A stretch of 64,000 nt of DNA from Spironucleus salmonicida (taxonomy: Eukaryota; Fornicata; Diplomonadida; Hexamitidae), in the NCBI GenBank assembly GCA_000497125.2, contig CM035322.1:1434001-1498000 (forward strand). Reading direction: 5' to 3'. Each line of letters begins with the position of its first letter. Within the stretch, counting starts at the first letter, position 1. This document shows positions 1 to 64,000 of the stretch, piece after piece. Made by a program: the position numbers and the translations under genes. The notes under the pieces were generated by a model. It did not search any database and was not told the DNA's origin. It saw only the letters and a program-made list of their open reading frames with translations.

Positions 1-22
1 TAAGATACCCATTTAAATTAAA

Positions 23-607
23 ATGACGATATATTATAAAAGATATTATAAATATAATATACGTTTAGTTTAGCAAAGGTCCTAAATTTTGAATTACATT
101 TGTAACATATAATAATATTAAATAATTTAGTAGGGTACACTCATAAATTATCTTATTCATATGGTATATTTTAATTATAAAATAGAAATAATATTTTATT
201 TTAATGATAATTGGATCAATTTTTATTGTTCTATACTTGAATTTTACAGAACCATTACACTTTTGGATTATTACTACTTTATTTAACTTCAAATAGTAAT
301 TTTTGTTACCTATCAGTTTGTACATTTCATTAATCTATGTTCAACATAGTAATTTGCTTGTATAAGCACTTTTATATTGTTTTTCCTAAATATAAATGAT
401 AATTCTTATAAGCTACTCTTACTTAATACAGAAGTCTTTTTCAATTAATAATATCATGACTAATAAATTTTTCGTATTGTATTTGCTAGAATCTTTTTAT
501 CATCACTAAGATTAAAAGATTCAGTTGCTAATAATAAGTTTCCTTATTTAAATTTTGTAAATTTTTCACAATAATATATATTTTTAGTCTACTGGTATGT
601 ATGTTGA
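23..607 (+). CDS. Possible hypothetical membrane protein at window edge
   Basis: A 195-codon frame free of TGA, very rich in Tyr, Phe, Ile, Leu and Gln, with two hydrophobic stretches around residues 88-108 and 116-128. The frame stays open upstream of the ATG to the window edge, so the true start may lie outside. On the opposite strand a frame starting at 325 (MYKLIGNKNY...) also stays open to the edge. It is the in-phase antisense of this one and is closed upstream by TCA codons, so I favour the plus strand. I recognise no family. Either strand, or neither, could be coding. Confidence 0.3.
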
Positions 608-1031
608 TCATATGTTAAAAGTTGGATACCAAATATCATTTTAAACTTTTATACTTGATCATTTATTGATAGAGTAATTATTTAAAAAAAGAAACAATTA
701 TAATATTATAGCTCGTTATACCGTTCAATATTGAATACGTTAAGTTAATATGTCATTAAACATTATTAATTTAAAATAATTAGAATCATAAAAATAAGTA
801 AAATAAGATTGGTCTTAGGATTGTATTTTTTTAATTATAATTTTAGGGTGGCTTAATTATAAGATTAACTTAATGATAATTGATATTTAGGTAAATATAA
901 TTTTAAAATTTTAATCAAAATTTGTCATTCATCAGATATGAATTCTGTAGAAGTTGTAATAAATTTACTTACTCAATTTATTTTACAATTTAGAATATTA
1001 TATAGTTATATATAATACCTATTTCGAAAAA
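608..1031. other. A+T-rich intergenic stretch, no supported gene
   Basis: Strongly A+T-rich. It holds two weak overlapping ORFs: plus 750-941 (63 codons, MSLNII...) and minus 725-928 (67 codons, MTNFDQNF...). Neither has recognisable content, so neither is called. The last part, just before the ATG at 1032, should contain the promoter of the CAF-1 subunit gene; TATATAATACC lies about 15-25 bases upstream of that ATG. Confidence 0.5.
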
Positions 1032-2786
1032 ATGGACACGAACACTTTATTTCTTCATCCAGATGCAATTATATCTAGATCTATAGCATATCACCCATAT
1101 TTAGATATTCTTGCTACTGGTGGTGTTTCACAAGATGAAGGAGCTATTGTATTTTTACATTCGAAGTCATGCCTAAAATAACCATATGTCCATGCTTGTG
1201 TATAACACTTTAACAACTAGTTATAACTTCCGTAATAAGATTCAAGAATACCATCAGCTCCAGAACTTGCGATTCCAATGAATTCTGTTTTATCAATTTC
1301 ATTCAGCCCTTGTGGAAGGTTTTTGGCGGTATTAGGATCAGATCTTACGTCAGAGAAGATTTTTATATACACATTCACTCCTAATGATATAAACCATAAA
1401 AAACTCAAAATTTTCCGCAAATTCGATTTTCCACACCAATTTTCCGAAATTATTTGGTCCCCAGATTCGTCTTATATAGCTGCTGGTACACATGATGGTT
1501 ACTTACTTCTGATTCCTGTGAGGACGAAAATAGCGAACTACAACATTGATTACGATCAGATTAGAACATGTAATAAATAGTTTACAATCAAAGCTTCAAA
1601 CTCGTCGATTTTGGGTATTTCTTGGTCTAGGTGTGGCTTTTTACTTGCTATTTAAAGCTATAATGAGGTCCAAATTTTGATTTGTAAGTAAAATAAAAAT
1701 TCTATTAGTATAAGGAAAGGACAAAAAATTAGTTATATCAGGGAAGATTTTATTGGAGAAGGGATCCAATTTAAAGAAGAATTAACTAACTTCAAAACTG
1801 GTTTAAATATTCCAAAATATCTATTAAATGGCTCTTATTAAAATGTAAATTTTACAAGCCTCTTTTTGAACAGAGGTGCGGAAAAATTTTAAATTGAGTA
1901 GCAAAGTTTACGCACAGTCTATGCAATTGCACTATATAGGAGATAATGCGATTGGAGTCCAGATACGAGTTTTTTAGTACTCCCATGTGGTTAGTTACCT
2001 GTTAAATCTACTGAAAAAGATTTTATCAGTTAAACATTTTGCAGTTACGTTTATACTAAAACTGCAACACACACAGGTGCATAAGATCCTTCAATTGTAC
2101 TTCCCGGACTCCGTTTCCCTTCTACGACTATTAAGTTTTCTCCAGTTCTTTACCAGCTTAACAACGAGAAGTAGAATATCACCGATTTGCCTTATCGTAT
2201 GATTTTTGCTGTAGCTTCTGGATGCGATGTTACCATTTACGATACACAGACATTTACTCCTATAGCACTTTTCTAAGGAGAGTCGTTTTAATCTGATTAT
2301 ATCACTTCGCTATCTTGGGATTTCACAGGGTAGCAGCTATGCGCATTTGGAGCACATTTTTAATTTTAATTTCTGAACTTTTCTCTTCCGATTTACGGTG
2401 TTGATCTTTCAATTTAAGCAGCAAAGCTAGCGTAGGATAGCGAGATCGCTCGTCTAAAGTAAGACTATTGTGTGCGTTATTTAGGATACAGGAAGAAACT
2501 ATAATAATATTCAAATGGTGAACTTGACAAAAAGCCAAATGCACCAACGAAACCAAAAATACCACCTATTTTTGTCAGTCAGAGTGGTTACTAGTAAAAA
2601 TGCAAAATATACGCAGTCAGCGATTACTTTTAGAGCGATATTCAGAGTCAGCCATTGCTACACTTCGAAGTTGGAGAATTGGAGTGGTTGCTCGATCAGA
2701 TAAATGGAGAAACTTAGATATTTAAAGGATCAGAATAAGGTGCGTAGGAAGTAGACGAGAAAGTTGGCGAGAATGTTAAAGAGTGA
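1032..2786 (+). CDS. CHAF1B: Chromatin assembly factor 1 subunit B (p60/Cac2-like WD40 protein)
   Basis: 584 residues. CAF-1 deposits newly made histone H3-H4 on replicating DNA; the B subunit is a WD40 propeller. Visible WD blades include SFSPCGRFLAVLGSD (about residues 86-100), IIWSPDSSYIAAGTHDGYL and ISWSRCGFLLAI. The family signature is near the centre: LPYRMIFAVASGCDVTIYDTQ, closely matching the animal sequence LPYRLVFAVAS..VLLYDTQ, followed by ITSLSWDFTGQQL. The C-terminal part is charged and carries KPNAPTKPKIPPIF, likely disordered. The frame is continuous; the stop is an AGTGAA context. The next gene converges on it 26 bases away. Asf1 or HIRA homologs were considered, but the central signature favours CAF1B. 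Confidence 0.82.
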
Positions 2787-2812
2787 AGGATATGTTAGAA
2801 AGTAAAAATAAA

Positions 2813-3172
2813 TCAGTCAAATCTGAAGGTCCTCTTTGAGTGCTTGTCGACAGGGAATAGGTCAGCATCAATGTTTGTATCGGCCCAAATTCCGGTAACA
2901 TCGTTTTCTAGCTCGTAATGAACAGCTTTCTGCATTTCCTTGGGAAGAGTTTTAGCATTGAATAGTTCCACGTTTTAAGTTCTCACAGCTGGCTGCATAC
3001 CGAATTTTTCACGAGTTTCTGCTGCTACTCTGTGTGTTTCGCTCCATTTCTCACAATAATCTTCACCGTATTTGCTCTCCCAGATTTTTCGGCCTTTCGC
3101 TTCCTGCTCAATTGTATATCTGTGAAATTCCTACGCATCCCAAGCATTTAATGGCTCAGACTTTGGTGGCAT
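2813..3172 (-). CDS. Small conserved-looking soluble protein, possibly axonemal
   Basis: 119 residues, hydrophilic, no membrane segment. N-terminus MPPKSEPLNAWDAQEFHRY, a central KIWESKYGEDYCEKWSETHR block and C-terminus TGIWADTNIDADLFP...KRTFRFD. Short, Trp/Tyr-rich, loop-like proteins of this kind are common among axonemal microtubule inner proteins, which is only a guess here. The gene is G+C-richer than most of the window and its Gln codons are mixed CAG/TAG/TAA. It converges with the CAF1B gene (26 bp between stops) and diverges from the gene at 3248. Confidence 0.7.
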
Positions 3173-3247
3173 TTTTAGGGCTTAAATTGCGGAATGATTT
3201 ATAGCATATAATATTACATTTATAATAAGTTTAGCGTAAAATTCCAA

Positions 3248-3832
3248 ATGATGAAAATTGAAGATGAGATCGATATCGACGAACCCACCATCAACATGGT
3301 TGTGTCGCCGTTGCAAAAATCCTCGCACTTTCTCTCCAAATCCATTGTCACCGAGAACACAAAGTATACTGACTACTTCTAAACGTCCACCAACGACTTG
3401 CACAATATCCTAATTTCGGAAGAGACAAACACCTGCATGAACACTGTCAGCACCAATACCCGCTGGCTTAAAATTGTTCAATAGACTGCTACATTCCTGA
3501 CGATTTTCTTGTAAATTTCGGCGAATTTCACTCGATTTTTTACGAAGTAAAAATACGCCGAGTTCGTCCAGAATGCGGTTGCACTTCTGACGCTGGTTAC
3601 GATTTTGGTGATCTAAAGCCAGATCTTAAATGTCAACCAAAAGCTTTCCGGTTACGTTAAACAAGCGACCTACGACGTTGGCGTGGTATCGTTCTTAGCG
3701 CTACATGTAGTCCTGTTTGGTTATGGTTTTAGTAGCAAAATTGAGGTGATTGCCAGTGGATTTTGCCTGGCAAGCTTTTTGCCTCTGGGGGTTGCGGTGG
3801 CAGCCGGTGTAGTGATCATGAAGCGCGAGTGA
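3248..3832 (+). CDS. Small membrane protein, unrecognised
   Basis: 194 residues beginning MMKIEDEIDIDEPT. The first 80 residues are soluble (SKSIVTENTKYTDYF). Hydrophobic segments follow: about 82-96 (TATFLTIFLQISANF), 110-124 (AVALLTLVTILVIQS), 142-160 (VGVVSFLALHVVLFGYGF) and 168-188 (GFCLASFLPLGVAVAAGVVIM). The last ends with a short KRE tail. This looks like a four-pass or hairpin membrane protein. The sequence is clearly richer in G+C than the neighbouring gene at 3902, and it uses ACC, GTG and CTG codons freely. The stop lies in AGTGAT. No family recognised. Confidence 0.65.
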
Positions 3833-3901
3833 TTTAGACTAAATTTAGCTTTGTAATTAATATATTATAATACTAGTATTATAATAAAATTGGAAATTTT
3901 A

Positions 3902-4516
3902 ATGCGAGCACTAGACGAGGATTCCTCTGACATTGTGCTGCCATATAATAGTGGAAACTAGCCTGACAGCTTTAATGAATAATTGAAAGAAAATAGAAGC
4001 CTAACATAAGATTTTACCTAGCCTACAGTAAATTATACTTAGTATAAATCTGAATACCCCAGTATGCCAAAATAAAGCTAGTTTAATGTATCAAAATTTA
4101 TAGATGATGAGTAGCTAGGGAATCCGTACCCTAGATTGACAGGGATATTTCTACTTGTATTTAGAATTATAGTTTTAGTTTCCTTTGTTTTTTAAATAAT
4201 TGGTTATTTTATGTAATTCTTTTTTCATAAAGTTTATTCAGAGATCGTATTTATAATAATTTAGCTTTTTATACTCAGTTTTATTTTAATTGGATAGTTC
4301 TAAGTCAACATAGTAAAATAAATCATATTTTAAAAAGTCAAATTTTTGACAACGGAACTCGGAATAATTATTTACTTTATAATAAACATGATGTTATATA
4401 ACTACAATTTTTTATCTATTGTTCCAGTTGTTGCGTCTTTGTTAATGATTGTTAGTATAATATCAACAATATCGTTATTAGTATTATTTTTACTCGTTAT
4501 TATTTTAAGAAAGTGA
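3902..4516 (+). CDS. Small four-TM membrane protein, unrecognised
   Basis: 204 residues. The N-terminal 75 residues are soluble and acidic (MRALDEDSSDIVLPYNSGNQ). Four hydrophobic stretches follow, near 77-95 (TGIFLLVFRIIVLVSFVF), 108-130, 148-165 and 172-200 (PVVASLLMIVSIISTISLL), with a final LRK. The layout, a cytosolic acidic tail plus four helices, recalls small ER/Golgi and ciliary membrane proteins, but I cannot name a family. It is unusually A+T-rich beside the G+C-richer gene just upstream, 69 bp away on the same strand. The stop is an AGTGAT context. Confidence 0.65.
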
Positions 4517-4570
4517 TTTAGGTATTATCAATATTATATATTAAATTGCTAGAATTTAGAAAAATAATAA

Positions 4571-7500
4571 ATGTTTCTAAATGAATATGTTAAATATTCA
4601 AGATAGTCATAAATAAGCCCAGAAAGCCCATAAGGACTCTTTATTTTTATTACAGAATTATTCAGTTTTTAATTACCAACGTAAGTTGTCCCATCTTAGA
4701 CAACACCTTTAACTATATACCTTAAATTTTTCAACAAATTGCATACCTCAAATATCTTGTTTTCATAAAAATATGAATTTACAATAAGGCCTGCAAAAAT
4801 TGTACTTAAACTTCCCATTATGACGGTATTATCATAAAATGATGAGTTGTATATGCAGGTTCATTTGTTATGTGGATAATCTTAATCCATAATTTCAACT
4901 TTTAATTTTCCTATGAAATAAACCAACGATATATCATCTATTTTAACAGGATAATTAGAGGAGTAGGAATTTCATTCAAAAAATGCAAAACTACGGGGTG
5001 TAATTGCATCGCACTAACTATTGTCATATCCGCCAAACTTTATATTTAATTGCAATGAACCGCCTAATTTTTTAATTTAACAAGGTTGGTATAAATTTAA
5101 TATGTCTGATTCCGAACATTGGATTAATGCAACTATGATCAATAAACCAAGAAACAAGCCATTTTATAAAGTAAAGCTACAAGATTATGCAGTTGTATTC
5201 AGCAATTTTAACAGAAGAATTGGATTAGAGTCTCTCCACAATGATATTAAAGATGCAGTAATAGATAGCCTGGTTCAAGCTGTAGAACTAGCGAACGATG
5301 TGAACATTGACAGACAAAGTATTTCGTTCAATATAGACAGATATATACTACAAGTTACTTCCCACACTGGCCTAATGCCATTAACAAAAAAATAATTTTA
5401 GGTCACAAACAAGCCCCATCAAACAAATTTTGACGCAAATGCATACGATTTATTTAGCTCAAAATCGGATGTTTTCACATTTTCTAGTTCATCTAGCCTT
5501 GTTTTTGAATTCGTAGTCTAGCTCTCTATTTTCATAGGTGGTGCATCCTCACAATAAATTATAGAGCCGTTTTAAGATGCTTTAACTTATACAATTTGCT
5601 GGGGAACTTGGAGTCATGACAGTGGATAAAAAGTTAATTTAAACTAGTAAAAACCATTTTCTGAGAATGCTTTGCTCAAAATAGAGGATTTGGATGCATA
5701 AATCCATATTATTATAGAGTCAGAGCCATAATAAAAAGCTGATACGAGCAATCTTATTAATATAGAGTTAGTTCCTCCAGAAATCTATTTCTAGGATAAG
5801 GAAAAGGAGCAAATTTTCAATAATATGATTGAGTTTGATTCGCAAGAATTCAATGAGATCAAGTTTATTGAAAATGCACATGTTTAAATTACTGAAACAA
5901 CTCAAATCTAGCACCTTTAGGCATAAAAACAATATCCAGTTTCAGCAAAACTAAGAGTTTACTCATTCCAGCCGTTGATTTAAAACTATTTTAGGGATAC
6001 AGTAAAAATACGTTTTTTCGCTCGGTCAAGCTAAAATGAGATTCTATAATAAGATTCGAGCTATACAGATATCACATTTTCCAATCAAATAACAATTGAT
6101 TTATTTTCTAATTTCAAAGGTGTAATGACTTCTTTATATGTTTAGTTAATAGATAGAATTGACGGAATTGATTACGTTATTGGATAGTAAAAAATTCCTA
6201 TATCGAATACACAAATTCTTGAAAAATGTAAAGCCGATGCATTTATTTAAGATAGAAATAATTAATTTTCTTAACATGTTTTGGATGAAAATTTCTTTGA
6301 CTTATTGATTTTAGAAGCCGTAGGAGATAGTTATTTTGATTAAGAACCACCTGAAATTGCCGTTCTATAGATTTAAATATAGCTAATCAATAGTTAATAT
6401 GCAAATTATGATAATTTAGAGGACAAGGGAAATATAATGACTTAATAAGAACTTTTCCAAGCAGCTGTCCTAAAAAAACTAGGTGATTATGAAAAATATT
6501 TGGTTTATTAATAAACAATTAAAAATGCATTTTTTACTCCTTAAAGAATGCTCGCTATTAGCAAAATTGGATAAAATTCTATATATCGTCACTATGTAAT
6601 TTAAAATAATTAAGAACTACTTTTGGACATTTTATATGATTTGAAATTAAACCACAAAAATGTATACAAGCTTTCACTAATATCTCCGGATCCATTATAG
6701 GTTTCAGCGGTGAATTTCACTATTTCATTCGAAAAATTAAATTAATTCGAGAATATAGGAAATATTGAGGATTTAAAACTTAAATTTTCATTATCTTCAC
6801 CTAAAAAAGTTTTATTCTCACGTATAAAATTTGTATTTTCTCTGCATTTTAATGATCAAAATTTAGGCCATATTCACGTTGTATTTGATGTAGTAAAACC
6901 TTTAAAAAGTTTCTCCTAAATATCATTTTTAATTGCTTTCCCTTATAAAAATTAATAAACAAAAACAATTATTATACGTCGCTTAGGACCAGATTTTATA
7001 CTAATTTCACCGAATTGTAATGGAATCTTTCTGCCTAATTTAGAAGAAATAAACAGTAAAAAATCAATTTAAAATTATCATATTTATAACTAGAATAATT
7101 TATTGGATATAAACATTAATGTTATGATAAAAGAACAATTTGAATTTATTTTAGTTGAGTTCACTCCTGAAATTTTAAACTAGTTTTAGAAAACTACAAC
7201 AAAATTAGTATTAAAAAGTTAAGACTTTAGTGTTGATTTGAATATATCTTTAATGAATTATTGTGATGTATAATGCGAAACCGGAGATATGTTGTAAATT
7301 CCAAAATTTTCAGAAAAGAAATTGTTCTCTTATCCTCCACATGATTCTGGATCTATTAGAATTTTATCAATTTAAAAGCAATATGTGCGTAGTATTGATC
7401 CAAAATATCTAGTTGATATTATACCCTAGGAATCAACCAAAATTATAAAAAAGTATTTCTTGAAATCTAAAGGAAATGATTTAAAATACTTAATTTATAG

Positions 7501-7702
7501 TGATCATATGGGGGATATTTAAAGTTATTCAGAATTTCCAAGCTTAGTAAGAACCAGAAAATGTCGTATTTCAGACGAAGGGTGGATGATACCTATTCAG
7601 ATAAATATGGCATGTTCAAATCATCGATAGTCATTGCGAATATATGTTGTTTCTTAATCTATGTTTATGGGATATTTTTTATTGGAGATTTAGTGGGAGT
7701 GA
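4571..7702 (+). CDS. Large protein of unknown function (1043 residues)
   Basis: One continuous frame of 1044 codons, starting MFLNEYVKYS and ending YFLLEIQWE. There is no membrane segment or signal peptide. The sequence alternates short beta-like stretches (YFLPL, KFVFSLHFND, ILVEFTPEIL) with long Gln/Asn/Ser linkers. The N-terminal half has FYKVKLQDYAVVFSNFNRR, and the centre has a run of acidic residues near VGDSYFDQEPPEIAV. C2-like or Ig-like beta domains in a ciliary scaffold such as nephrocystin-4 are a possible reading, but I could not match any signature. The stop lies in AGTGAA and is only one base from the stop of the convergent kinase gene. Confidence 0.75.
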
Positions 7703-7703
7703 A

Positions 7704-8855
7704 TCATTTAAAATACTAAATTAGTTTTTGAATAATTCTATCCTTTTAATTAACAGGATTTTCAAAATATATGATTATTTATTCTATCATATAATCGAAA
7801 AATTTAAAAATTTTTTATGGAACTTCAGCATAAATATCTTTTACCAAAACTACAAATTTAATACTTTTTGTTTTTAGGATACGAATAAGTGATAAGACAA
7901 ATTTATAATCCGAAAACTAGTCTACTATAATAACGTAATTTCTAATATCAGTAGTTATATATTAAACACTTCTAAAATCAAAAATTTTATCTCCAATTAG
8001 CTTTTCAAGCATACAACTTCCTAAAATTCCTACAATTATGTTTGCATAATTATTAATATCAATTCGACTATATTAATAATATTATGCAAGAATTTCTTCC
8101 GGATTAAGTCTAGCACTAGATTTTTACTATATCATGGACCTTATTAAATTGCTATAGAACTGTGGTATAATATGAACAAAATCTTTATTTCCTGTTTACT
8201 TGAATTACATTAAAGCAATTTCTCTTTAATTAGCAAATGGAGCTTCCCCAAATATTAAAAAATAGAGCACACAACCAGCTGCCCAAATATCTACTGAAAA
8301 TGTGTGTTCACCTTCTTACTATTCAGGTGACTAATATTCTCGTGTACCAGACATCTACTAAAGTAATGATTAACTAGAATATTCAGAACAACCAAAGTCT
8401 GCTAGTTTCAATTATAGTCTTTAGTTTTCATAGTTAAAAAGTACATTTGCAGGTTTAATATCTTTATGACAAATTCTAAGCTTGTGTAGATTTGCAAGCG
8501 CATTCATAAGTTAAATCATAATTTCATCGATGAGTGCATAAGTGAAGAGATAATTTTTAGAGTCTTAAAACTATTATAGGATAGTTTCTACGGTTCCAAA
8601 GTTACAGTATTCCATAATTATACAAAAGTAATTATCATACTAAAAATGATTTATTACCTTAACTGCACCATCAAATTAAACATTTTTCTGAAGATTGACT
8701 TCTAAAATAGCATCATTTAAAAAATCCGGAATATGCTCAAATATTTTGATCATTTTCAATGCATAATATTAATTTTCATATAATACTAGGTAAACAGTAC
8801 CAACTGCACCTTACCCTAGCTACTTAATAATTTAATAATTTTACAATGATGTCAT
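7704..8855 (-). CDS. Serine/threonine protein kinase
   Basis: 383 residues with a complete catalytic domain at residues 8-270. The glycine loop is GQGAVGTVY (14-22), the ATP lysine is in YALK (K34), the catalytic loop is HKDIKPAN (130-137, HKD where most kinases have HRD), DFG is at 153-155 and the APE motif appears as SPE (176-178). WAAGCVLYFLIFGEAPF is the usual helix F/G region. The DIKPAN and ADFGCS motifs suit the NEK/STE side of the kinome; NEK-type kinases are heavily expanded in diplomonads. After the domain come about 110 residues rich in Ile and Lys with no recognised domain. The downstream ATG was chosen because it gives the intact glycine loop. Confidence 0.85.
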
Positions 8856-8905
8856 TTTGATATTAGTTTTAATTTTTCATTATATTAAATATATTATTCG
8901 TAACC

Positions 8906-9115
8906 TCATTTTTTCTTTCCATTAATGATTTCACGGGCAGGAAAACGATGTTCTTCTCCAGTTACGAAGTTATAAGTTCCATCTATTTTCTAAAAGTAGT
9001 AATTACAAGCTCCAAAACTAATTAAGGGGGGTTATTAACTGAGTTATAACACGAAGAATTTAGGTGATCAAAAATTTGCATTTTCTTCTGAGGAAGGAAT
9101 ATAACTTGTCAGCAT
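8906..9115 (-). CDS. Possible very short gene with disrupted reading frame
   Basis: Reading leftward, the last 38 codons are protein-like: ISFGACNYYFQKIDG, then YNFVTGEEHRFPAREIIN, ending GKKK and TGA at 8906. Upstream in the same frame an in-frame TGA follows MLTSYIPSSEENANF. A second frame, from the ATG at 9081, reads MQIFDHLNSSCYNSVNNPP and would join the downstream part if the G run at 9026-9031 (C run on this strand) had one more base. The span 8906-9081 is exactly one base short of a whole number of codons. This could be a sequencing or assembly indel, a programmed shift, or a decayed gene. The short TGEEHRFPA style recalls axonemal inner proteins. Confidence 0.35.
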
Positions 9116-9209
9116 AACGGGAGTGTCTTTAAAATTTAATTTAGTCTAAATAATACATTAGAATTTAGTTAAAATAGTTTCAAAAAATTTAATCTATTAG
9201 GTTTGTGAA

Positions 9210-12200
9210 ATGCAATATGAGATTCCTTTATTTTAGTAAGATAACTCGAAACTTACAAGTGTAGATAATTATTATGATATAACTCAATATACTGAAATAT
9301 AACTTGACACTCTTGATGCCAAATAATATTAACCTATAAATCTTAGTGAAGGATGTACTTATTATGAAAATATTGCGTTTAGATTGTCAAATACTTATAG
9401 TAATGTGTTTAACTCAATAGAAATATAAGAAATTTTTAATGGTGCGGTAAATTTATATTTATAATAATCAAGATATGACTGGTATGTGCTAGAAGGTTTT
9501 GAAGAATTATTTACTGTTAGTGTTAAAATAGTATAAGATATAAATTAATACTTATACAAGTGTAAGTTTTACTATGGAGATTTCGATGTTAAAATTATTA
9601 GACCAGAATAAAAAGCGGATATCAGTTAGTTTATTCGATTTCGATAAGAGTATATTCCTTGTTTATAGTTAATGTAAATATTATTCTAATATTATACATT
9701 CTTAATGAATAATGCGTTAAATAATATTTATTATGAGGATTACAATGATTTTTAGTTTATGATAATGCAAAAAGTATTGCTTCTTGATGATTAGCTAAAA
9801 ATTGATGAATATACACGTTTAATTAATAGCTGTAATCTATTAAATATTACTGCATCTTAATAATTTTTACTTTTTAAATAGGTTTATCCTGGATTATGCA
9901 AAATGCTTTATGTAGACCTATTAAGGTAATTTTTTGATATTACTATTACTAAAGCCCATAGAATGTTTACTGTTTAATTTTAAAAATTTATTGCTGAAGA
10001 GAATATATTCATGTTATAAAATCTGGAAGGATTATTAACGCCTCCGTAAATTAATTATATAAGTAATGAGCTTGAAATTTTAATTCCATTTAATAAAGGA
10101 ATATCTTCTAAAGAAGACTTTAATAAATAAATATCATAAACTTCTTCTTCTGTTTAAGAAGATGTACGTAAGAAAAATTTATCTTTATTAACATTTTTAC
10201 GTTAATTGCATTTTATGGAATTTCAGGAAGATCATTATGATAAATTTCCAATTCATATTAATATTTAATTTATTTAGAAAGTTATTGATAACAAAGATTA
10301 TTTAATAACTGAGCCTTCTTTAGATTATGCAGTAGAATAACTAACAATATTTTTAAACAATATTTTGTATATGGTGCAAGATTTTTCATTTTAAGATTTT
10401 TATTCTTATGCTTAAAAGTAGGACATTGATTATTTATAAAGAATAAAGGAAGAAATTAATATTCTTTTTAATAATTTACCTTCTGAATAGCAATCTAATT
10501 TTTCTTATATTACAGATTAAATCTAGTTGATAACATATGAAATAGATATACCAGATTTTAAACTACTAACATATAAAATTCAATCAATATTAAGTATGTC
10601 AGTAGATATCATCATAGATAATTTTTCTTTGGATGACGAGTTAAATCAAATTGATTTATTTTATAAAGATGGATTTTTAAAATAAATTTAAGAACTTACA
10701 ACTAATTTATCTGCTAATACAAAAAGCATTAATTAGTTAATTTCTACAGGTAAAATTTAAGATGTGAATTTAACTGATGTGTATTTTGTTGAATTATACA
10801 ACCAAGTCATTTAAAATAAATAATTTTTACCAGATATAAATTTTACTGATCTATTGGATGTTTTGGAATTTAAGATTAGTGTCAAAAAAGCCTTTACATA
10901 TTTATTCTAGGACAACTTATTTTATTATTGTTTTAATATTGATACTGGATAATTGGATAGTTTCTTTAGTAAATTTGAGAAATAGTGCTACTCAATTGCA
11001 TAATCAAAAATGCTTTAAATAATGCTAGATTTTTCGTAGTCAATAATTGATAATATGCGTATATTCTTATAGCTTTTTATGTACTTTGAAACTAAGCCAT
11101 TACATTTCCATAAAATATTCGATATTCAAAATATTTTCACTAAACACTAATTCAAAGTATTTTATCATCGAATTTTTGATTGGTTCTTTAATTTTTTATA
11201 AAAAGTTGTATCTACATTTGGATCAGAAATACCTTCGTTATAGTAAATTGAAAAAACTTATCTTTTTATGAAGGAACTAAATGATATAGAAGCTTCTTAT
11301 GGGAATAAGATATAAGATGAAGATTATCCAGATAACTTTTAATACTATAAGTTAGCAGAAGTAGGTTAAATCTTAAATAAAAAAGTATAATAATATTTTT
11401 CTTTACTAAATGAAATAGAAATGGATGAAATTGATAAAGTATTCTTAGTAATTGTTGCAACGCATAAAATTGGTTGCGTTGTTCTTACAAAACTTAATGT
11501 AATCCATTTGAGATCATAAGCATATTTACACTATTTACAAAGTATTAATCTTTCAATTATTAGTTTATCATCGAAAGTTACAATTTTAGTATAAAATATT
11601 TTATTTACCGGAGAACTCGATAAAGTAGACATATATATAGACCTTGGAATTGAATTTGAGTAATTAGACTATGATGTCGAAAATAAGTTTGAAATTGATT
11701 TTTTCACAGAGATTTAAAAACATTCAAAATTAGTACTTCACACAGATAATTTTAACTAATCATAGGAGAAAAATATACTTGATGATCATTTGATGAAACA
11801 TTTATTAAATGATAAGAATAAAAAAGATGAAATGGTATTTTTAATTTATTTAAGAAAAATTATCTTTATTATAAAAGAAATATTATAGCTATCATTTATA
11901 AAAGATTAATGGTATAGTTGTTTTTCAATTATTTAGAAGAATGATTTTAGTAATGATTAATCTTTCTTAGGAACAATAAAATACTATTATGAAAATCTGA
12001 CATTAGTTTATACAACAATGATATTCGCGTATCTTAATAATGCATTATTACTAAAGTAAAAAGATGTACCTATACGATTTATGAAAATTGATTGTCTTAG
12101 ATCTATATCAATGAAATTTTTGCTTTCTATTCAAAACTTGAGATTAAATTGGAGTTAGTTTTAAAATTTTTTATTTAGTTAGTCGATTAATTTTACAGAG

Positions 12201-15200
12201 TCATATATTAAAATGATTGAAAATATTGCTGGATCTTAGTTAAATAATATTAAATATATTTAAATGTTTTAATCTATTTTTGATAAAAATATAAAACCCA
12301 CTTAAATTAAAAACTTAACAACGTAGTTTGGTATTAGTGCTGCATAAAGTTTAGCACTATCTGGACAAGATATTATCGGATCATATATATAGTATTAAAA
12401 TAAATTATTTGATTATTGTCTTCATGTTAATAAGTAATTAGTGCATACAAAATCAGTATTTGGTTTGTTATCATAAATTTATGTTGGCTTATAATAATTT
12501 GAGGTAGATTTTAAATAAAATGGTGATATTTGTATTATATAATTCTTAAGTTATAATTAGATTAGTTTTCTTTAAAAAAATAAGCTAGTAGTTCAACATG
12601 TGATAATGTAGTAACATTTGATTAGTGTCAATTTAGTATAGTTTGCTAGAGATATAGAGTCAATAATTTATATTATGCTTGATATTTTTTATGGTATTAA
12701 TATATTATAATTGTTAACAACTGATTTAGATTTAATTAGAACAAGAGGTAACATATTATAATTCAATATTTCACATATAGAAGATGATATCCATTAATAA
12801 GCCATAAATTAGCTTAAAAAACGATAAACACCTACGTTAAAAAAATTTACGACTGATATTAATAATCAGGATGAGATGACAATCAAATAGTCGGTGCAAT
12901 AAGTAAAAAAGATATTACACGATAGAAAAGAATACAAAGAAAATGAGAAGATTGAGTCTATAAATTTACTAGGTAGTCAAGAAGCTAATACAATTCTTGA
13001 TGCCTGTAAATTTTTGAATTAACTTGCTAAAAAAATTATTAAACAGAAAGCATAATTATTTTCATTAGTCATATATTTTAAAAATGTTAAGGTGGAACAA
13101 TAAAAAGTTTCTTTGAAGGAATTATATAAATTGGTTGTAGAGTTGTACCATGTTAGAGATCGTTTGCTCAAGATACCGTATAAGCACATTTTTGAAAAAA
13201 TATAAAAATAGATGTTATAAAATAATTAAACTGGTTAGGTGGTATAATAATAATACGAAATATTTGACTTAGAAGATTCATATATTTCTAAAAAATAACC
13301 TCTAGAACATTATTATAATAAAATTAAAAAATTCTAAACACACTAAATGTATCTTAAATAACTAGAATTTAATAATTTCGAATAGAATGCATATATTATC
13401 CCACACTAATTAGGTTAGTATTTTGTCTATGCGTTATCATATTCTATTACTCCGTTTATATTAAACTAACATTTTGAGGCTTCATTAATATATTTACTTG
13501 AAAATTAGGCCGTTAATTTATAGATATTTGGAAATCTTACGGGTTTTATTATAACAGATTCACCCATTAGAGGGAGAGTTATTTTGTCATTATAATCTAA
13601 TGATGAAATATTTAGACTAAAAAACCCTATAGTGGTCCCATAAAATTTATATTAGTATGAATACTTGTTAAATTAGTAATACTAATTATCTATAACTTAA
13701 TAAGTATAAGAAGCTAATGCTTAATTAGAAAATCAAAATTTTTAAGTTTTTTTGAATTAATATCCTTATATTATTTAATGGTATTCACTTATGTAATTTC
13801 CATCATTAGACTAACTTAAATCATTTTTATTACAAGAGAACTAAAAATTACCAAAAAATATAGCTATTGCATGTAGATTAAACGATATAATTAATTTCAA
13901 GATAAATTGGTTTGTAAAACCTGTGGGAGACGATAATTTTTTGATGCCTTACAATTTAAAATTGGGATCTTATTGGGGTGGCTCAGTGCAATAAATAGAA
14001 TAATTTTAATTGACAGAAATTTTAATTAGTGCTTTAAATACTATTTTTTAAAGTTTTTATGACAAAGTCCCTGTATTTTTATTTTCTAGATCTGAACCTC
14101 TACCATAATTTGTTAAAGACTATAATATAATCACTAAAACCCTATAAAGAGTACTATAAAGAAGGTTGCAACACATGTATTTAACAGATTAGAATTTTAA
14201 CAATCAGTATTCTGCAATTAAGCGTTATCTGGTAGCAGGAGATATTGTCATAATTATCAACTTTCAATTTTTATCACTAGAGTTTTAAAATCGTATTCAT
14301 GATCTTTTTATCAAATTCACATAATTATAGGGATATTTTGACGAGATATACAAACCGACTATAAATCCAATTACTATACGAAATGCAATTAAATCAGAAA
14401 TTAAAAAACTATTGCATAAATAGTTAGATATTGAAGAATAATAAAGTATTACCTAGGATGATATAGTATTGTAGTAACTTTCATATTTGGATGTAAAAGA
14501 CTAACTAGGCTTTCTTATATTTTCAGTTCCTTTAAATGATTATAACATTTAGCAAGATATTTCTAAGCAAAGTTATTTATTTTTTATAAATAAATTTAAA
14601 TCTGTAAGTTAATCATATACTTATAATGTTAATTAAAATCTTTAGGTAGAGTATGAAAAAATTAATGATGTCTTTGCAAATAAATTTTTAAATTTGTAAA
14701 ATATTTTAAAATATTTTAATACTAAAATCTAACTAATAACAGTCAAAGATTACAAAATGGTGACTAGTTTATTAGCAGAGTACAAAAATATTGGTTATGC
14801 TGTTTTATTTTTAGATATTGTTTTCAAGTCATATGTCTGTAGTAATACATAAAAAAGTTAAGGTAAAAATAAGGCATAGTAGATCTTAGGCTTTGATGAA
14901 TATTCGTTTAGAAGCTCAAAAGTAGTTATTCAGTAACTTAGACTTAAAGGAAAAATTAATGATTAATAAGGTTAGTATTAAGAATTTACCAATGACTTAA
15001 TGCTAATAGCTAATTTATTGATATAAATATTTAATCTTAACAAATAAGAAACTGGTATTATTAATCATATGACAGTTTTATTCTGTAACATTTTAATTAA
15101 GTCTTAAAATGATAATAAATCTAGAAGGCATAACTATTCAAAATACACGAATGATTTCATAAAACCGTATTTAAATAAGTAAGCAAATTAATTTATAAAA

Positions 15201-18200
15201 TACTGTTGTCAAAAATTTTAATTGACAATGGGGATTGGTTTAGAAGTTTTTTAATTGATGAATTTATTATAATTTAAGAAGCCCATATTATTATTGACTA
15301 ATAATTTGTATAATATTATTTACATGGCATAAATAATTTAAGATTTATCGAATATTAAAAATGATGTTAGTGTAATTACAGATGTATCAGATTTTAGTAT
15401 TTAACAATTATCTATTAAAAAAATTTATATTATTAATCCTACAAGCTATGAATAATTCGAATTATTTACATAATATTTAAATAGACATGAGGTTTCAAGC
15501 ATTATAAATAGAGTATTTATTATTTGCCCGGCTGTTAAAAAAGATACTTTATGGTAAACTTATTAATTTAGATATTCTTGTTTAGCAGAATTTAGTTAGA
15601 TTTTGCCAATTAATCTTTTTATTTTTTCTAATAAGAAAAAATTCGACATCTTTTAGCTTTAACGTTTTTATATTACTAATATATATGAAGGAATCGATGT
15701 GACACCTAAGAGTTTTTATCGATTAAAACACTTATAAAATTTATTTAAGGGTATTACAACAAATTTATTTAATTTATTTTTAAAGGAATTTAATTTAGGA
15801 AATAAATAAGAAGAGTTTATTCATTTGAGATCCATATTTGATTTCTTTTTGTTAAGGTTTAATATTATGGTAATTATAGAGGAAGATGTTAAATATACAG
15901 AAAGCACTAATAAAATGGAAAATTTTTTCACAAAAATTCAAAATGTTAAAATGAATTCTCAAGAATATAAAGATAGTGTTAATTCAAAAGAAAAAGAGTT
16001 TATTAGTTAGATTGAAACAGTAGATATAAAATATTAAGGATTAGATGCTGAGTATGTTTCATCAGTCAATAAGATTGATATTGAGAATGTACAGTTGTTG
16101 TAATAAATGTAAGGTAATTTTCAGTCGTATGGGATAGGAAATTTATCAGGTTGCTAAATCAAATTTAGCACTAATTTTTTAGAATAATTTATCTAATAAG
16201 AAACTGCTTATGATTCATTTAAATATTTATAAGAGGTAGTGTTCATTAGCCTATGGAATACTTTTAGTTTGTTTGGATAATTTTATATTAAAAATATAGT
16301 TATAGATAAAAAATGGAAATCGATCTACAAAACTTTAGAAGAATATGATCTAGAGAATTACAGGCCTGGAATTGAAAAATACTTCTTACAAAATTACATT
16401 AAGTTAATAGAATATGAAAATGTAGAGAAGTATATTATTTAATTAGAGCAATCTAAGTATTCCACGTTAGCACAAGTTGTTAAAATAGGATATCAGTCTT
16501 TATCTGCAGTAATGCCGAAGTAGTTTTATTATAGATAGTTTTGCTATATTAACTATTTTAATAAAGATGATATAGGTCAGTATAAATGGCTTAGTTATTG
16601 TTTAGGGAAAGGTATATTGAAAAATGTCAATTTGCATAAATTTATAAATATCTAAAAGCAAACTGGACAATCACTTAAAAAGAATACTAATTTTACAATT
16701 TTAAAATAGTAAACATTTGTTGATGGAATGTGGGATATTAATGGACTAGTTAATAATAGTACATAAATAGATGACAATAATATTAATACAGAAGAGTAAT
16801 TATTAGAATTTATGAAATTAGGAAACGTATCATTTAAAGATAAGTAATCAACTGAATAAATATTAGGATTTACAAATAAATAGGTACAGAATAAGTTTAA
16901 AAAAGAATTCAATACAAATTAAATTAACTTATAGCAAGATATTTAACCATTATTTGAAACATGGCAATTTATTTTTTTAGATGATGAACGAATAGCTCTT
17001 TCAACATTAATTGCATGCTGTTTTATGTCACCATCTACGTTTTGTTTAAAAGGCTAGAAGTATAGTGGAAAAACAACATTAATTAAAATTGCTAGTGTTA
17101 TCATTAAAGATTTAATTGATTTTAGTAATTCAATGACCATGAACTTAGATGACGATTCATAGTTTAATTCGCTGGCTTAGGGAATTATAGAAAAATTTGA
17201 ACTAGTTAGTATCTATAAACAGAGTATTATAGATATAAGTGATGATACAATAGACGATATAGGGTTAGATATAGCTAGATATAATTCAATCTAATTCTAT
17301 GAGATTGAATAATATTTACTAAAGAATATTAATGAACTATAATTATCTCATGCTGCTATAAATAAAATATATGAAATAATTACCAATTTTAATCAACTAT
17401 AACAAGTAGAAAAAGTAGATGTAATAGAAAATAAACTTGAAATAATATAATAACTTAGATTTTTAAAATTTACTAGAGGAATCAAATTTCCAGTTTTCGC
17501 ATTTGAATTCAACTAACAACAATTCTCAAGTATTTCCCATAGATTTATGTCGTTTATTAGGGACCATAGAATCATTCTTTCCTAGGTATGGAGTTTAGGG
17601 TTAGAATCTCAAATTGTTAGTGTTATGGGGTAAGTTTAACTTTCGGATTGTTCAGTTATTATAGAGTTAGATGAAAATTAGTCAATAGATTTAGATGTAG
17701 TTGAATTTATTATGCCAAACTTATCAATGTAGTATTTGCGTCGACTATTTAGATAATACGGATAAACTTATAACATTAACATGAATGATGATTGGATTCA
17801 ATCTTTCTACTATGGAATTAACCTAATTCAATCTTCACTTCCGAACGACATATTTAATAATTTTAAATTTATTGAAAGTTTTATGTTTTCTTAAGGTAAT
17901 TTACTGCCATCCTATATATCTTTGGTTAAAGACTCACGTAGATTTAATAAAACAATGGATATTGCGATTGAAGATTTAATTTAAGAAATGAAACCAGAAA
18001 TTTGGACTATTTTAATTTCAAATTATGAAAAATTTAATGATTAAATTGAAAAATCACAAGAGACAGATTTTAAGAAAACATTAATGTAATTTGTGGAAGT
18101 AATATCTTAGTAGTAATAACAAAATCCTACTTATTTATAAAAAATTATAGCTCTAAACTAAGATTTTTTATTTAAATCAATAAATATTTTCACACTATTC

Positions 18201-21200
18201 CATGTCTTAAGCGAGTAAAATATAGCAAATTCATGTTTTTCTTAATGTCTGGAGAGATTTACTTCTTTGAATTTATTAGGTTATCTTAATATTAGTTCTA
18301 ATACTGATTTAACTACTAAGAAATATAAATTAATTCATCCATGGTAAGAAACTTCATCATATACTTATTTATACTAAACATTTTAATCTGTTATTACATA
18401 ACTTTGCTTAACTTCAGGTAGAAGCGAGTAAACATAAGCTTTAACTAGCACAGCTTTTTAGAATAAGTTTGCAAGAAAGTTATTTTATTTTATGAAACCA
18501 CTTGTAGTTGATCATAAGATTTTTGTTCAAAAATTTCCATTTACAAAAGTTCTTTAAAAATTTATAAAGAAACTTCCAGCGTAAGAAACTATTGTTTATT
18601 AAATAGAATAGTTTTTACTTTAAAATAAGATGAAAAGCTTGTACGATGCTGGGCTCATATCTGCAGGTATTTATGAAACCAATAGTTTTTTTAATGCTCA
18701 TATCATCTAATTATATTCATAGGCTGCCACATAATATGAACCAATGCTACTAATTGTTGTTTACTAAATGCTAATGTATATTTTAAAGCTAAAATAAAGA
18801 AATGCTTCTATTGTTTAACTATAAATTTAACTTACAAATGGAGAACCATAAGATATATTCGATATACTTAACAGAGATTCGATTTATAATTTCAAATCCT
18901 ATTTTATATCTATAATTAATTAATTTTTGTCCTAAAAAATTTCCAAACCAAATGGATCATAACATTCTGTACATAAATAACATTCTCAGGATGATTTAAT
19001 TTCTGAAGATATAGCAGATGAAGAATTTATTGAATAATAGGTGGATTCATCTGAATCTAGTGAAAATGATTCAAATGATGAACTTGAAGATAATAATCAT
19101 TTCAACGGCTTTTAAAATCAGGCAGTATCGAGTATAAGATTTCCTATTATAGAAATAAAATTAAATACGAATTCAGGATCCAATTAGTATAATATGCTGA
19201 TATAATTACTCTCAACTGTTTCTTAATATAAAGTTATGCAAGCAGATTAGTTTAAGATAGCATTTTAATAAATGGGTAAAACAGATGAACAGTTATAAAA
19301 TGAGGATATGGACGATGATATATCTGCTTATTCAAAAGGTTCTAAAGCATCGTCTGCTTAATCTGGATCTGTTGCGCATTCCAATTACAGTAATTTCGAA
19401 TAAACAGCAAATTATGACAAACTTATGTATACCAGTTTATCTTAATAATAATTACTATTTGTTAATAATTTAAAGCATGATAGAAAACTAATATTAGATG
19501 TTTAAAATATTTTAAACATGTTGACTACTTACACTCATAATTCAAACAGATAGCATAAAAAGGCATAAAGTTAGCTTAATTCTGATTTAGTATAATATAT
19601 AAAAAATTTTGTTCAGGAACTATAAAATTTATTGATAATTGATGATGATGCTATAGAATATTTAGTTTTGCTTTAAATTTTCAGGTTTGCTATTCTAATG
19701 TCTCTAGGTATTAAACCATCTTTAGCATTTAATTAAGGTACATATAATAAAAATACAATGTTATTTAATTACAATATTTAATCGTTTTTCACAGGTATTT
19801 GTTTATAATCAGGTTTATAGTAATTTTAAAATACATCTAAATTAAAGGTAGGTATTATGTCAGCAGAATTTACATTAAATGGGTTCCCATCATTTCTAGG
19901 TTAGCGTTGTCAATAGTATAACTAGCTAAAAGAGGAAGAAGATATATTAATATCCGATGTTATATCTGGAAATTAATTTCCAGACAATAAAGAGCAGGTA
20001 AAAAATTATATATAAGATCCTTAAGATGTTATTTTAATTTTGCCGAAATCATTTTTGTAAAAAAAATCATATTCATAATTTTCACTACAATCCACATTAT
20101 TGTCATCCCTCTAAAATAGTTCATTCGTATAGTTTTTATTCGATTAATAGGAATTATAATCTATTCTCAAACTATTATCTATAGGGTTAGATTTGTATGT
20201 AGAGCTAGATAATAAATCTTTTTATGCGTTATTATCACTGACATTCTCTATTATTATAGTTGATGATTTACCATCCTAAAAAACAGATGAAATTGGGAAC
20301 TTTAAATTTAATTAATAAGGCATTAAATCTTTTGGCTAGATACCAAATATTTTAGAATAATCTGTTAAGTATTTAAATAGCTAAAATTATAATAAAACGT
20401 AGAATTTATAAAATATGTCTCATGTGTAATTTAATACAATTAACTATTAAGCTGGAGATTTACCACACCTTTTTAATGTCAGTGGATGTGTGCTGCCAGA
20501 AGACAGTCCAATTTTTGAATAATTTTAACATGGATATCCCTTTATTATTTAATAGTTTTGTCATATTACTATAAATTTATTTAATACATTAATTAACTTT
20601 TGCAAATAAAATACTTTAAACTTCGTGGAGTTCACATAGCTTGCTTCAAATATAGTTAATTTTTACACTAAATAAATATTTGAGTTCTTTTAAAATGCTA
20701 ATTATTTGTTTTTAATTTATCATTATTATGAAGCGTTATCATCTCCTTTATAAAACAAACCATAGTTAGTAGATTCATTATAAAGTTGTCAAGACTTGTA
20801 AAAATAAATCTCTGAAGAGCTTATTAAATATAAATCAGGAGTATAAGGTCAATATTTTGATTTTTATTTCCTTAAAAACGTGCAGAAAGTTTTAAAATAT
20901 GATAAAATCAAATATATGAATCAAAAATCAAAATAAACAGATTTTGATTCTTAGCTACTTATTTCAACTTTTGAATCATATATTATTAGAAATTTACTGT
21001 ATACTATTATTGAAAAGATAAAGCCTAAATATAATTATTACCAAACTATTGCATAATCTTCATATATTGATGGGATCATTTGTGCATGCTATTTAGTATT
21101 TTAATAATCAAATATTTTAAATGATTAAATGTTATTTAATTAATTAAGGCGAATGAAATTTAGCCATGTGTTTGGCTAATGTTAGCATATTATTTAAAAT

Positions 21201-24200
21201 ATTAACGTCACTGATAATATTAACGAAATAAATGGAAAATACGACTATTTATTAGTTTATCTAATTAGCTAATGTCAGGAATATGGATTTACAATTGATG
21301 TATAGTAAAATCTTTCTTAATAATCTTTATTCGGATAAATTACAAAATTCGAGAAAATTAACTATACTTAGAACAAACCGTTAATAGTTAATGGTGGATT
21401 TTCATTTTCACGATCCATTTAGCATCAAATTTATTAAATTGGAATGTTTAATTATCCGATTATAACCTTTATGTAACAATTACATATTCCAATTTAATAC
21501 AACGATCCTGTATACGAATAATTATATAACATCGCATTCATGAGCCAGAAATTGTTTAAAACAACATTTTTAGTTAATGAATCTCTGTTGCTTATTACTG
21601 CATGTGTATTAGAGGTTATTAAATTCTCAGATACCGCCAGGGAGGAATATTTACGTCTAATTTAAATGACGTTAGATGAATAAGATTTATTAGGGAAGAA
21701 ATCTATTGCACAAGATATTGCCAAGAAACTTCTTATAGTAGATTTATCTGCCCCATCTAAAGAATTCCAACAAGCATTAGCCAGAGCCATCTCAATTTCA
21801 GATTCTATAGTTTCTTTTACTAATTTTTCAGATAAAGCTTCGAATTCAAATCTGGTTATATTACGGAAATTCTTGTCTCTTAGGGGAAGAAAAGTTATAT
21901 AGAAGAGATAAACTATTTTAATTGGTCTATAAACTACTATTACAAACTAAGCATTACATAAATATAAAATTGTTATTGGATGTAATAAAGAAACCCTACA
22001 ATAAACGCTGCAGCGAGCAAATATGGATACCCAAGAGTTTTTAGATTTATTTTCAAGCTTGTACTAGGATGATAATGTTGATATTCAAAGCTAGTAAATC
22101 TTTATTACAACCTAAAATCTCATAAAAAGTGTTTTCTCAAATCAGGCAACAATTAGATATAAAGTAGAGAGACACTACCAGCTAAATACGCAAATCATGG
22201 AGACTATTAAAATATTTAAGGAAAAGGTCAAAAAATATTTTAGTCATTTCGTATTCGATGCTGTAAATCTAACAGTTTAAGAACAGGTTCCAATGAGTGT
22301 TCTCATGCAGAATTAAGTTGAGCCAGAGGAGGAGGAAAACGATGCTAATATCGATGATTTCGACTTCTCACAGCGCATAAATTCGCTTATTAAAGACGCT
22401 GACACGATTTTGAGCACATCAATTAAGTCATCGGCGTACGTCTCTGCGAACAGCTCCCAAATCCAAGACCTGCAGGACATTCTTTCGTACATTTAGGACA
22501 TTGACACCAGCGTGCACTTCCAGGATACCGTCCAGCTCAATCAGGACATCGACATTACACAGAAGATCGTTTTGAAGGATTTCGATTACCCAATTAACGC
22601 AAAAATCCAGGCAGCGCGCGTTATCCAGCAAATTGGTTAACCGTCCTGCTAGCAGTTCGCGCTTGCGATCCAGTTCATTATCTCGCTTTTCGAGAACTAT
22701 GCGAGTCAGAAACTGCAGTTTATGAGCTTCCTGGGCCAGGATTTCATCGCAAATATCTGCGGCCACATCACGTCCCAATGTGACCTGCTCGTCACGAATT
22801 CGCTGGCAGTGGTGGCGCAAAATCCTAGCTAAATCCAAGCGCAGCCGCAGCTGAAGGGGATGGTGCGGGCGACGCAGATCTACCCTATCGTGTACGCGCT
22901 GACAATCAAAAAGCAGCTGCTCATTGAGTTCTTCATTTTTGCAGTTCTGCCGCAGGTCCTGAAAATCACATCGGCGATGACGGAGCAGAAGTACCAATTC
23001 GCCCTCTTTTCGTACATCAATATGGTATTTTTCTCGTTTATGCAGTAGGAGCGCCAGATAACGTCATTTGACGAAATTCGCGAATTCGTGCAGCAGTACC
23101 TGTAGACTACGCAGCTTAATCAGTAGACGGAGCTGTAATTCTGCTTCGCACAGCAGATTCGACTCATGTTTTCTAACAACTCAAAATTTAAGTTACAGAG
23201 CTAGAAATAGTTGCAGCAGTTCAGGGACATTTTGCCGTCAGTGGTAACACTTTCCACCCGGTTAGAGCAATATTGGATCAAACTGGCTAGCCTGTCATAC
23301 AATAATATTATTTATAACATTTTGCCATGGTTTTTAAAATATCATTCCATTTTCGTCTAGTTAAGTCAGTGTCAAAACATATTTGCGGGTATAGTAGTTT
23401 ATTGGTAGAAGACTCAGTGTGTGACAATTTCATAAATGTTAGGTAAAATTTAGATGTAAAAGCCCAAAAAGCTTATCGAACAATAGACTAGTTAGACTTA
23501 ATTATTAGATGGCGAAGAGTAAGAAGAAAACAGCGAGGATATCGTTGAGGAAGAGGATCAGTAGGATGAACCAGCTTTGATTAAAGATAGAATTACGCTT
23601 ATTTTGGATAGATAGTAGAAATCAGATAGACAGATTTCAAACTTACCGTAAAAGTTACAAATACCAAATCCTGATACGATATTTGCAGCATTTTTGATTG
23701 GGAACTAGCTATAACCGCATCTTTTATAGGATAATCTTACCCTTTATACACATTTAATTTATGGTATTTTAGACTTGTAAAAGTCAATTAGTTTGGAGAT
23801 AGTAACTAATCACTCAAGCGCGTCAATTCACAATATTGCTACAGGTTTAATTAAAACTTGCTAACTGACTACATAGACAGAACGATAAAGAGTTTTAGTT
23901 AAGTTTTGGTATGATATTTAGGCTCATTTTGAGGTAATTATGAAAATTTTATCGCCAAATATAACATATAATGACATAAATCACCATTAGGTTATTATTT
24001 CAGATTAAATGTTTACAATTGCAGAGTTCTTTAATACTATTTCTATCGAATACCTCAAATATTTCTAGAAGATAAAGCTACTTATGGTTTAGGATGAGTA
24101 TGATTCTTCTAAACATTATTAATAATTAATTAAGATAGGATCCCCATAAAATACAGTTTTCATAATTTATTATGACAACGCAATTGATATAAATTCTTTA

Positions 24201-26045
24201 TTATCTTTTGTTTATGATAGCTCTGATTTGTAGGTATTTACGAGTATTCCACTAATATTTACTAATAAGCTTACACTATAACAATTAAGAGATATGATTT
24301 CGGTTATTAATATAGACCCAACTTATAACCTTTAAGAGCTTTAAAACATAATATCCTTTATTAAAAATAAACAAACAGTATATCCATATCATACACAGCT
24401 CCCTATAATTATAACAATTCCTACAAATACGCACAGATATTCAGCTTCAAAAAAGTATATACAATAGTTTAAACAATTAATAACATAGTTAATTTAGTTA
24501 AGTGATCCTTATATAGCATAAATACGATAGTCAGATACATTGGATAACTCGTTTAGACATATTTTGTCATTATTTATGTTAGAATTATTTGATATGTAAA
24601 CAAAGAATATAAAAATTGACACTAAATATTAGAATAATCAAATTCTAAGCTATATTTTAATAATTTCTATTATTAAATTATAATTTGATATTCCAGATGT
24701 AGAAATATGCAAAGTGTTTAGAGATCCACACTAAATGAAACACCTAAACTAAATTCATTCTGTGTCTGTGGTAAATTAATATGATAGAATCAAATAGAAA
24801 TTGGGAGATTCTAACTAATATTAATAATAAATATTAGAATATTTCTTGTAACCTTAAGTGTCTAGTAAATCAAAGTCAGTAAATATTTACGAAGACGATT
24901 TTGATATTTTTGATGATTTTGAATAAGATCTAGAGGAAGTTATAATTGTGGAATAACAAGAGGAAGAAATAAAAGATGAAGAAAATCTTAGTGACTGGGG
25001 AAATTTCTCAGATTATGAGATAGAGGAAGAGGAAGACATATAGGAATAAGAATTGATTGATGTAGGATAAAGCAAAGAATAAAATTTCTATTTAAATTTA
25101 ATAACATAAATAAATATGTTTGAAACATAAAATGAAGTCTAAAAAATAATTGATATTAACTCATTTGAACATTAAGTTAAGTAGATTCTCATTTAAGGAT
25201 AAAGAGTAATTTAAATAAATAATTAGAATCAGATTTAGTAAATTATTCTTTAAAGATAAACACAGTCAAATCAAAAAGTAGATAATTGTTTAAATATCTT
25301 TAAGTAGTTAGATAAATTTTTGCTCTAGAAACGAGCAAAATAAAATATTAGAATGTTCAACAACATAGAAAGTATTAGAAAGACTTCGTTTAATGAAGTT
25401 AAAAGTATAGAAAAGCAAATACCGAATCTTCTAAAGAGCTTTTTAAATTATATTACTCAACCGGCAATGGAATCCTTTTCTCTTTAAACACCACCAGAAA
25501 TTATGTTTTAAAAATTTATTTCATATTAACTAAATACTCCAATTGATGCTGTAATAGGTACATAAACTTTCGGAATTTTTGATGGCCAATGGATATTTAA
25601 TATTAATACTTTTAAATTCTGCTTTAATGAAATTCTATTATTTATTAAATTTAGGGATGCTTACATGCGCTAGATATATTTATGTGATATTTAGTTAATT
25701 TTTATCAGCAATAAATAACATGGATTCCCTAAAGTGGAAGATAATGAATTAATATTATCAGATACTCATGATGACGTTCGAAATACTGTATTCAGAGACT
25801 TTATTTTAATAAATGGATATATAGATCCAATCTTGAATATGATTACTCATGATTCACCTGAAGCTAAGAAAGGGTTTATTGATACTGCTGAACTTTACGT
25901 ATACTCAGTAGTTGCAAAAGAAGAGATTCTACGATGTTAGGGCTATGTTTAGGTTCCACTAAAAATAATTGATACAATTATATGCTAAGTTTTTGTTAAA
26001 TCTGAATCTGCATTAGATGGAATTCTAATATCGACTATGGAGTGA
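9210..26045 (+). CDS. Giant protein of unknown function (5611 residues)
   Basis: A single frame of 5612 codons without TGA; several points along it confirm the same phase. It starts MQYEIPLFQQDNSKLT and ends SALDGILISTME with a TGA in AGTGAA. One clear P-loop, GQKYSGKT (residues 2615-2622), follows FIFLDDERIALSTLIACC and precedes TLIKIASVIIKDL, so an NTPase module lies mid-protein. Acidic, probably disordered blocks occur near 3260-3300, 4765-4790 and 5224-5285. Long Leu/Ile/Gln-rich helical stretches dominate. Residues about 4370-4635 are encoded by visibly G+C-richer DNA. Size and a central P-loop recall dynein heavy chain, midasin or RNF213, but I see no repeated AAA set, MIDAS or RING. 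No family is assigned. Confidence 0.85.
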
Positions 26046-26073
26046 AATATAATATATTTATTTTACTTTCAAA
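26046..26073 (+). promoter_or_regulatory. Minimal 28-bp spacer with candidate promoter
   Basis: Only 28 bases separate the stop of the giant gene from the next ATG on the same strand. They hold ATATAATATAT at the left and TTACTTTCAAA against the ATG. If the downstream gene has its own promoter it must lie here or inside the giant gene. Similar TATTATAT-like blocks lie 15-30 bases before several other starts in the window. Confidence 0.35.
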
Positions 26074-27432
26074 ATGTCTTAATTCTTTCCCGTCAATTAC
26101 TAAGCAAAATATGCATTAGATTATGAATAAAAATCAATTAAATCAAAAATTAAGACATAACATTATGAAAGAGAAGTATTCGAAGATAAAGATATAGTCA
26201 CAATTAATTAATATTTTGATATATTTTCAAAAATTTATAACAGGACATTTGATATCACAACTATAACTAAGTTAAAGGTTTATCTAACATAATTGTAAGA
26301 ATAATTGCGAATTTAATGCAACTTAGAGCAACCTATCACAATATATTAATTTTTAAAAAATAACTATACGGCTTCATTATAGTTTAGACTAAATGCTACA
26401 TTTGAATATTAATCTGTTTTTAATTAATTACAGAAATTTTTCGTCACTGAATCTCAACTTAAAGATATTAAAAAATGTTATAAATTAACTTTACATTATA
26501 GGGTAGATAGTCTAATATTAAATATGAGTTATCATCTCATGAAGTTTTTACAATAGTTTAGTGACTTAAATACAGATCTTATAGGGTTATCCAAAAAATT
26601 TTATTAAAGGAATGACATAAATTCAGACAACTCAGATTCATATGTAGTAATGAAAGATATGACACATTATCCTTAAAAACACATTGACGAAGGAAACATA
26701 GTATAATTGTTTAATGATATTTATAAGCCTAATGTCAAATGTTTGTCATCATCTGATATGCTTAAAGAAGTAAAACTTCTTCATGCTGAAATTTAGAAAT
26801 TAGGTAGTTTTGTTACAATTAAGTAATATATCATTTCAAAAACATAGGTTTCTTGTGACTGTTGTTTTAAAATTAAGAATTTAATAATAAATAAATCAAT
26901 TGAAAACCTTTAAAAGTATATTTTAAATGAATAGTTTCTATCAGATGATGTTAAAAATATAAGTATGACCTATTATAGATTATGTTGTGAATTTTTATAA
27001 ATATTTTGCATGTTTAGAACATATTTAGTTAAATTAAATAATCTATAATAAGATAAAGATTTAGAAAATACCTCTGTATTTGATTTACTGTAAAAAATAA
27101 CTCGCACTAAGTTAGAAGTTGATATCATAGATAATTATAATATAAATCTATAACCAGAATATTGTAATGATATTACAAAAGAGCAATCGACGTAACAAAA
27201 TATTTTATAAGATATCATACCAGATCCAGAATATTATACTCAATAATAATAAATATAATTAAATGAATGCTGTTGCTAAACTGAAGACATTTTAATTGAA
27301 TCTAGACATAATTAAGAGTTTAATTTAGAATTAAGAGTAAATAAATTATAACATGATGTTAACATCATTAAATAATAGCAAACTTCCATATTAGACATAT
27401 TGTAATTAGTTTTGGAATAAATAAAAAAGTGA
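26074..27432 (+). CDS. Unknown coiled-coil protein, paralog of the gene at 32941-34440
   Basis: 452 residues. The body is helical and ends in a predicted coiled coil (LELRVNKLQHDVNIIKQQ...LVLEQIKK). The middle shares blocks with the minus-strand gene at 32941-34440: VDSLILNMSYHLMKFLQQF against NDSLILNLVHHLCQFLSQF, and FNDIYKPNVKCLSSSDMLK against FNQIYQPQNNCLSSADVFK. Both then carry a Cys pair (CDCCFKIKNLII against CTCNFEISGLII). Gene order inside the protein is the same, so this is a duplicated family. No known domain recognised. It begins 28 bp after the giant gene and precedes CYB5D1 by 41 bp on the same strand. Confidence 0.75.
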
Positions 27433-27473
27433 ATTTTATACATTATATTAATATATTTTTTCTTTCCGCATAA

Positions 27474-28160
27474 ATGCATACCCATACATTTTTTACTCCA
27501 AAAGAGATAAAGGAACATTGCACTCCTTCTGATTGCTGGGTTTCAAAGTTTGGTAAAGTATATGATTATACCAATCTTATTAAAAGGTCCCCAGCAAAAT
27601 TAGTTGAAGCATTATCGCGCTCGGCTGGAGAAGATGTTTCATCTTGGTTTGATCCAACAACTGGAGATTTTTACAAAATTTCTAATCCATTAGACGAAAA
27701 TGATCGTTATCGCTTACCCTTAGGATTACCAACACTTCATACAGCTGATGTATATTCTCCTATTTAATAAGAGATTGACCATCAGCCGATCACAACAGTA
27801 GATGCAGCATCACCCACTGTAGAAAATCCATGGTGGAGAGATCAATCATATTGCATTGGAAATTTAACAAAAAATGCCAGAGAAATTGATATACTGAACA
27901 GTCTTACTAGCTAAAAACATAGATTAGAAGTTGCAGATGAACTTACCATTGCTGAAATTGCTGGAAGATATAACAGATTTAACTCAAATTGTTTGACTGG
28001 ATATTAGTGGCGATTTGACGGTTAGCCATTGAAAATGGATGATACCTTAACAAATAATAAAATCATGGATGAAAGACCAATATTTTTAAAATTAGGATGG
28101 CCTTAGGATTAGTGGCATATTCCATGCATAATTTTAGTTTGGAAGGACGAATGTATGTGA
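27474..28160 (+). CDS. CYB5D1: Cytochrome b5 domain-containing protein 1 (CYB5D1), ciliary
   Basis: 228 residues, about the length of the vertebrate protein as I recall it. The N-terminal b5-like domain reads FFTPKEIKEHCTPSDCWVS and FGKVYDYTNLI, then AGEDVSSWFDPTTGDF. The second half is the family-specific region: NPWWRDQSYCIGNL, ILNSLTSQKHRLEV, YQWRFDGQPLKMDDTL and WHIPCIILVW, matching the vertebrate order PWW..SYY.VG, TLTSQEHTLEV and Y.W.Y.GK.L.MD.TL. CYB5D1 is tied to the axoneme and radial spoke/central pair function in other organisms. The usual b5 HPGG motif is absent and SSWF replaces the His-containing motif, so heme binding is doubtful. Flagella are implied for this organism. Confidence 0.88.
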
Positions 28161-28170
28161 TATTTTAATT

Positions 28171-28569
28171 TCACTCATATGCCATTAAAAGCGTCGTATA
28201 AGACCCAGATCCACCATAATTTTCTAAAATTTCATATCTTAAAAATTATGATTCTGCTTAAACATCAAATATCCATTCACCAGGGCGTTAGGTTAAAGTT
28301 TAAGAAGTAATAACTTACCACTCATTCTATATTTTGGCATAAAACTTAATAACCTTAGGGTTTTGATTATTTTCACCATGTAAAAATAATCCTATTTATG
28401 TAATTTTAGATACTTTTTAAAGTTCAAAATCAATATGTTAAGGTAATGGAGCATATGCTGAAGAAAACCAACATATCGAAGGGTCTCTTTATAATAAATT
28501 ATCTATACCACAACCGTGGTGATATTAAGAAGTAAAGTCTAATACTTTTGCTGAGTTGAATAAATTCAT
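28171..28569 (-). CDS. Small beta-sandwich (discoidin/APC10-like) protein
   Basis: 132 residues. The pattern GIDNLLQRDPSICWFSS, then HIDFELQKVSKITQIGLFLHG, then PKVIKFYAKIQNEWQVI and a C-terminal FLRYEILENYGGSG is typical of galactose-binding-like sandwiches (F5/8C, APC10/DOC1, IFT25). There the protein would be about one domain long, as here. I cannot choose among these relatives: IFT25 fits the ciliary neighbour, APC10 fits the length. The first ATG follows an in-frame TGA by one codon, so the start is well fixed. It converges on CYB5D1 with 10 bp between stops, and its own stop is an AGTGAA context. Confidence 0.7.
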
Positions 28570-28630
28570 TATTCAGGAAAGAAATAAGAACATATAACTC
28601 TTATTATTATATTATATATACATTTAAATA

Positions 28631-30994
28631 ATGATAGAATGGCCAGTTCCTATTGTGCTTGAGGAGTTTACTTTTGACGAAGACCTACTTTTAATGTCTA
28701 CCTATTTTACAGAAAATGAATAAACATTACATGCTTAACTTTTAAATAGATACCAGCAAGCCCATTAGAAGTTTCCATAACAATATCCAAAATCACTATA
28801 ATTTAATAAAAATTCGAATATCTTGAATCATCGACTGACAAATTTACTTTTAGATAAATAATACAATAATTATCGAGAGGCAATCGTCAGATCACTTAAT
28901 GTGGTTGAAAAAGATGAAGAAATACTATTTGATGATTTTGCTTAATCTTACATGCAAGAGAGAGCAGCTCTAGCAGAAGATGCTAGAATGTATGGAAAGG
29001 ATAAACTCAAGGTTACACTTGGAGGTCCAAAAGCTCCAACTTATTAAATGCGCAGAGTTTAAGTTTGCTCTTGTTCAGATCTATTAACAAGAGAGGCATT
29101 AGCAGCAAATGATCTGCTATAACAAGAGGAAACAGCACTGTTAGTTTATCTTAATGATGAGGAATGCCGCTGCCCAGTGCCACATACACCAAACCATATT
29201 TCACCTTAACTTTTCGAAAAATTTCTTTTATTCACTCGTCACCCGTTTATAGTTCAAGAATTAGCCAACATTGATGAAATACTTGAAGATCATAGTAACA
29301 AATCTGAATTTTTATTACAATCAATATTGGATATGTTAGTCGGAAAAAGAAAATAGAAAATTAATATTTTAGAGGAGTGGAGAAACATTATGGAGTCAAA
29401 AGTAGTGAAAGAAGTACTAAAAGAATTTGAATTAGCGATTCAGGCTATAAAAGGGAAATATGAGAAACTACTTCAGTCGGTTTTGAACAAATTAAACGAT
29501 AATTATTCAGAAATTTTAGTCAATATTATGCAATTTTATGAGAATTAAATGAAAATTTGCACCGAAAAGGTATCAGTTTTCTCTAAAGTGTAATTACAAA
29601 ATGATAATATCATAATAAAATAAAAACACTTAACTAACATAAATACTGCAATATTTTAACCGTTTCAGATATTACCTAATTTGCTGACGTCTGCACTTGC
29701 GTTAGAGAGCGATAAATTTATAGATGCTTGTATTGTGAATATAGCACTCAATATTGACTAATAAGAAATATATGGCAGTTTTATTCTAAGTGAATGTTAA
29801 TTGATTACACCAGAAATTTGTCGCAAAATATTATAGAAAATTTAGACCTAAAAATTAGGTAATTATTATAAATAAGCTATTTCAAATGGAAGCATTAAAT
29901 TGGAAGACTTTTAAAGTGAAAATTTCCAAAAAGAGATTATTACTTATTCACAGAAGAATGTAAGATATAACTCTTAGTTAATGCTTAGTAAAGAAAAAGA
30001 AAAAGAAGATATGACGATTACGATGCTGTAATATTAATAAAGTACTTAGAGCAATTCAAGTTTCGAAAGCTTAAATAATGTACCATTAAGAAACTGTCTG
30101 ATACCATTTGAATACCTAATAGAGGAAGTAAATGCAAGAAAAGTAGTGCTTAAATAAGAATATTCCAAATTATCGGAACAAAATTTGAAGGATTTAATTA
30201 ATTAAGGTTAAGAAGCATTTCCTGAACTTTTATAAGAAATATTAGATGAAAGAATATAAATGTTATTAAGTAAAACTTATAATAACATAAACTCAAACCA
30301 GTTAGTTATAAAGTATGATAAATCTTATTCATTAGATCCATCTTTGTCTTAAGCAACAGTTTCTTTAAGAAATTAGTTTATAAGGATATAACCAAATAAG
30401 TATTTAACAAATAAATCATAATCTAAGATTTATGTGGAGATATTGTTAAAAGATATCAAAGAAGCAACGGTAAATTTGGGTATCTTTGATGAAAATAATT
30501 AGGATTAATTGGTATATATTACGTCAGATGGGTATGTTTAAACTATGACAGAGAAGAAATATCTTGGCTTCGAACTTCCTGAAAATTGTATTATTTCCAT
30601 TTTAGTAGATTGTTATGCTTAAATAATTGAATACAAAAGTAATGGGTAACGACTTTAGTGTAGCGATGGGACATTATTAGAAGTAATTTCATTTTAACCC
30701 ATGGATTAAAAATTAAACAATAAGAATAAACTTTCTAATAAAGGGTTTTTAAATGAAGAAACTTTATAAAATTTTTTAGATATCTATAACATCACTTAAA
30801 AGTCAAAGGATAGATAAAATGTATAGGAAATTCAAAACTAAGCAAATAAACTTGACAATAGGAATGAAATAGAATTCTATATTGGAGCAGAAGTATATAA
30901 GTATGGAAAACAAGATATTAGCGTTAAATTTTAATTTGGCGAACCATATTTGTTAAAGTGTCCTGCAGGATATGGAAGTAACGGGTGGAAGTGA
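28631..30994 (+). CDS. Unknown protein with central coiled coil (787 residues)
   Basis: The frame starts MIEWPVPIVLEEFTFDEDL and ends PAGYGSNGWK. Residues 1-150 are acidic and hydrophilic (NVVEKDEEILFDDFAQ). A short Cys-containing segment follows (VCSCSDLLTRE... and EECRCPVPHTP, about 140-185). Helical, coiled-coil-like sequence runs from about 200 to 560 (VVKEVLKEFELAIQAIKGKYEKL). The C-terminal third has beta-like, domain-sized blocks (YVEILLKDIKEATVNLGIF and FYIGAEVYKYGKQDISVKF). No recognised family; a cytoskeletal or ciliary role is a guess from the neighbours. The stop lies in AGTGAA, 7 bp from the stop of the convergent gene. Confidence 0.72.
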
Positions 30995-31001
30995 AATTAT
31001 A

Positions 31002-32285
31002 TCATTCAATATTATTAACCCTAAAACCACCTGCATTTCCATCTTCAAATATATCATCCACTGGTACATCGAGTATATCTGAGAATTCTTTACATACGCT
31101 AGAAACAAGTCGTTTTGCATCTTTAGAGGAAGGTTTTTCATCTGCAGTAATCATCTTATCAACTTCTTATAGTTCTACCATTTCAATCTGCTACTTGATA
31201 TCTTATAATTATTCATTAATTTCATCATTAAACTAAAATTTATCATAAATGTTTGAGCATGTATTAATCCAATCATCTGCATAAACCATATAATCTAACT
31301 ATTATCCCCAATCTTCTAGTTCTGCATAATCATCTAAAGTTCCCAAACCCAATTTTTCCATTATAAACTTTTTTCTAGATTCTTGCTACCATTTTAGTCT
31401 TCTTTATTTTTTACATAATTCTACCTAAGCTTTAGTTGCTGCTGGCCTGGGTACAGCTTTAGACTTTAAAAAAATTATATCCTCTTTGCCATCAATGGGC
31501 GTCCATGGTTGATTTGTAACCCTAATGTACCACAATCTTTTATCAATTACACCGGTTTCTCTTTCTATAGCATAATTCCTTGGTGCAGTTACAGAAACAT
31601 CAGTAACAGATTATCCGACTAGAAAAATTTTATAATATATTTTAGGTAGAAATTAACCGTCACAGCTTCCAAGCCTAAACTTTAACGTAAAAGGAGTTTG
31701 AAATGAATCTAATAATGAATATTAAGAATAATCTAACAATTTCATAAGAGATAATGGGTTAGTCTATTAGGAATCTGATAATCTAAATATGGACTATTTA
31801 ACTAATATAAAATAATTTCTATAAATAATTCCTTTCATCATTCGCTACAATCTTTTCACTTTAACTAAAAATATATATTCATTTTAACTAACTGGTGATT
31901 TCTTATATGCATTAAAAATAACAGAAGCTGCGTTAACGTAGATCGGCTGACTAGATTGATAATATTTAAGATAAACTTATGATTGTATATATTTTTATAA
32001 AATTATTCTACCACAATAATCTCTAAATGCTACATTTCTAAATTCAGGTTATGAGTTAATTATAGGTTCTTTATACTTTACTTCATAGAATGTAACGAAT
32101 TTTTTAATTAATTTCATTCTGGGTGTTTCTTCTATCTCATAAGATGAATCATTCTATTTATAAAGCTTATTTAAATAAATTTTATTTTTAACACATCTTT
32201 TAATAATAAATATTGACATGGAGTACTACAAAAACTAATGGCTCCTCTTCCTTCTAAGTTTTCTTAGTAGTTATATTTCTAACAT
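31002..32285 (-). CDS. Unknown basic-then-acidic protein (about 427 residues)
   Basis: A continuous frame. The first ATG (32285) gives a basic N-terminus, LLRKLRRKRSHQF; a second in-frame ATG at 32219 gives MSIFIIKRCVKNK and 405 residues. I chose the first because it leaves 61 bp to the upstream stop, closer to the local norm. The middle has NYAIERETGVIDKRLWYIRV, a block of PRPAATKAQVELCKKQRRLKWQQE and an acidic segment TLDDYAELEDWGQQLDY. The C-terminal 80 residues are a possible coiled coil plus DILDVPVDDIFED. No family recognised. It converges on the gene ending at 30994. Confidence 0.68.
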
Positions 32286-32346
32286 TTTTGCGATGTTAAT
32301 AATTTCAATATAATATATTTAATATACATCATTCCTTATTATTTTC

Positions 32347-32910
32347 TCATTCGCTTTTAAATTCCATTATGAGCGATTAAACATAACTTTGTATCTATTA
32401 ATAACTAAATTCTACAAAAAGATTATCTTACCAATAGCCTATTATTTCCTTAATAGCTACTATTTCCTTGAATTTAGTTGGTACCATTGTATTTTATATG
32501 TCAGATCCTGATTAGAGCAACTATTCTTTGATTAAGGTCAGCCTATACTTTTATAGATGATTTCCTATAATAATAGGGCTCAAATTCCACTCTGAAGGCA
32601 TATATCTTTAGATTGAGACTGGTTTTACTTTTTGGATGCCTAAAGCAGTTGCTACGACAGCAAAACATTAGGATTTAAGAGAATTCCATTAAAATGAAGA
32701 TTTATTGAGTATTTCTTCATCTAGATGATATTATTTGCGGCAGGATGGTAGGTTTTTAAATTATGAAGAAATAATTATACCAGAAAGATTGTAGGCTTCA
32801 GTAAAGTTAGTAAATATATATTCTAGGTCTATATAGTGTTCTCCTCTCACTTAAACTGTTGTAGTTTAACTTAATAACTATTAGCTGTAGGAATCATAAT
32901 CATCCATCAT
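32347..32910 (-). CDS. Unknown small protein (187 residues)
   Basis: Starts MMDDYDSYSQQ. Further blocks are EHYIDLEYIFTNFTEAYNL, FAVVATALGIQKVKPVSI, YMPSEWNLSPIIIGNHLQKY and, at the end, YQQIQSYVQSLIMEFKSE. It is soluble, with no signal peptide. The opposite strand has an alternative reading broken by two TGA codons, which decided the strand. It lies 30 bp after the coiled-coil gene that ends at 32941, on the same strand. PSEW motifs occur in tubulin-binding ciliary proteins, but that alone is not evidence of function. Confidence 0.65.
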
Positions 32911-32940
32911 AATAAATATTTCAAATATAGTATATAATAA
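32911..32940 (-). promoter_or_regulatory. 30-bp spacer with TATTATATA-like block
   Basis: Read on the minus strand the 30 bases begin TTATTATATACTATATTTG and then run into the ATG at 32910. The same TATTATATA core appears at a similar distance before the genes starting at 40182, 40650 and 48041. It is the best candidate core promoter in the window. Confidence 0.4.
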
Positions 32941-34440
32941 TCATTTAATTTGCTTTTCCAACTTAGCTACTTTCGAATTTAAATCATCTACTTTCATAAT
33001 AACTTCTTAATATTAAATCGAAATTAGATCTAATTTATTTGTTAATTTTTGCTCTAAAAGTTATAGAAACCTTTTAATTTCTAACAAATCATGAGATTAT
33101 TCCGGTTACTATTCAATTTCAACAGTCTGAATTGATTATATTTAGCATAAACTTTTCTCTGTTTATGTTGACTGTTATTATACTTATTCTTTCAATAGTT
33201 CTTTTTAGTTACTTAAAAGCAATTTTGCGGACTCCTTAGAAAATAATATTTCATTTCTTATTTCACTTTCATTGGAAAATTCTACATATTTTTACTATTC
33301 TATACATACTGATTATATTAATTTTTCCTAAACTATTAAACTATCAATAGAATTTTCAGAATTTTCTTTTTATTATTAAATTAAACCGGTTTGTACTAAC
33401 TATAATGGATATTAAATTTTAATCCTTTTATTCTCTTTTAATAAAAACAATACACTTTTATCATCTTAAAAAATTATTCTAGAATTATTTTTAGTCTCAA
33501 TTTCATTCAGTAACCAATTTCTTAGTATACATAAGCTTTTGAGAGATTTAATTAAAATTTAATTAATTCTTTTTACGTGATCTGGCAAACTTGATTTAAT
33601 CCCACATTAAACTGCTATCTTTTCTATTGAACTTGATATAATAAGACCTGATATTTCAAAATTACAAGTGCACACCTATGGAATTTTCAAATGAGTTATA
33701 AGTTATATCAATGAATCTGAACTATAGTTTTATTTTATATAACTACTAAATTAATCCAAAGCTTTAAAAACATCTGCACTAGACAGACAATTGTTTTATG
33801 GCTAGTAAATTTGATTAAAAAGTGTGCAAAATATATCCTGCTCTTATTTTATAAAGATCATATGTGGTGTTACTTTCTGTGTCGTCAAGAATTCAAATTC
33901 AATAGGATTTTTTGGTTAAAAATGATCTATTGATTCTATTAATGGTATTTCGTATTCAGTAAATTACGATAAAAATTAACATAAATGATGAACTAAATTC
34001 AATATTAAGGAGTCGTTACGATAGGTGCTGTTAAGATGATAAATAGTTATAATCTTTTCCTTCTACCTAGATGTAAAAAAAATATTTGCTATCTCATCTA
34101 GAGGCTAATAATATTCAAATCCACAATAAAATTTAAATTATAATGATGCAGAGATGTTCATTTTAATAAATGAAAATATTGTTATTCTGGAATCAGTTGG
34201 CATGCTTTAGTTAAGTTGTTTAGAAACTACATTGAAATATTCTTTAACACGCAAAAAATTATAAAAATGAAATTTAAATCCACAAATCTATGATAACTTT
34301 TAGAAATACTCATCTATAGTATTAATAGTTACTAAACTATCAAAGTATTTTAATTATTAACTTTTAGATACAATACTGGAGTTATTTTTTAACTAACGAG
34401 GAGATTATTCATATTTTTAATTTTTAATATATTCTGTCAT
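32941..34440 (-). CDS. Unknown coiled-coil protein, paralog of the gene at 26074-27432
   Basis: 499 residues. The N-terminal half is globular (ICGFKFHFYNFLRVKEYF). The middle carries the blocks shared with 26074-27432: NDSLILNLVHHLCQFLSQF, FNQIYQPQNNCLSSADVFK and PQVCTCNFEISGLI. The last 130 residues are a Gln/Glu-rich coiled coil ending KVDDLNSKVAKLEKQIK. Its relative ends in a coiled coil of the same kind, which supports common descent along the full length. The two genes are about 5.5 kb apart and in opposite orientation. Function unknown; pairing through the coiled coils is an inference. Confidence 0.75.
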
Positions 34441-34520
34441 TTTTTAAATACATTTAAATTTTTTATATATAGAAAATGTTATATTATTAAATTAACGTTG
34501 ACTATTGTACCCACTTTAAA

Positions 34521-35426
34521 ATGACATGTAATATTATTATTGGTATGGCCGGTTCTGGAAAGACAACATTAGTATCATAAATTGTATAGCGTGAGAAAGC
34601 ATATGTTATTAATTTAGATCCTGCTGTTTAAACTTTGCCATACTAACCGAATATTGATATTCGAGATGCAATAAATTATTAATAATTACAATAAACACAT
34701 TAACTTGGACCAAATGGTGCAATATTAACTGCACTTTCTTTGTATGCAGCAAGAGCTCCGTAATTAATTACGCTATGCAAGAATGCTATTTCTGAAGGAT
34801 ATGAATAAATAGTGGTAGATGCTCCAGGATAAATTGAAGTTTTTGCATGGTCAGCGTCAGGTGAAATTATCATTTCTCTATTTCGAGAAACTTTTCCTAC
34901 TGCTGTTATATACTTAGGCGATGGTAAAAGGGCTGCATTGCCTAATAATTTTGTATCTGGTATGCTTTATTTCTTAAGTATAAAGTAAAGACTTCAGTTA
35001 GAAGGATAAATGCTAATTTGTTACAATAAAATTGACTTATTGGAAAAATAAGATTTAGCTAGACTTTAAAGCTATTATTAAGATTCAATAGCTCTTTACG
35101 ACGCATTTGACGATTCAAATTTAATGGATCAGAATGACTTCTCATCTCCATTTCTAGAACAAATTGTAACTAATTTAGACGAATATTGGCTTAATGAATA
35201 ATTCTGCACCATATCCTGCTTATCTGGAGAAGGCTATGCAGATATGATGGATAAATGCAAAAATATCCAAACTATATCCCAAAAGAATATGGACGATTTA
35301 AAGTAATAGGTAGGCCTCGAAAAGTTCAATCAGATTAAGGAATCTTTTGCAACACTGAAAATTGACCTCAATGAGGAACACCAGTAAGAAATCGAAGACT
35401 AAGACAATCTTGATGGGGTTGACTGA
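34521..35426 (+). CDS. GPN1: GPN-loop GTPase 1 (GPN1/Npa3)
   Basis: 301 residues. GPN1 is a cytosolic GTPase needed for assembly and nuclear import of RNA polymerase II. Visible motifs: P-loop GMAGSGKTT (residues 8-16), YVINLDPAV and NIDIRDAINY, the defining GPN loop LGPNGAILTALSLYAAR (G63-P64-N65), G3 in VVDAPGQIEVFAWSASGEI, and G4 as YNKIDLLEKQD. The C-terminus is short and acidic (LNEEHQQEIEDQDNLDGVD), as in the family. The 3' end, from about 35290, becomes G+C-richer and this continues into the convergent gene, 13 bp away. Confidence 0.93.
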
Positions 35427-35439
35427 AATAATTCAAAAT

Positions 35440-37500
35440 TCACTATAATACCAACACGCAGATCCCGTTCCCCAAAATTGCAATACCCCGCTCTATTTTA
35501 ACCATCTAATGTATTTGGTAAATAGGCACTTAAACGACTTGCTAAAGTTTCCCTTTCTCATAAATTTTAACTTTGCGATCCCAACCGACCAAATACTCGA
35601 AATCTCCTTCGCGCAAGCATGTAAGAACTCCAGAAATTGCCCCAAAACCAACGCCAGAATCGTACGCAAATAGGCCTTTTGACGTGCAGTGAACAACGGT
35701 GTCTTTGGCTAGAATAGTTGTAGAAATGACTAGATCTTATACCAAATTTTCGCAGTTTTTAACTTGCTGGAAAGTTGATTTGATAGTTTCTAAGTTAGAA
35801 ATTTATAATAATCTAAAATCAATAACGAATTAGACAACTCCGCGAGAGCCTGATACTATCAAGCTCTCGTTATGAAGCTCTATGAAAAATATAGAAAAAT
35901 CTACTTATAGGAAGGAAATTAAGTGAAATTCCTTTTATTTAAACAAATATATGAAAATCTTTCCTGTAGAATCACCTGCTGCGAAAACAGGAAATTCTCC
36001 AGATAATATCGTGCAAAGAGCATTATATTTCATGTTTGCAGTAAGTCTTTTAAATTTTGAACAGCTTTTTGATTGAAATAACAGGATCCCATCTTAATAG
36101 GTAAATAGAAATACGTAAAGTTGGTTTTAGCAGCATCCTACTGCAATTTGGATGGTCTAGTCTGTACTATTTAACAGTGTAATTGATTTTATACTAGTAT
36201 GCAAATTTAAATGAAAAATTAACTTTAAATTAGAATTGTAAACTTATAAATTACCATCTTCTGAGCCAGTAAATAATAACTATGTGTATTTTGAGTAACA
36301 CCCCGAGTTTATTTCTTTATCTGCTAACTATTGGCTTTAAATAACCTTTACCTTTTAATATAGATTTGTTATCTATAGAATCGTATTATCAAGAAAATGG
36401 CAATTTACTCGATTTTATTACGCTTAAATATTGATCTAATTCTTAATTCTTATCCCTTAAATGAATTCTTCTTTAATTAAAAATAAAACTATAGTACCGA
36501 ATTCTTCTAAGTGAACTTGATAAAGTTTAACCGTTTTATTAAACTCTAGCAGATAAATGGTGTCTTTAAATACAAACAAACCACTATTTTATGATGTTTA
36601 TTATAATTAAAGAAAATTATTTTTGTATGATGAAATTGATCCATTTTTATGCAGGCAAATGATGTCTTCATTAAAGTGGATTGCATTAATAACAGTTTGT
36701 TGCTTTGGTAAAGTTATAGTCGCGTTTTTTGTCTTAATAATACCATTTTTGTAAAATTCTACATTGTTTACTGTGAAACATTACGGTTACTGTTGAAAAT
36801 TAATATTCTATTATAAATCAGTTTTAATTGTTTCAAAATTTATTAACTGTTATTGATTTTAAATTTACAGTATTGCACCATTATTTTATATTATAACATT
36901 ATCTGTAATTTTACGAATTCCAGCTTTATAAAGTTGAATCTCACCAAAATTTTAATCGAAAAAATTTCCATTTTCGCTACCTGCTGAAAAATCAGTGATA
37001 CTGAATGTTCTTGACTTAAATATATGACATGAATCAGTAAATGTAGCTATTTTTCCAGACGAAAAATTATTCTTATGAATACAAAATACTGGATAAGATG
37101 GTGCACGTATCTATTTATTATCATCTCCATATATAGTACTACCTGATCCTCCAAATTTACCATCTCCATAACTAAAAGCTGTACCAAATTTTTATCTGGC
37201 CGAAACTAAATTAGGATAAATCGATAGAGGGAGAGTGTTAACTTAAGCATACTTAACCGTCTATTATATTAAATCAAATTCTAGAACTTGATATTATCCA
37301 GCTAAATAAAACACATTATTATGTTTTTGAAATGCTTTTAAAATATGAGTAAACTAATCAAATATAGGAGAAATTTTTTTAATTTGATGACAATTATTAA
37401 TATCTATCTGCATTATTTATCGTGATTGATAGTAATATACAAGGTCCCCTTCTTTTAATAAATGACTGGTTGGAATTAACTCTATAGAATATTTAAGCAT
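35440..37500 (-). CDS. WD-repeat/beta-propeller protein, unassigned
   Basis: 686 residues, built of repeated short strands with weak WD signatures: YTQLLFTGSEDGNLQVYNSN, EFPVFAAGDSTGKIFIYLF, LHNESLIVSGSRGVVQFVI, VVHCTSKGLFAYDSG and FEYLVGWDRKVKIYEKGKL. The N-terminal half has comparable blades (NNVFYLAGQYQVLEFDL). Length suits two seven-blade propellers, as in BBS or IFT-associated proteins or tubulin chaperone-type proteins; I cannot place it further. The last 270 bases are G+C-richer than the rest of the gene. The stop is AGTGAA. Confidence 0.75.
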
Positions 37501-37719
37501 GACAAGGAGTGGTATATTCTAAATATTATATATGTTTAATTGTTTTATATAGCCGCTAATATATATAGAATAATCTTAATTATTAAAAGAAAAACATTAT
37601 ATTTTGTTCTGAATTTTAATTTTATCACTTTCTTTTAATTAATATTAGTTTTTTCAAATATACTGTTAATTATAAATATATAATAATAAGATTATATTTA
37701 CACTCCTAATCCATATAAA

Positions 37720-39309
37720 ATGGATATAAAAGAGCCGTCAGTGCATGCGTCAGCACGTTCGCGCTCTTAAACAGCACGTTCAGCTGTCTCAGCATAGCAA
37801 ACAATTGAATCTGTAACCATGAAAATTACTATAGACCCAGTTAATCTTCTCTTAAGAAAGGAAACATTCCCAATGTTGTTCACCTACGTTTTAGATATGT
37901 TAGTTATGGCATTTTAAATGTATATTGTATGGCACTATATCGGTGCAGCAGGTGTTGCTTAATTATCATGCTGCTATCCAATCTGTTATTTTGTCTCATA
38001 GGGTGTTCCTCGTGCAATTGCATAAGGCGCAGTATCAACGCTCACCAAAAACATTGCTGACAATAAAATCAAAGATGCCGATAAAACAGTCATTTATTGT
38101 TTTGTTATCCAGTTTATTTATCTTATTATTGCCTTATTTTTGGCATTCTTCCTTTCAATTTCTTTCTCCCAAGTTGCTGGACTCGCAGATACTGATACTA
38201 ACTATGCCGCCGGATACATTCCAATAATCTGTACACTTGGAACCCTCTTTGGAATTTTCAATTAAGCGACCATAGGTCTCTTATTAGCAGAAAATAAATT
38301 CGTTATAAATATGATCAGATCTGTAGCTTCATCTCTTTTAACTCTGCTTTTCCAACTTATTTCTTATTAATATTCATTGGCTCAGGATTCTAAAATTTCA
38401 TTAACTTAGCTTGCAATCGGTTAGGTTATTGGTTAATTCTTTCCTGCTGCGATCATGGCCGTTTATTATTAAGATTTCAAGCCTGTTTCATTTTAAGGTG
38501 TTATTAAAGCAAAACTAAGCTTATTGAAATTCGCAAATTTCGGTGAAATCGGATAAATTGCACTCATGGCAGCACCTAAAATTTCACAATTTGGTTCATC
38601 AAGTATTTTATAGTTATCATGTAATATTGTTGTTACCTTAACTTTCACAGAAGCCTCTGATATTGAAGTTGCACGGATTGGACTATTTGTTTATTGGCTC
38701 TTTTTCATGTTATTTGGATTTGTTATGCAATCTTATATTTATATATCTTAAGCTGCATTAGGCCTGAATTTAATTCTCAAAAAATATATTCGTACTAAAG
38801 ATATTTTAATGTAATCTCTAATTTGGAGTATTATTTTGCAAGGAATAATGTTGATTTTAGGCTTTGTTATGGCCTCTCAGATTGTAGGATTTTTTATTCC
38901 TGCAAGTTAGTAATAGTCTAAAGATTTCTTCCTTCTCTATGGCAAATTATATATAGAAAATGCACCATTATTACCAATTATCCTTATTCCGTATCAATTC
39001 TGTTAAGCACTTTATTCTATTGAAAATAATTGGAAAATGAATTTATTAATCAATCTCATGCATCCAGTTATTGGAATTGTTACTTTATTGACTATTTAAT
39101 TCACTGTTGGCGATCGTGCAGATCTTTATTACGTCCAATTCTATGCAGACTTATTCTCAGGATTTGCTGCTTTGGTATTATTAGCCAGAAAGCTTTTCGA
39201 AGTCATGTAACTTGCTAAAATCGAACTTAAACGTCTTAAGAAGATGAAAAAAAAGATGGAAGAAGAAGGTTTAGCCCCTCACGAAGACGAAATCGACAAG
39301 ATGGATTGA
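37720..39309 (+). CDS. MATE-family multidrug/toxic-compound extrusion transporter
   Basis: 529 residues, cation-coupled antiporter of the plasma membrane or vesicles. About twelve hydrophobic helices are visible, from LFTYVLDMLVMAFQMYIVW to VQFYADLFSGFAALVLLA. The family pattern is present in the first half: G-A-AGVAQLSCCYPICYFVSQGVPRAIAQ, where other MATE proteins have a conserved A/S-rich helix followed by polar residues. The start at 37720 adds a 33-residue Ser/Ala/Arg-rich tail (SARSRSQTARSAVSAQ) before MKITID; the in-frame Met at 37819 is a possible alternative. The C-terminus is a charged tail (KKMKKKMEEEG). It converges on the gene at 39323. Confidence 0.82.
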
Positions 39310-39322
39310 GTTATAAATTTAG

Positions 39323-39574
39323 TCACTTAGAATGTTATTATAATTTAAATATTGCCTTTCTAAAAGCTTCAATAGAGTTAATTTATACATGTGTTGCAGC
39401 AGACAAGATTTTGTAGATTTATTCTATTTCGTTTATAGTTTCTTGATGTTTTTTGGATAGTTCATCATATTGCTCTTATTAATGTTTCAAATCATTGAAA
39501 ATAGAATTATTTTCTATAGAGAACTTGAGCTTGTGCTGATTTTATTGTGCCTCATTGGTCATGCATTTTTTCAT
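39323..39574 (-). CDS. Short coiled-coil protein, or 3' part of the gene at 39598-40182
   Basis: 83 residues: MKKCMTNEAQQNQHKLKFS, then HQQEQYDELSKKHQETINEIEQ and a C-terminal AFRKAIFKLQQHSK. Almost wholly coiled coil. It starts 23 bp after the stop of 39598-40182, which ends in a coiled coil too. The two could be one protein split by an intron or by a one-base error, or two small genes. No intron is needed anywhere else in the window, so separate genes are slightly favoured. Its stop is AGTGAC. Confidence 0.5.
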
Positions 39575-39597
39575 TCCAAGTATAATAACAATAATAT

Positions 39598-40182
39598 TCA
39601 CTTAATAGTACTTTTTAATTAAATCATCAGTTTTTCCAGCTTCTATTCAAGGATGCCTACTTTTTACTCTGTAACGTCCTTAATCATTGATTCTAATATT
39701 GTTTAGTTTTGGTACATCTGCTTTTGAGCTTTAGACTATTTAGTAATCTTAGCCTCTATGTCTTAAGACATACATCTTTTGATTTCTTCAATATCACGCC
39801 TTTATGACTATTATTCATCAATTATTTAGTTCAATTACGATTAAATTTTGATCATGATATTAGTATCCTCATCTGAGCTAGTTTTTTAAAATGAACCCTT
39901 TCGTGAAATAGGTTCAATTTCAGTTTTTTCATATTCATTATGATATCCAATCTAAAGGTCATATAGACTATCATTATCTGCCTCAGCTTCTGATTCTGGT
40001 ATATTTGCGTACTCTTTATATTTTTCCTAAGACGGAAAAAACTATTCTAAGTCTGTCACAGATTCTTAGCTTTTATGTACCAAATCTTTAGGTAAACTAT
40101 TTAGTAAATTTACATCGTTCTGCTACATCTTAGATGATGAAGGGCGTTTAATTGCTGATTTAAATGGTGCTTTACCTTACAT
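39598..40182 (-). CDS. Coiled-coil protein with disordered N-terminus
   Basis: 194 residues. Residues 1-100 are hydrophilic and Ser/Glu-rich (KRPSSSKMQQNDVN, SEAEADNDSLYDLQ); residues 105-190 are coiled coil (NQIIDEQQSQRRDIEEIKR, EQKVGILEQKLEKLMIQLK). The stop lies in AGTGAA. See the following downstream frame at 39323-39574, which continues coiled-coil sequence in another phase. No family recognised. Confidence 0.65.
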
Positions 40183-40212
40183 TTTAAATACATTAAATAC
40201 TTATATATAATA
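40183..40212 (-). promoter_or_regulatory. 30-bp spacer with TATTATATATA block
   Basis: Between the stop of 40213-40650 and the ATG at 40182. On the minus strand it starts TATTATATATAAGTA and ends TTTAAA against the ATG. Its length and the TATTATATA core match the spacer at 32911-32940, so both probably hold a minimal promoter. Confidence 0.4.
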
Positions 40213-40650
40213 TCACTCAAAATACTTTTGCAACACTTGAAGTCGCTAGGTTTTCAATAATTTTAAATTAATAGTATTTACACATTATCTTAGCGGCTAT
40301 TCATTTTTCTATTCTGAAATTGTCTTAACGAAAAAACTAACCGGTGAATTTGGAGGTTTTTACTATTTTAATGTTGCCGAAAGCTATGACTTGTGTGCTG
40401 ATTTTAATCTGCTTGATGGTATTTTAGGTAAATCTGTATCTTTGCAGAATATATCATATGATATTGTTCTATCAAAGTTGTTGTTATCATATAACGACAG
40501 AGAAAGGTTTTATGTTTTATATAATTATGGTTTTTGCTATTAATTCTATCTAAATATAGTTTATTCATCAGAAAATTATAGTGTATTTAGCCTTAACTTG
40601 TTTTTAGATCTTAATTTAGTAAAATAATCAACAAAGTCAATTTCTTTCAT
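40213..40650 (-). CDS. Small basic Gln-rich protein, unrecognised
   Basis: 145 residues, basic, low in hydrophobic segments. It starts MKEIDFVDYFTKLRSKNKL. The middle has FDRTISYDIFCKDTDLPKIPSSR and KPPNSPVSFFVKTISEQ; the end is INLKLLKTQRLQVLQKYFE. The opposite strand gives a 155-codon TGA-free frame that looks like protein but has no Met at all, so this strand is preferred. The stop is AGTGAT. No family recognised. Confidence 0.6.
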
Positions 40651-40694
40651 TATATAAATACAATTTGGCTTAAATAAATTACCATATAATAATA

Positions 40695-42281
40695 TCACTT
40701 TCTTTTTTTGAGTCGTTTTTTAAGTTATATTTGGAATACAACCATACCACCAATCGAATAAACGATTACAAAAACTAAATAAATCCCACCAATAACAAAA
40801 ACTATTATCAGAACAATAAGATAATTACTATTGACTATTTAGTCTAAGAAAACTGTTGAATAACTTTTTGTTCCCGCCGGTGATGCCCCTCTAGTTGTTA
40901 TATTAACTAGGACAGCATGACCATCAAGACTCCAGTCTATATATTGTTAGCAAGTCCAACCTAACACATTTTCTATTAAATCATCACACGTCATACAAAC
41001 TTCTGGAACAGTATTAACATTATAAGTTATATTTCTTTCAAACTTTCCAGGATAGCTTTCAGCAGCTCCAAAATTGGTCACCCAAACTTTATAAGTAACT
41101 GGATATGAAGTAGTAAATAAGCATGTATCTAAGTTTGAGCTAGGTGGGAGTCTAACACAGAACTAACCAGACTTTACTATTAGTTGTCCAGATGATGAAC
41201 AAGCTAGAGACGACTTTAAATTTGTTGCCTTTATCATACCAAGTATCGTAAAATCTTAGTAAAATATTATAAATCCTTCATATTATAATGTTTCTGTAGT
41301 TGCCATTTTAACTGTTAAATCAATACATTCCTCTGGTCCAATTGTCTAAGTAACTTTACAGGATATCCTAATAGCCTAAGAAGGTTGTAAATCATATTTA
41401 CCATAATCTCTTGAGAATTAGTAAACTGTATTATTTGATGTCTTAACTGTTATCTTATATGATACTCTATTGTATTTCTTTTGTACCATTTATTCAAAAT
41501 ATATTCTCTAATATGTCTGATTCATATTGTTTTGAAATGTTACTGCCCCACTAACAGCTAAAACCCTGACATAATTGAATACTTCCACATTCCTTGGACC
41601 AACTATGATATCCTAAAAGTCTATTATTAAACTACTTCCTGATTTTAAAATAAACTAAATCATCCCTGACAAAAAGGGCTGAATAAGGACTGATTAATCT
41701 ATGTTCATTTCTGACAAAAGTAAATTAGTTTATCCAGTAGCATAATCAAATCCTATAAAATCTTTCAGTAATCTAGTGAATTCTTACCCACCAAATGTTA
41801 TTCTAACCTTCAAAATTTATGAATCTTTGATAATATCTGCACAAAATCCAGTAGAAACAAGAGCTGCTGAGAAAGATTGTTCAAATATAGTTACCACTGG
41901 TAGTATATTAAAACAATTTTGGAGTTAAAGCTTTAAGTCTTCAAATGCACCTATCTCAATCTCAGTAAACTCTGCATAAGAAGTCATTATTACTCTTGCT
42001 GTAATAATATCGGAAGAAAACACCTTCCCTGCTGGAATGCTTAAAATAATTGAAGTAGTATTTACATAAATAAAATTTGATATATCTTATGTGAATGATA
42101 AATTTGCTGAGTCTTCATAAGTTACAGACAATCCGTCTGGTAAAATTTCACACGCTGTATTTCCAGTAGAAGCTAAAGATACAATAATCTAACTTGTAGC
42201 TGCTATATGCTGTATTTTAGAAGATATATTGTAACAACTAGTAAGATTAACAAGCTATACACCAGCTAATAAAGTTATCAT
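40695..42281 (-). CDS. Type I membrane protein with Cys-containing beta-rich ectodomain
   Basis: 528 residues. An N-terminal hydrophobic stretch (MITLLAGVQLVNLTSCY) could be a signal peptide. Residues 20-470 are beta-rich with scattered Cys (NTACEILPDG, FCADIIKDS, ISCKVTQTIGPEECIDL, SGQFCVRLPPSSNLDTCLF, VCMTCDDLIENVLGWTC). One TM segment lies near 480-515 (YLIVLIIVFVIGGIYLVFVI), followed by a basic tail (QLKKRLKKRK). This architecture is that of an adhesion or fusion ectodomain. A HAP2/GCS1-like gamete fusogen has this shape (signal, three-domain beta ectodomain, one TM, basic tail) but I cannot confirm its signature. The stop is AGTGAT. Confidence 0.75.
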
Positions 42282-42359
42282 TTTATATTGGTTAATTGTT
42301 TATATTTAATTATGATATTATAAAAACTATTAAATAAAACTAAAATGTACCACAGTCAA

Positions 42360-43244
42360 TCAATACATACCAGACAGTTTCGTTAAGATAGATTTACAAT
42401 GTTTATAGCTTTTTTCTATCCTATCTTTCACCTATTGTTGCCCTATAAGGCTTGAGAGTATTGAAATTTCCCCTTAAGTAAATGGTACTACATCAGCAAA
42501 AAATCCTGGTACTCTCTTTTTAACTATAAGACCTAAAACTTCAGCGGCATAACCTGTGATAGCGATAACTTTAGCATCAGATAAGGCTTATGTTTCAGGA
42601 TTGAGTCTAAATTAAATATCTAATTCGGAATCATCCTAAAAAATAAAAGTTAAAGCAAATCCTGGAAAATCAGTTGGTGAAAGCTCTACATCATCATTCT
42701 GTATATAATATGCAGCAAGCTTAATATTATTTGGTGAAAATGAAGCATATTTAATGTTCGTAATTTTAGTAATGTGCTCATCCCCTGGTCCTTCAGCAAA
42801 TGAGTCAAAAGAAGTTAAGAACTCTTTTATATATTGTACATTTGTCATTCTTAATTTTTAGAAGAATTTATCGTGAATAGAAGATATTTATTAATTAAAT
42901 TGTTTTTCTGCTTCAGCACGAATTGCAGCCGTTGCTAATGTGAAACTAGTGGATAATGCTTGTGAGTCCATTGAATAGTCTAAACCATCACAATATACTC
43001 CTAAATCCACGGAAGGTTATACCTATTATTAACACTGCATTAATTTTTACAGAAGCTCCTCTGCCGTGGGAGCCTCAGAATTAGTCTATTATTAGAGTGC
43101 ATTTGCCTTGTAAGAAAAAGTCTCCAAAGATGCAGCCAAAAGTGAATTAGATGGTGCTGATGCACCTGATAATATTTAAGAGAACATATCCATTTACTTT
43201 TGTTATTCAACATCATCGTTTATTTCAAAATTAGGAAGATCCAT
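42360..43244 (-). CDS. Unknown soluble protein (294 residues)
   Basis: Starts MDLPNFEINDDVEQQKQMDMF. Residues 15-80 are Ala/Ser/Gln-rich helices (ILSGASAPSNSLLAASLETF). The C-terminal half is a compact domain: SFDSFAEGPGDEHITKITNI, YASFSPNNIKLAAYYIQN, FPGFALTFIFQDDSELDIQF, VIAITGYAAEVLGLIVKKR, then a helical tail RIEKSYKHCKSIL. An internal Met at 42848 begins a plausible shorter product, but the frame is open upstream and the upstream part looks coding. No family recognised. Confidence 0.7.
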
Positions 43245-43373
43245 TAATTTAGTGGAGTGGCAATAAAATTAGTATCACATACATATAATATTTATATAAT
43301 ATATTAGTAATATGTAAAAATCCTACTTATGATACAATAATTTAATGATTATTTAATAAGTAATAATTGAAAA

Positions 43374-44666
43374 ATGGATTTAAATATATGTAGTTTAAAT
43401 CTTTAAGAACAAATATAATTATTAGCTAAGCAAAATATGTAGAATATGAATCCATAGGTAATATCATCAGACATATTTGAAATTATACGAGGATATTTAC
43501 AACAAAATTCAGAATAATAAGTTTTATTATCGTAAGATTTAAAAAGCTCGTTAGAACAAAGAATTTTATCTTAATTGTGCTACAACTTTAATACGTTTAT
43601 TGAGTTGTTAGCTTAATAAATTAAGTAGTTCAATAATAAGATTATTTAGAAATTAGTCTTTGATCCTACACTGATAAACTATTAATAGCTTGACTTTAAT
43701 GTTGACAAAACACTTTATAAAAATTATTTAAAGATAGATATAATAGAAAGTGCTTAAAAAATTTAACTAGATTCTATAAATAATTCTTCATTATAACATT
43801 ATGATTATTGCAGCATGATATCCAAACATTATTGGGTAGCTTAATAAAACTATTATGAAGTAGATTCTATTTTTAATATAAGTAGCCATAAATACTAAAA
43901 ATAATCTCTAAAGTTATTGTCAAAGTAACATCTTATATAAAAACTTTAACCATTATATAAAGTAAAACAACAAAAAATTATCGATCATGAAGTTTAATTA
44001 TTAATATAAGACGGTATATAATTTCCAGTAATATAATTATTAACGTCTGATCATAAATTCATAAATAATTCTGGGTAATATTGCCTAAATACACATACAA
44101 ACATGCCTCTATCATAATATCCAGTAATTTTAACTGAAGCATTATATTAAACAGAGTATCTTAAATAATTTAAGATAGTTAGGCGACAATTAATCTTATC
44201 ATACATATATCTGAATTAGTGTTAATAATGCAATACTTAAATAGACTCATATTTTAGGTAAAACTATTCGTAATTATTTTAGTTTTGTTAGCGATAATAA
44301 GGTAGTTTTGAAATTAATCCTTCATTCTTATTAGGAGTAGGAAGGGATCATTTAGCTGTTCCTGAATAGAGTTTGGCATTTTAATCATTAAAAACTAATC
44401 TAACTGTAATTTGTTCTGGGGGTTATTTAAGTGAACGTGACGTATTTGAAATTAATGAAGGATTATTATAACGAACTATACTTAATGCATTAAAAGTAAT
44501 ATAAAAACATGCTGAACACTGTGAATTTTGCAGTGCAAATATGAAATAATTTTGTTATTGTGGATAATAACTATTATGTTGTTCATAACATACGATAGTA
44601 TGTTAGTATTGTGGTAGTTATTAGTGCAAATCCTGTGGATCTACATGTTTCATTTGTCAAAAATGA
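43374..44666 (+). CDS. Protein with Cys-rich C-terminal zinc-binding-like tail
   Basis: 430 residues. The first 380 are helical and Gln/Leu-rich (LNLQEQIQLLAKQ, FIELLAQQIKQFNNKI). The last 50 residues hold twelve Cys in CxxC and CC pairs: HCEFC, FCYC, LLCC, CQYC, CKSC and CFIC, ending at the stop. Four CxxC knuckles suggest two zinc ribbons or a treble-clef pair. I cannot name the family. The final 17 bases overlap the end of the opposite-strand LRR gene. Confidence 0.7.
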
Positions 44667-45771
44667 GTTAGCTACAATTTAATTTTTCATAGAATTTAAT
44701 TGTTTTTATGAAGTCTAACGCCTCTATTTGTATCATTTCTATATGGTCTAAATATCTGTAGTTTAAATAACTTATCACCTGATTATCCAATATATTACTA
44801 CCCTTAACACAATATTATTAGCAATTTAATGATTTAATATTAGAAAATAAAAAGTTAATATTTTAGAGATCATCATTAGTTATCAATTATAAAGGATTTC
44901 TTTAGTAAATTTAACCAAACTAAGTATTTACGTATGATAATTTATTTATCAATATTCCATCAACTAAATTTAAGCAACTTATTCTACAATTAACTAATGA
45001 AATTTATTCTAGACTATTTGATTCAATTTTTAATTATCCAACAAACTGTGAAACTTTCAATGATTTTAAGTTTTTAAAGTATTTAAAATTTATGTTTTAA
45101 ACTTGATTACAAGACTCTAGCTCTAAACTTTATAACAATACAAGTTAGCTGGCGTTTAGAATTGAACAATTTCTCAGAACTAGTATGTCTGTAAACTAAC
45201 AGAAGTATGGAATGTCAATTTGTGTCCCTGTTATCTATAATATTTCACAAATATGGGAATTAATTTATTGAAATATTGTTCTAGCTTAAATAACTAGCTT
45301 TGAACATTAAAATGATGCAACATCGAAAATTAAACTTTCCGTATGAATACTCAAAAACTGCACAAAATCACCAGCGAAGTCAAGTTCAGAAAGGGAGAAC
45401 TAGTGAGTTGTTCGTATTTCTAAATGTTCTAGAAATAATAGACTTTGAATATTAAAAAGTGGAGTCTAAGGTTTTACAAGTGTTAGTTTTTTTACTTATT
45501 AGACTAGAATTAAAGGCTAAAATGACGAAAAATTGACAATATTTAAGGTATTTGATCTGCAGAAGATAGCAGAAAACTACTTAAGGTTTTAAATTACATC
45601 ATTCATTACTTCTATTGGTTGATCATTTATTTCTTAAATAATATCGTTAATTATTGGTAATTTTAAGAAAAGCATAGTTTGTAATTTATTAAGGGTTTAC
45701 ACTGGTAACCGACCGTCTTGGAGATATAATTGAAAATGAAACCCGAATTCATCCCAAGAAAGCTATTTCAT
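44650..45771 (-). CDS. Leucine-rich-repeat-like protein
   Basis: 373 residues. After a 55-residue N-terminal segment (DEFGFHFQLYLQDGRLP), the sequence repeats about every 20-24 residues with L.SL.L/LVL patterns: NIQSLLFLEHLEIRTTHQ, YFCQFTDILVLRNCSIL, LVLLQSLELESCNQVQNI, YFKNLKSLKVSQF and NCRISCLNLVDG. LRR proteins are abundant in diplomonads. No signal peptide. The complementary frame was rejected because it needs at least nine TGA codons read through. Its 3' end overlaps that of the convergent gene by 17 bases. Confidence 0.75.
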
Positions 45772-45831
45772 TTTTTATTCAATAAATTTTATTAATATAA
45801 TACTATAATTAATATATTTTTCAGCTCTTTA
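45772..45831. promoter_or_regulatory. 60-bp divergent promoter region (LRR gene / DMC1)
   Basis: The only space between the starts of two divergent genes. It contains an A+T block, TATTAATATAATACTATAAT, and TTTTTCAGCTCTTTA against the DMC1 ATG. Both promoters must fit within 60 bp, or overlap. Confidence 0.45.
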
Positions 45832-46941
45832 ATGTCAACTGAGGAATATTCCATGTTATCCTCTGATGGCTCTCAAGAAGTTATTAAAACAAAGACTAAA
45901 ACAAATACTAAAACAAAAACGGCCACAAAAGCAGCTCAGCCATAGGAATAATAAGTTTAAAACTAGACTTTCTAGGTGCATGAAATTGATAATCTTACCT
46001 CTGCCGGAATTGCTGCTGGTGATATTTCTCGTCTGAAAGAAGCTGGAATTTAAACAATTGAAGGCCTCTAAATGATGACCAAAAAGTAGCTTTCTGTGAT
46101 TAAGGGTATTTCCGAAGCGAAAGTAGATAAGCTTATTTCCGCTGCCATTTCTCTTCTCAGTAGAGATTAAATAGTGACTGCCGATGTTGTTTTGGCAAAA
46201 AGAGCCAACCTTTTACGTCTATCAACAGGTTCTAACGACCTTGATGCACTTCTAAAAGGAGGTATTGAATCAATGCAAATATGTGAAGTATTTGGTGAAT
46301 TTCGTTGTGGAAAATCATAACTTTGCCATACTTTAGCTGTTACAGGACAACATCCAAATATTGCTGGAAAGTAATAAGAAGGAGCATATAAAGTAGTATA
46401 TATTGATACAGAGTCAACATTTAGGCCTGAAAGAATTGATATGATTGCAACTCGATATGGGTTGGATCCAAAGTAGGTTCTTAAAAACATTTACGTTTCT
46501 AGGGTTTATAACCATGAGTAGCAAATGTAGGCTCTTTCGTTACTCCCTTAATTGTTAGTTAAGGATAAATTCAGTATTATTATTATTGATTCGATTACTG
46601 CTCTTTTTAGAGTTGATTTTTCGGGTAGAGGTGAGCTTGCTGATAGGTAGTAAAAGTTAGGTTAACATCTATCTCAGTTAATTAAACTATCTGAAGAGTT
46701 CAATCTCGTTGTCTTCATCACAAACTAGGTAATGTCAGACCCTTCAGGTGCTGTATTTGTTGCTAATTCGTCAAAACCAATTGGTGGCCACGTTTTAAGT
46801 CATGCATCAACAACCAGAATCAGCCTTAGAAAAGGCCGGGGCGAATGCAGAATTGCGAAAATCTACGATTCACCTAGCCTCCCTGAGGGAGAAGCTACTT
46901 TCCAAATTACTGATGGAGGAATTGATGATGCCCAAGAGTGA
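45832..46941 (+). CDS. DMC1: Meiotic recombinase DMC1
   Basis: 369 residues, RecA-fold strand-exchange protein. A Lys/Thr-rich N-terminus ([14 protein letters not shown]) precedes the HhH domain: [20 protein letters not shown] and [11 protein letters not shown], typical of DMC1 rather than RAD51. Walker A is GEFRCGKSQ (residues 155-163), where most members have GEFRTGKTQ. Walker B is [11 protein letters not shown] (D253). The C-terminal hallmark [20 protein letters not shown] is intact, and ITNQVMSDPSG is the L2 region. Diplomonads are reported to have DMC1 genes and lack RAD51. The 3' end is G+C-richer. The stop is AGTGAA and 5 bp from the next, convergent stop. Confidence 0.93.
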
Positions 46942-46946
46942 AAATT

Positions 46947-48041
46947 TCATTTACTGTCCTCTTCCTTAATGATTGATAACTCTTCAACCGGTTTCTCAAA
47001 CTAGACTTAAAACAGCTAAATGTAAGTATTCCCAGTTGCAAAAATGAAGCCATCAATGAACTAAAGAAGAGGATATTTGTCTTAAAAAAGCTGCTAATCG
47101 TAATTTTTAATAAGCGATATTTTGTCCTCTTCAGTAGCTACAGTTAGCTGCTCTTAAAGTTGTAAGTCATCCCCACAGAGAGGGGTGAATTATAATAACT
47201 ACTTTTAATTATGGAAATCTATTATTATACAAGAGTTATTATTCATACTAATGCAAATTAAGGGAATGAGACCAAATTAAGTTGGTTAAGGGAATATTAT
47301 TGTATTTACAATAGGAAGACTACCAGGGAAACTATTTTTAACATCTAGATTCTCTGTTAACTGGATTAGGCTATCACTCTCAATGTAAAGGTAATCTAAC
47401 TTTCTAAAACCGTATATTATATTCGATAACTCCTGTACTGAATTTTATTTTATTGTAAAGTTTTTATTCAAAATGACTTTTATTAAAATGGAATCTTAGG
47501 CTATTAATAAAACATAATTTTAATAGTAAACCATTGTACCTTAGAATGTTTTATCTTTTACAATTATTTTTAAATGCTACATATCGTAGATTATTAAATT
47601 ATTTCCGATTAAAAATAAAATATTTGATAATTTGTCTATTACAACATCTGTATATTTACCTTATATATCATTAGTCTGTTATATTATTGAATTATCAATT
47701 TAATAAAAAGAAACTCCAAAATTATATTGTAGTAAAATAATAGTAGAGTCGTGAACTATAACTTTTTGTGGTTAAACAACACTAAGTATATTTAAAATTT
47801 CTAATTAGAAATTTATCAAGTACATTAAATTCATATCTGTAATAATAATAGCTTGTTAGTTCTTAATAAACTTAATTTAGATTATTTCTCCTTTTAACTA
47901 AACTTTTTATATAATATCATAGTTCGGTAAATGAATATGCACTAACTCTCCTGTTTCAGATCCAATAAGCATATTTTCTCTATGCTTTTCAAATGAAGTT
48001 ACATCAGAATCTGTAACTTTGATACATTTATATAATGTCAT
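46947..48041 (-). CDS. Small beta-propeller (WD-like) protein
   Basis: 364 residues. Repeated strand-turn units of about 40 residues: SFEKHRENMLIGSETGELVH, IKNQQAIIITDMNLMYLI, KLSNILFLIGNNLIIYDM and QLTVATEEDKISLIKNYD. One seven-blade propeller fits the length. The C-terminus has FIFATGNTYIQLFQVQ and a charged end (IIKEEDSK). Candidates include a WD-repeat adaptor of a ciliary or kinetochore complex; no signature chosen. It converges with DMC1. Confidence 0.68.
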
Positions 48042-48070
48042 TTTTACTTTAATTATTTAAATATAATATA
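48042..48070 (-). promoter_or_regulatory. 29-bp spacer with TATATTATAT block
   Basis: On the minus strand the spacer begins TATATTATATTTAAATAAT and leads to the ATG at 48041. It also follows directly the stop of the NIPA-like gene, so it must hold both a 3' end and a promoter. Confidence 0.35.
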
Positions 48071-49060
48071 TCAAATCATTTCTAATACTTTATAAACATG
48101 GTCGTTATCATCCGCCTGCTAATTAACAAAATCATCGCCTAAATTTACTAAACTACCTAAATTATCCTCTTTAATGCCAATATGATTAATAGATAGTGCA
48201 ATACATCCACAAATGACTAAAAATATGCCTACACCAAATAAAACACCTTAAACAACTGTTATTCCACTCAAATACTTAAAAAAGAATATACCGCTTAAAA
48301 TATTTAATAGTAGAGTTGATGTAAAGAAAATTGGTATAATAATCATATTATCATACTTGCTGTTAGCCCTTTATAAAAACTCGTTCATCAAAAGTAGAAA
48401 TATAATTAGAGCTCCTAAGCACGCCCAATACTCTATGTATATCATTTAATTATCACCGCCAAGTGTTTTCAGTGTCATCTATCCGATTATACTCCCGAAC
48501 ATTATTGTAAAAACACTTGTTATCCCAGGCATTATTCCAGCAGTAAAAGCATTTTTCCAAAAGATTGAAATAAAAAATAATAATATTATTATAACTATCA
48601 TCGAACCAAAGAACCATAAACCTTCATTTTTGAAAATTTCCCGTAGTTGCACAATACCGATTTAATCCATTTCCTGTACCTGAAGCCCAATTACAAAGCA
48701 AGCGCCGCAAACACAAAGAAAACACCCAATACCATCGTAAAGCGTGAATTTTTCGTGGAGAAGAAACCGTGCAAATACGCAGTTAAGGCCAATACCGACC
48801 GAACCTACAGGAAGCGTTACCGTGAGTGGAATGATTGCCAACGCAACGAAATCTAACACAACACCAAAGATGTATACAAACATTGCAAAGAACCATTTTG
48901 GATTTCTGCAGTAGTTGATCTTTTTGTTGAAATTTGAAGCTATTTCACGACTTTGGATCTGGCGTCGGTGTGCTAGGCGTTATAAGTTGAGCCCAAGATT
49001 TTGAAAGGTTGCTGATACGAGCTCAATAACGATTCCGAGTATGGAAATTGGCGCCAACAT
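48071..49060 (-). CDS. NIPA-like magnesium/nucleotide-sugar-type transporter
   Basis: 329 residues, nine hydrophobic helices, no signal peptide. NIPA family features: N-terminal LGIVIELVSATFQNLGLNLQ, a basic cytosolic loop (RLAHRRQIQSREI), and the core LDFVALAIIPLTVTLPVGSVGIGLNCVFARFLLHEKF, matching NIPA blocks with a conserved Pro-Val-Gly-Ser-Val turn and the following A/F-rich helix. The last third is A+T-rich helices (IIPIFFTSTLLLN, GVLFGVGIFLVICGC). The 5' half is G+C-rich, the 3' half A+T-rich. Mg2+ transport is known for family members; a DMT-type sugar transporter is the alternative. Confidence 0.82.
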
Positions 49061-49123
49061 GAAGTTTGTTGGGGTCGTAACGGATAGTAAAGGATAGAAC
49101 TAATAAATCGATAATTAAAAATT

Positions 49124-49197
49124 TACCCTATAAGGGACTCGAACCCTCAACCTCTAACTTAGAAGGCTAGCGCTCTATCCAATTGAGCTAATAGGGC
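49124..49197 (-). tRNA. tRNA-Arg (anticodon TCT)
   Basis: Full cloverleaf. Acceptor GCCCTAT pairs with ATAGGGT with a G-U pair at position 1:72, discriminator A. D stem GCTC/GAGC with loop AATTGGATA. Anticodon stem CTAGC/GTTAG, loop CTTCTAA giving TCT. T stem GAGGG/CCCTT with loop TTCGAGT. No CCA encoded and no intron. It reads AGA (and AGG by wobble), the favoured Arg codons in this A+T-rich genome. Confidence 0.93.
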
Positions 49198-49481
49198 ATA
49201 GTTAAATATTTATACATTATATTAACTTATATTTTAATAAAACAATAATGAAACTTGATTTGGCTATAATCCATAAAATCAAATAAATACAGTATTGATC
49301 CATATATAATATTTAAAATATTATTACATAACTAAGAGCATCATATTAGATTGGTTACCTCATCAATTCAATTTTATTCAATAATCTCAGATTACCACCA
49401 TTTATATTATAGTAATTATTCAAATCAACAAATGTATTAGTAATTACATAAATCTGATAAACGCCTTAATAATACAAAATC

Positions 49482-52400
49482 TCACTAAAGTAATTTTTCT
49501 ATTTCTTTTACTATTGAACTAATGCGCCAGAAGTTCTTATCTTTCCCCTTAAGCAGTTTCGCTGCTTAATCTATCTCAATCGCCTAAAACATCCCTTTAT
49601 CGAATTCAACCTTTAAGCACAATTTAGATTTTATTTTAACCTAGAAATCACCACGCATTAAACCAACCACGCGAGCTTTATTAATTAAAAATTCTATATC
49701 TGAAAACTGGGACTGAGCTTTTTTCCCAGGATATTTAACGTAGAGTTATCCTATTGTTATAGAATCATAATAGGCTTCAACACATGCTATGAGTTCCAAA
49801 TTTTTAGTCAATTTGAACGAAAGTGGCATAGAAATATCTAATATTGGGGAGAACTCAGCCAAAGGTAGAAGATCCGGCAGATTAAATGGATGGATGCTTC
49901 TTAATAGAACCTGGGGTCTAATCTTTTCTTCGAATATATTCAGCTTTAAGTCGATTTCCTTGTAAACAATAAATTAGTTTTCAATATTATGTAAATTTGA
50001 AAATTTGTTTATATATGCTTTTTCCATGTAAGGAGTCTTTTCCATAAATTCTTAAATTTATTTGGTTTACTCCTTGCAATAATCTCTTAAATCTATTTAT
50101 TTAATATTATATCTATTTTATCTTAAAATATCAGTTGTACCTACATTTCTCAAATATAACCTGAGCAGTGATAAATGTAGCAATTCCATCTCTTATTAAG
50201 TTGGCTTGTTTGGTTTCGAAATAATGTTCAAGTCTAGACCTAGTATCTTAGCTAGTTAGAAATAAACTTTTTAACAGTCTTGATATTTTTAAGTTACCAG
50301 CTAATTCTTTTCACAAAATTTAACTTTTTCCTTCTCATTAAATCTTAGATACGCGCCAAAAGTAAATACTGCATCCATAAAATCACCTTTTCCTGTATTC
50401 ACTGGTAATTATCTAGTAATTCCTTCCATAACTCCAGATTGAATAACAGCCGCAGCCATAACATTTATTAACTAGTTAGTTATACTTATTAAAGTTGCCG
50501 CTGGTAAACTTACTGGAAAATCAGAAATTTTCTTACCAAATTTCGTCAAAAATGGTAATTTATTCTTTTCTACAATGGCGCCTAATTAAAGTAGTCTATC
50601 CAATGCTTTTGGTATTCGAGACCTATCGAAATCTTCAGGCCATACAAATCTTCTTGGATCAGGAACCCCAATTCTTAGCAGAAGTAAACATGTTTATTCG
50701 AGACCGATTCTTGCAATTTCGGGAACTTAGAACTCTCGCATTTAACCATATATTCCTGGAGAAATCAGTCGAAATGCGTGTCCTGGGCATGTTCTACCGG
50801 CTCTTCCGGCTCTTTACTATAAATTTGCCTTAGATGCATATATCTCTTACAATTAAACCACCTCATTCTCTTCGGTTTTTTCTTTAACCTTTGCAGAATC
50901 AATAACATATCGAACACTTGGAACTGTTATTGAAGATTCCGCTACATTTGTAGCCACTACAATTAATCGCTATGTTTTGTTATCAAAATTTTAATAAATT
51001 CTTTACTAAAGTTAGAGTGATAGTGCACCATACAGAGGCAGTATTATTACTTCTTTGGGAATTTAAAATCCATTTGGAGCACCAATTTCTGCTTTAAATT
51101 CACTCTAAAGAGTTTCAATTTGAATTTAAGCCTCCTAATCAATTTAACCATCAAATTCTATTATATTTAACTATTTATCACTGAGTTCTTCTTATTTATC
51201 AGGGAAAATCTATAAACTTGGCTTTAAAAACTAATAAAATTCATCTTCTTCGCTAGGAATATCATCATCAATTTATTACTTAACTGGTAAATCACTGTAA
51301 AGTGCATCTTCAAGTAATTCACAACATTTTTTCACCTCACTTTAACCAGTTAAAAAAATGAGAATCGCGCCTGGAGGGTACTTTCTGTGTACTTCAACTG
51401 TCTTATCTGCAGCAAACTAAACGATGTCCAAAGGAGTTTACTTTTCATAATGAACTGATATTGGAAATGTTTTTTTCTGAAGCTTAATAGTAAGTGCAGT
51501 TTTAAGGCCTGAATAATTGCTATGCTATAATGTTGCAGACATAATTATGAGTTTTAGTGGTGTTATTTTATACGTTGATTTATAAGAAGAATATGAGTAA
51601 GTTTGGTCATCTATTAAAGATGATGTAAATAAAGATCTACGCTATTAAACTATTTGTTATAAAATACCAAGACAGCAATCCATTTGCTGAGAACGTTCGT
51701 GAGCTTCGTCAAGAATTACGCAGCTTACGTCTGAAAGAAGTGCATCCTGTTTCAATATTTATAATAGCACTCCTTCGGTTAAATATAAAACCTTAGTTTC
51801 CTTATTAGTATTACTTTCATTTCGAACAGCATACGATATCTATCGATCGCTACCCCATTCTTATGCTACTCTAGATGCCAGTCCGATTGCAGCAATTCTT
51901 CTTGGTTAAGTTACAAGTATTTTACCAAAATAAGCCGGTCTTCCAACACCATACCCATGAGAAAGCAAATATTATGGTATCTATGTTGACTTTCCTGTAC
52001 CAGTAGCTGCTTATAAGATAAGTATATCTGTATTTTCCAGTGCCTCAAAAATTTCAAATGCTTTCTCTCCAACTGGTAACTCGGATGTGTGATCTTTGGG
52101 AATTGGAGCATCTTTTACGATGTGATATTTTTCTGCAAAGTCTGATATGATTGCCAATGGATCTGATATCGATGATTCCTACATCGATGGGGAAAGCAAT
52201 AAAGTTCCTTTATTCTAAACTATTTATGGTATTGAAACTTCCGCTAGTGGTAGCACAATTTCATCTAATATAAATTACTGTCCATCATACTAAATAGATT
52301 CGATTATTTGCGTTGCATCAGAGTCAGCTACAATGATCTATTTATATATTTTCTTCTTTTCCTACTCTGTAATAGAAATTCCAACCTTCTCTTTAAATGA

Positions 52401-52589
52401 AATTGTCTTCCTTTCAGTTGCCTTACTACTATCTTTTCTATTCGACTAAATCAATATATGCTACTACTCATTAATCTAATTAGTATTTTAACGAATCTGA
52501 GAAAATAAGTATTCTCGTTATTCTAAGGTTCTTTTACGTTTTAATTGTTAAGCTCTTAAAGCCTCTTTCTTAACTTTGTTTTTAGACAT
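49482..52589 (-). CDS. DHX37: DEAH-box RNA helicase, DHX37/Dhr1-like
   Basis: 1035 residues. Lys/Arg-rich N-terminus (MSKNKVKKEALRAQQLKRKR) as in Dhr1/Ecm16. Motif I AATGTGKSTQ (194-203), Ia TQPRRIAA, II DEAHERS (294-300), III SATL, VI QQRAGRAGRT (591-600). In motif VI the invariant Gln is encoded by TAA. After the RecA domains come winged-helix and ratchet regions (GVPDPRRFVWPEDF, ALDRLLQLGAIVEKNKLPF) and a C-terminal OB-like part. DHX37/Dhr1 releases U3 snoRNA from pre-ribosomes; with fibrillarin and eS10 nearby this fits ribosome production, but other DEAH proteins (DHX8, DHX35) cannot be fully excluded. The stop is AGTGAG. Confidence 0.85.
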
Positions 52590-52713
52590 TTTTTTAGAAT
52601 GGAAAAGTAACTTATTTAATAAAAATATAATATCATAGATATAGAACTGATTTTCTTATAATTTGTATATTTTTTATATTAAATACAATTTTCTAATCCA
52701 GCCTTTTCGTAGA

Positions 52714-53757
52714 ATGCTTGTTGCTCTTACACTATCGACTTAAATTTTCACTGGTTAGAAACTTACAATCACATAAAGAGGGGTATTAAACTTTGGAGAG
52801 AATGTTCTTAAAGCAGCCCCTGATATCATTGCTCAGTTAAATATCAAAGATATTGAATAGGTTGTTGATCTTGGAATTACCAAAGTAAAGGCAAAATTCT
52901 CTGATATAAAACTATTAGATTTACAATATGAAACATTTGATGTAAATCTAGAGTAATAAATCTTGATATTAAACAATGCAAACTTAAATGGTTAACTTAC
53001 TTATGAGCTCAATTAACTCTCATTTCCATATTTAAGAATATAAGGCAGGGCAATTGTAGATGCAACAATGGATATTGTACTGAATGTTAAAATTTAAGTA
53101 GATGAGTCTAAGAAACTAACTTTTGATGTAATTTCTATTAAAATTAACATCAAATAATTAAATGCAGATTTTCAAAATGCATTTGTAAATGGGGTATTTA
53201 GATAATTTAAACCAATATTAACCAAAATAGTATAAGATTTTATTTTACCGTAATTGTTTAATATTTTAACTAATAATTTCAAGTTATTTTTAGAATAAGT
53301 TTAAAATTAATAAATCATATCCGGAGACTGTATCTTTGACTACAGATTTAATTCAATACTATTTGATTAAAGATATCTAACCTTTTAATTTCCTGGATTT
53401 TGTAACTAATAAATTGAGACATCTTTTATTCCAGATAATTACACCAATGATGATATAAATATGATCATTTCAAAATAAGTATTTGAATCTGTTATAAGAA
53501 ATTCTTTTGATATTAGAATTGGAAATGGAATTATATTGTAAAAAGACGAGTTTAAAACTTTATGTAAAATTTAAATTAAGCATGTGTTGGATATGAAATT
53601 TGGAACATCTAAACTAATACTGGAGTGTGATAAAACTCACCCACTTATCAACTAGTATAATAATAATGCCATATAGATTTTCAATATTATTAATGCTTCT
53701 TATGATAATATCATTTATTAACCAGATTACATAATAATAGTTTAAACTATTAATTGA
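52714..53757 (+). CDS. Secreted BPI/LBP-like lipid-binding protein
   Basis: 347 residues. N-terminal signal-like segment MLVALTLSTQIFTGQ. The pattern ITQRGVLNFGENVLKAAPDII, then IKDIEQVVDLGITKVKAKFSDIKLLDLQYETFD, is the N-terminal barrel of BPI/LBP/CETP proteins (internal G.. of RGVLNF and I.N....). Later ISIKINIKQLNADFQNAF and KPILTKIVQDFILPQLFNIL also fit. Giardia encodes secreted BPI-like proteins, so the family is known in diplomonads. Only one barrel pair is short of the usual two, so the protein may be truncated relative to the animal ones. The gene converges with the one ending at 53773. Confidence 0.75.
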
Positions 53758-53772
53758 ATGATTAATTATTTA

Positions 53773-54261
53773 TCAATATTCAAAATCAAAATAAGATAAA
53801 AAGCTATCAAAGACTAAATCATCAAATTCATAAAGTTCCTCAAATAAGTCATTAGTTAGCATATTTTCTAAAACTCTATCTAATTCTAGGTATTCTTATG
53901 TTTGGTCCATAAAATCAGCACTGTTAAGGCTATTTGAAGTGGAATATAACAGTTCGCTGTCCTATTGTTAAACTCTTTTATTATAATGTAATTTGAATTT
54001 TAATACCAATTCTTGTTTTGGTAATATACGTTACAATGCAAAAATCATATTGACCTCATTAATTTAAAATCCAATCGATATTATGTTAGTATCTTCTGGA
54101 CAAACACTAAGTAAAAATCCTTAGAAAATATAATCATAGTCAAACTACTAATATAAATTATTCAATATCATCAATAATTGATAAATATTTGTTTTAGCAT
54201 TATCTAGAGGAAACGGTTTAGTCATAAGATACTAGTTAATAACTTTTATTTAAATTGACAT
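53773..54261 (-). CDS. Small acidic unknown protein
   Basis: 162 residues starting MSIQIKVINQYLMTKPF. The N-terminal 90 residues look like a compact fold (TNIISIGFQINEVNMIFALQRI); the C-terminal 45 are strongly acidic (ENMLTNDLFEELYEFDDLVFDS). No known family, no membrane segment. It converges on the BPI-like gene with 15 bp between stops. Confidence 0.62.
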
Positions 54262-54321
54262 TTTATTATGTTTGTAATATATATCATATTTATGTATTAT
54301 AAATTTTCCTTTTCAAATTTA

Positions 54322-57300
54322 ATGGAGTTTGAAAAATTTTCTATACCACCATTTGATTAAATGTGTATGATCGATTCAACATAGTTTTTAGCATCTTCAA
54401 TTATAAATGATACCTTACATTTACTTCATATTAAAATTTCAAATAACTAATTAGAACTGTTATTTGATAAAGATGTGACATCTACTTTACCTGATATTAC
54501 TGCAGGATTAATTTAAGATTTAGCAAAACATTTTACTAAGAGAAGATTTGAATCTTTTAATATTGCAAAAATGATTTATGGGTAAGGTATTTTAACTATT
54601 CTTTTATCATCTTAAACCCATTCTTATATTCTTCAGTTTTAAATTAATAATGAAATTATTTTAATATCTCATTTCCACCTCAAATATTTACCAATAAACA
54701 TCATTGCAATTGATGATAGCTTTTATATTATATCCCCATCCTTAATCTAAAAACTGTAATATGGAGTAATATCAACATCGTTTGACTAGTTTGGTAAAGA
54801 AAAAAGTATTCATGCTGTTGATTTCGACAATAGAATTGCAATAGCTTTGGATAGTTCAAATATTGTTATTTTTGATCCTTTATCACAAACGATCGACAAA
54901 AAAATAAAATGCCCTCAGATTACCTAACTTTACTCAGAAAATAATGTTCTTTTAGCACTTACAATTACATAAAATTAGCTTAGTCTTCTTCTTACAAACT
55001 AAGCTTTAGAACAACGATCGTATTAATTTGCTTTATCCCAAACAGACTAGATAATCGAAATATCTAAAATTTAATCATACGAAAATGAAATTATTGTTAT
55101 TTTTTCAGTAGAAAATGGGCCAACTTTTTCAGCCGTATTAACAACTTAGAATGGATAACTACTTGAAATTAAAGGAACTGGGTAAAAGCTTGCACACGTT
55201 ACCATACATGAAGTTGTTAGGATCTAAGAAACCAGAGACATATTATACGGTGTTATGAAGAATTCTTAAATTGATTAGCTTATCCCAGAACTTTATGACT
55301 GTTCAGAATTGTATACTTAAGAAAAAGTAAAAGGTAAAATAAGTATAATAGGAGAGATAAAATGTGAATTCATAGGTTATACTACTATTACCAATTAATC
55401 ACTCTATCATTAATAATTTTTAATGTGTAAATCTCTATAAAATAAAGACTTACCGATAAGCGAGCTATTTTAATATGCTGTTTAGTTATTTACTACAAGC
55501 AAAATTATTAAAGAAGAAAGAGTATTATTTGAGAAGGAAATAGGAATATAAAATATGTTATCATAATTTTATTAATCATCTCATGAAAAATTGGCAGAAA
55601 TAGTAATTTTTGCATGCTTAAGATACCAAGAATTGTTACCTTTATTAGCATACTTTGTTGAACGCTAAGAATAGCGTTTGGACATTCTAAATAATGCTCC
55701 AGTTTTTTCTATGACTAATGTAAGGCCACTAGCTAGTTTTTTATAATATTTAGTAGATGAGGCGTGTAAACTATTAGAATAAACATTTAGTCTTTTTAAA
55801 TAGCTAAGTACATCTAGTTTGGAATATGAAACTTAATTTTTTATTAATATTGATTAGCTTGACGCATTGCAGCCTATTGTTTAATCTTGTGTTCAAATCA
55901 TGTAGTTATTAGTTTCTACAAGATCATAGTTTAATATATTTTCAGATGTTATTAAATAAGCTTATTATACAATAATGGCTGGAATGGCATTTATTTCTAT
56001 CTCTAAAATTATTAAAATTTTTGGATAAAAGAAGAAATAACCGTCATTGCTCTAAGTATATGTTCCATTAACTAATGAAGGCGCACAACGCATTGGTAAA
56101 AAGGAAATGAATTCTAATGAACATGATATTTCCTAAAATACATTTATTGATGATGAAACTTCTACATTTCATATTACTAAAAAAGATAACTTTTTGTATT
56201 CTAAAGATTTTGGATACTATACTGTTGATGAAAATCTTACAATTACTGAGTAAGATACTTATTCAATTAACAATTATGAAGCCCTATATCAAAAACTATC
56301 AATGGATGGAAATACAGCAATTTTCCCAATAATTAATTTTATATGTTAAAATTTTGGGACCGGAGAATATATCAGATTAACAATTAATGATATTTTAGAT
56401 ATGATCATGCCAACAAAACTATCTAAAAACATTGCATCATCAATTCATGCACAGCTTTATGATTCTGCATTATATTCATTAATTCTGATTTTTGGTTATA
56501 TATTATTCTAAAATAATAATAGCTAAACTGAAATTTATCAATTTTTATATGAAATTTCGCCATTTTTACAAAATACGAAGAAGCAAACGTAGCAATTGTA
56601 TCTTTTATCAAAAATATTTTCTTAAATTGATGCTGGTCAAAAAGAAATTGAAATTGATGCTCTTTAAGGTAATATTATCCATCTATAAGACTTTGAAGGC
56701 CTTTATTCAGAATTGCTGTTAATGGGTGCTGGAAGATCTGATAATTAAGAAATCCGTGCTTATCTCCTTTCGGCTATGCGAAACTTACCTCCTCCTTTTG
56801 TTCTTGATGATACTACTGATCTATTGTCGTAAAAAGAAGAAACTGGATAGTTGTGGGCAGCTAGATTAACTCAATTAGCTATTTCAAGATGTAAAATTAA
56901 TTTAGCGAAAAGCTTAGCATTTTTTTCCCCATCAAGAATTCCAAAATATTTCGCCAAAATTAATTTATGGCCTGTGCATGAATGTGTTACTGGTACAGAA
57001 TTATATTTAAGAGCATGCTTAATGAGTTTTGTGATAAATTCTAATGTGGCAGATTTAGTGATATTAATAACGCAGATTAGAGTATTTCTGAATAGTTACG
57101 CCAGCAACTAAACAGATTGTTAATCAAATAGAAGAATTGCGGTATTATATAGTTAAATAGCTACTAACTCATTCAATTGGTCTGAATATTTTAATGTTTA
57201 GTAGAGTTTACAAACCTCCGCATTAGAGCCTTAAGATATAGATATGCTCGCTAGTTCAGGATATTAGGTAAGATTTAAAGCTTAACCCGCCGCTAAAATG

Positions 57301-58683
57301 CCATCTGCATTAATTTTGTATTAGTAGATAACAGAGTTGGAGAAGAAAATAATTACTGCATTTTCCTTATCTAATTAAGTTAATTAAAAGTTTATACTTG
57401 TATTTTTATACCAAAATGATGTGTAATTATGTTTGTAATATATTCAGTAAATTGAAACAAGTATGTAATAATTAGATTAAGAGTTTGTTAAGCTATTAGT
57501 GTAAATTAAATAGTAACTATCAATAGTTCCTTCGTTTTTATAAATGCAAGGAGTCCGAAAAACTACAATTTTAGCTTCTGATGAATTATTTATTTAGCCT
57601 GGTATTTTACTGCCAGATGCTTTTAAAGATGACTTAGATAATTCACTGTTTTAATTATAGTAGTCCCTTGCTTAATCAATGAATCTATATATTACTTCAT
57701 TATAAGACTAACAGAAGAAAATAGAATCGCCAGAATTGAAACCTATTCTTATTGACTAATAATAAGGAGCAACGAACTTTTTGGAGATCATTAGCTAAAA
57801 TAAGCCTGTTTATAACATAAAATATAACCAAAATTAGGGTTATAACTAGCCTTAGCAATAATAGTATAATATTTAAAACTAGTATGATAAAGTAAGAATT
57901 AATACTCTAGTGTAAAATTAGTAGCTTTATAATTATTAGATTTAACCTATTATCCATAATTAAGCTTAATTTACATAACCAACTTATTTATAATAATAAC
58001 AGTAGCAATAACCTCCAGTGATAAGGAAAACTAAAGCTCAAGAAATGAGGGATAATGAAATTAAGAAAAAATTAGAATAAGAAAAGCTTAAAAATTAAGT
58101 AAAAATAGGAGTTCCAAGGCAGGGTGTAATTGGGTAAAAGCCTATTAGTGTTGGTAGAGGATAATTTATTTAAAATTAGCCTATTTAAAATTAACAGTTT
58201 AATCATATTTAGCAATAATACAACAATATTTAAAATTAGTAATATTAAACTTATTAGTCATATGATTAGTAGACCAAAAATTAAATGAATTTTGCAGCTC
58301 CATATTAGACATAGCAGTAGCAATACAACTAAATACCCTACTAAAAGGCTCCTATATCGTACTAGGCTCCTTCTTCAAAGTCTTTTAACCCATCTTTTGA
58401 GCCTTCTCATTAGTAAATTTAGAATAACCTATAATATAATCAACCATAGACAAGTATTTAGTCAATATCTTAGAACCCTTTTAAAACTACTTATATTCCA
58501 TTATAAGGTCCTAAAAAATAAATCTAAATTTAATAATTTAATGAGGAGTAGCTCACTACAACAGCATAATTTGTTCCATAAACTACTAGGCCTTCAATAT
58601 TGAAAAATTAAATGGCCTTCAACAACAATATATAAAGTCCGATCACGAAGAAAAAAGGTGTTGCTTTTGATATCACTATGTGA
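54322..58683 (+). CDS. Large propeller-plus-solenoid protein with Gln-rich tail
   Basis: 1453 residues. Residues 1-450 look like a beta-propeller (QTHSYILQFQINNEIILISH, SIHAVDFDNRIAIALDSS, LTTQNGQLLEIKGTGQK). Residues 450-1050 are helical repeats (LLPLLAYFVERQEQRLDILN, LWAARLTQLAISRCKINLAK, GTELYLRACLMSFVINSNV). From about 1150 to 1440 the sequence is dominated by Gln, Asn, Tyr and Pro, mostly encoded by TAA and TAG, with basic islands (RKTKAQEMRDNEIKKK). Propeller followed by solenoid is the plan of scaffold nucleoporins (Nup155/Nup133) and of vesicle-coat proteins, and a disordered tail is unusual for them. Assignment is tentative. Confidence 0.78.
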
Positions 58684-59119
58684 GCCTCTTTTTATTTTAT
58701 ATTCTAACCAACTTTATTATTTTATGATTTTAGCTTATAATCTTTGGTTTATTTTATTTTTTAATAAATAAATTTAATAAATTTTTTAGTTATAATTAGT
58801 TATTTTCGTTTATGAAAGATTGAACATTTTATAATAAAAAACATTGCATAGTTTTTAAAAATACAGCTCTAAATGAAGTCTTTGGAAGTGTATTTGTAAG
58901 TATACAGAAGATTAATTCTAATTACTGTTCATTTAAAAAATTGAGTATGTTAAACTAATCAAAGGTTAATTTAGTATCTAATACTTAAATATCTTTAATA
59001 ATTAGTAATTTAACAATATAATTATTTAAAGTTGAATGCCTATCATCATGAATATATCTAAGCTGAGATTAAAGCAAGTATTATTTCATTTATAAATATT
59101 AGAAATAATAATATATTAT
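58684..59119. other. A+T-rich intergenic stretch
   Basis: 436 bases with no open frame of note on either strand; it opens with TGAGCCTCTTTTTATTTTAT (stop and 3' end of the preceding gene). An ATG at 58874 reads MKSLEVYLQVYRRLILI and ends after about 23 codons. No tRNA-like structure seen. It is the longest featureless gap between two convergent genes in the window. Confidence 0.6.
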
Positions 59120-59674
59120 TCATTCTTACTCTATTATGTAATATTCTTCCTACACTTCTATTAAATCTGTTGACCCGTCATCTGTTTCTAAAAATTAAAA
59201 ATAATGTGGTTATGCAAACTAATATACAGGTGTATATACCAATTTCTTTTATTACTTAGAAGAATTTACGAATCCAGTGTGTTAATGTCTTTATAATGCT
59301 ATTTCTTTGTCTGTGCTATTCTCACAAGAGGCTTCACTGCCTGATGTAATGATTTTTCTATGATCTTTAATCATATGTTTATTATACCTATTGTCAAGCT
59401 TTTTTGATAATAAAACTCTTTGTTTTGGGTACTAAGTTGTGAAATATTCTTAATGTAATGGTGCAGACAGTTTAAGCACATCTAACAGAAAGTAAGGATC
59501 AATATACTCTGGATTAATACTTACTGGCTCTGGTTAGAAATATTTTTGTTAAGGTTTCTTTCGATGAATCTTGATATCAGGAAAATTACCATTATACTTA
59601 ACTTAATCATGTTTAAAATACTTTTATACACGTTTACAACATTGTCTAAATGTTGAGAATATAAATCTTATCAT
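59120..59674 (-). CDS. Unknown basic protein (184 residues)
   Basis: Starts MIRFIFSTFRQCCKRVQKYF. Low complexity absent. Blocks: PDIKIHRKKPQQKYFQPEPV, NPEYIDPYFLLDVLKL, YPKQRVLLSKKLDNRYNKHM. The C-terminus is acidic (EVQEEYYIIEQE). Proline/tyrosine-rich, loop-like segments without helices suggest a microtubule-associated or disordered protein. No family recognised. Confidence 0.62.
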
Positions 59675-59718
59675 TTTATAATTATAAATTAATATATAAT
59701 AATATAAATATAAAGAAT

Positions 59719-60957
59719 TCACCATCCGCCTAAATCGTCTGATCCCTCATTTTTATGGATTTATTAAGAGATTGCGAGTTTAGCTTTCATTTCTGTTTAA
59801 TTTTGGTTTATGTTCACACTAAAATTCTACTATACTTATCTATACGAAGTAACATAAATTATAACTATAATTGACACTAAATCAATACCTTTAATCATAA
59901 CTAAAGTGAAAATAAACCTAAACCACTTTGGTAATATCAACGCAAATAACCATCCTACTGGGCTAGATAGTAACGAGGATGAAAAGATTATGAACATTGA
60001 CAAATAAAGAGCTTTTCTTTCAGGAAATACTTCTTTTTTACGTGTAATCATACAACTTACCATAAACCATAATGACAAACCCAACATACAAATATTGTAA
60101 ATAATACCAATTGGTGAATCTAGTGAATACGCATAAACTGGATCATAATTCTGCATCATAATATTATAAACCATCAGTGCGAAATTTGCCATAGATTGCA
60201 CAACAATTATTATTATTGTCAACCATTTATATTATAATTATTCATTTGAAATAAGCCATCCTTGACCCATTAGTAAAATTATGCTGACTAATAAAGACGA
60301 TCCTGTAGTAACACAAATTTAGCTAATGATAGTTAAAAATATTGAATCTCCAGTTCGTGAATATTATGTGTCCCACCCTAATTATGCTATTAAACCTATA
60401 CTCATACAAAAAATACAAACTGCTACCAAATACTAAAAAATATGTCTTTTTGGTTCTAAGTTAACAAAAAAGTTAAACATTTAGTAGGAAAACATAGCAC
60501 AATATGACATAGCTAAAATTGAAAAAATTTCCGTTTCGAATTACTATGAATAATCAAATTCTTTATCATATGAGGGAACAGTAGTATCCTTATATTAATC
60601 TTCAAAATGAATATAACCTTTAACCTATATATTTCCGTTGCAATTAGCTATTGCTACATACCAAAACTCAGGTTATCGCAATTTTTACCGAGAAATTTAA
60701 CCAAATGGAATTGAAATTGATTAGGTAAAAGATGTAGGGTTAGTCATTAGCTAACAACTATCTTTATTAGAATAAACTTTAGGCCAATCGACATTTTAGT
60801 CTGAATAAAAATATAATTATGTTTAAGTATTAATACCAGTTAAGTTAATATTAATATTACCTTAAGACTATCCACTAAATACAAATCTCCCAGCATAATA
60901 CCAGCCAGAGTCTTTCTTCATATCAATATTAATGTATTTACCCAATATGAGTAACAT
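59719..60957 (-). CDS. Seven-TM protein of the GPR180/TMEM145 type
   Basis: 412 residues. The ectodomain (1-160) opens near DSGWYYAGRFVFSGQSQGNI, a strong match in style to the lumenal domain of GPR180/TMEM145 (W.. .RF.F.G.YG), with WYVAIANCNGNIQVKGYIHF later. Seven hydrophobic helices follow from about 175 (SILAMSYCAMFSYQMFNFFV) to 375 (GIDLVSIIVIIYV), joined by short loops. The cytosolic tail is Gln-rich and ends DDLGGW. The related family includes proteins of the Golgi/plasma membrane with GOST-like folds. The first Met was used; no signal peptide is evident, so an upstream start may exist. Confidence 0.75.
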
Positions 60958-61038
60958 TAATTTGATTTAAATTTTATATTAATTTAATAATATAATAATT
61001 AATTTTATTTGGTTAACAAAACAAAAATTTATATTACA

Positions 61039-62586
61039 ATGGCAATGTTTTCCTTATTTTTAACAAGTCAACTTTCTTAATTTTTGGGTTTATCAGCATT
61101 CAATAATTTCAAACACCATTACCTATCAACAGAATAATAATTTTAAATATCCAACAATTAATATCTATAGATTCATCAATAAAATACATTATTGAAACTG
61201 CACGTCTACAACAACAACTTATAATTAATATAAGATAACAAACTATTACTTCATTAATAAAAAGTGACTACAGTATTTTTAATAGCTTTTAAAAGTCAAC
61301 TGATTTTATCTGTAGATGAGATTAAATACATCTTATTTAGTGATAAAACTTAAATTGATTCAAGCACGCCTTTATAAATTATTCTTTAACCAATTTACTA
61401 TAATTTTAATGCTGCGTTTAATAATATTTTTTTAACTGAAATTTTTTAAAATGATATGATAGTGTAAATATAAAATTCTTAATGTCAAAAAGTAAAATTA
61501 AAATTAGCTTGTGTCTTCAATGACAATAATATAAGGAATTACTAAATAACTATTAAAATATATTAAAATAGTATTTAAAATAAAATGTATATAAATTTCT
61601 AATTTTCTAGAGAACTTACAGCATTTACTTTGCTAAACGAAGCGATTGACATTAAATCTATTAGTGTTTAAATTAAAGGTTTAGATGGTTATGGATTTTC
61701 ACTTCATAACGTTGTGTGTAGAAGCAATGATGTATTAATAATATCATATCAAGGATTACTGGTAATATTTTATGAAAATACTGTATATCATATAGAGAAT
61801 GCTGCTAAATATACTTCTTTCAGAGACGGAAAAATTATATTTTACAATGACACCTAAAATATTTTATATATTGACTAATAGAATTTGTATTGTATAATTA
61901 GTTATGAATAAATTTTAACTGTGATGATATATGAAAAAGGACAATAAGAATTCAAGCAAGAATGGTCAATTTAATTTGATTTAGAACTAATAGAATATAC
62001 CTCAAATAACTAGATAAGCTGTACTATAATACTTTAATTACTTAGTTGCATTCATTAAAATGAGCTTAACTTGCCGTATTAAAATGCATTAATTACTTTT
62101 ATTTTTAATAATGATTTTGGAATTTCTCGATCTATTTATGAAGTAGCATTATATAAAAAGCAATTCTTTGAAAAATAAAGTTTGTTTAATGTATAAATTG
62201 GACTATAAATAATATTTCCAGTTATTTATGACAAAATCAATTACAAAATACTGCAATTAAAAAAAATTCAGTGTGATAATAATATTTAATACTTGATATG
62301 TAACATCTCAACTGATGTTAATTCAACTATTTATTTCATGGTTAATGGAGTTTAGTTTAGTAGTAATATATCTATTAATATTAAAAATATAGAAGGTAAC
62401 TATGGTATAGAATAAATATTATTGACTAGAAAAAAATATATTAAGTAAAAAATGGAAAGTATAATCCAATATTAGTATATAGATTATGAAATAATGATAG
62501 GCATAATAAGTATAGTATTTATATAACTTTTACTATTATGCATTTTGATAATTTTAATAATAGTTAAAATTAAAAGTGATCATTGA
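61039..62586 (+). CDS. Type I membrane protein, unrecognised
   Basis: 515 residues. MAMFSLFLTSQLSQFLGLSA is a plausible signal peptide. The ectodomain is beta-rich, with few Cys (DGYGFSLHNVVCRSNDVLII, KIQCDNNIQYLICNIS). One TM segment near 487-510 (IMIGIISIVFIQLLLLCILI) is followed by a short basic tail (IVKIKSDH). No known domain. It shares general layout, but no clear sequence, with the type I protein at 40695-42281. The stop is 4 bp from the stop of the convergent fibrillarin gene. Confidence 0.7.
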
Positions 62587-62590
62587 AACC

Positions 62591-63565
62591 TCATTTTTTA
62601 TATTTACCAACAATAATAGCATGATTTTTGTGGAACTCATCTATGCTGAGATGTTTGTCAACTTTAAATCCACCCTCAACCAAAACATTCGATTCCTGAG
62701 CAAAAATAACCTCAGGTGCTGATGTAGAATCAACTGAAGAAGCCTTGATAGATATCATCATACCACCACCTAATTTCAAGAAAAATTTTGCATTATCAAT
62801 AACAATTCTAGCCTAATCTGCCTGAGCTACATCTGAGAAAATCGCATCAACCTCAGGAACAACCATTCTATACTTCCAGGGGTGACGAGCATCACCAATA
62901 ATAGGGAAAACATTTGAGCGATTCTTAGACATTTCCAATAAGTCGCGACCAGATCTTTTAGAGAATTCAACAGCATAAACAGCTCCGGTAGGACCAACTA
63001 TATCAGATACATGAGATACTGTAGTGCCATTAGCAGCACCTAAATACAATACTTTTGAACCTGGTTTAAGAGGCATATAGCTTACTTAACATAGGATAGC
63101 AGCTCCTAACTTAGATCTGAAAGGATTCCATTCACGATACTCTATTTTATCAGTACCAACTTCAGCCTAAATACGTTTTTCTCCATAAACTGAAATACCA
63201 GGAGCCATTGATTTAGTAACAAGAACATCAGTTTTACCTCTCGATAAGAATAACCCAGGATATGTTTTATACTCTTCTATGACAACACGAGAACCACCAC
63301 TCTAACGAGGAGGACCACGACTAGGAGGACCATTACGATCTCCACCACGAGGTGGTCCATTACGATCACCATCACGGGGCTTAAAATCACGGCGTTAACC
63401 ACCATTCCTGTCTCCACCAAACCTATCACCACCATTTCTGTCTCCTCCATTCTTATCTCCACTGAATCTATCGTTATTCCTCGGTGGTCCACGATTGTCA
63501 CGACTATCACTACCACGGCGATCGCCACCTCTGTCATTACCTTAGAATTTATCACCAAAGGCCAT
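62591..63565 (-). CDS. NOP1: Fibrillarin, snoRNP rRNA 2'-O-methyltransferase
   Basis: 324 residues. It catalyses box C/D snoRNA-guided 2'-O-methylation in the nucleolus. N-terminal 95 residues are Gly/Arg/Asp/Asn-rich ([16 protein letters not shown]), the GAR-type domain, here rich in Asp and Asn rather than RGG only. The methyltransferase core is near-perfect: [19 protein letters not shown] loop [52 protein letters not shown] and [13 protein letters not shown], where the second Gln is TAG. Only GAANGT differs from the usual GAASGT. Ends [10 protein letters not shown]. Confidence 0.96.
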
Positions 63566-63690
63566 TGTGAAATGGAAAATGAAAAGAAAAAGTGATTATA
63601 TTATTATACAATTATATATTAATTATTATTTTTCAAAAAGCTTGATACAATTTTGAAAAATATATGAATTATTAAATAGCTTATAATTAA

Positions 63691-64000
63691 TCAGTCTCTC
63701 TTTCTGAAAGCAGTACGCTCAGGCTGAGGAGCTTGAACTATTTACTTGGCACAAGGGGTTGGGCGTACAATAGTATCGATATCGAGTTCATAACGGATAT
63801 AATCTTCACCAGCCTTTGTAAGCATGAAGTAGTGAGATTACCAAGTGAAAGTGTCCTTGACATAGTTACGGGACTTAAGAGATTTCATGAGGCAGTTAAC
63901 ATATAAGTTACGGCAAAGACAGTCATTACCTTCAGCATCTTTATAAACTAATCCTTCAACTCCCTGGGTACGGACAGTATCTTTCATAACAAGACCATTG
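63691..64000 (-). CDS. RPS10: Ribosomal protein eS10 (RPS10), 5' end outside window
   Basis: The visible 102 residues run from NGLVMKDTVRTQG to the stop. NLYVNCLMKSLKSRNYVKDTFTW..HYFMLTKAGEDYIRYEL matches the eS10 plectin/S10 core, where other eukaryotes have [28 protein letters not shown].YLR. The usual WRH is WQSHY here. The C-terminal tail is short and basic (QPERTAFRKRD). The start codon lies beyond 64000. Codons are more G+C-rich and regular, as in a highly expressed gene. Confidence 0.9.

Follow-up and report, generated by a model that had tools for sequence, protein, structure and literature searches.

The window, a stretch of 64,000 nucleotides from contig CM035322.1 of Spironucleus salmonicida, contains a giant open reading frame, P0001, whose product is probably a very divergent derivative of the dynein heavy chain, presumably non-motile and with one predicted nucleotide site. 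In its architecture, a tail some 1,450 residues long would be followed by a linker and then by AAA-like modules arranged as a ring, with AAA3 as the only site that keeps a Walker A motif. The sites of AAA2, AAA4, and AAA1—the last being the one that powers dyneins—would be lost, and no more than a stub would remain of the stalk and its tip for microtubule binding. Walking along microtubules would be impossible for such a protein. Its most likely role would be that of a structural or regulatory ring protein in the diplomonad flagellar or cytoskeletal apparatus, the shape of which would be set by the nucleotide bound at AAA3. The features of P0001 are collected in Table 1.

Table 1 Features of P0001 in window coordinates, with the basis of each assignment.
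Feature	Position	Strand	Residues	Basis
Single open reading frame P0001	8925..26045	+		table 6; 5,706 codons and TGA stop; long homologues
Match to the dynein linker, C-terminal part	13518..13802	+	1532-1626	hhalign 43.3, E 1e-5
AAA1-like module	13974..14324	+	1684-1800	by eye; no Walker A in five members covering it
AAA2-like module	15207..15419	+	2095-2165	by eye; no Walker A in five members covering it
Walker A GQKYSGKT, assigned to AAA3	17052..17075	+	2710-2717	exact in 6/7 members covering the site
Acidic, low-complexity insert	18927..19109	+	about 3335-3395	from sequence
AAA4-like module	19647..20609	+	3575-3895	by eye; no Walker A
Short putative stub at the position of the dynein stalk and microtubule-binding tip	20616..21059	+	3898-4045	
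AAA5-like module	21057..22094	+	4045-4390	by eye; best conserved part of the family
C-terminal segment resembling Dynein_C	25542..26042	+	5540-5706	by eye

With TAA and TAG read as glutamine and TGA as the sole stop (NCBI table 6), the frame of S. salmonicida runs from 8925 to 26045 and encodes 5,706 aa. Its only in-frame TGA is the stop; the remaining five frames over the same stretch contain TGA 69, 225, 136, 75, and 72 times. The preliminary description had started the frame at 9210, the second in-frame ATG, which would give 5,611 aa. The single TGA-free frame and its end stand, but the first in-frame ATG at 8925 is preferred as the start, because homologues align with the residues before 96: in a MAFFT alignment, VTKLQVPSIFQKQQLQ pairs with TVKINVPDSLKQ and TVKITVPKAFSQLQ of P0002 and P0003. 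The acidic blocks reported there are present in the sequence, and the picture of a giant in a single frame, with just one P-loop that is conserved, is right. That P0001 represents several genes or a read-through pseudogene is extremely improbable in view of the uninterrupted frame and of homologues of similar length, which are single predicted proteins aligning over most of their length.

P0001 belongs to a family of giants. Six related members, P0001 among them, were detected in S. salmonicida and two further relatives in Hexamita inflata, with homologues of 4,783–6,092 aa in the two species. The earlier proposal of a lineage-restricted NTPase agrees with relatives being found in these two diplomonads only, but the restriction is not proven, since the same protein search overlooked the known paralogues L029 and L030. 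No account of the family was found in the open-licence literature listed on dynein in Spironucleus, dynein evolution, DNHD1, dyneins that are stalkless or devoid of microtubule-binding parts, and diplomonad genomes or in that on the locus tags SS50377_21974 and SS50377_25543; by term counts, the word "dynein" is absent from the main texts of PMC11787283, PMC3916229, and PMC9509377.

Searches of Pfam, NCBIfam, and PDB sequences with the ORF, its paralogues, and profiles returned no match by which P0001 could be named, in agreement with the earlier statement that it has no recognisable family. A lack of MIDAS and RING had also been stated and is borne out: no MIDAS/VWA, RING, or AAA model was listed for P0001 in Pfam (two overlapping halves, E up to 10), no MIDAS/VWA or RING model for the paralogue stretches (E up to 1), and no dynein model for the family stretches (E up to 10, one set up to 1). 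Genome searches with seven dynein models showed no giant-family locus among the best candidates listed, and no PDB chain gave a credible match to the family. No significant whole-sequence match came from comparing HMMs of the family with individual dyneins in either direction, the best single-domain values being ∼0.005, and an early hhalign comparison of larger pieces of the family was not significant. Two AlphaFold runs reached a pLDDT of about 35, their models being too poor to interpret.

Among the known giants, midasin (Mdn1/Rea1) has acidic regions and a MIDAS at its C-terminus besides several AAA modules with intact P-loops, and RNF213 combines a dynein-like AAA core with a RING E3 domain. 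A divergent member of either family would be compatible with the size, acidic blocks, and P-loop of P0001, as well as with weak Pfam P-loop NTPase matches on the P-loop of L030 (AAA_14, E 0.13; nSTAND6, E 0.15). Such an identity is nevertheless improbable: unlike midasin, P0001 has one conserved P-loop and no Pfam MIDAS/VWA match, unlike RNF213 it has no Pfam RING match, and the same holds for these domains in the paralogue stretches. The sole clear profile match is to the dynein linker, which neither family is known to contain.

This match derives from a profile–profile scan with hhalign, in which windows of the giant family were compared with dyneins of the S. salmonicida genome (2,574 window pairs), and 2,574 pairs with the giant family reversed served as the control. 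The dynein linker gave the top score of all pairs, 43.3, compared with at most 22.3 in the reversed control. Shuffled versions of the family window concerned scored at most 21.9 (25 shuffles against 20 of 39 dynein windows), 29 non-dynein frames reached at most 19.6, and a separate run returned the match with an E of 1.5e-4. The register is kept when any one of the five family members or ten dyneins is omitted (scores of 30.9–46.3). P0003 by itself scores 31.2 at the same position, being the only one of five members to find the linker in single-member scans; P0004 and P0005 together miss it. On the dynein side, canonical dyneins alone give 30.1 and three divergent dyneins alone 17.6. Pfam DHC_N2 gave no match in the family, and the linker domain is recognized herein by the profile–profile match to its C-terminal part. 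A diplomonad-specific giant NTPase family without dynein kinship, built as a long helical scaffold around a single P-loop domain, would require the linker match to be chance or convergence. Although no sequence-family match names P0001 and its homologues were found in S. salmonicida and H. inflata only, a score nearly twice the highest of all reversed ones, surviving leave-one-out, makes this origin rather unlikely.

The P-loop GQKYSGKT, placed at residues 2615–2622 in the preliminary description, is real and now begins at residue 2710 (2615 + 95). It is exact in P0001–P0004, L029, and L030. A further formal match to [AG]xxxxGK[ST], AFQQMGKT at residue 3446 of P0001, has no exact counterpart in other members; the chance expectation for such motifs in P0001 is ∼0.06. 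In profile–profile comparison, the best dynein match of the P-loop is the AAA3 P-loop with 27.0, followed by that of AAA2 with 23.1. The conserved Walker A and this best match mark a nucleotide site at AAA3, for which no Walker B was found. A first reading of the P-loop as AAA1 was dropped, since the linker match places AAA1 near residue 1700. The closeness to AAA3 and an order of motifs that by eye fits dynein also speak against an unrelated NTPase, and the earlier remark that the protein is not obviously a dynein is probably wrong, given the profile–profile matches of linker and P-loop.

The six AAA modules of the putative ring are read by eye only. The earlier statement that repeated AAA cassettes are missing is true as far as intact P-loops are concerned, but AAA-like modules in degenerate form may exist. 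In the stretch assigned by eye to AAA1, no Walker A is found in P0001–P0005, and the module alone gave no hhalign match (E 0.41). The AAA4-like module carries LLSSLQNSSFVQFLFDQQEL, for which LEDINNILNSGLISNLFEADEM is the counterpart by eye in dynein L016. Part of the AAA5-like module has its best profile match in dynein AAA1 and not AAA5, and its comparison with dynein AAA5 was no better than shuffles. The stalk interval spans 113–152 aa in seven of the eight family members measured, with a motif equivalence that is partly by eye, and 330–347 aa in the genome's own dyneins (six of 15 loci, both motifs unambiguous). The start of the stub is placed at dynein CC1 by hhalign (E 0.11); no match, and with it no stalk, was found in the giant family with Pfam MT (PF12777) at the default cut-off. 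A true but divergent motor, which draws force from AAA3 and whose microtubule contact is replaced or very short, would fit the retained linker and AAA3 site, but is very improbable with an AAA1-like stretch devoid of Walker A in five members and a stalk interval of this length. The C-terminal segment, which in P0004 reads GLELVGACYD ... VPLNVGG ... EWVDRGVFLGV and is Dynein_C-like by eye, compares with Dynein_C at the place expected from dynein order with an hhalign E of 0.065, better than reversed as well as all 12 shuffled controls; two off-order pairs likewise beat all their own controls. Pfam Dynein_C itself shows no match in the family up to E 10.

Such off-order matches also occur among the best 45 of the 2,574 window pairs: residues 4023–4103 with dynein AAA1 (29.9), 5380–5518 with the dynein part before the stalk (25.4), 2847–2868 with AAA1 (25.1), 1336–1427 with the dynein C-terminal part (24.3), and the P-loop with AAA2, as given above. 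All five exceed the reversed-control maximum. Over the whole protein, the best match lies at the expected place in eight of 43 dynein bins versus seven of 42 with the giant family reversed, i.e., without enrichment, even though the expected places were partly taken from the same profile matches. Neither AAA5 against AAA5 nor AAA6 against the C-terminal part of dynein beat all controls. The several off-order matches and the lack of overall colinearity count in favour of an unrelated NTPase, and because of them confidence in dynein descent is moderate.

The genome's own dynein heavy chains show the Pfam domains DHC_N2, AAA_6, AAA_8, MT, AAA_9, Dynein_heavy, and Dynein_C, and S. salmonicida further encodes four divergent dyneins in which the linker and the MT domain were matched but Dynein_C was not. 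P0001 resembles the genome's dyneins in its linker segment, the P-loop at the AAA3 position, and its very large size, as well as, by eye, in the order linker–AAA1–AAA2–AAA3–AAA4–stub–AAA5–Dynein_C-like end. It differs by the lack of Pfam matches, by the apparent loss of the AAA1, AAA2, and AAA4 P-loops, by acidic inserts, and by a stalk interval about 200 residues shorter; a typical dynein is also smaller by about 1,000 residues. Human DNHD1 (dynein heavy chain domain-containing protein 1) is a divergent and possibly non-motor heavy chain. In the review PMC11506864, this dynein-heavy-chain relative of the flagellum is a listed gene for malformed sperm flagella with central-pair loss.

A tentative generalization, about evenly balanced between right and wrong, is that hexamitid diplomonads made a family of giant non-motor ring proteins, or "pseudo-dyneins" (six detected in S. 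salmonicida), out of dynein heavy chains, in which the AAA1 engine and the microtubule-binding stalk were lost and AAA3 stayed as the only place for a nucleotide; the site with a regulatory role in dynein would then have outlived the motor site. If true, these proteins amount to a natural experiment showing which dynein parts are dispensable, with a dynein ring in use without motor site and without track-binding tip, and the role of AAA3 becomes testable separately from AAA1. Some very large unannotated diplomonad proteins would gain names, and unusual flagellar or cytoskeletal machinery would be indicated in these cells, which bear eight flagella.

Beside the paralogue L026 (1,498 N), an open frame of 24,545 codons was rejected as a gene, being produced by a stretch of N. 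Provided that C2 is chromosome 2, this stretch would fit a gap of 87.9 kb, which PMC9509377 reports for chromosome 2 of S. salmonicida.

The giant frame P0001 is read with table 6, in which TAA and TAG encode glutamine. Under this table, 135 frames of at least 150 aa are listed for the window, as opposed to one under table 11. The frame contains a single TGA, as opposed to 69, 225, 136, 75, and 72 in the five alternative frames of this interval, and 473 of the 617 glutamine codons of the giant frame are TAA or TAG. The preliminary description had an ORF from 9210 to 26045. The single frame up to 26045 was recovered, whereas a start at 8925 is likelier, since the alignment with P0002 (Spironucleus salmonicida) and P0003 (Hexamita inflata) pairs residues before 96. 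Counted from 8925, the P-loop numbered 2615 in that description is found at residue 2710. Within the AT-rich ORF lies a GC island (window 22200–23400), where the GC of 300-base windows climbs to 0.52 from about 0.25 and then drops, one 150-base window reaching 0.57; third-position GC rises up to 0.675, and the glutamine codons move from TAA/TAG to CAG. The paralogue L029 carries a larger island at about 3500–8500 (500-base windows 0.25, 0.60, and 0.28), and GC examined along the loci revealed none in L025 (P0002) and L028 (P0004). Such islands could have arisen by biased gene conversion acting locally or by recombination.

Among about 5.8 billion proteins searched (E up to 0.01), two relatives of P0001 besides itself were recovered: P0002 (SS50377_21974; 6,092 aa, identity 28%, coverage 90%) and P0003 (4,783 aa, 28%, 78%). 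Searching with L028 yielded the H. inflata protein P0005 (5,565 aa) as well as P0004 (SS50377_25543, 5,563 aa), which matches at 100% and is L028 itself. The genome of S. salmonicida, a diplomonad parasite of fish (14.47 Mb, 37 contigs), was searched for paralogues and dyneins; it holds P0001 and five paralogous places, of which L025 matches P0002 by 100% over 3,333 residues. The six S. salmonicida giants and P0003 are linked by pairwise BLAST at 19–39% identity. The word-based protein search missed L029 and L030 as proteins and, thus, says nothing firm on Giardia or other eukaryotes. Database names are hypothetical or uncharacterised, with one 'Transmembrane domain-conta...'. Local alignments of P0003 end near residue 4740, with about 1,100–1,200 residues remaining in P0001 and P0002, possibly owing to a truncated gene or gene model. 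A 24,545-codon frame near L026 (C2 near 1512000) is an artefact: L026 runs into an N stretch, and the frame is not evidence of such a gene.

Features of the window, domain-like segments of P0001 (residues, assigned by eye), and related loci of the genome
Feature	Location	Strand	Remark
Giant frame P0001	8925-26045	+	5,706 codons + TGA, table 6
Protein kinase	7704-8855	-	neighbour of giant ORF
CAF1B/HIR1-like WD40 propeller	954-2786	+	neighbour of giant ORF
Cytochrome b5-like protein	27429-28160	+	neighbour of giant ORF
AAA1-like	1684-1800		P0004 VSENSFANNIIRISTFIITGNIVVVVGIELLPSNQVQELL vs dynein CSDGLDFKSLGRLLSGLCQSGAWSCFDEFNRLLPDVLSVV
AAA2-like	2095-2165
AAA4-like	from 3575		DAIEYL; LFDQQEL vs dynein LFEADEM
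Stalk start	3898
AAA5-like	4045-4390
Dynein_C-like end	C-terminus		P0004 GLELVGACYD ... VPLNVGG ... EWVDRGVFLGV
Paralogue P0002	C2:1373876		genome search
Paralogue L026	C2:1506266		genome search
Paralogue P0004	C5:1606555		genome search
Paralogue L029	C7:987141		genome search
Paralogue L030	C7:1553553		genome search
Divergent dynein	C5:441275-449572
Divergent dynein	C5:1366849-1374597
Divergent dynein	C5:1324317-1331303
Divergent dynein	C3:469681-476088

Searches with P0001 against Pfam gave one chance-level match and nothing else; NCBIfam gave one chance-level match. For the L028, L029, and L030 stretches, five Pfam matches were listed (E 0.005–0.15), all under their cut-offs; three are P-loop or AAA-type models, all in L030, two of them on its P-loop. 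A further match of this type (E 0.017) came from members of another family alignment. Four individual sequences and three profiles, used as queries against PDB sequences, returned no credible match, and AlphaFold models of residues 3480–4640 and 2650–3130 (mean pLDDT 35.5 and 35.0) were too poor to use.

The family was compared with the ordinary dyneins of the same genome, which contains at least 16 places matching DHC_N2, 15 MT, 13 AAA_9, 12 AAA_8, and 11 Dynein_C. Alignments comprised 10 of 20 loci around AAA1 (one near-duplicate and partial matches being left out), 15 for the stalk, and 11 for the C-terminus. Among 2,574 hhalign pairs (66 family by 39 dynein windows), the top one joins residues 1532–1626 to the C-terminal part of the dynein linker (score 43.3, E 1e-5, probability 82%; family QIFGNLTGFII..GRVILSLQSNDEIFRLKNPIVVP, dynein KCFDGIKKLDM..SPVIASGLFGLCGEYVPFIKSVNC). 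The reversed family reached a maximum of 22.3 in an equal number of comparisons, the maxima for 25 column shuffles of the linker-matching segment, each compared with 20 of the 39 dynein windows, were 13.9–21.9, and 29 frames of eight non-dynein AAA loci gave 19.6. Leaving out each of five family members and each of ten dyneins in turn gave 30.9–46.3 with the register unchanged. The linker-matching segment scored 30.1 against canonical dyneins alone and 17.6 against three divergent ones alone; aligned separately to the longer dynein alignment, it reached E 1.5e-4 at a probability of 51%. The linker place was also reached by P0003 alone (31.2) and by P0001–P0003 jointly (24.3), and by hhalign neither by P0001, P0002, P0004, or P0005 singly nor by P0004 and P0005 jointly.

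An exact [AG]xxxxGK[ST], expected by chance 0.04–0.11 times per protein, occurs at one aligned place in P0001, P0002, P0003, P0004, L029, and L030. P0005 has APDNHIGKS there, one residue longer, and L026 does not extend over the P-loop. The seven members share a D..R motif ahead of it (LDDER, LDPYR, LDAHR, FDPHR, IDKHR), and downstream of the P-loop, an E within an LSDxSxIIE-like stretch and an RDH are invariant; no Walker B was found with confidence in the family sequences. Among dynein windows, the AAA3 P-loop matches best (27.0), followed by AAA2 (23.1), and the assignment to AAA3 agrees with the distance from the linker.

Anchored on linker and AAA3, a dynein-like order was traced by eye (table). 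In profile comparison with the dynein stalk region, residues 3540–4640 find their top match at the expected place, where CC1 begins (E 0.11). The C-termini match at the expected place with E 0.065, above reversed and 12 shuffled controls. From the CC1-start to the AAA5-start motif, the family spans 147, 152, 148, 118, 148, 125, and 113 residues (seven of eight members; P0005 left out), and the own dyneins 338, 333, 347, 347, 347, and 330 (the six of 15 loci with both motifs unambiguous, two being near-duplicates). If the motif equivalence holds, about 200 residues would be gone from the family, including the microtubule-binding tip.

Against a dynein origin, five more kinds of match among the top 45 pairs exceed the reversed maximum out of dynein order. 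The AAA3-region and AAA5-region family profiles each match dynein AAA1 onwards above all their controls, and the AAA5 and AAA6 pairs are no better than shuffles. Over all bins, colinearity is not enriched, with the best match at the expected place in 8 of 43 versus 7 of 42 reversed. Some off-order matches could be AAA modules pairing with one another. With moderate confidence, the family is best read as a divergent dynein-heavy-chain derivative.

In known dyneins, the AAA1 Walker A is essential for movement, and AAA3 gates the ring. A dynein derivative devoid of AAA1 Walker A and stalk would, thus, be a non-motor, and the retained AAA3 site might control how a large scaffold of ring and tail is shaped, placed by analogy only in the flagellar or cytoskeletal apparatus. 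No earlier description of the family was found in the open-licence literature searched. The nearest named analogue would be DNHD1, treated in a review (PMC11506864).

One C4 gene of the genome (G000 C4:216072-223538; L060, L009, L035) matches the AAA_6 (AAA1) model in its last part alone, just past an ATG, with the frame open further upstream and no DHC_N2 listed nearby. Two C6 genes (C6:192237-192944, C6:1326491-1327201; L051, L052) encode the linker and the first 230–232 AAA_6 positions, followed within a few codons by TGA. These C4 and C6 genes may represent a split form of an ordinary dynein heavy chain. The products may be separate polypeptides, since a published search of RNA-seq data from S. 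salmonicida detected no trans-splicing (PMC5224939). Four divergent dyneins have linker and MT-domain matches, with no Dynein_C match listed, and are possible intermediates towards the giant family. A tRNA-Arg (tct) at 49123-49198 (-) is the sole tRNA found in the window, and nothing else there matched Rfam at the gathering threshold.
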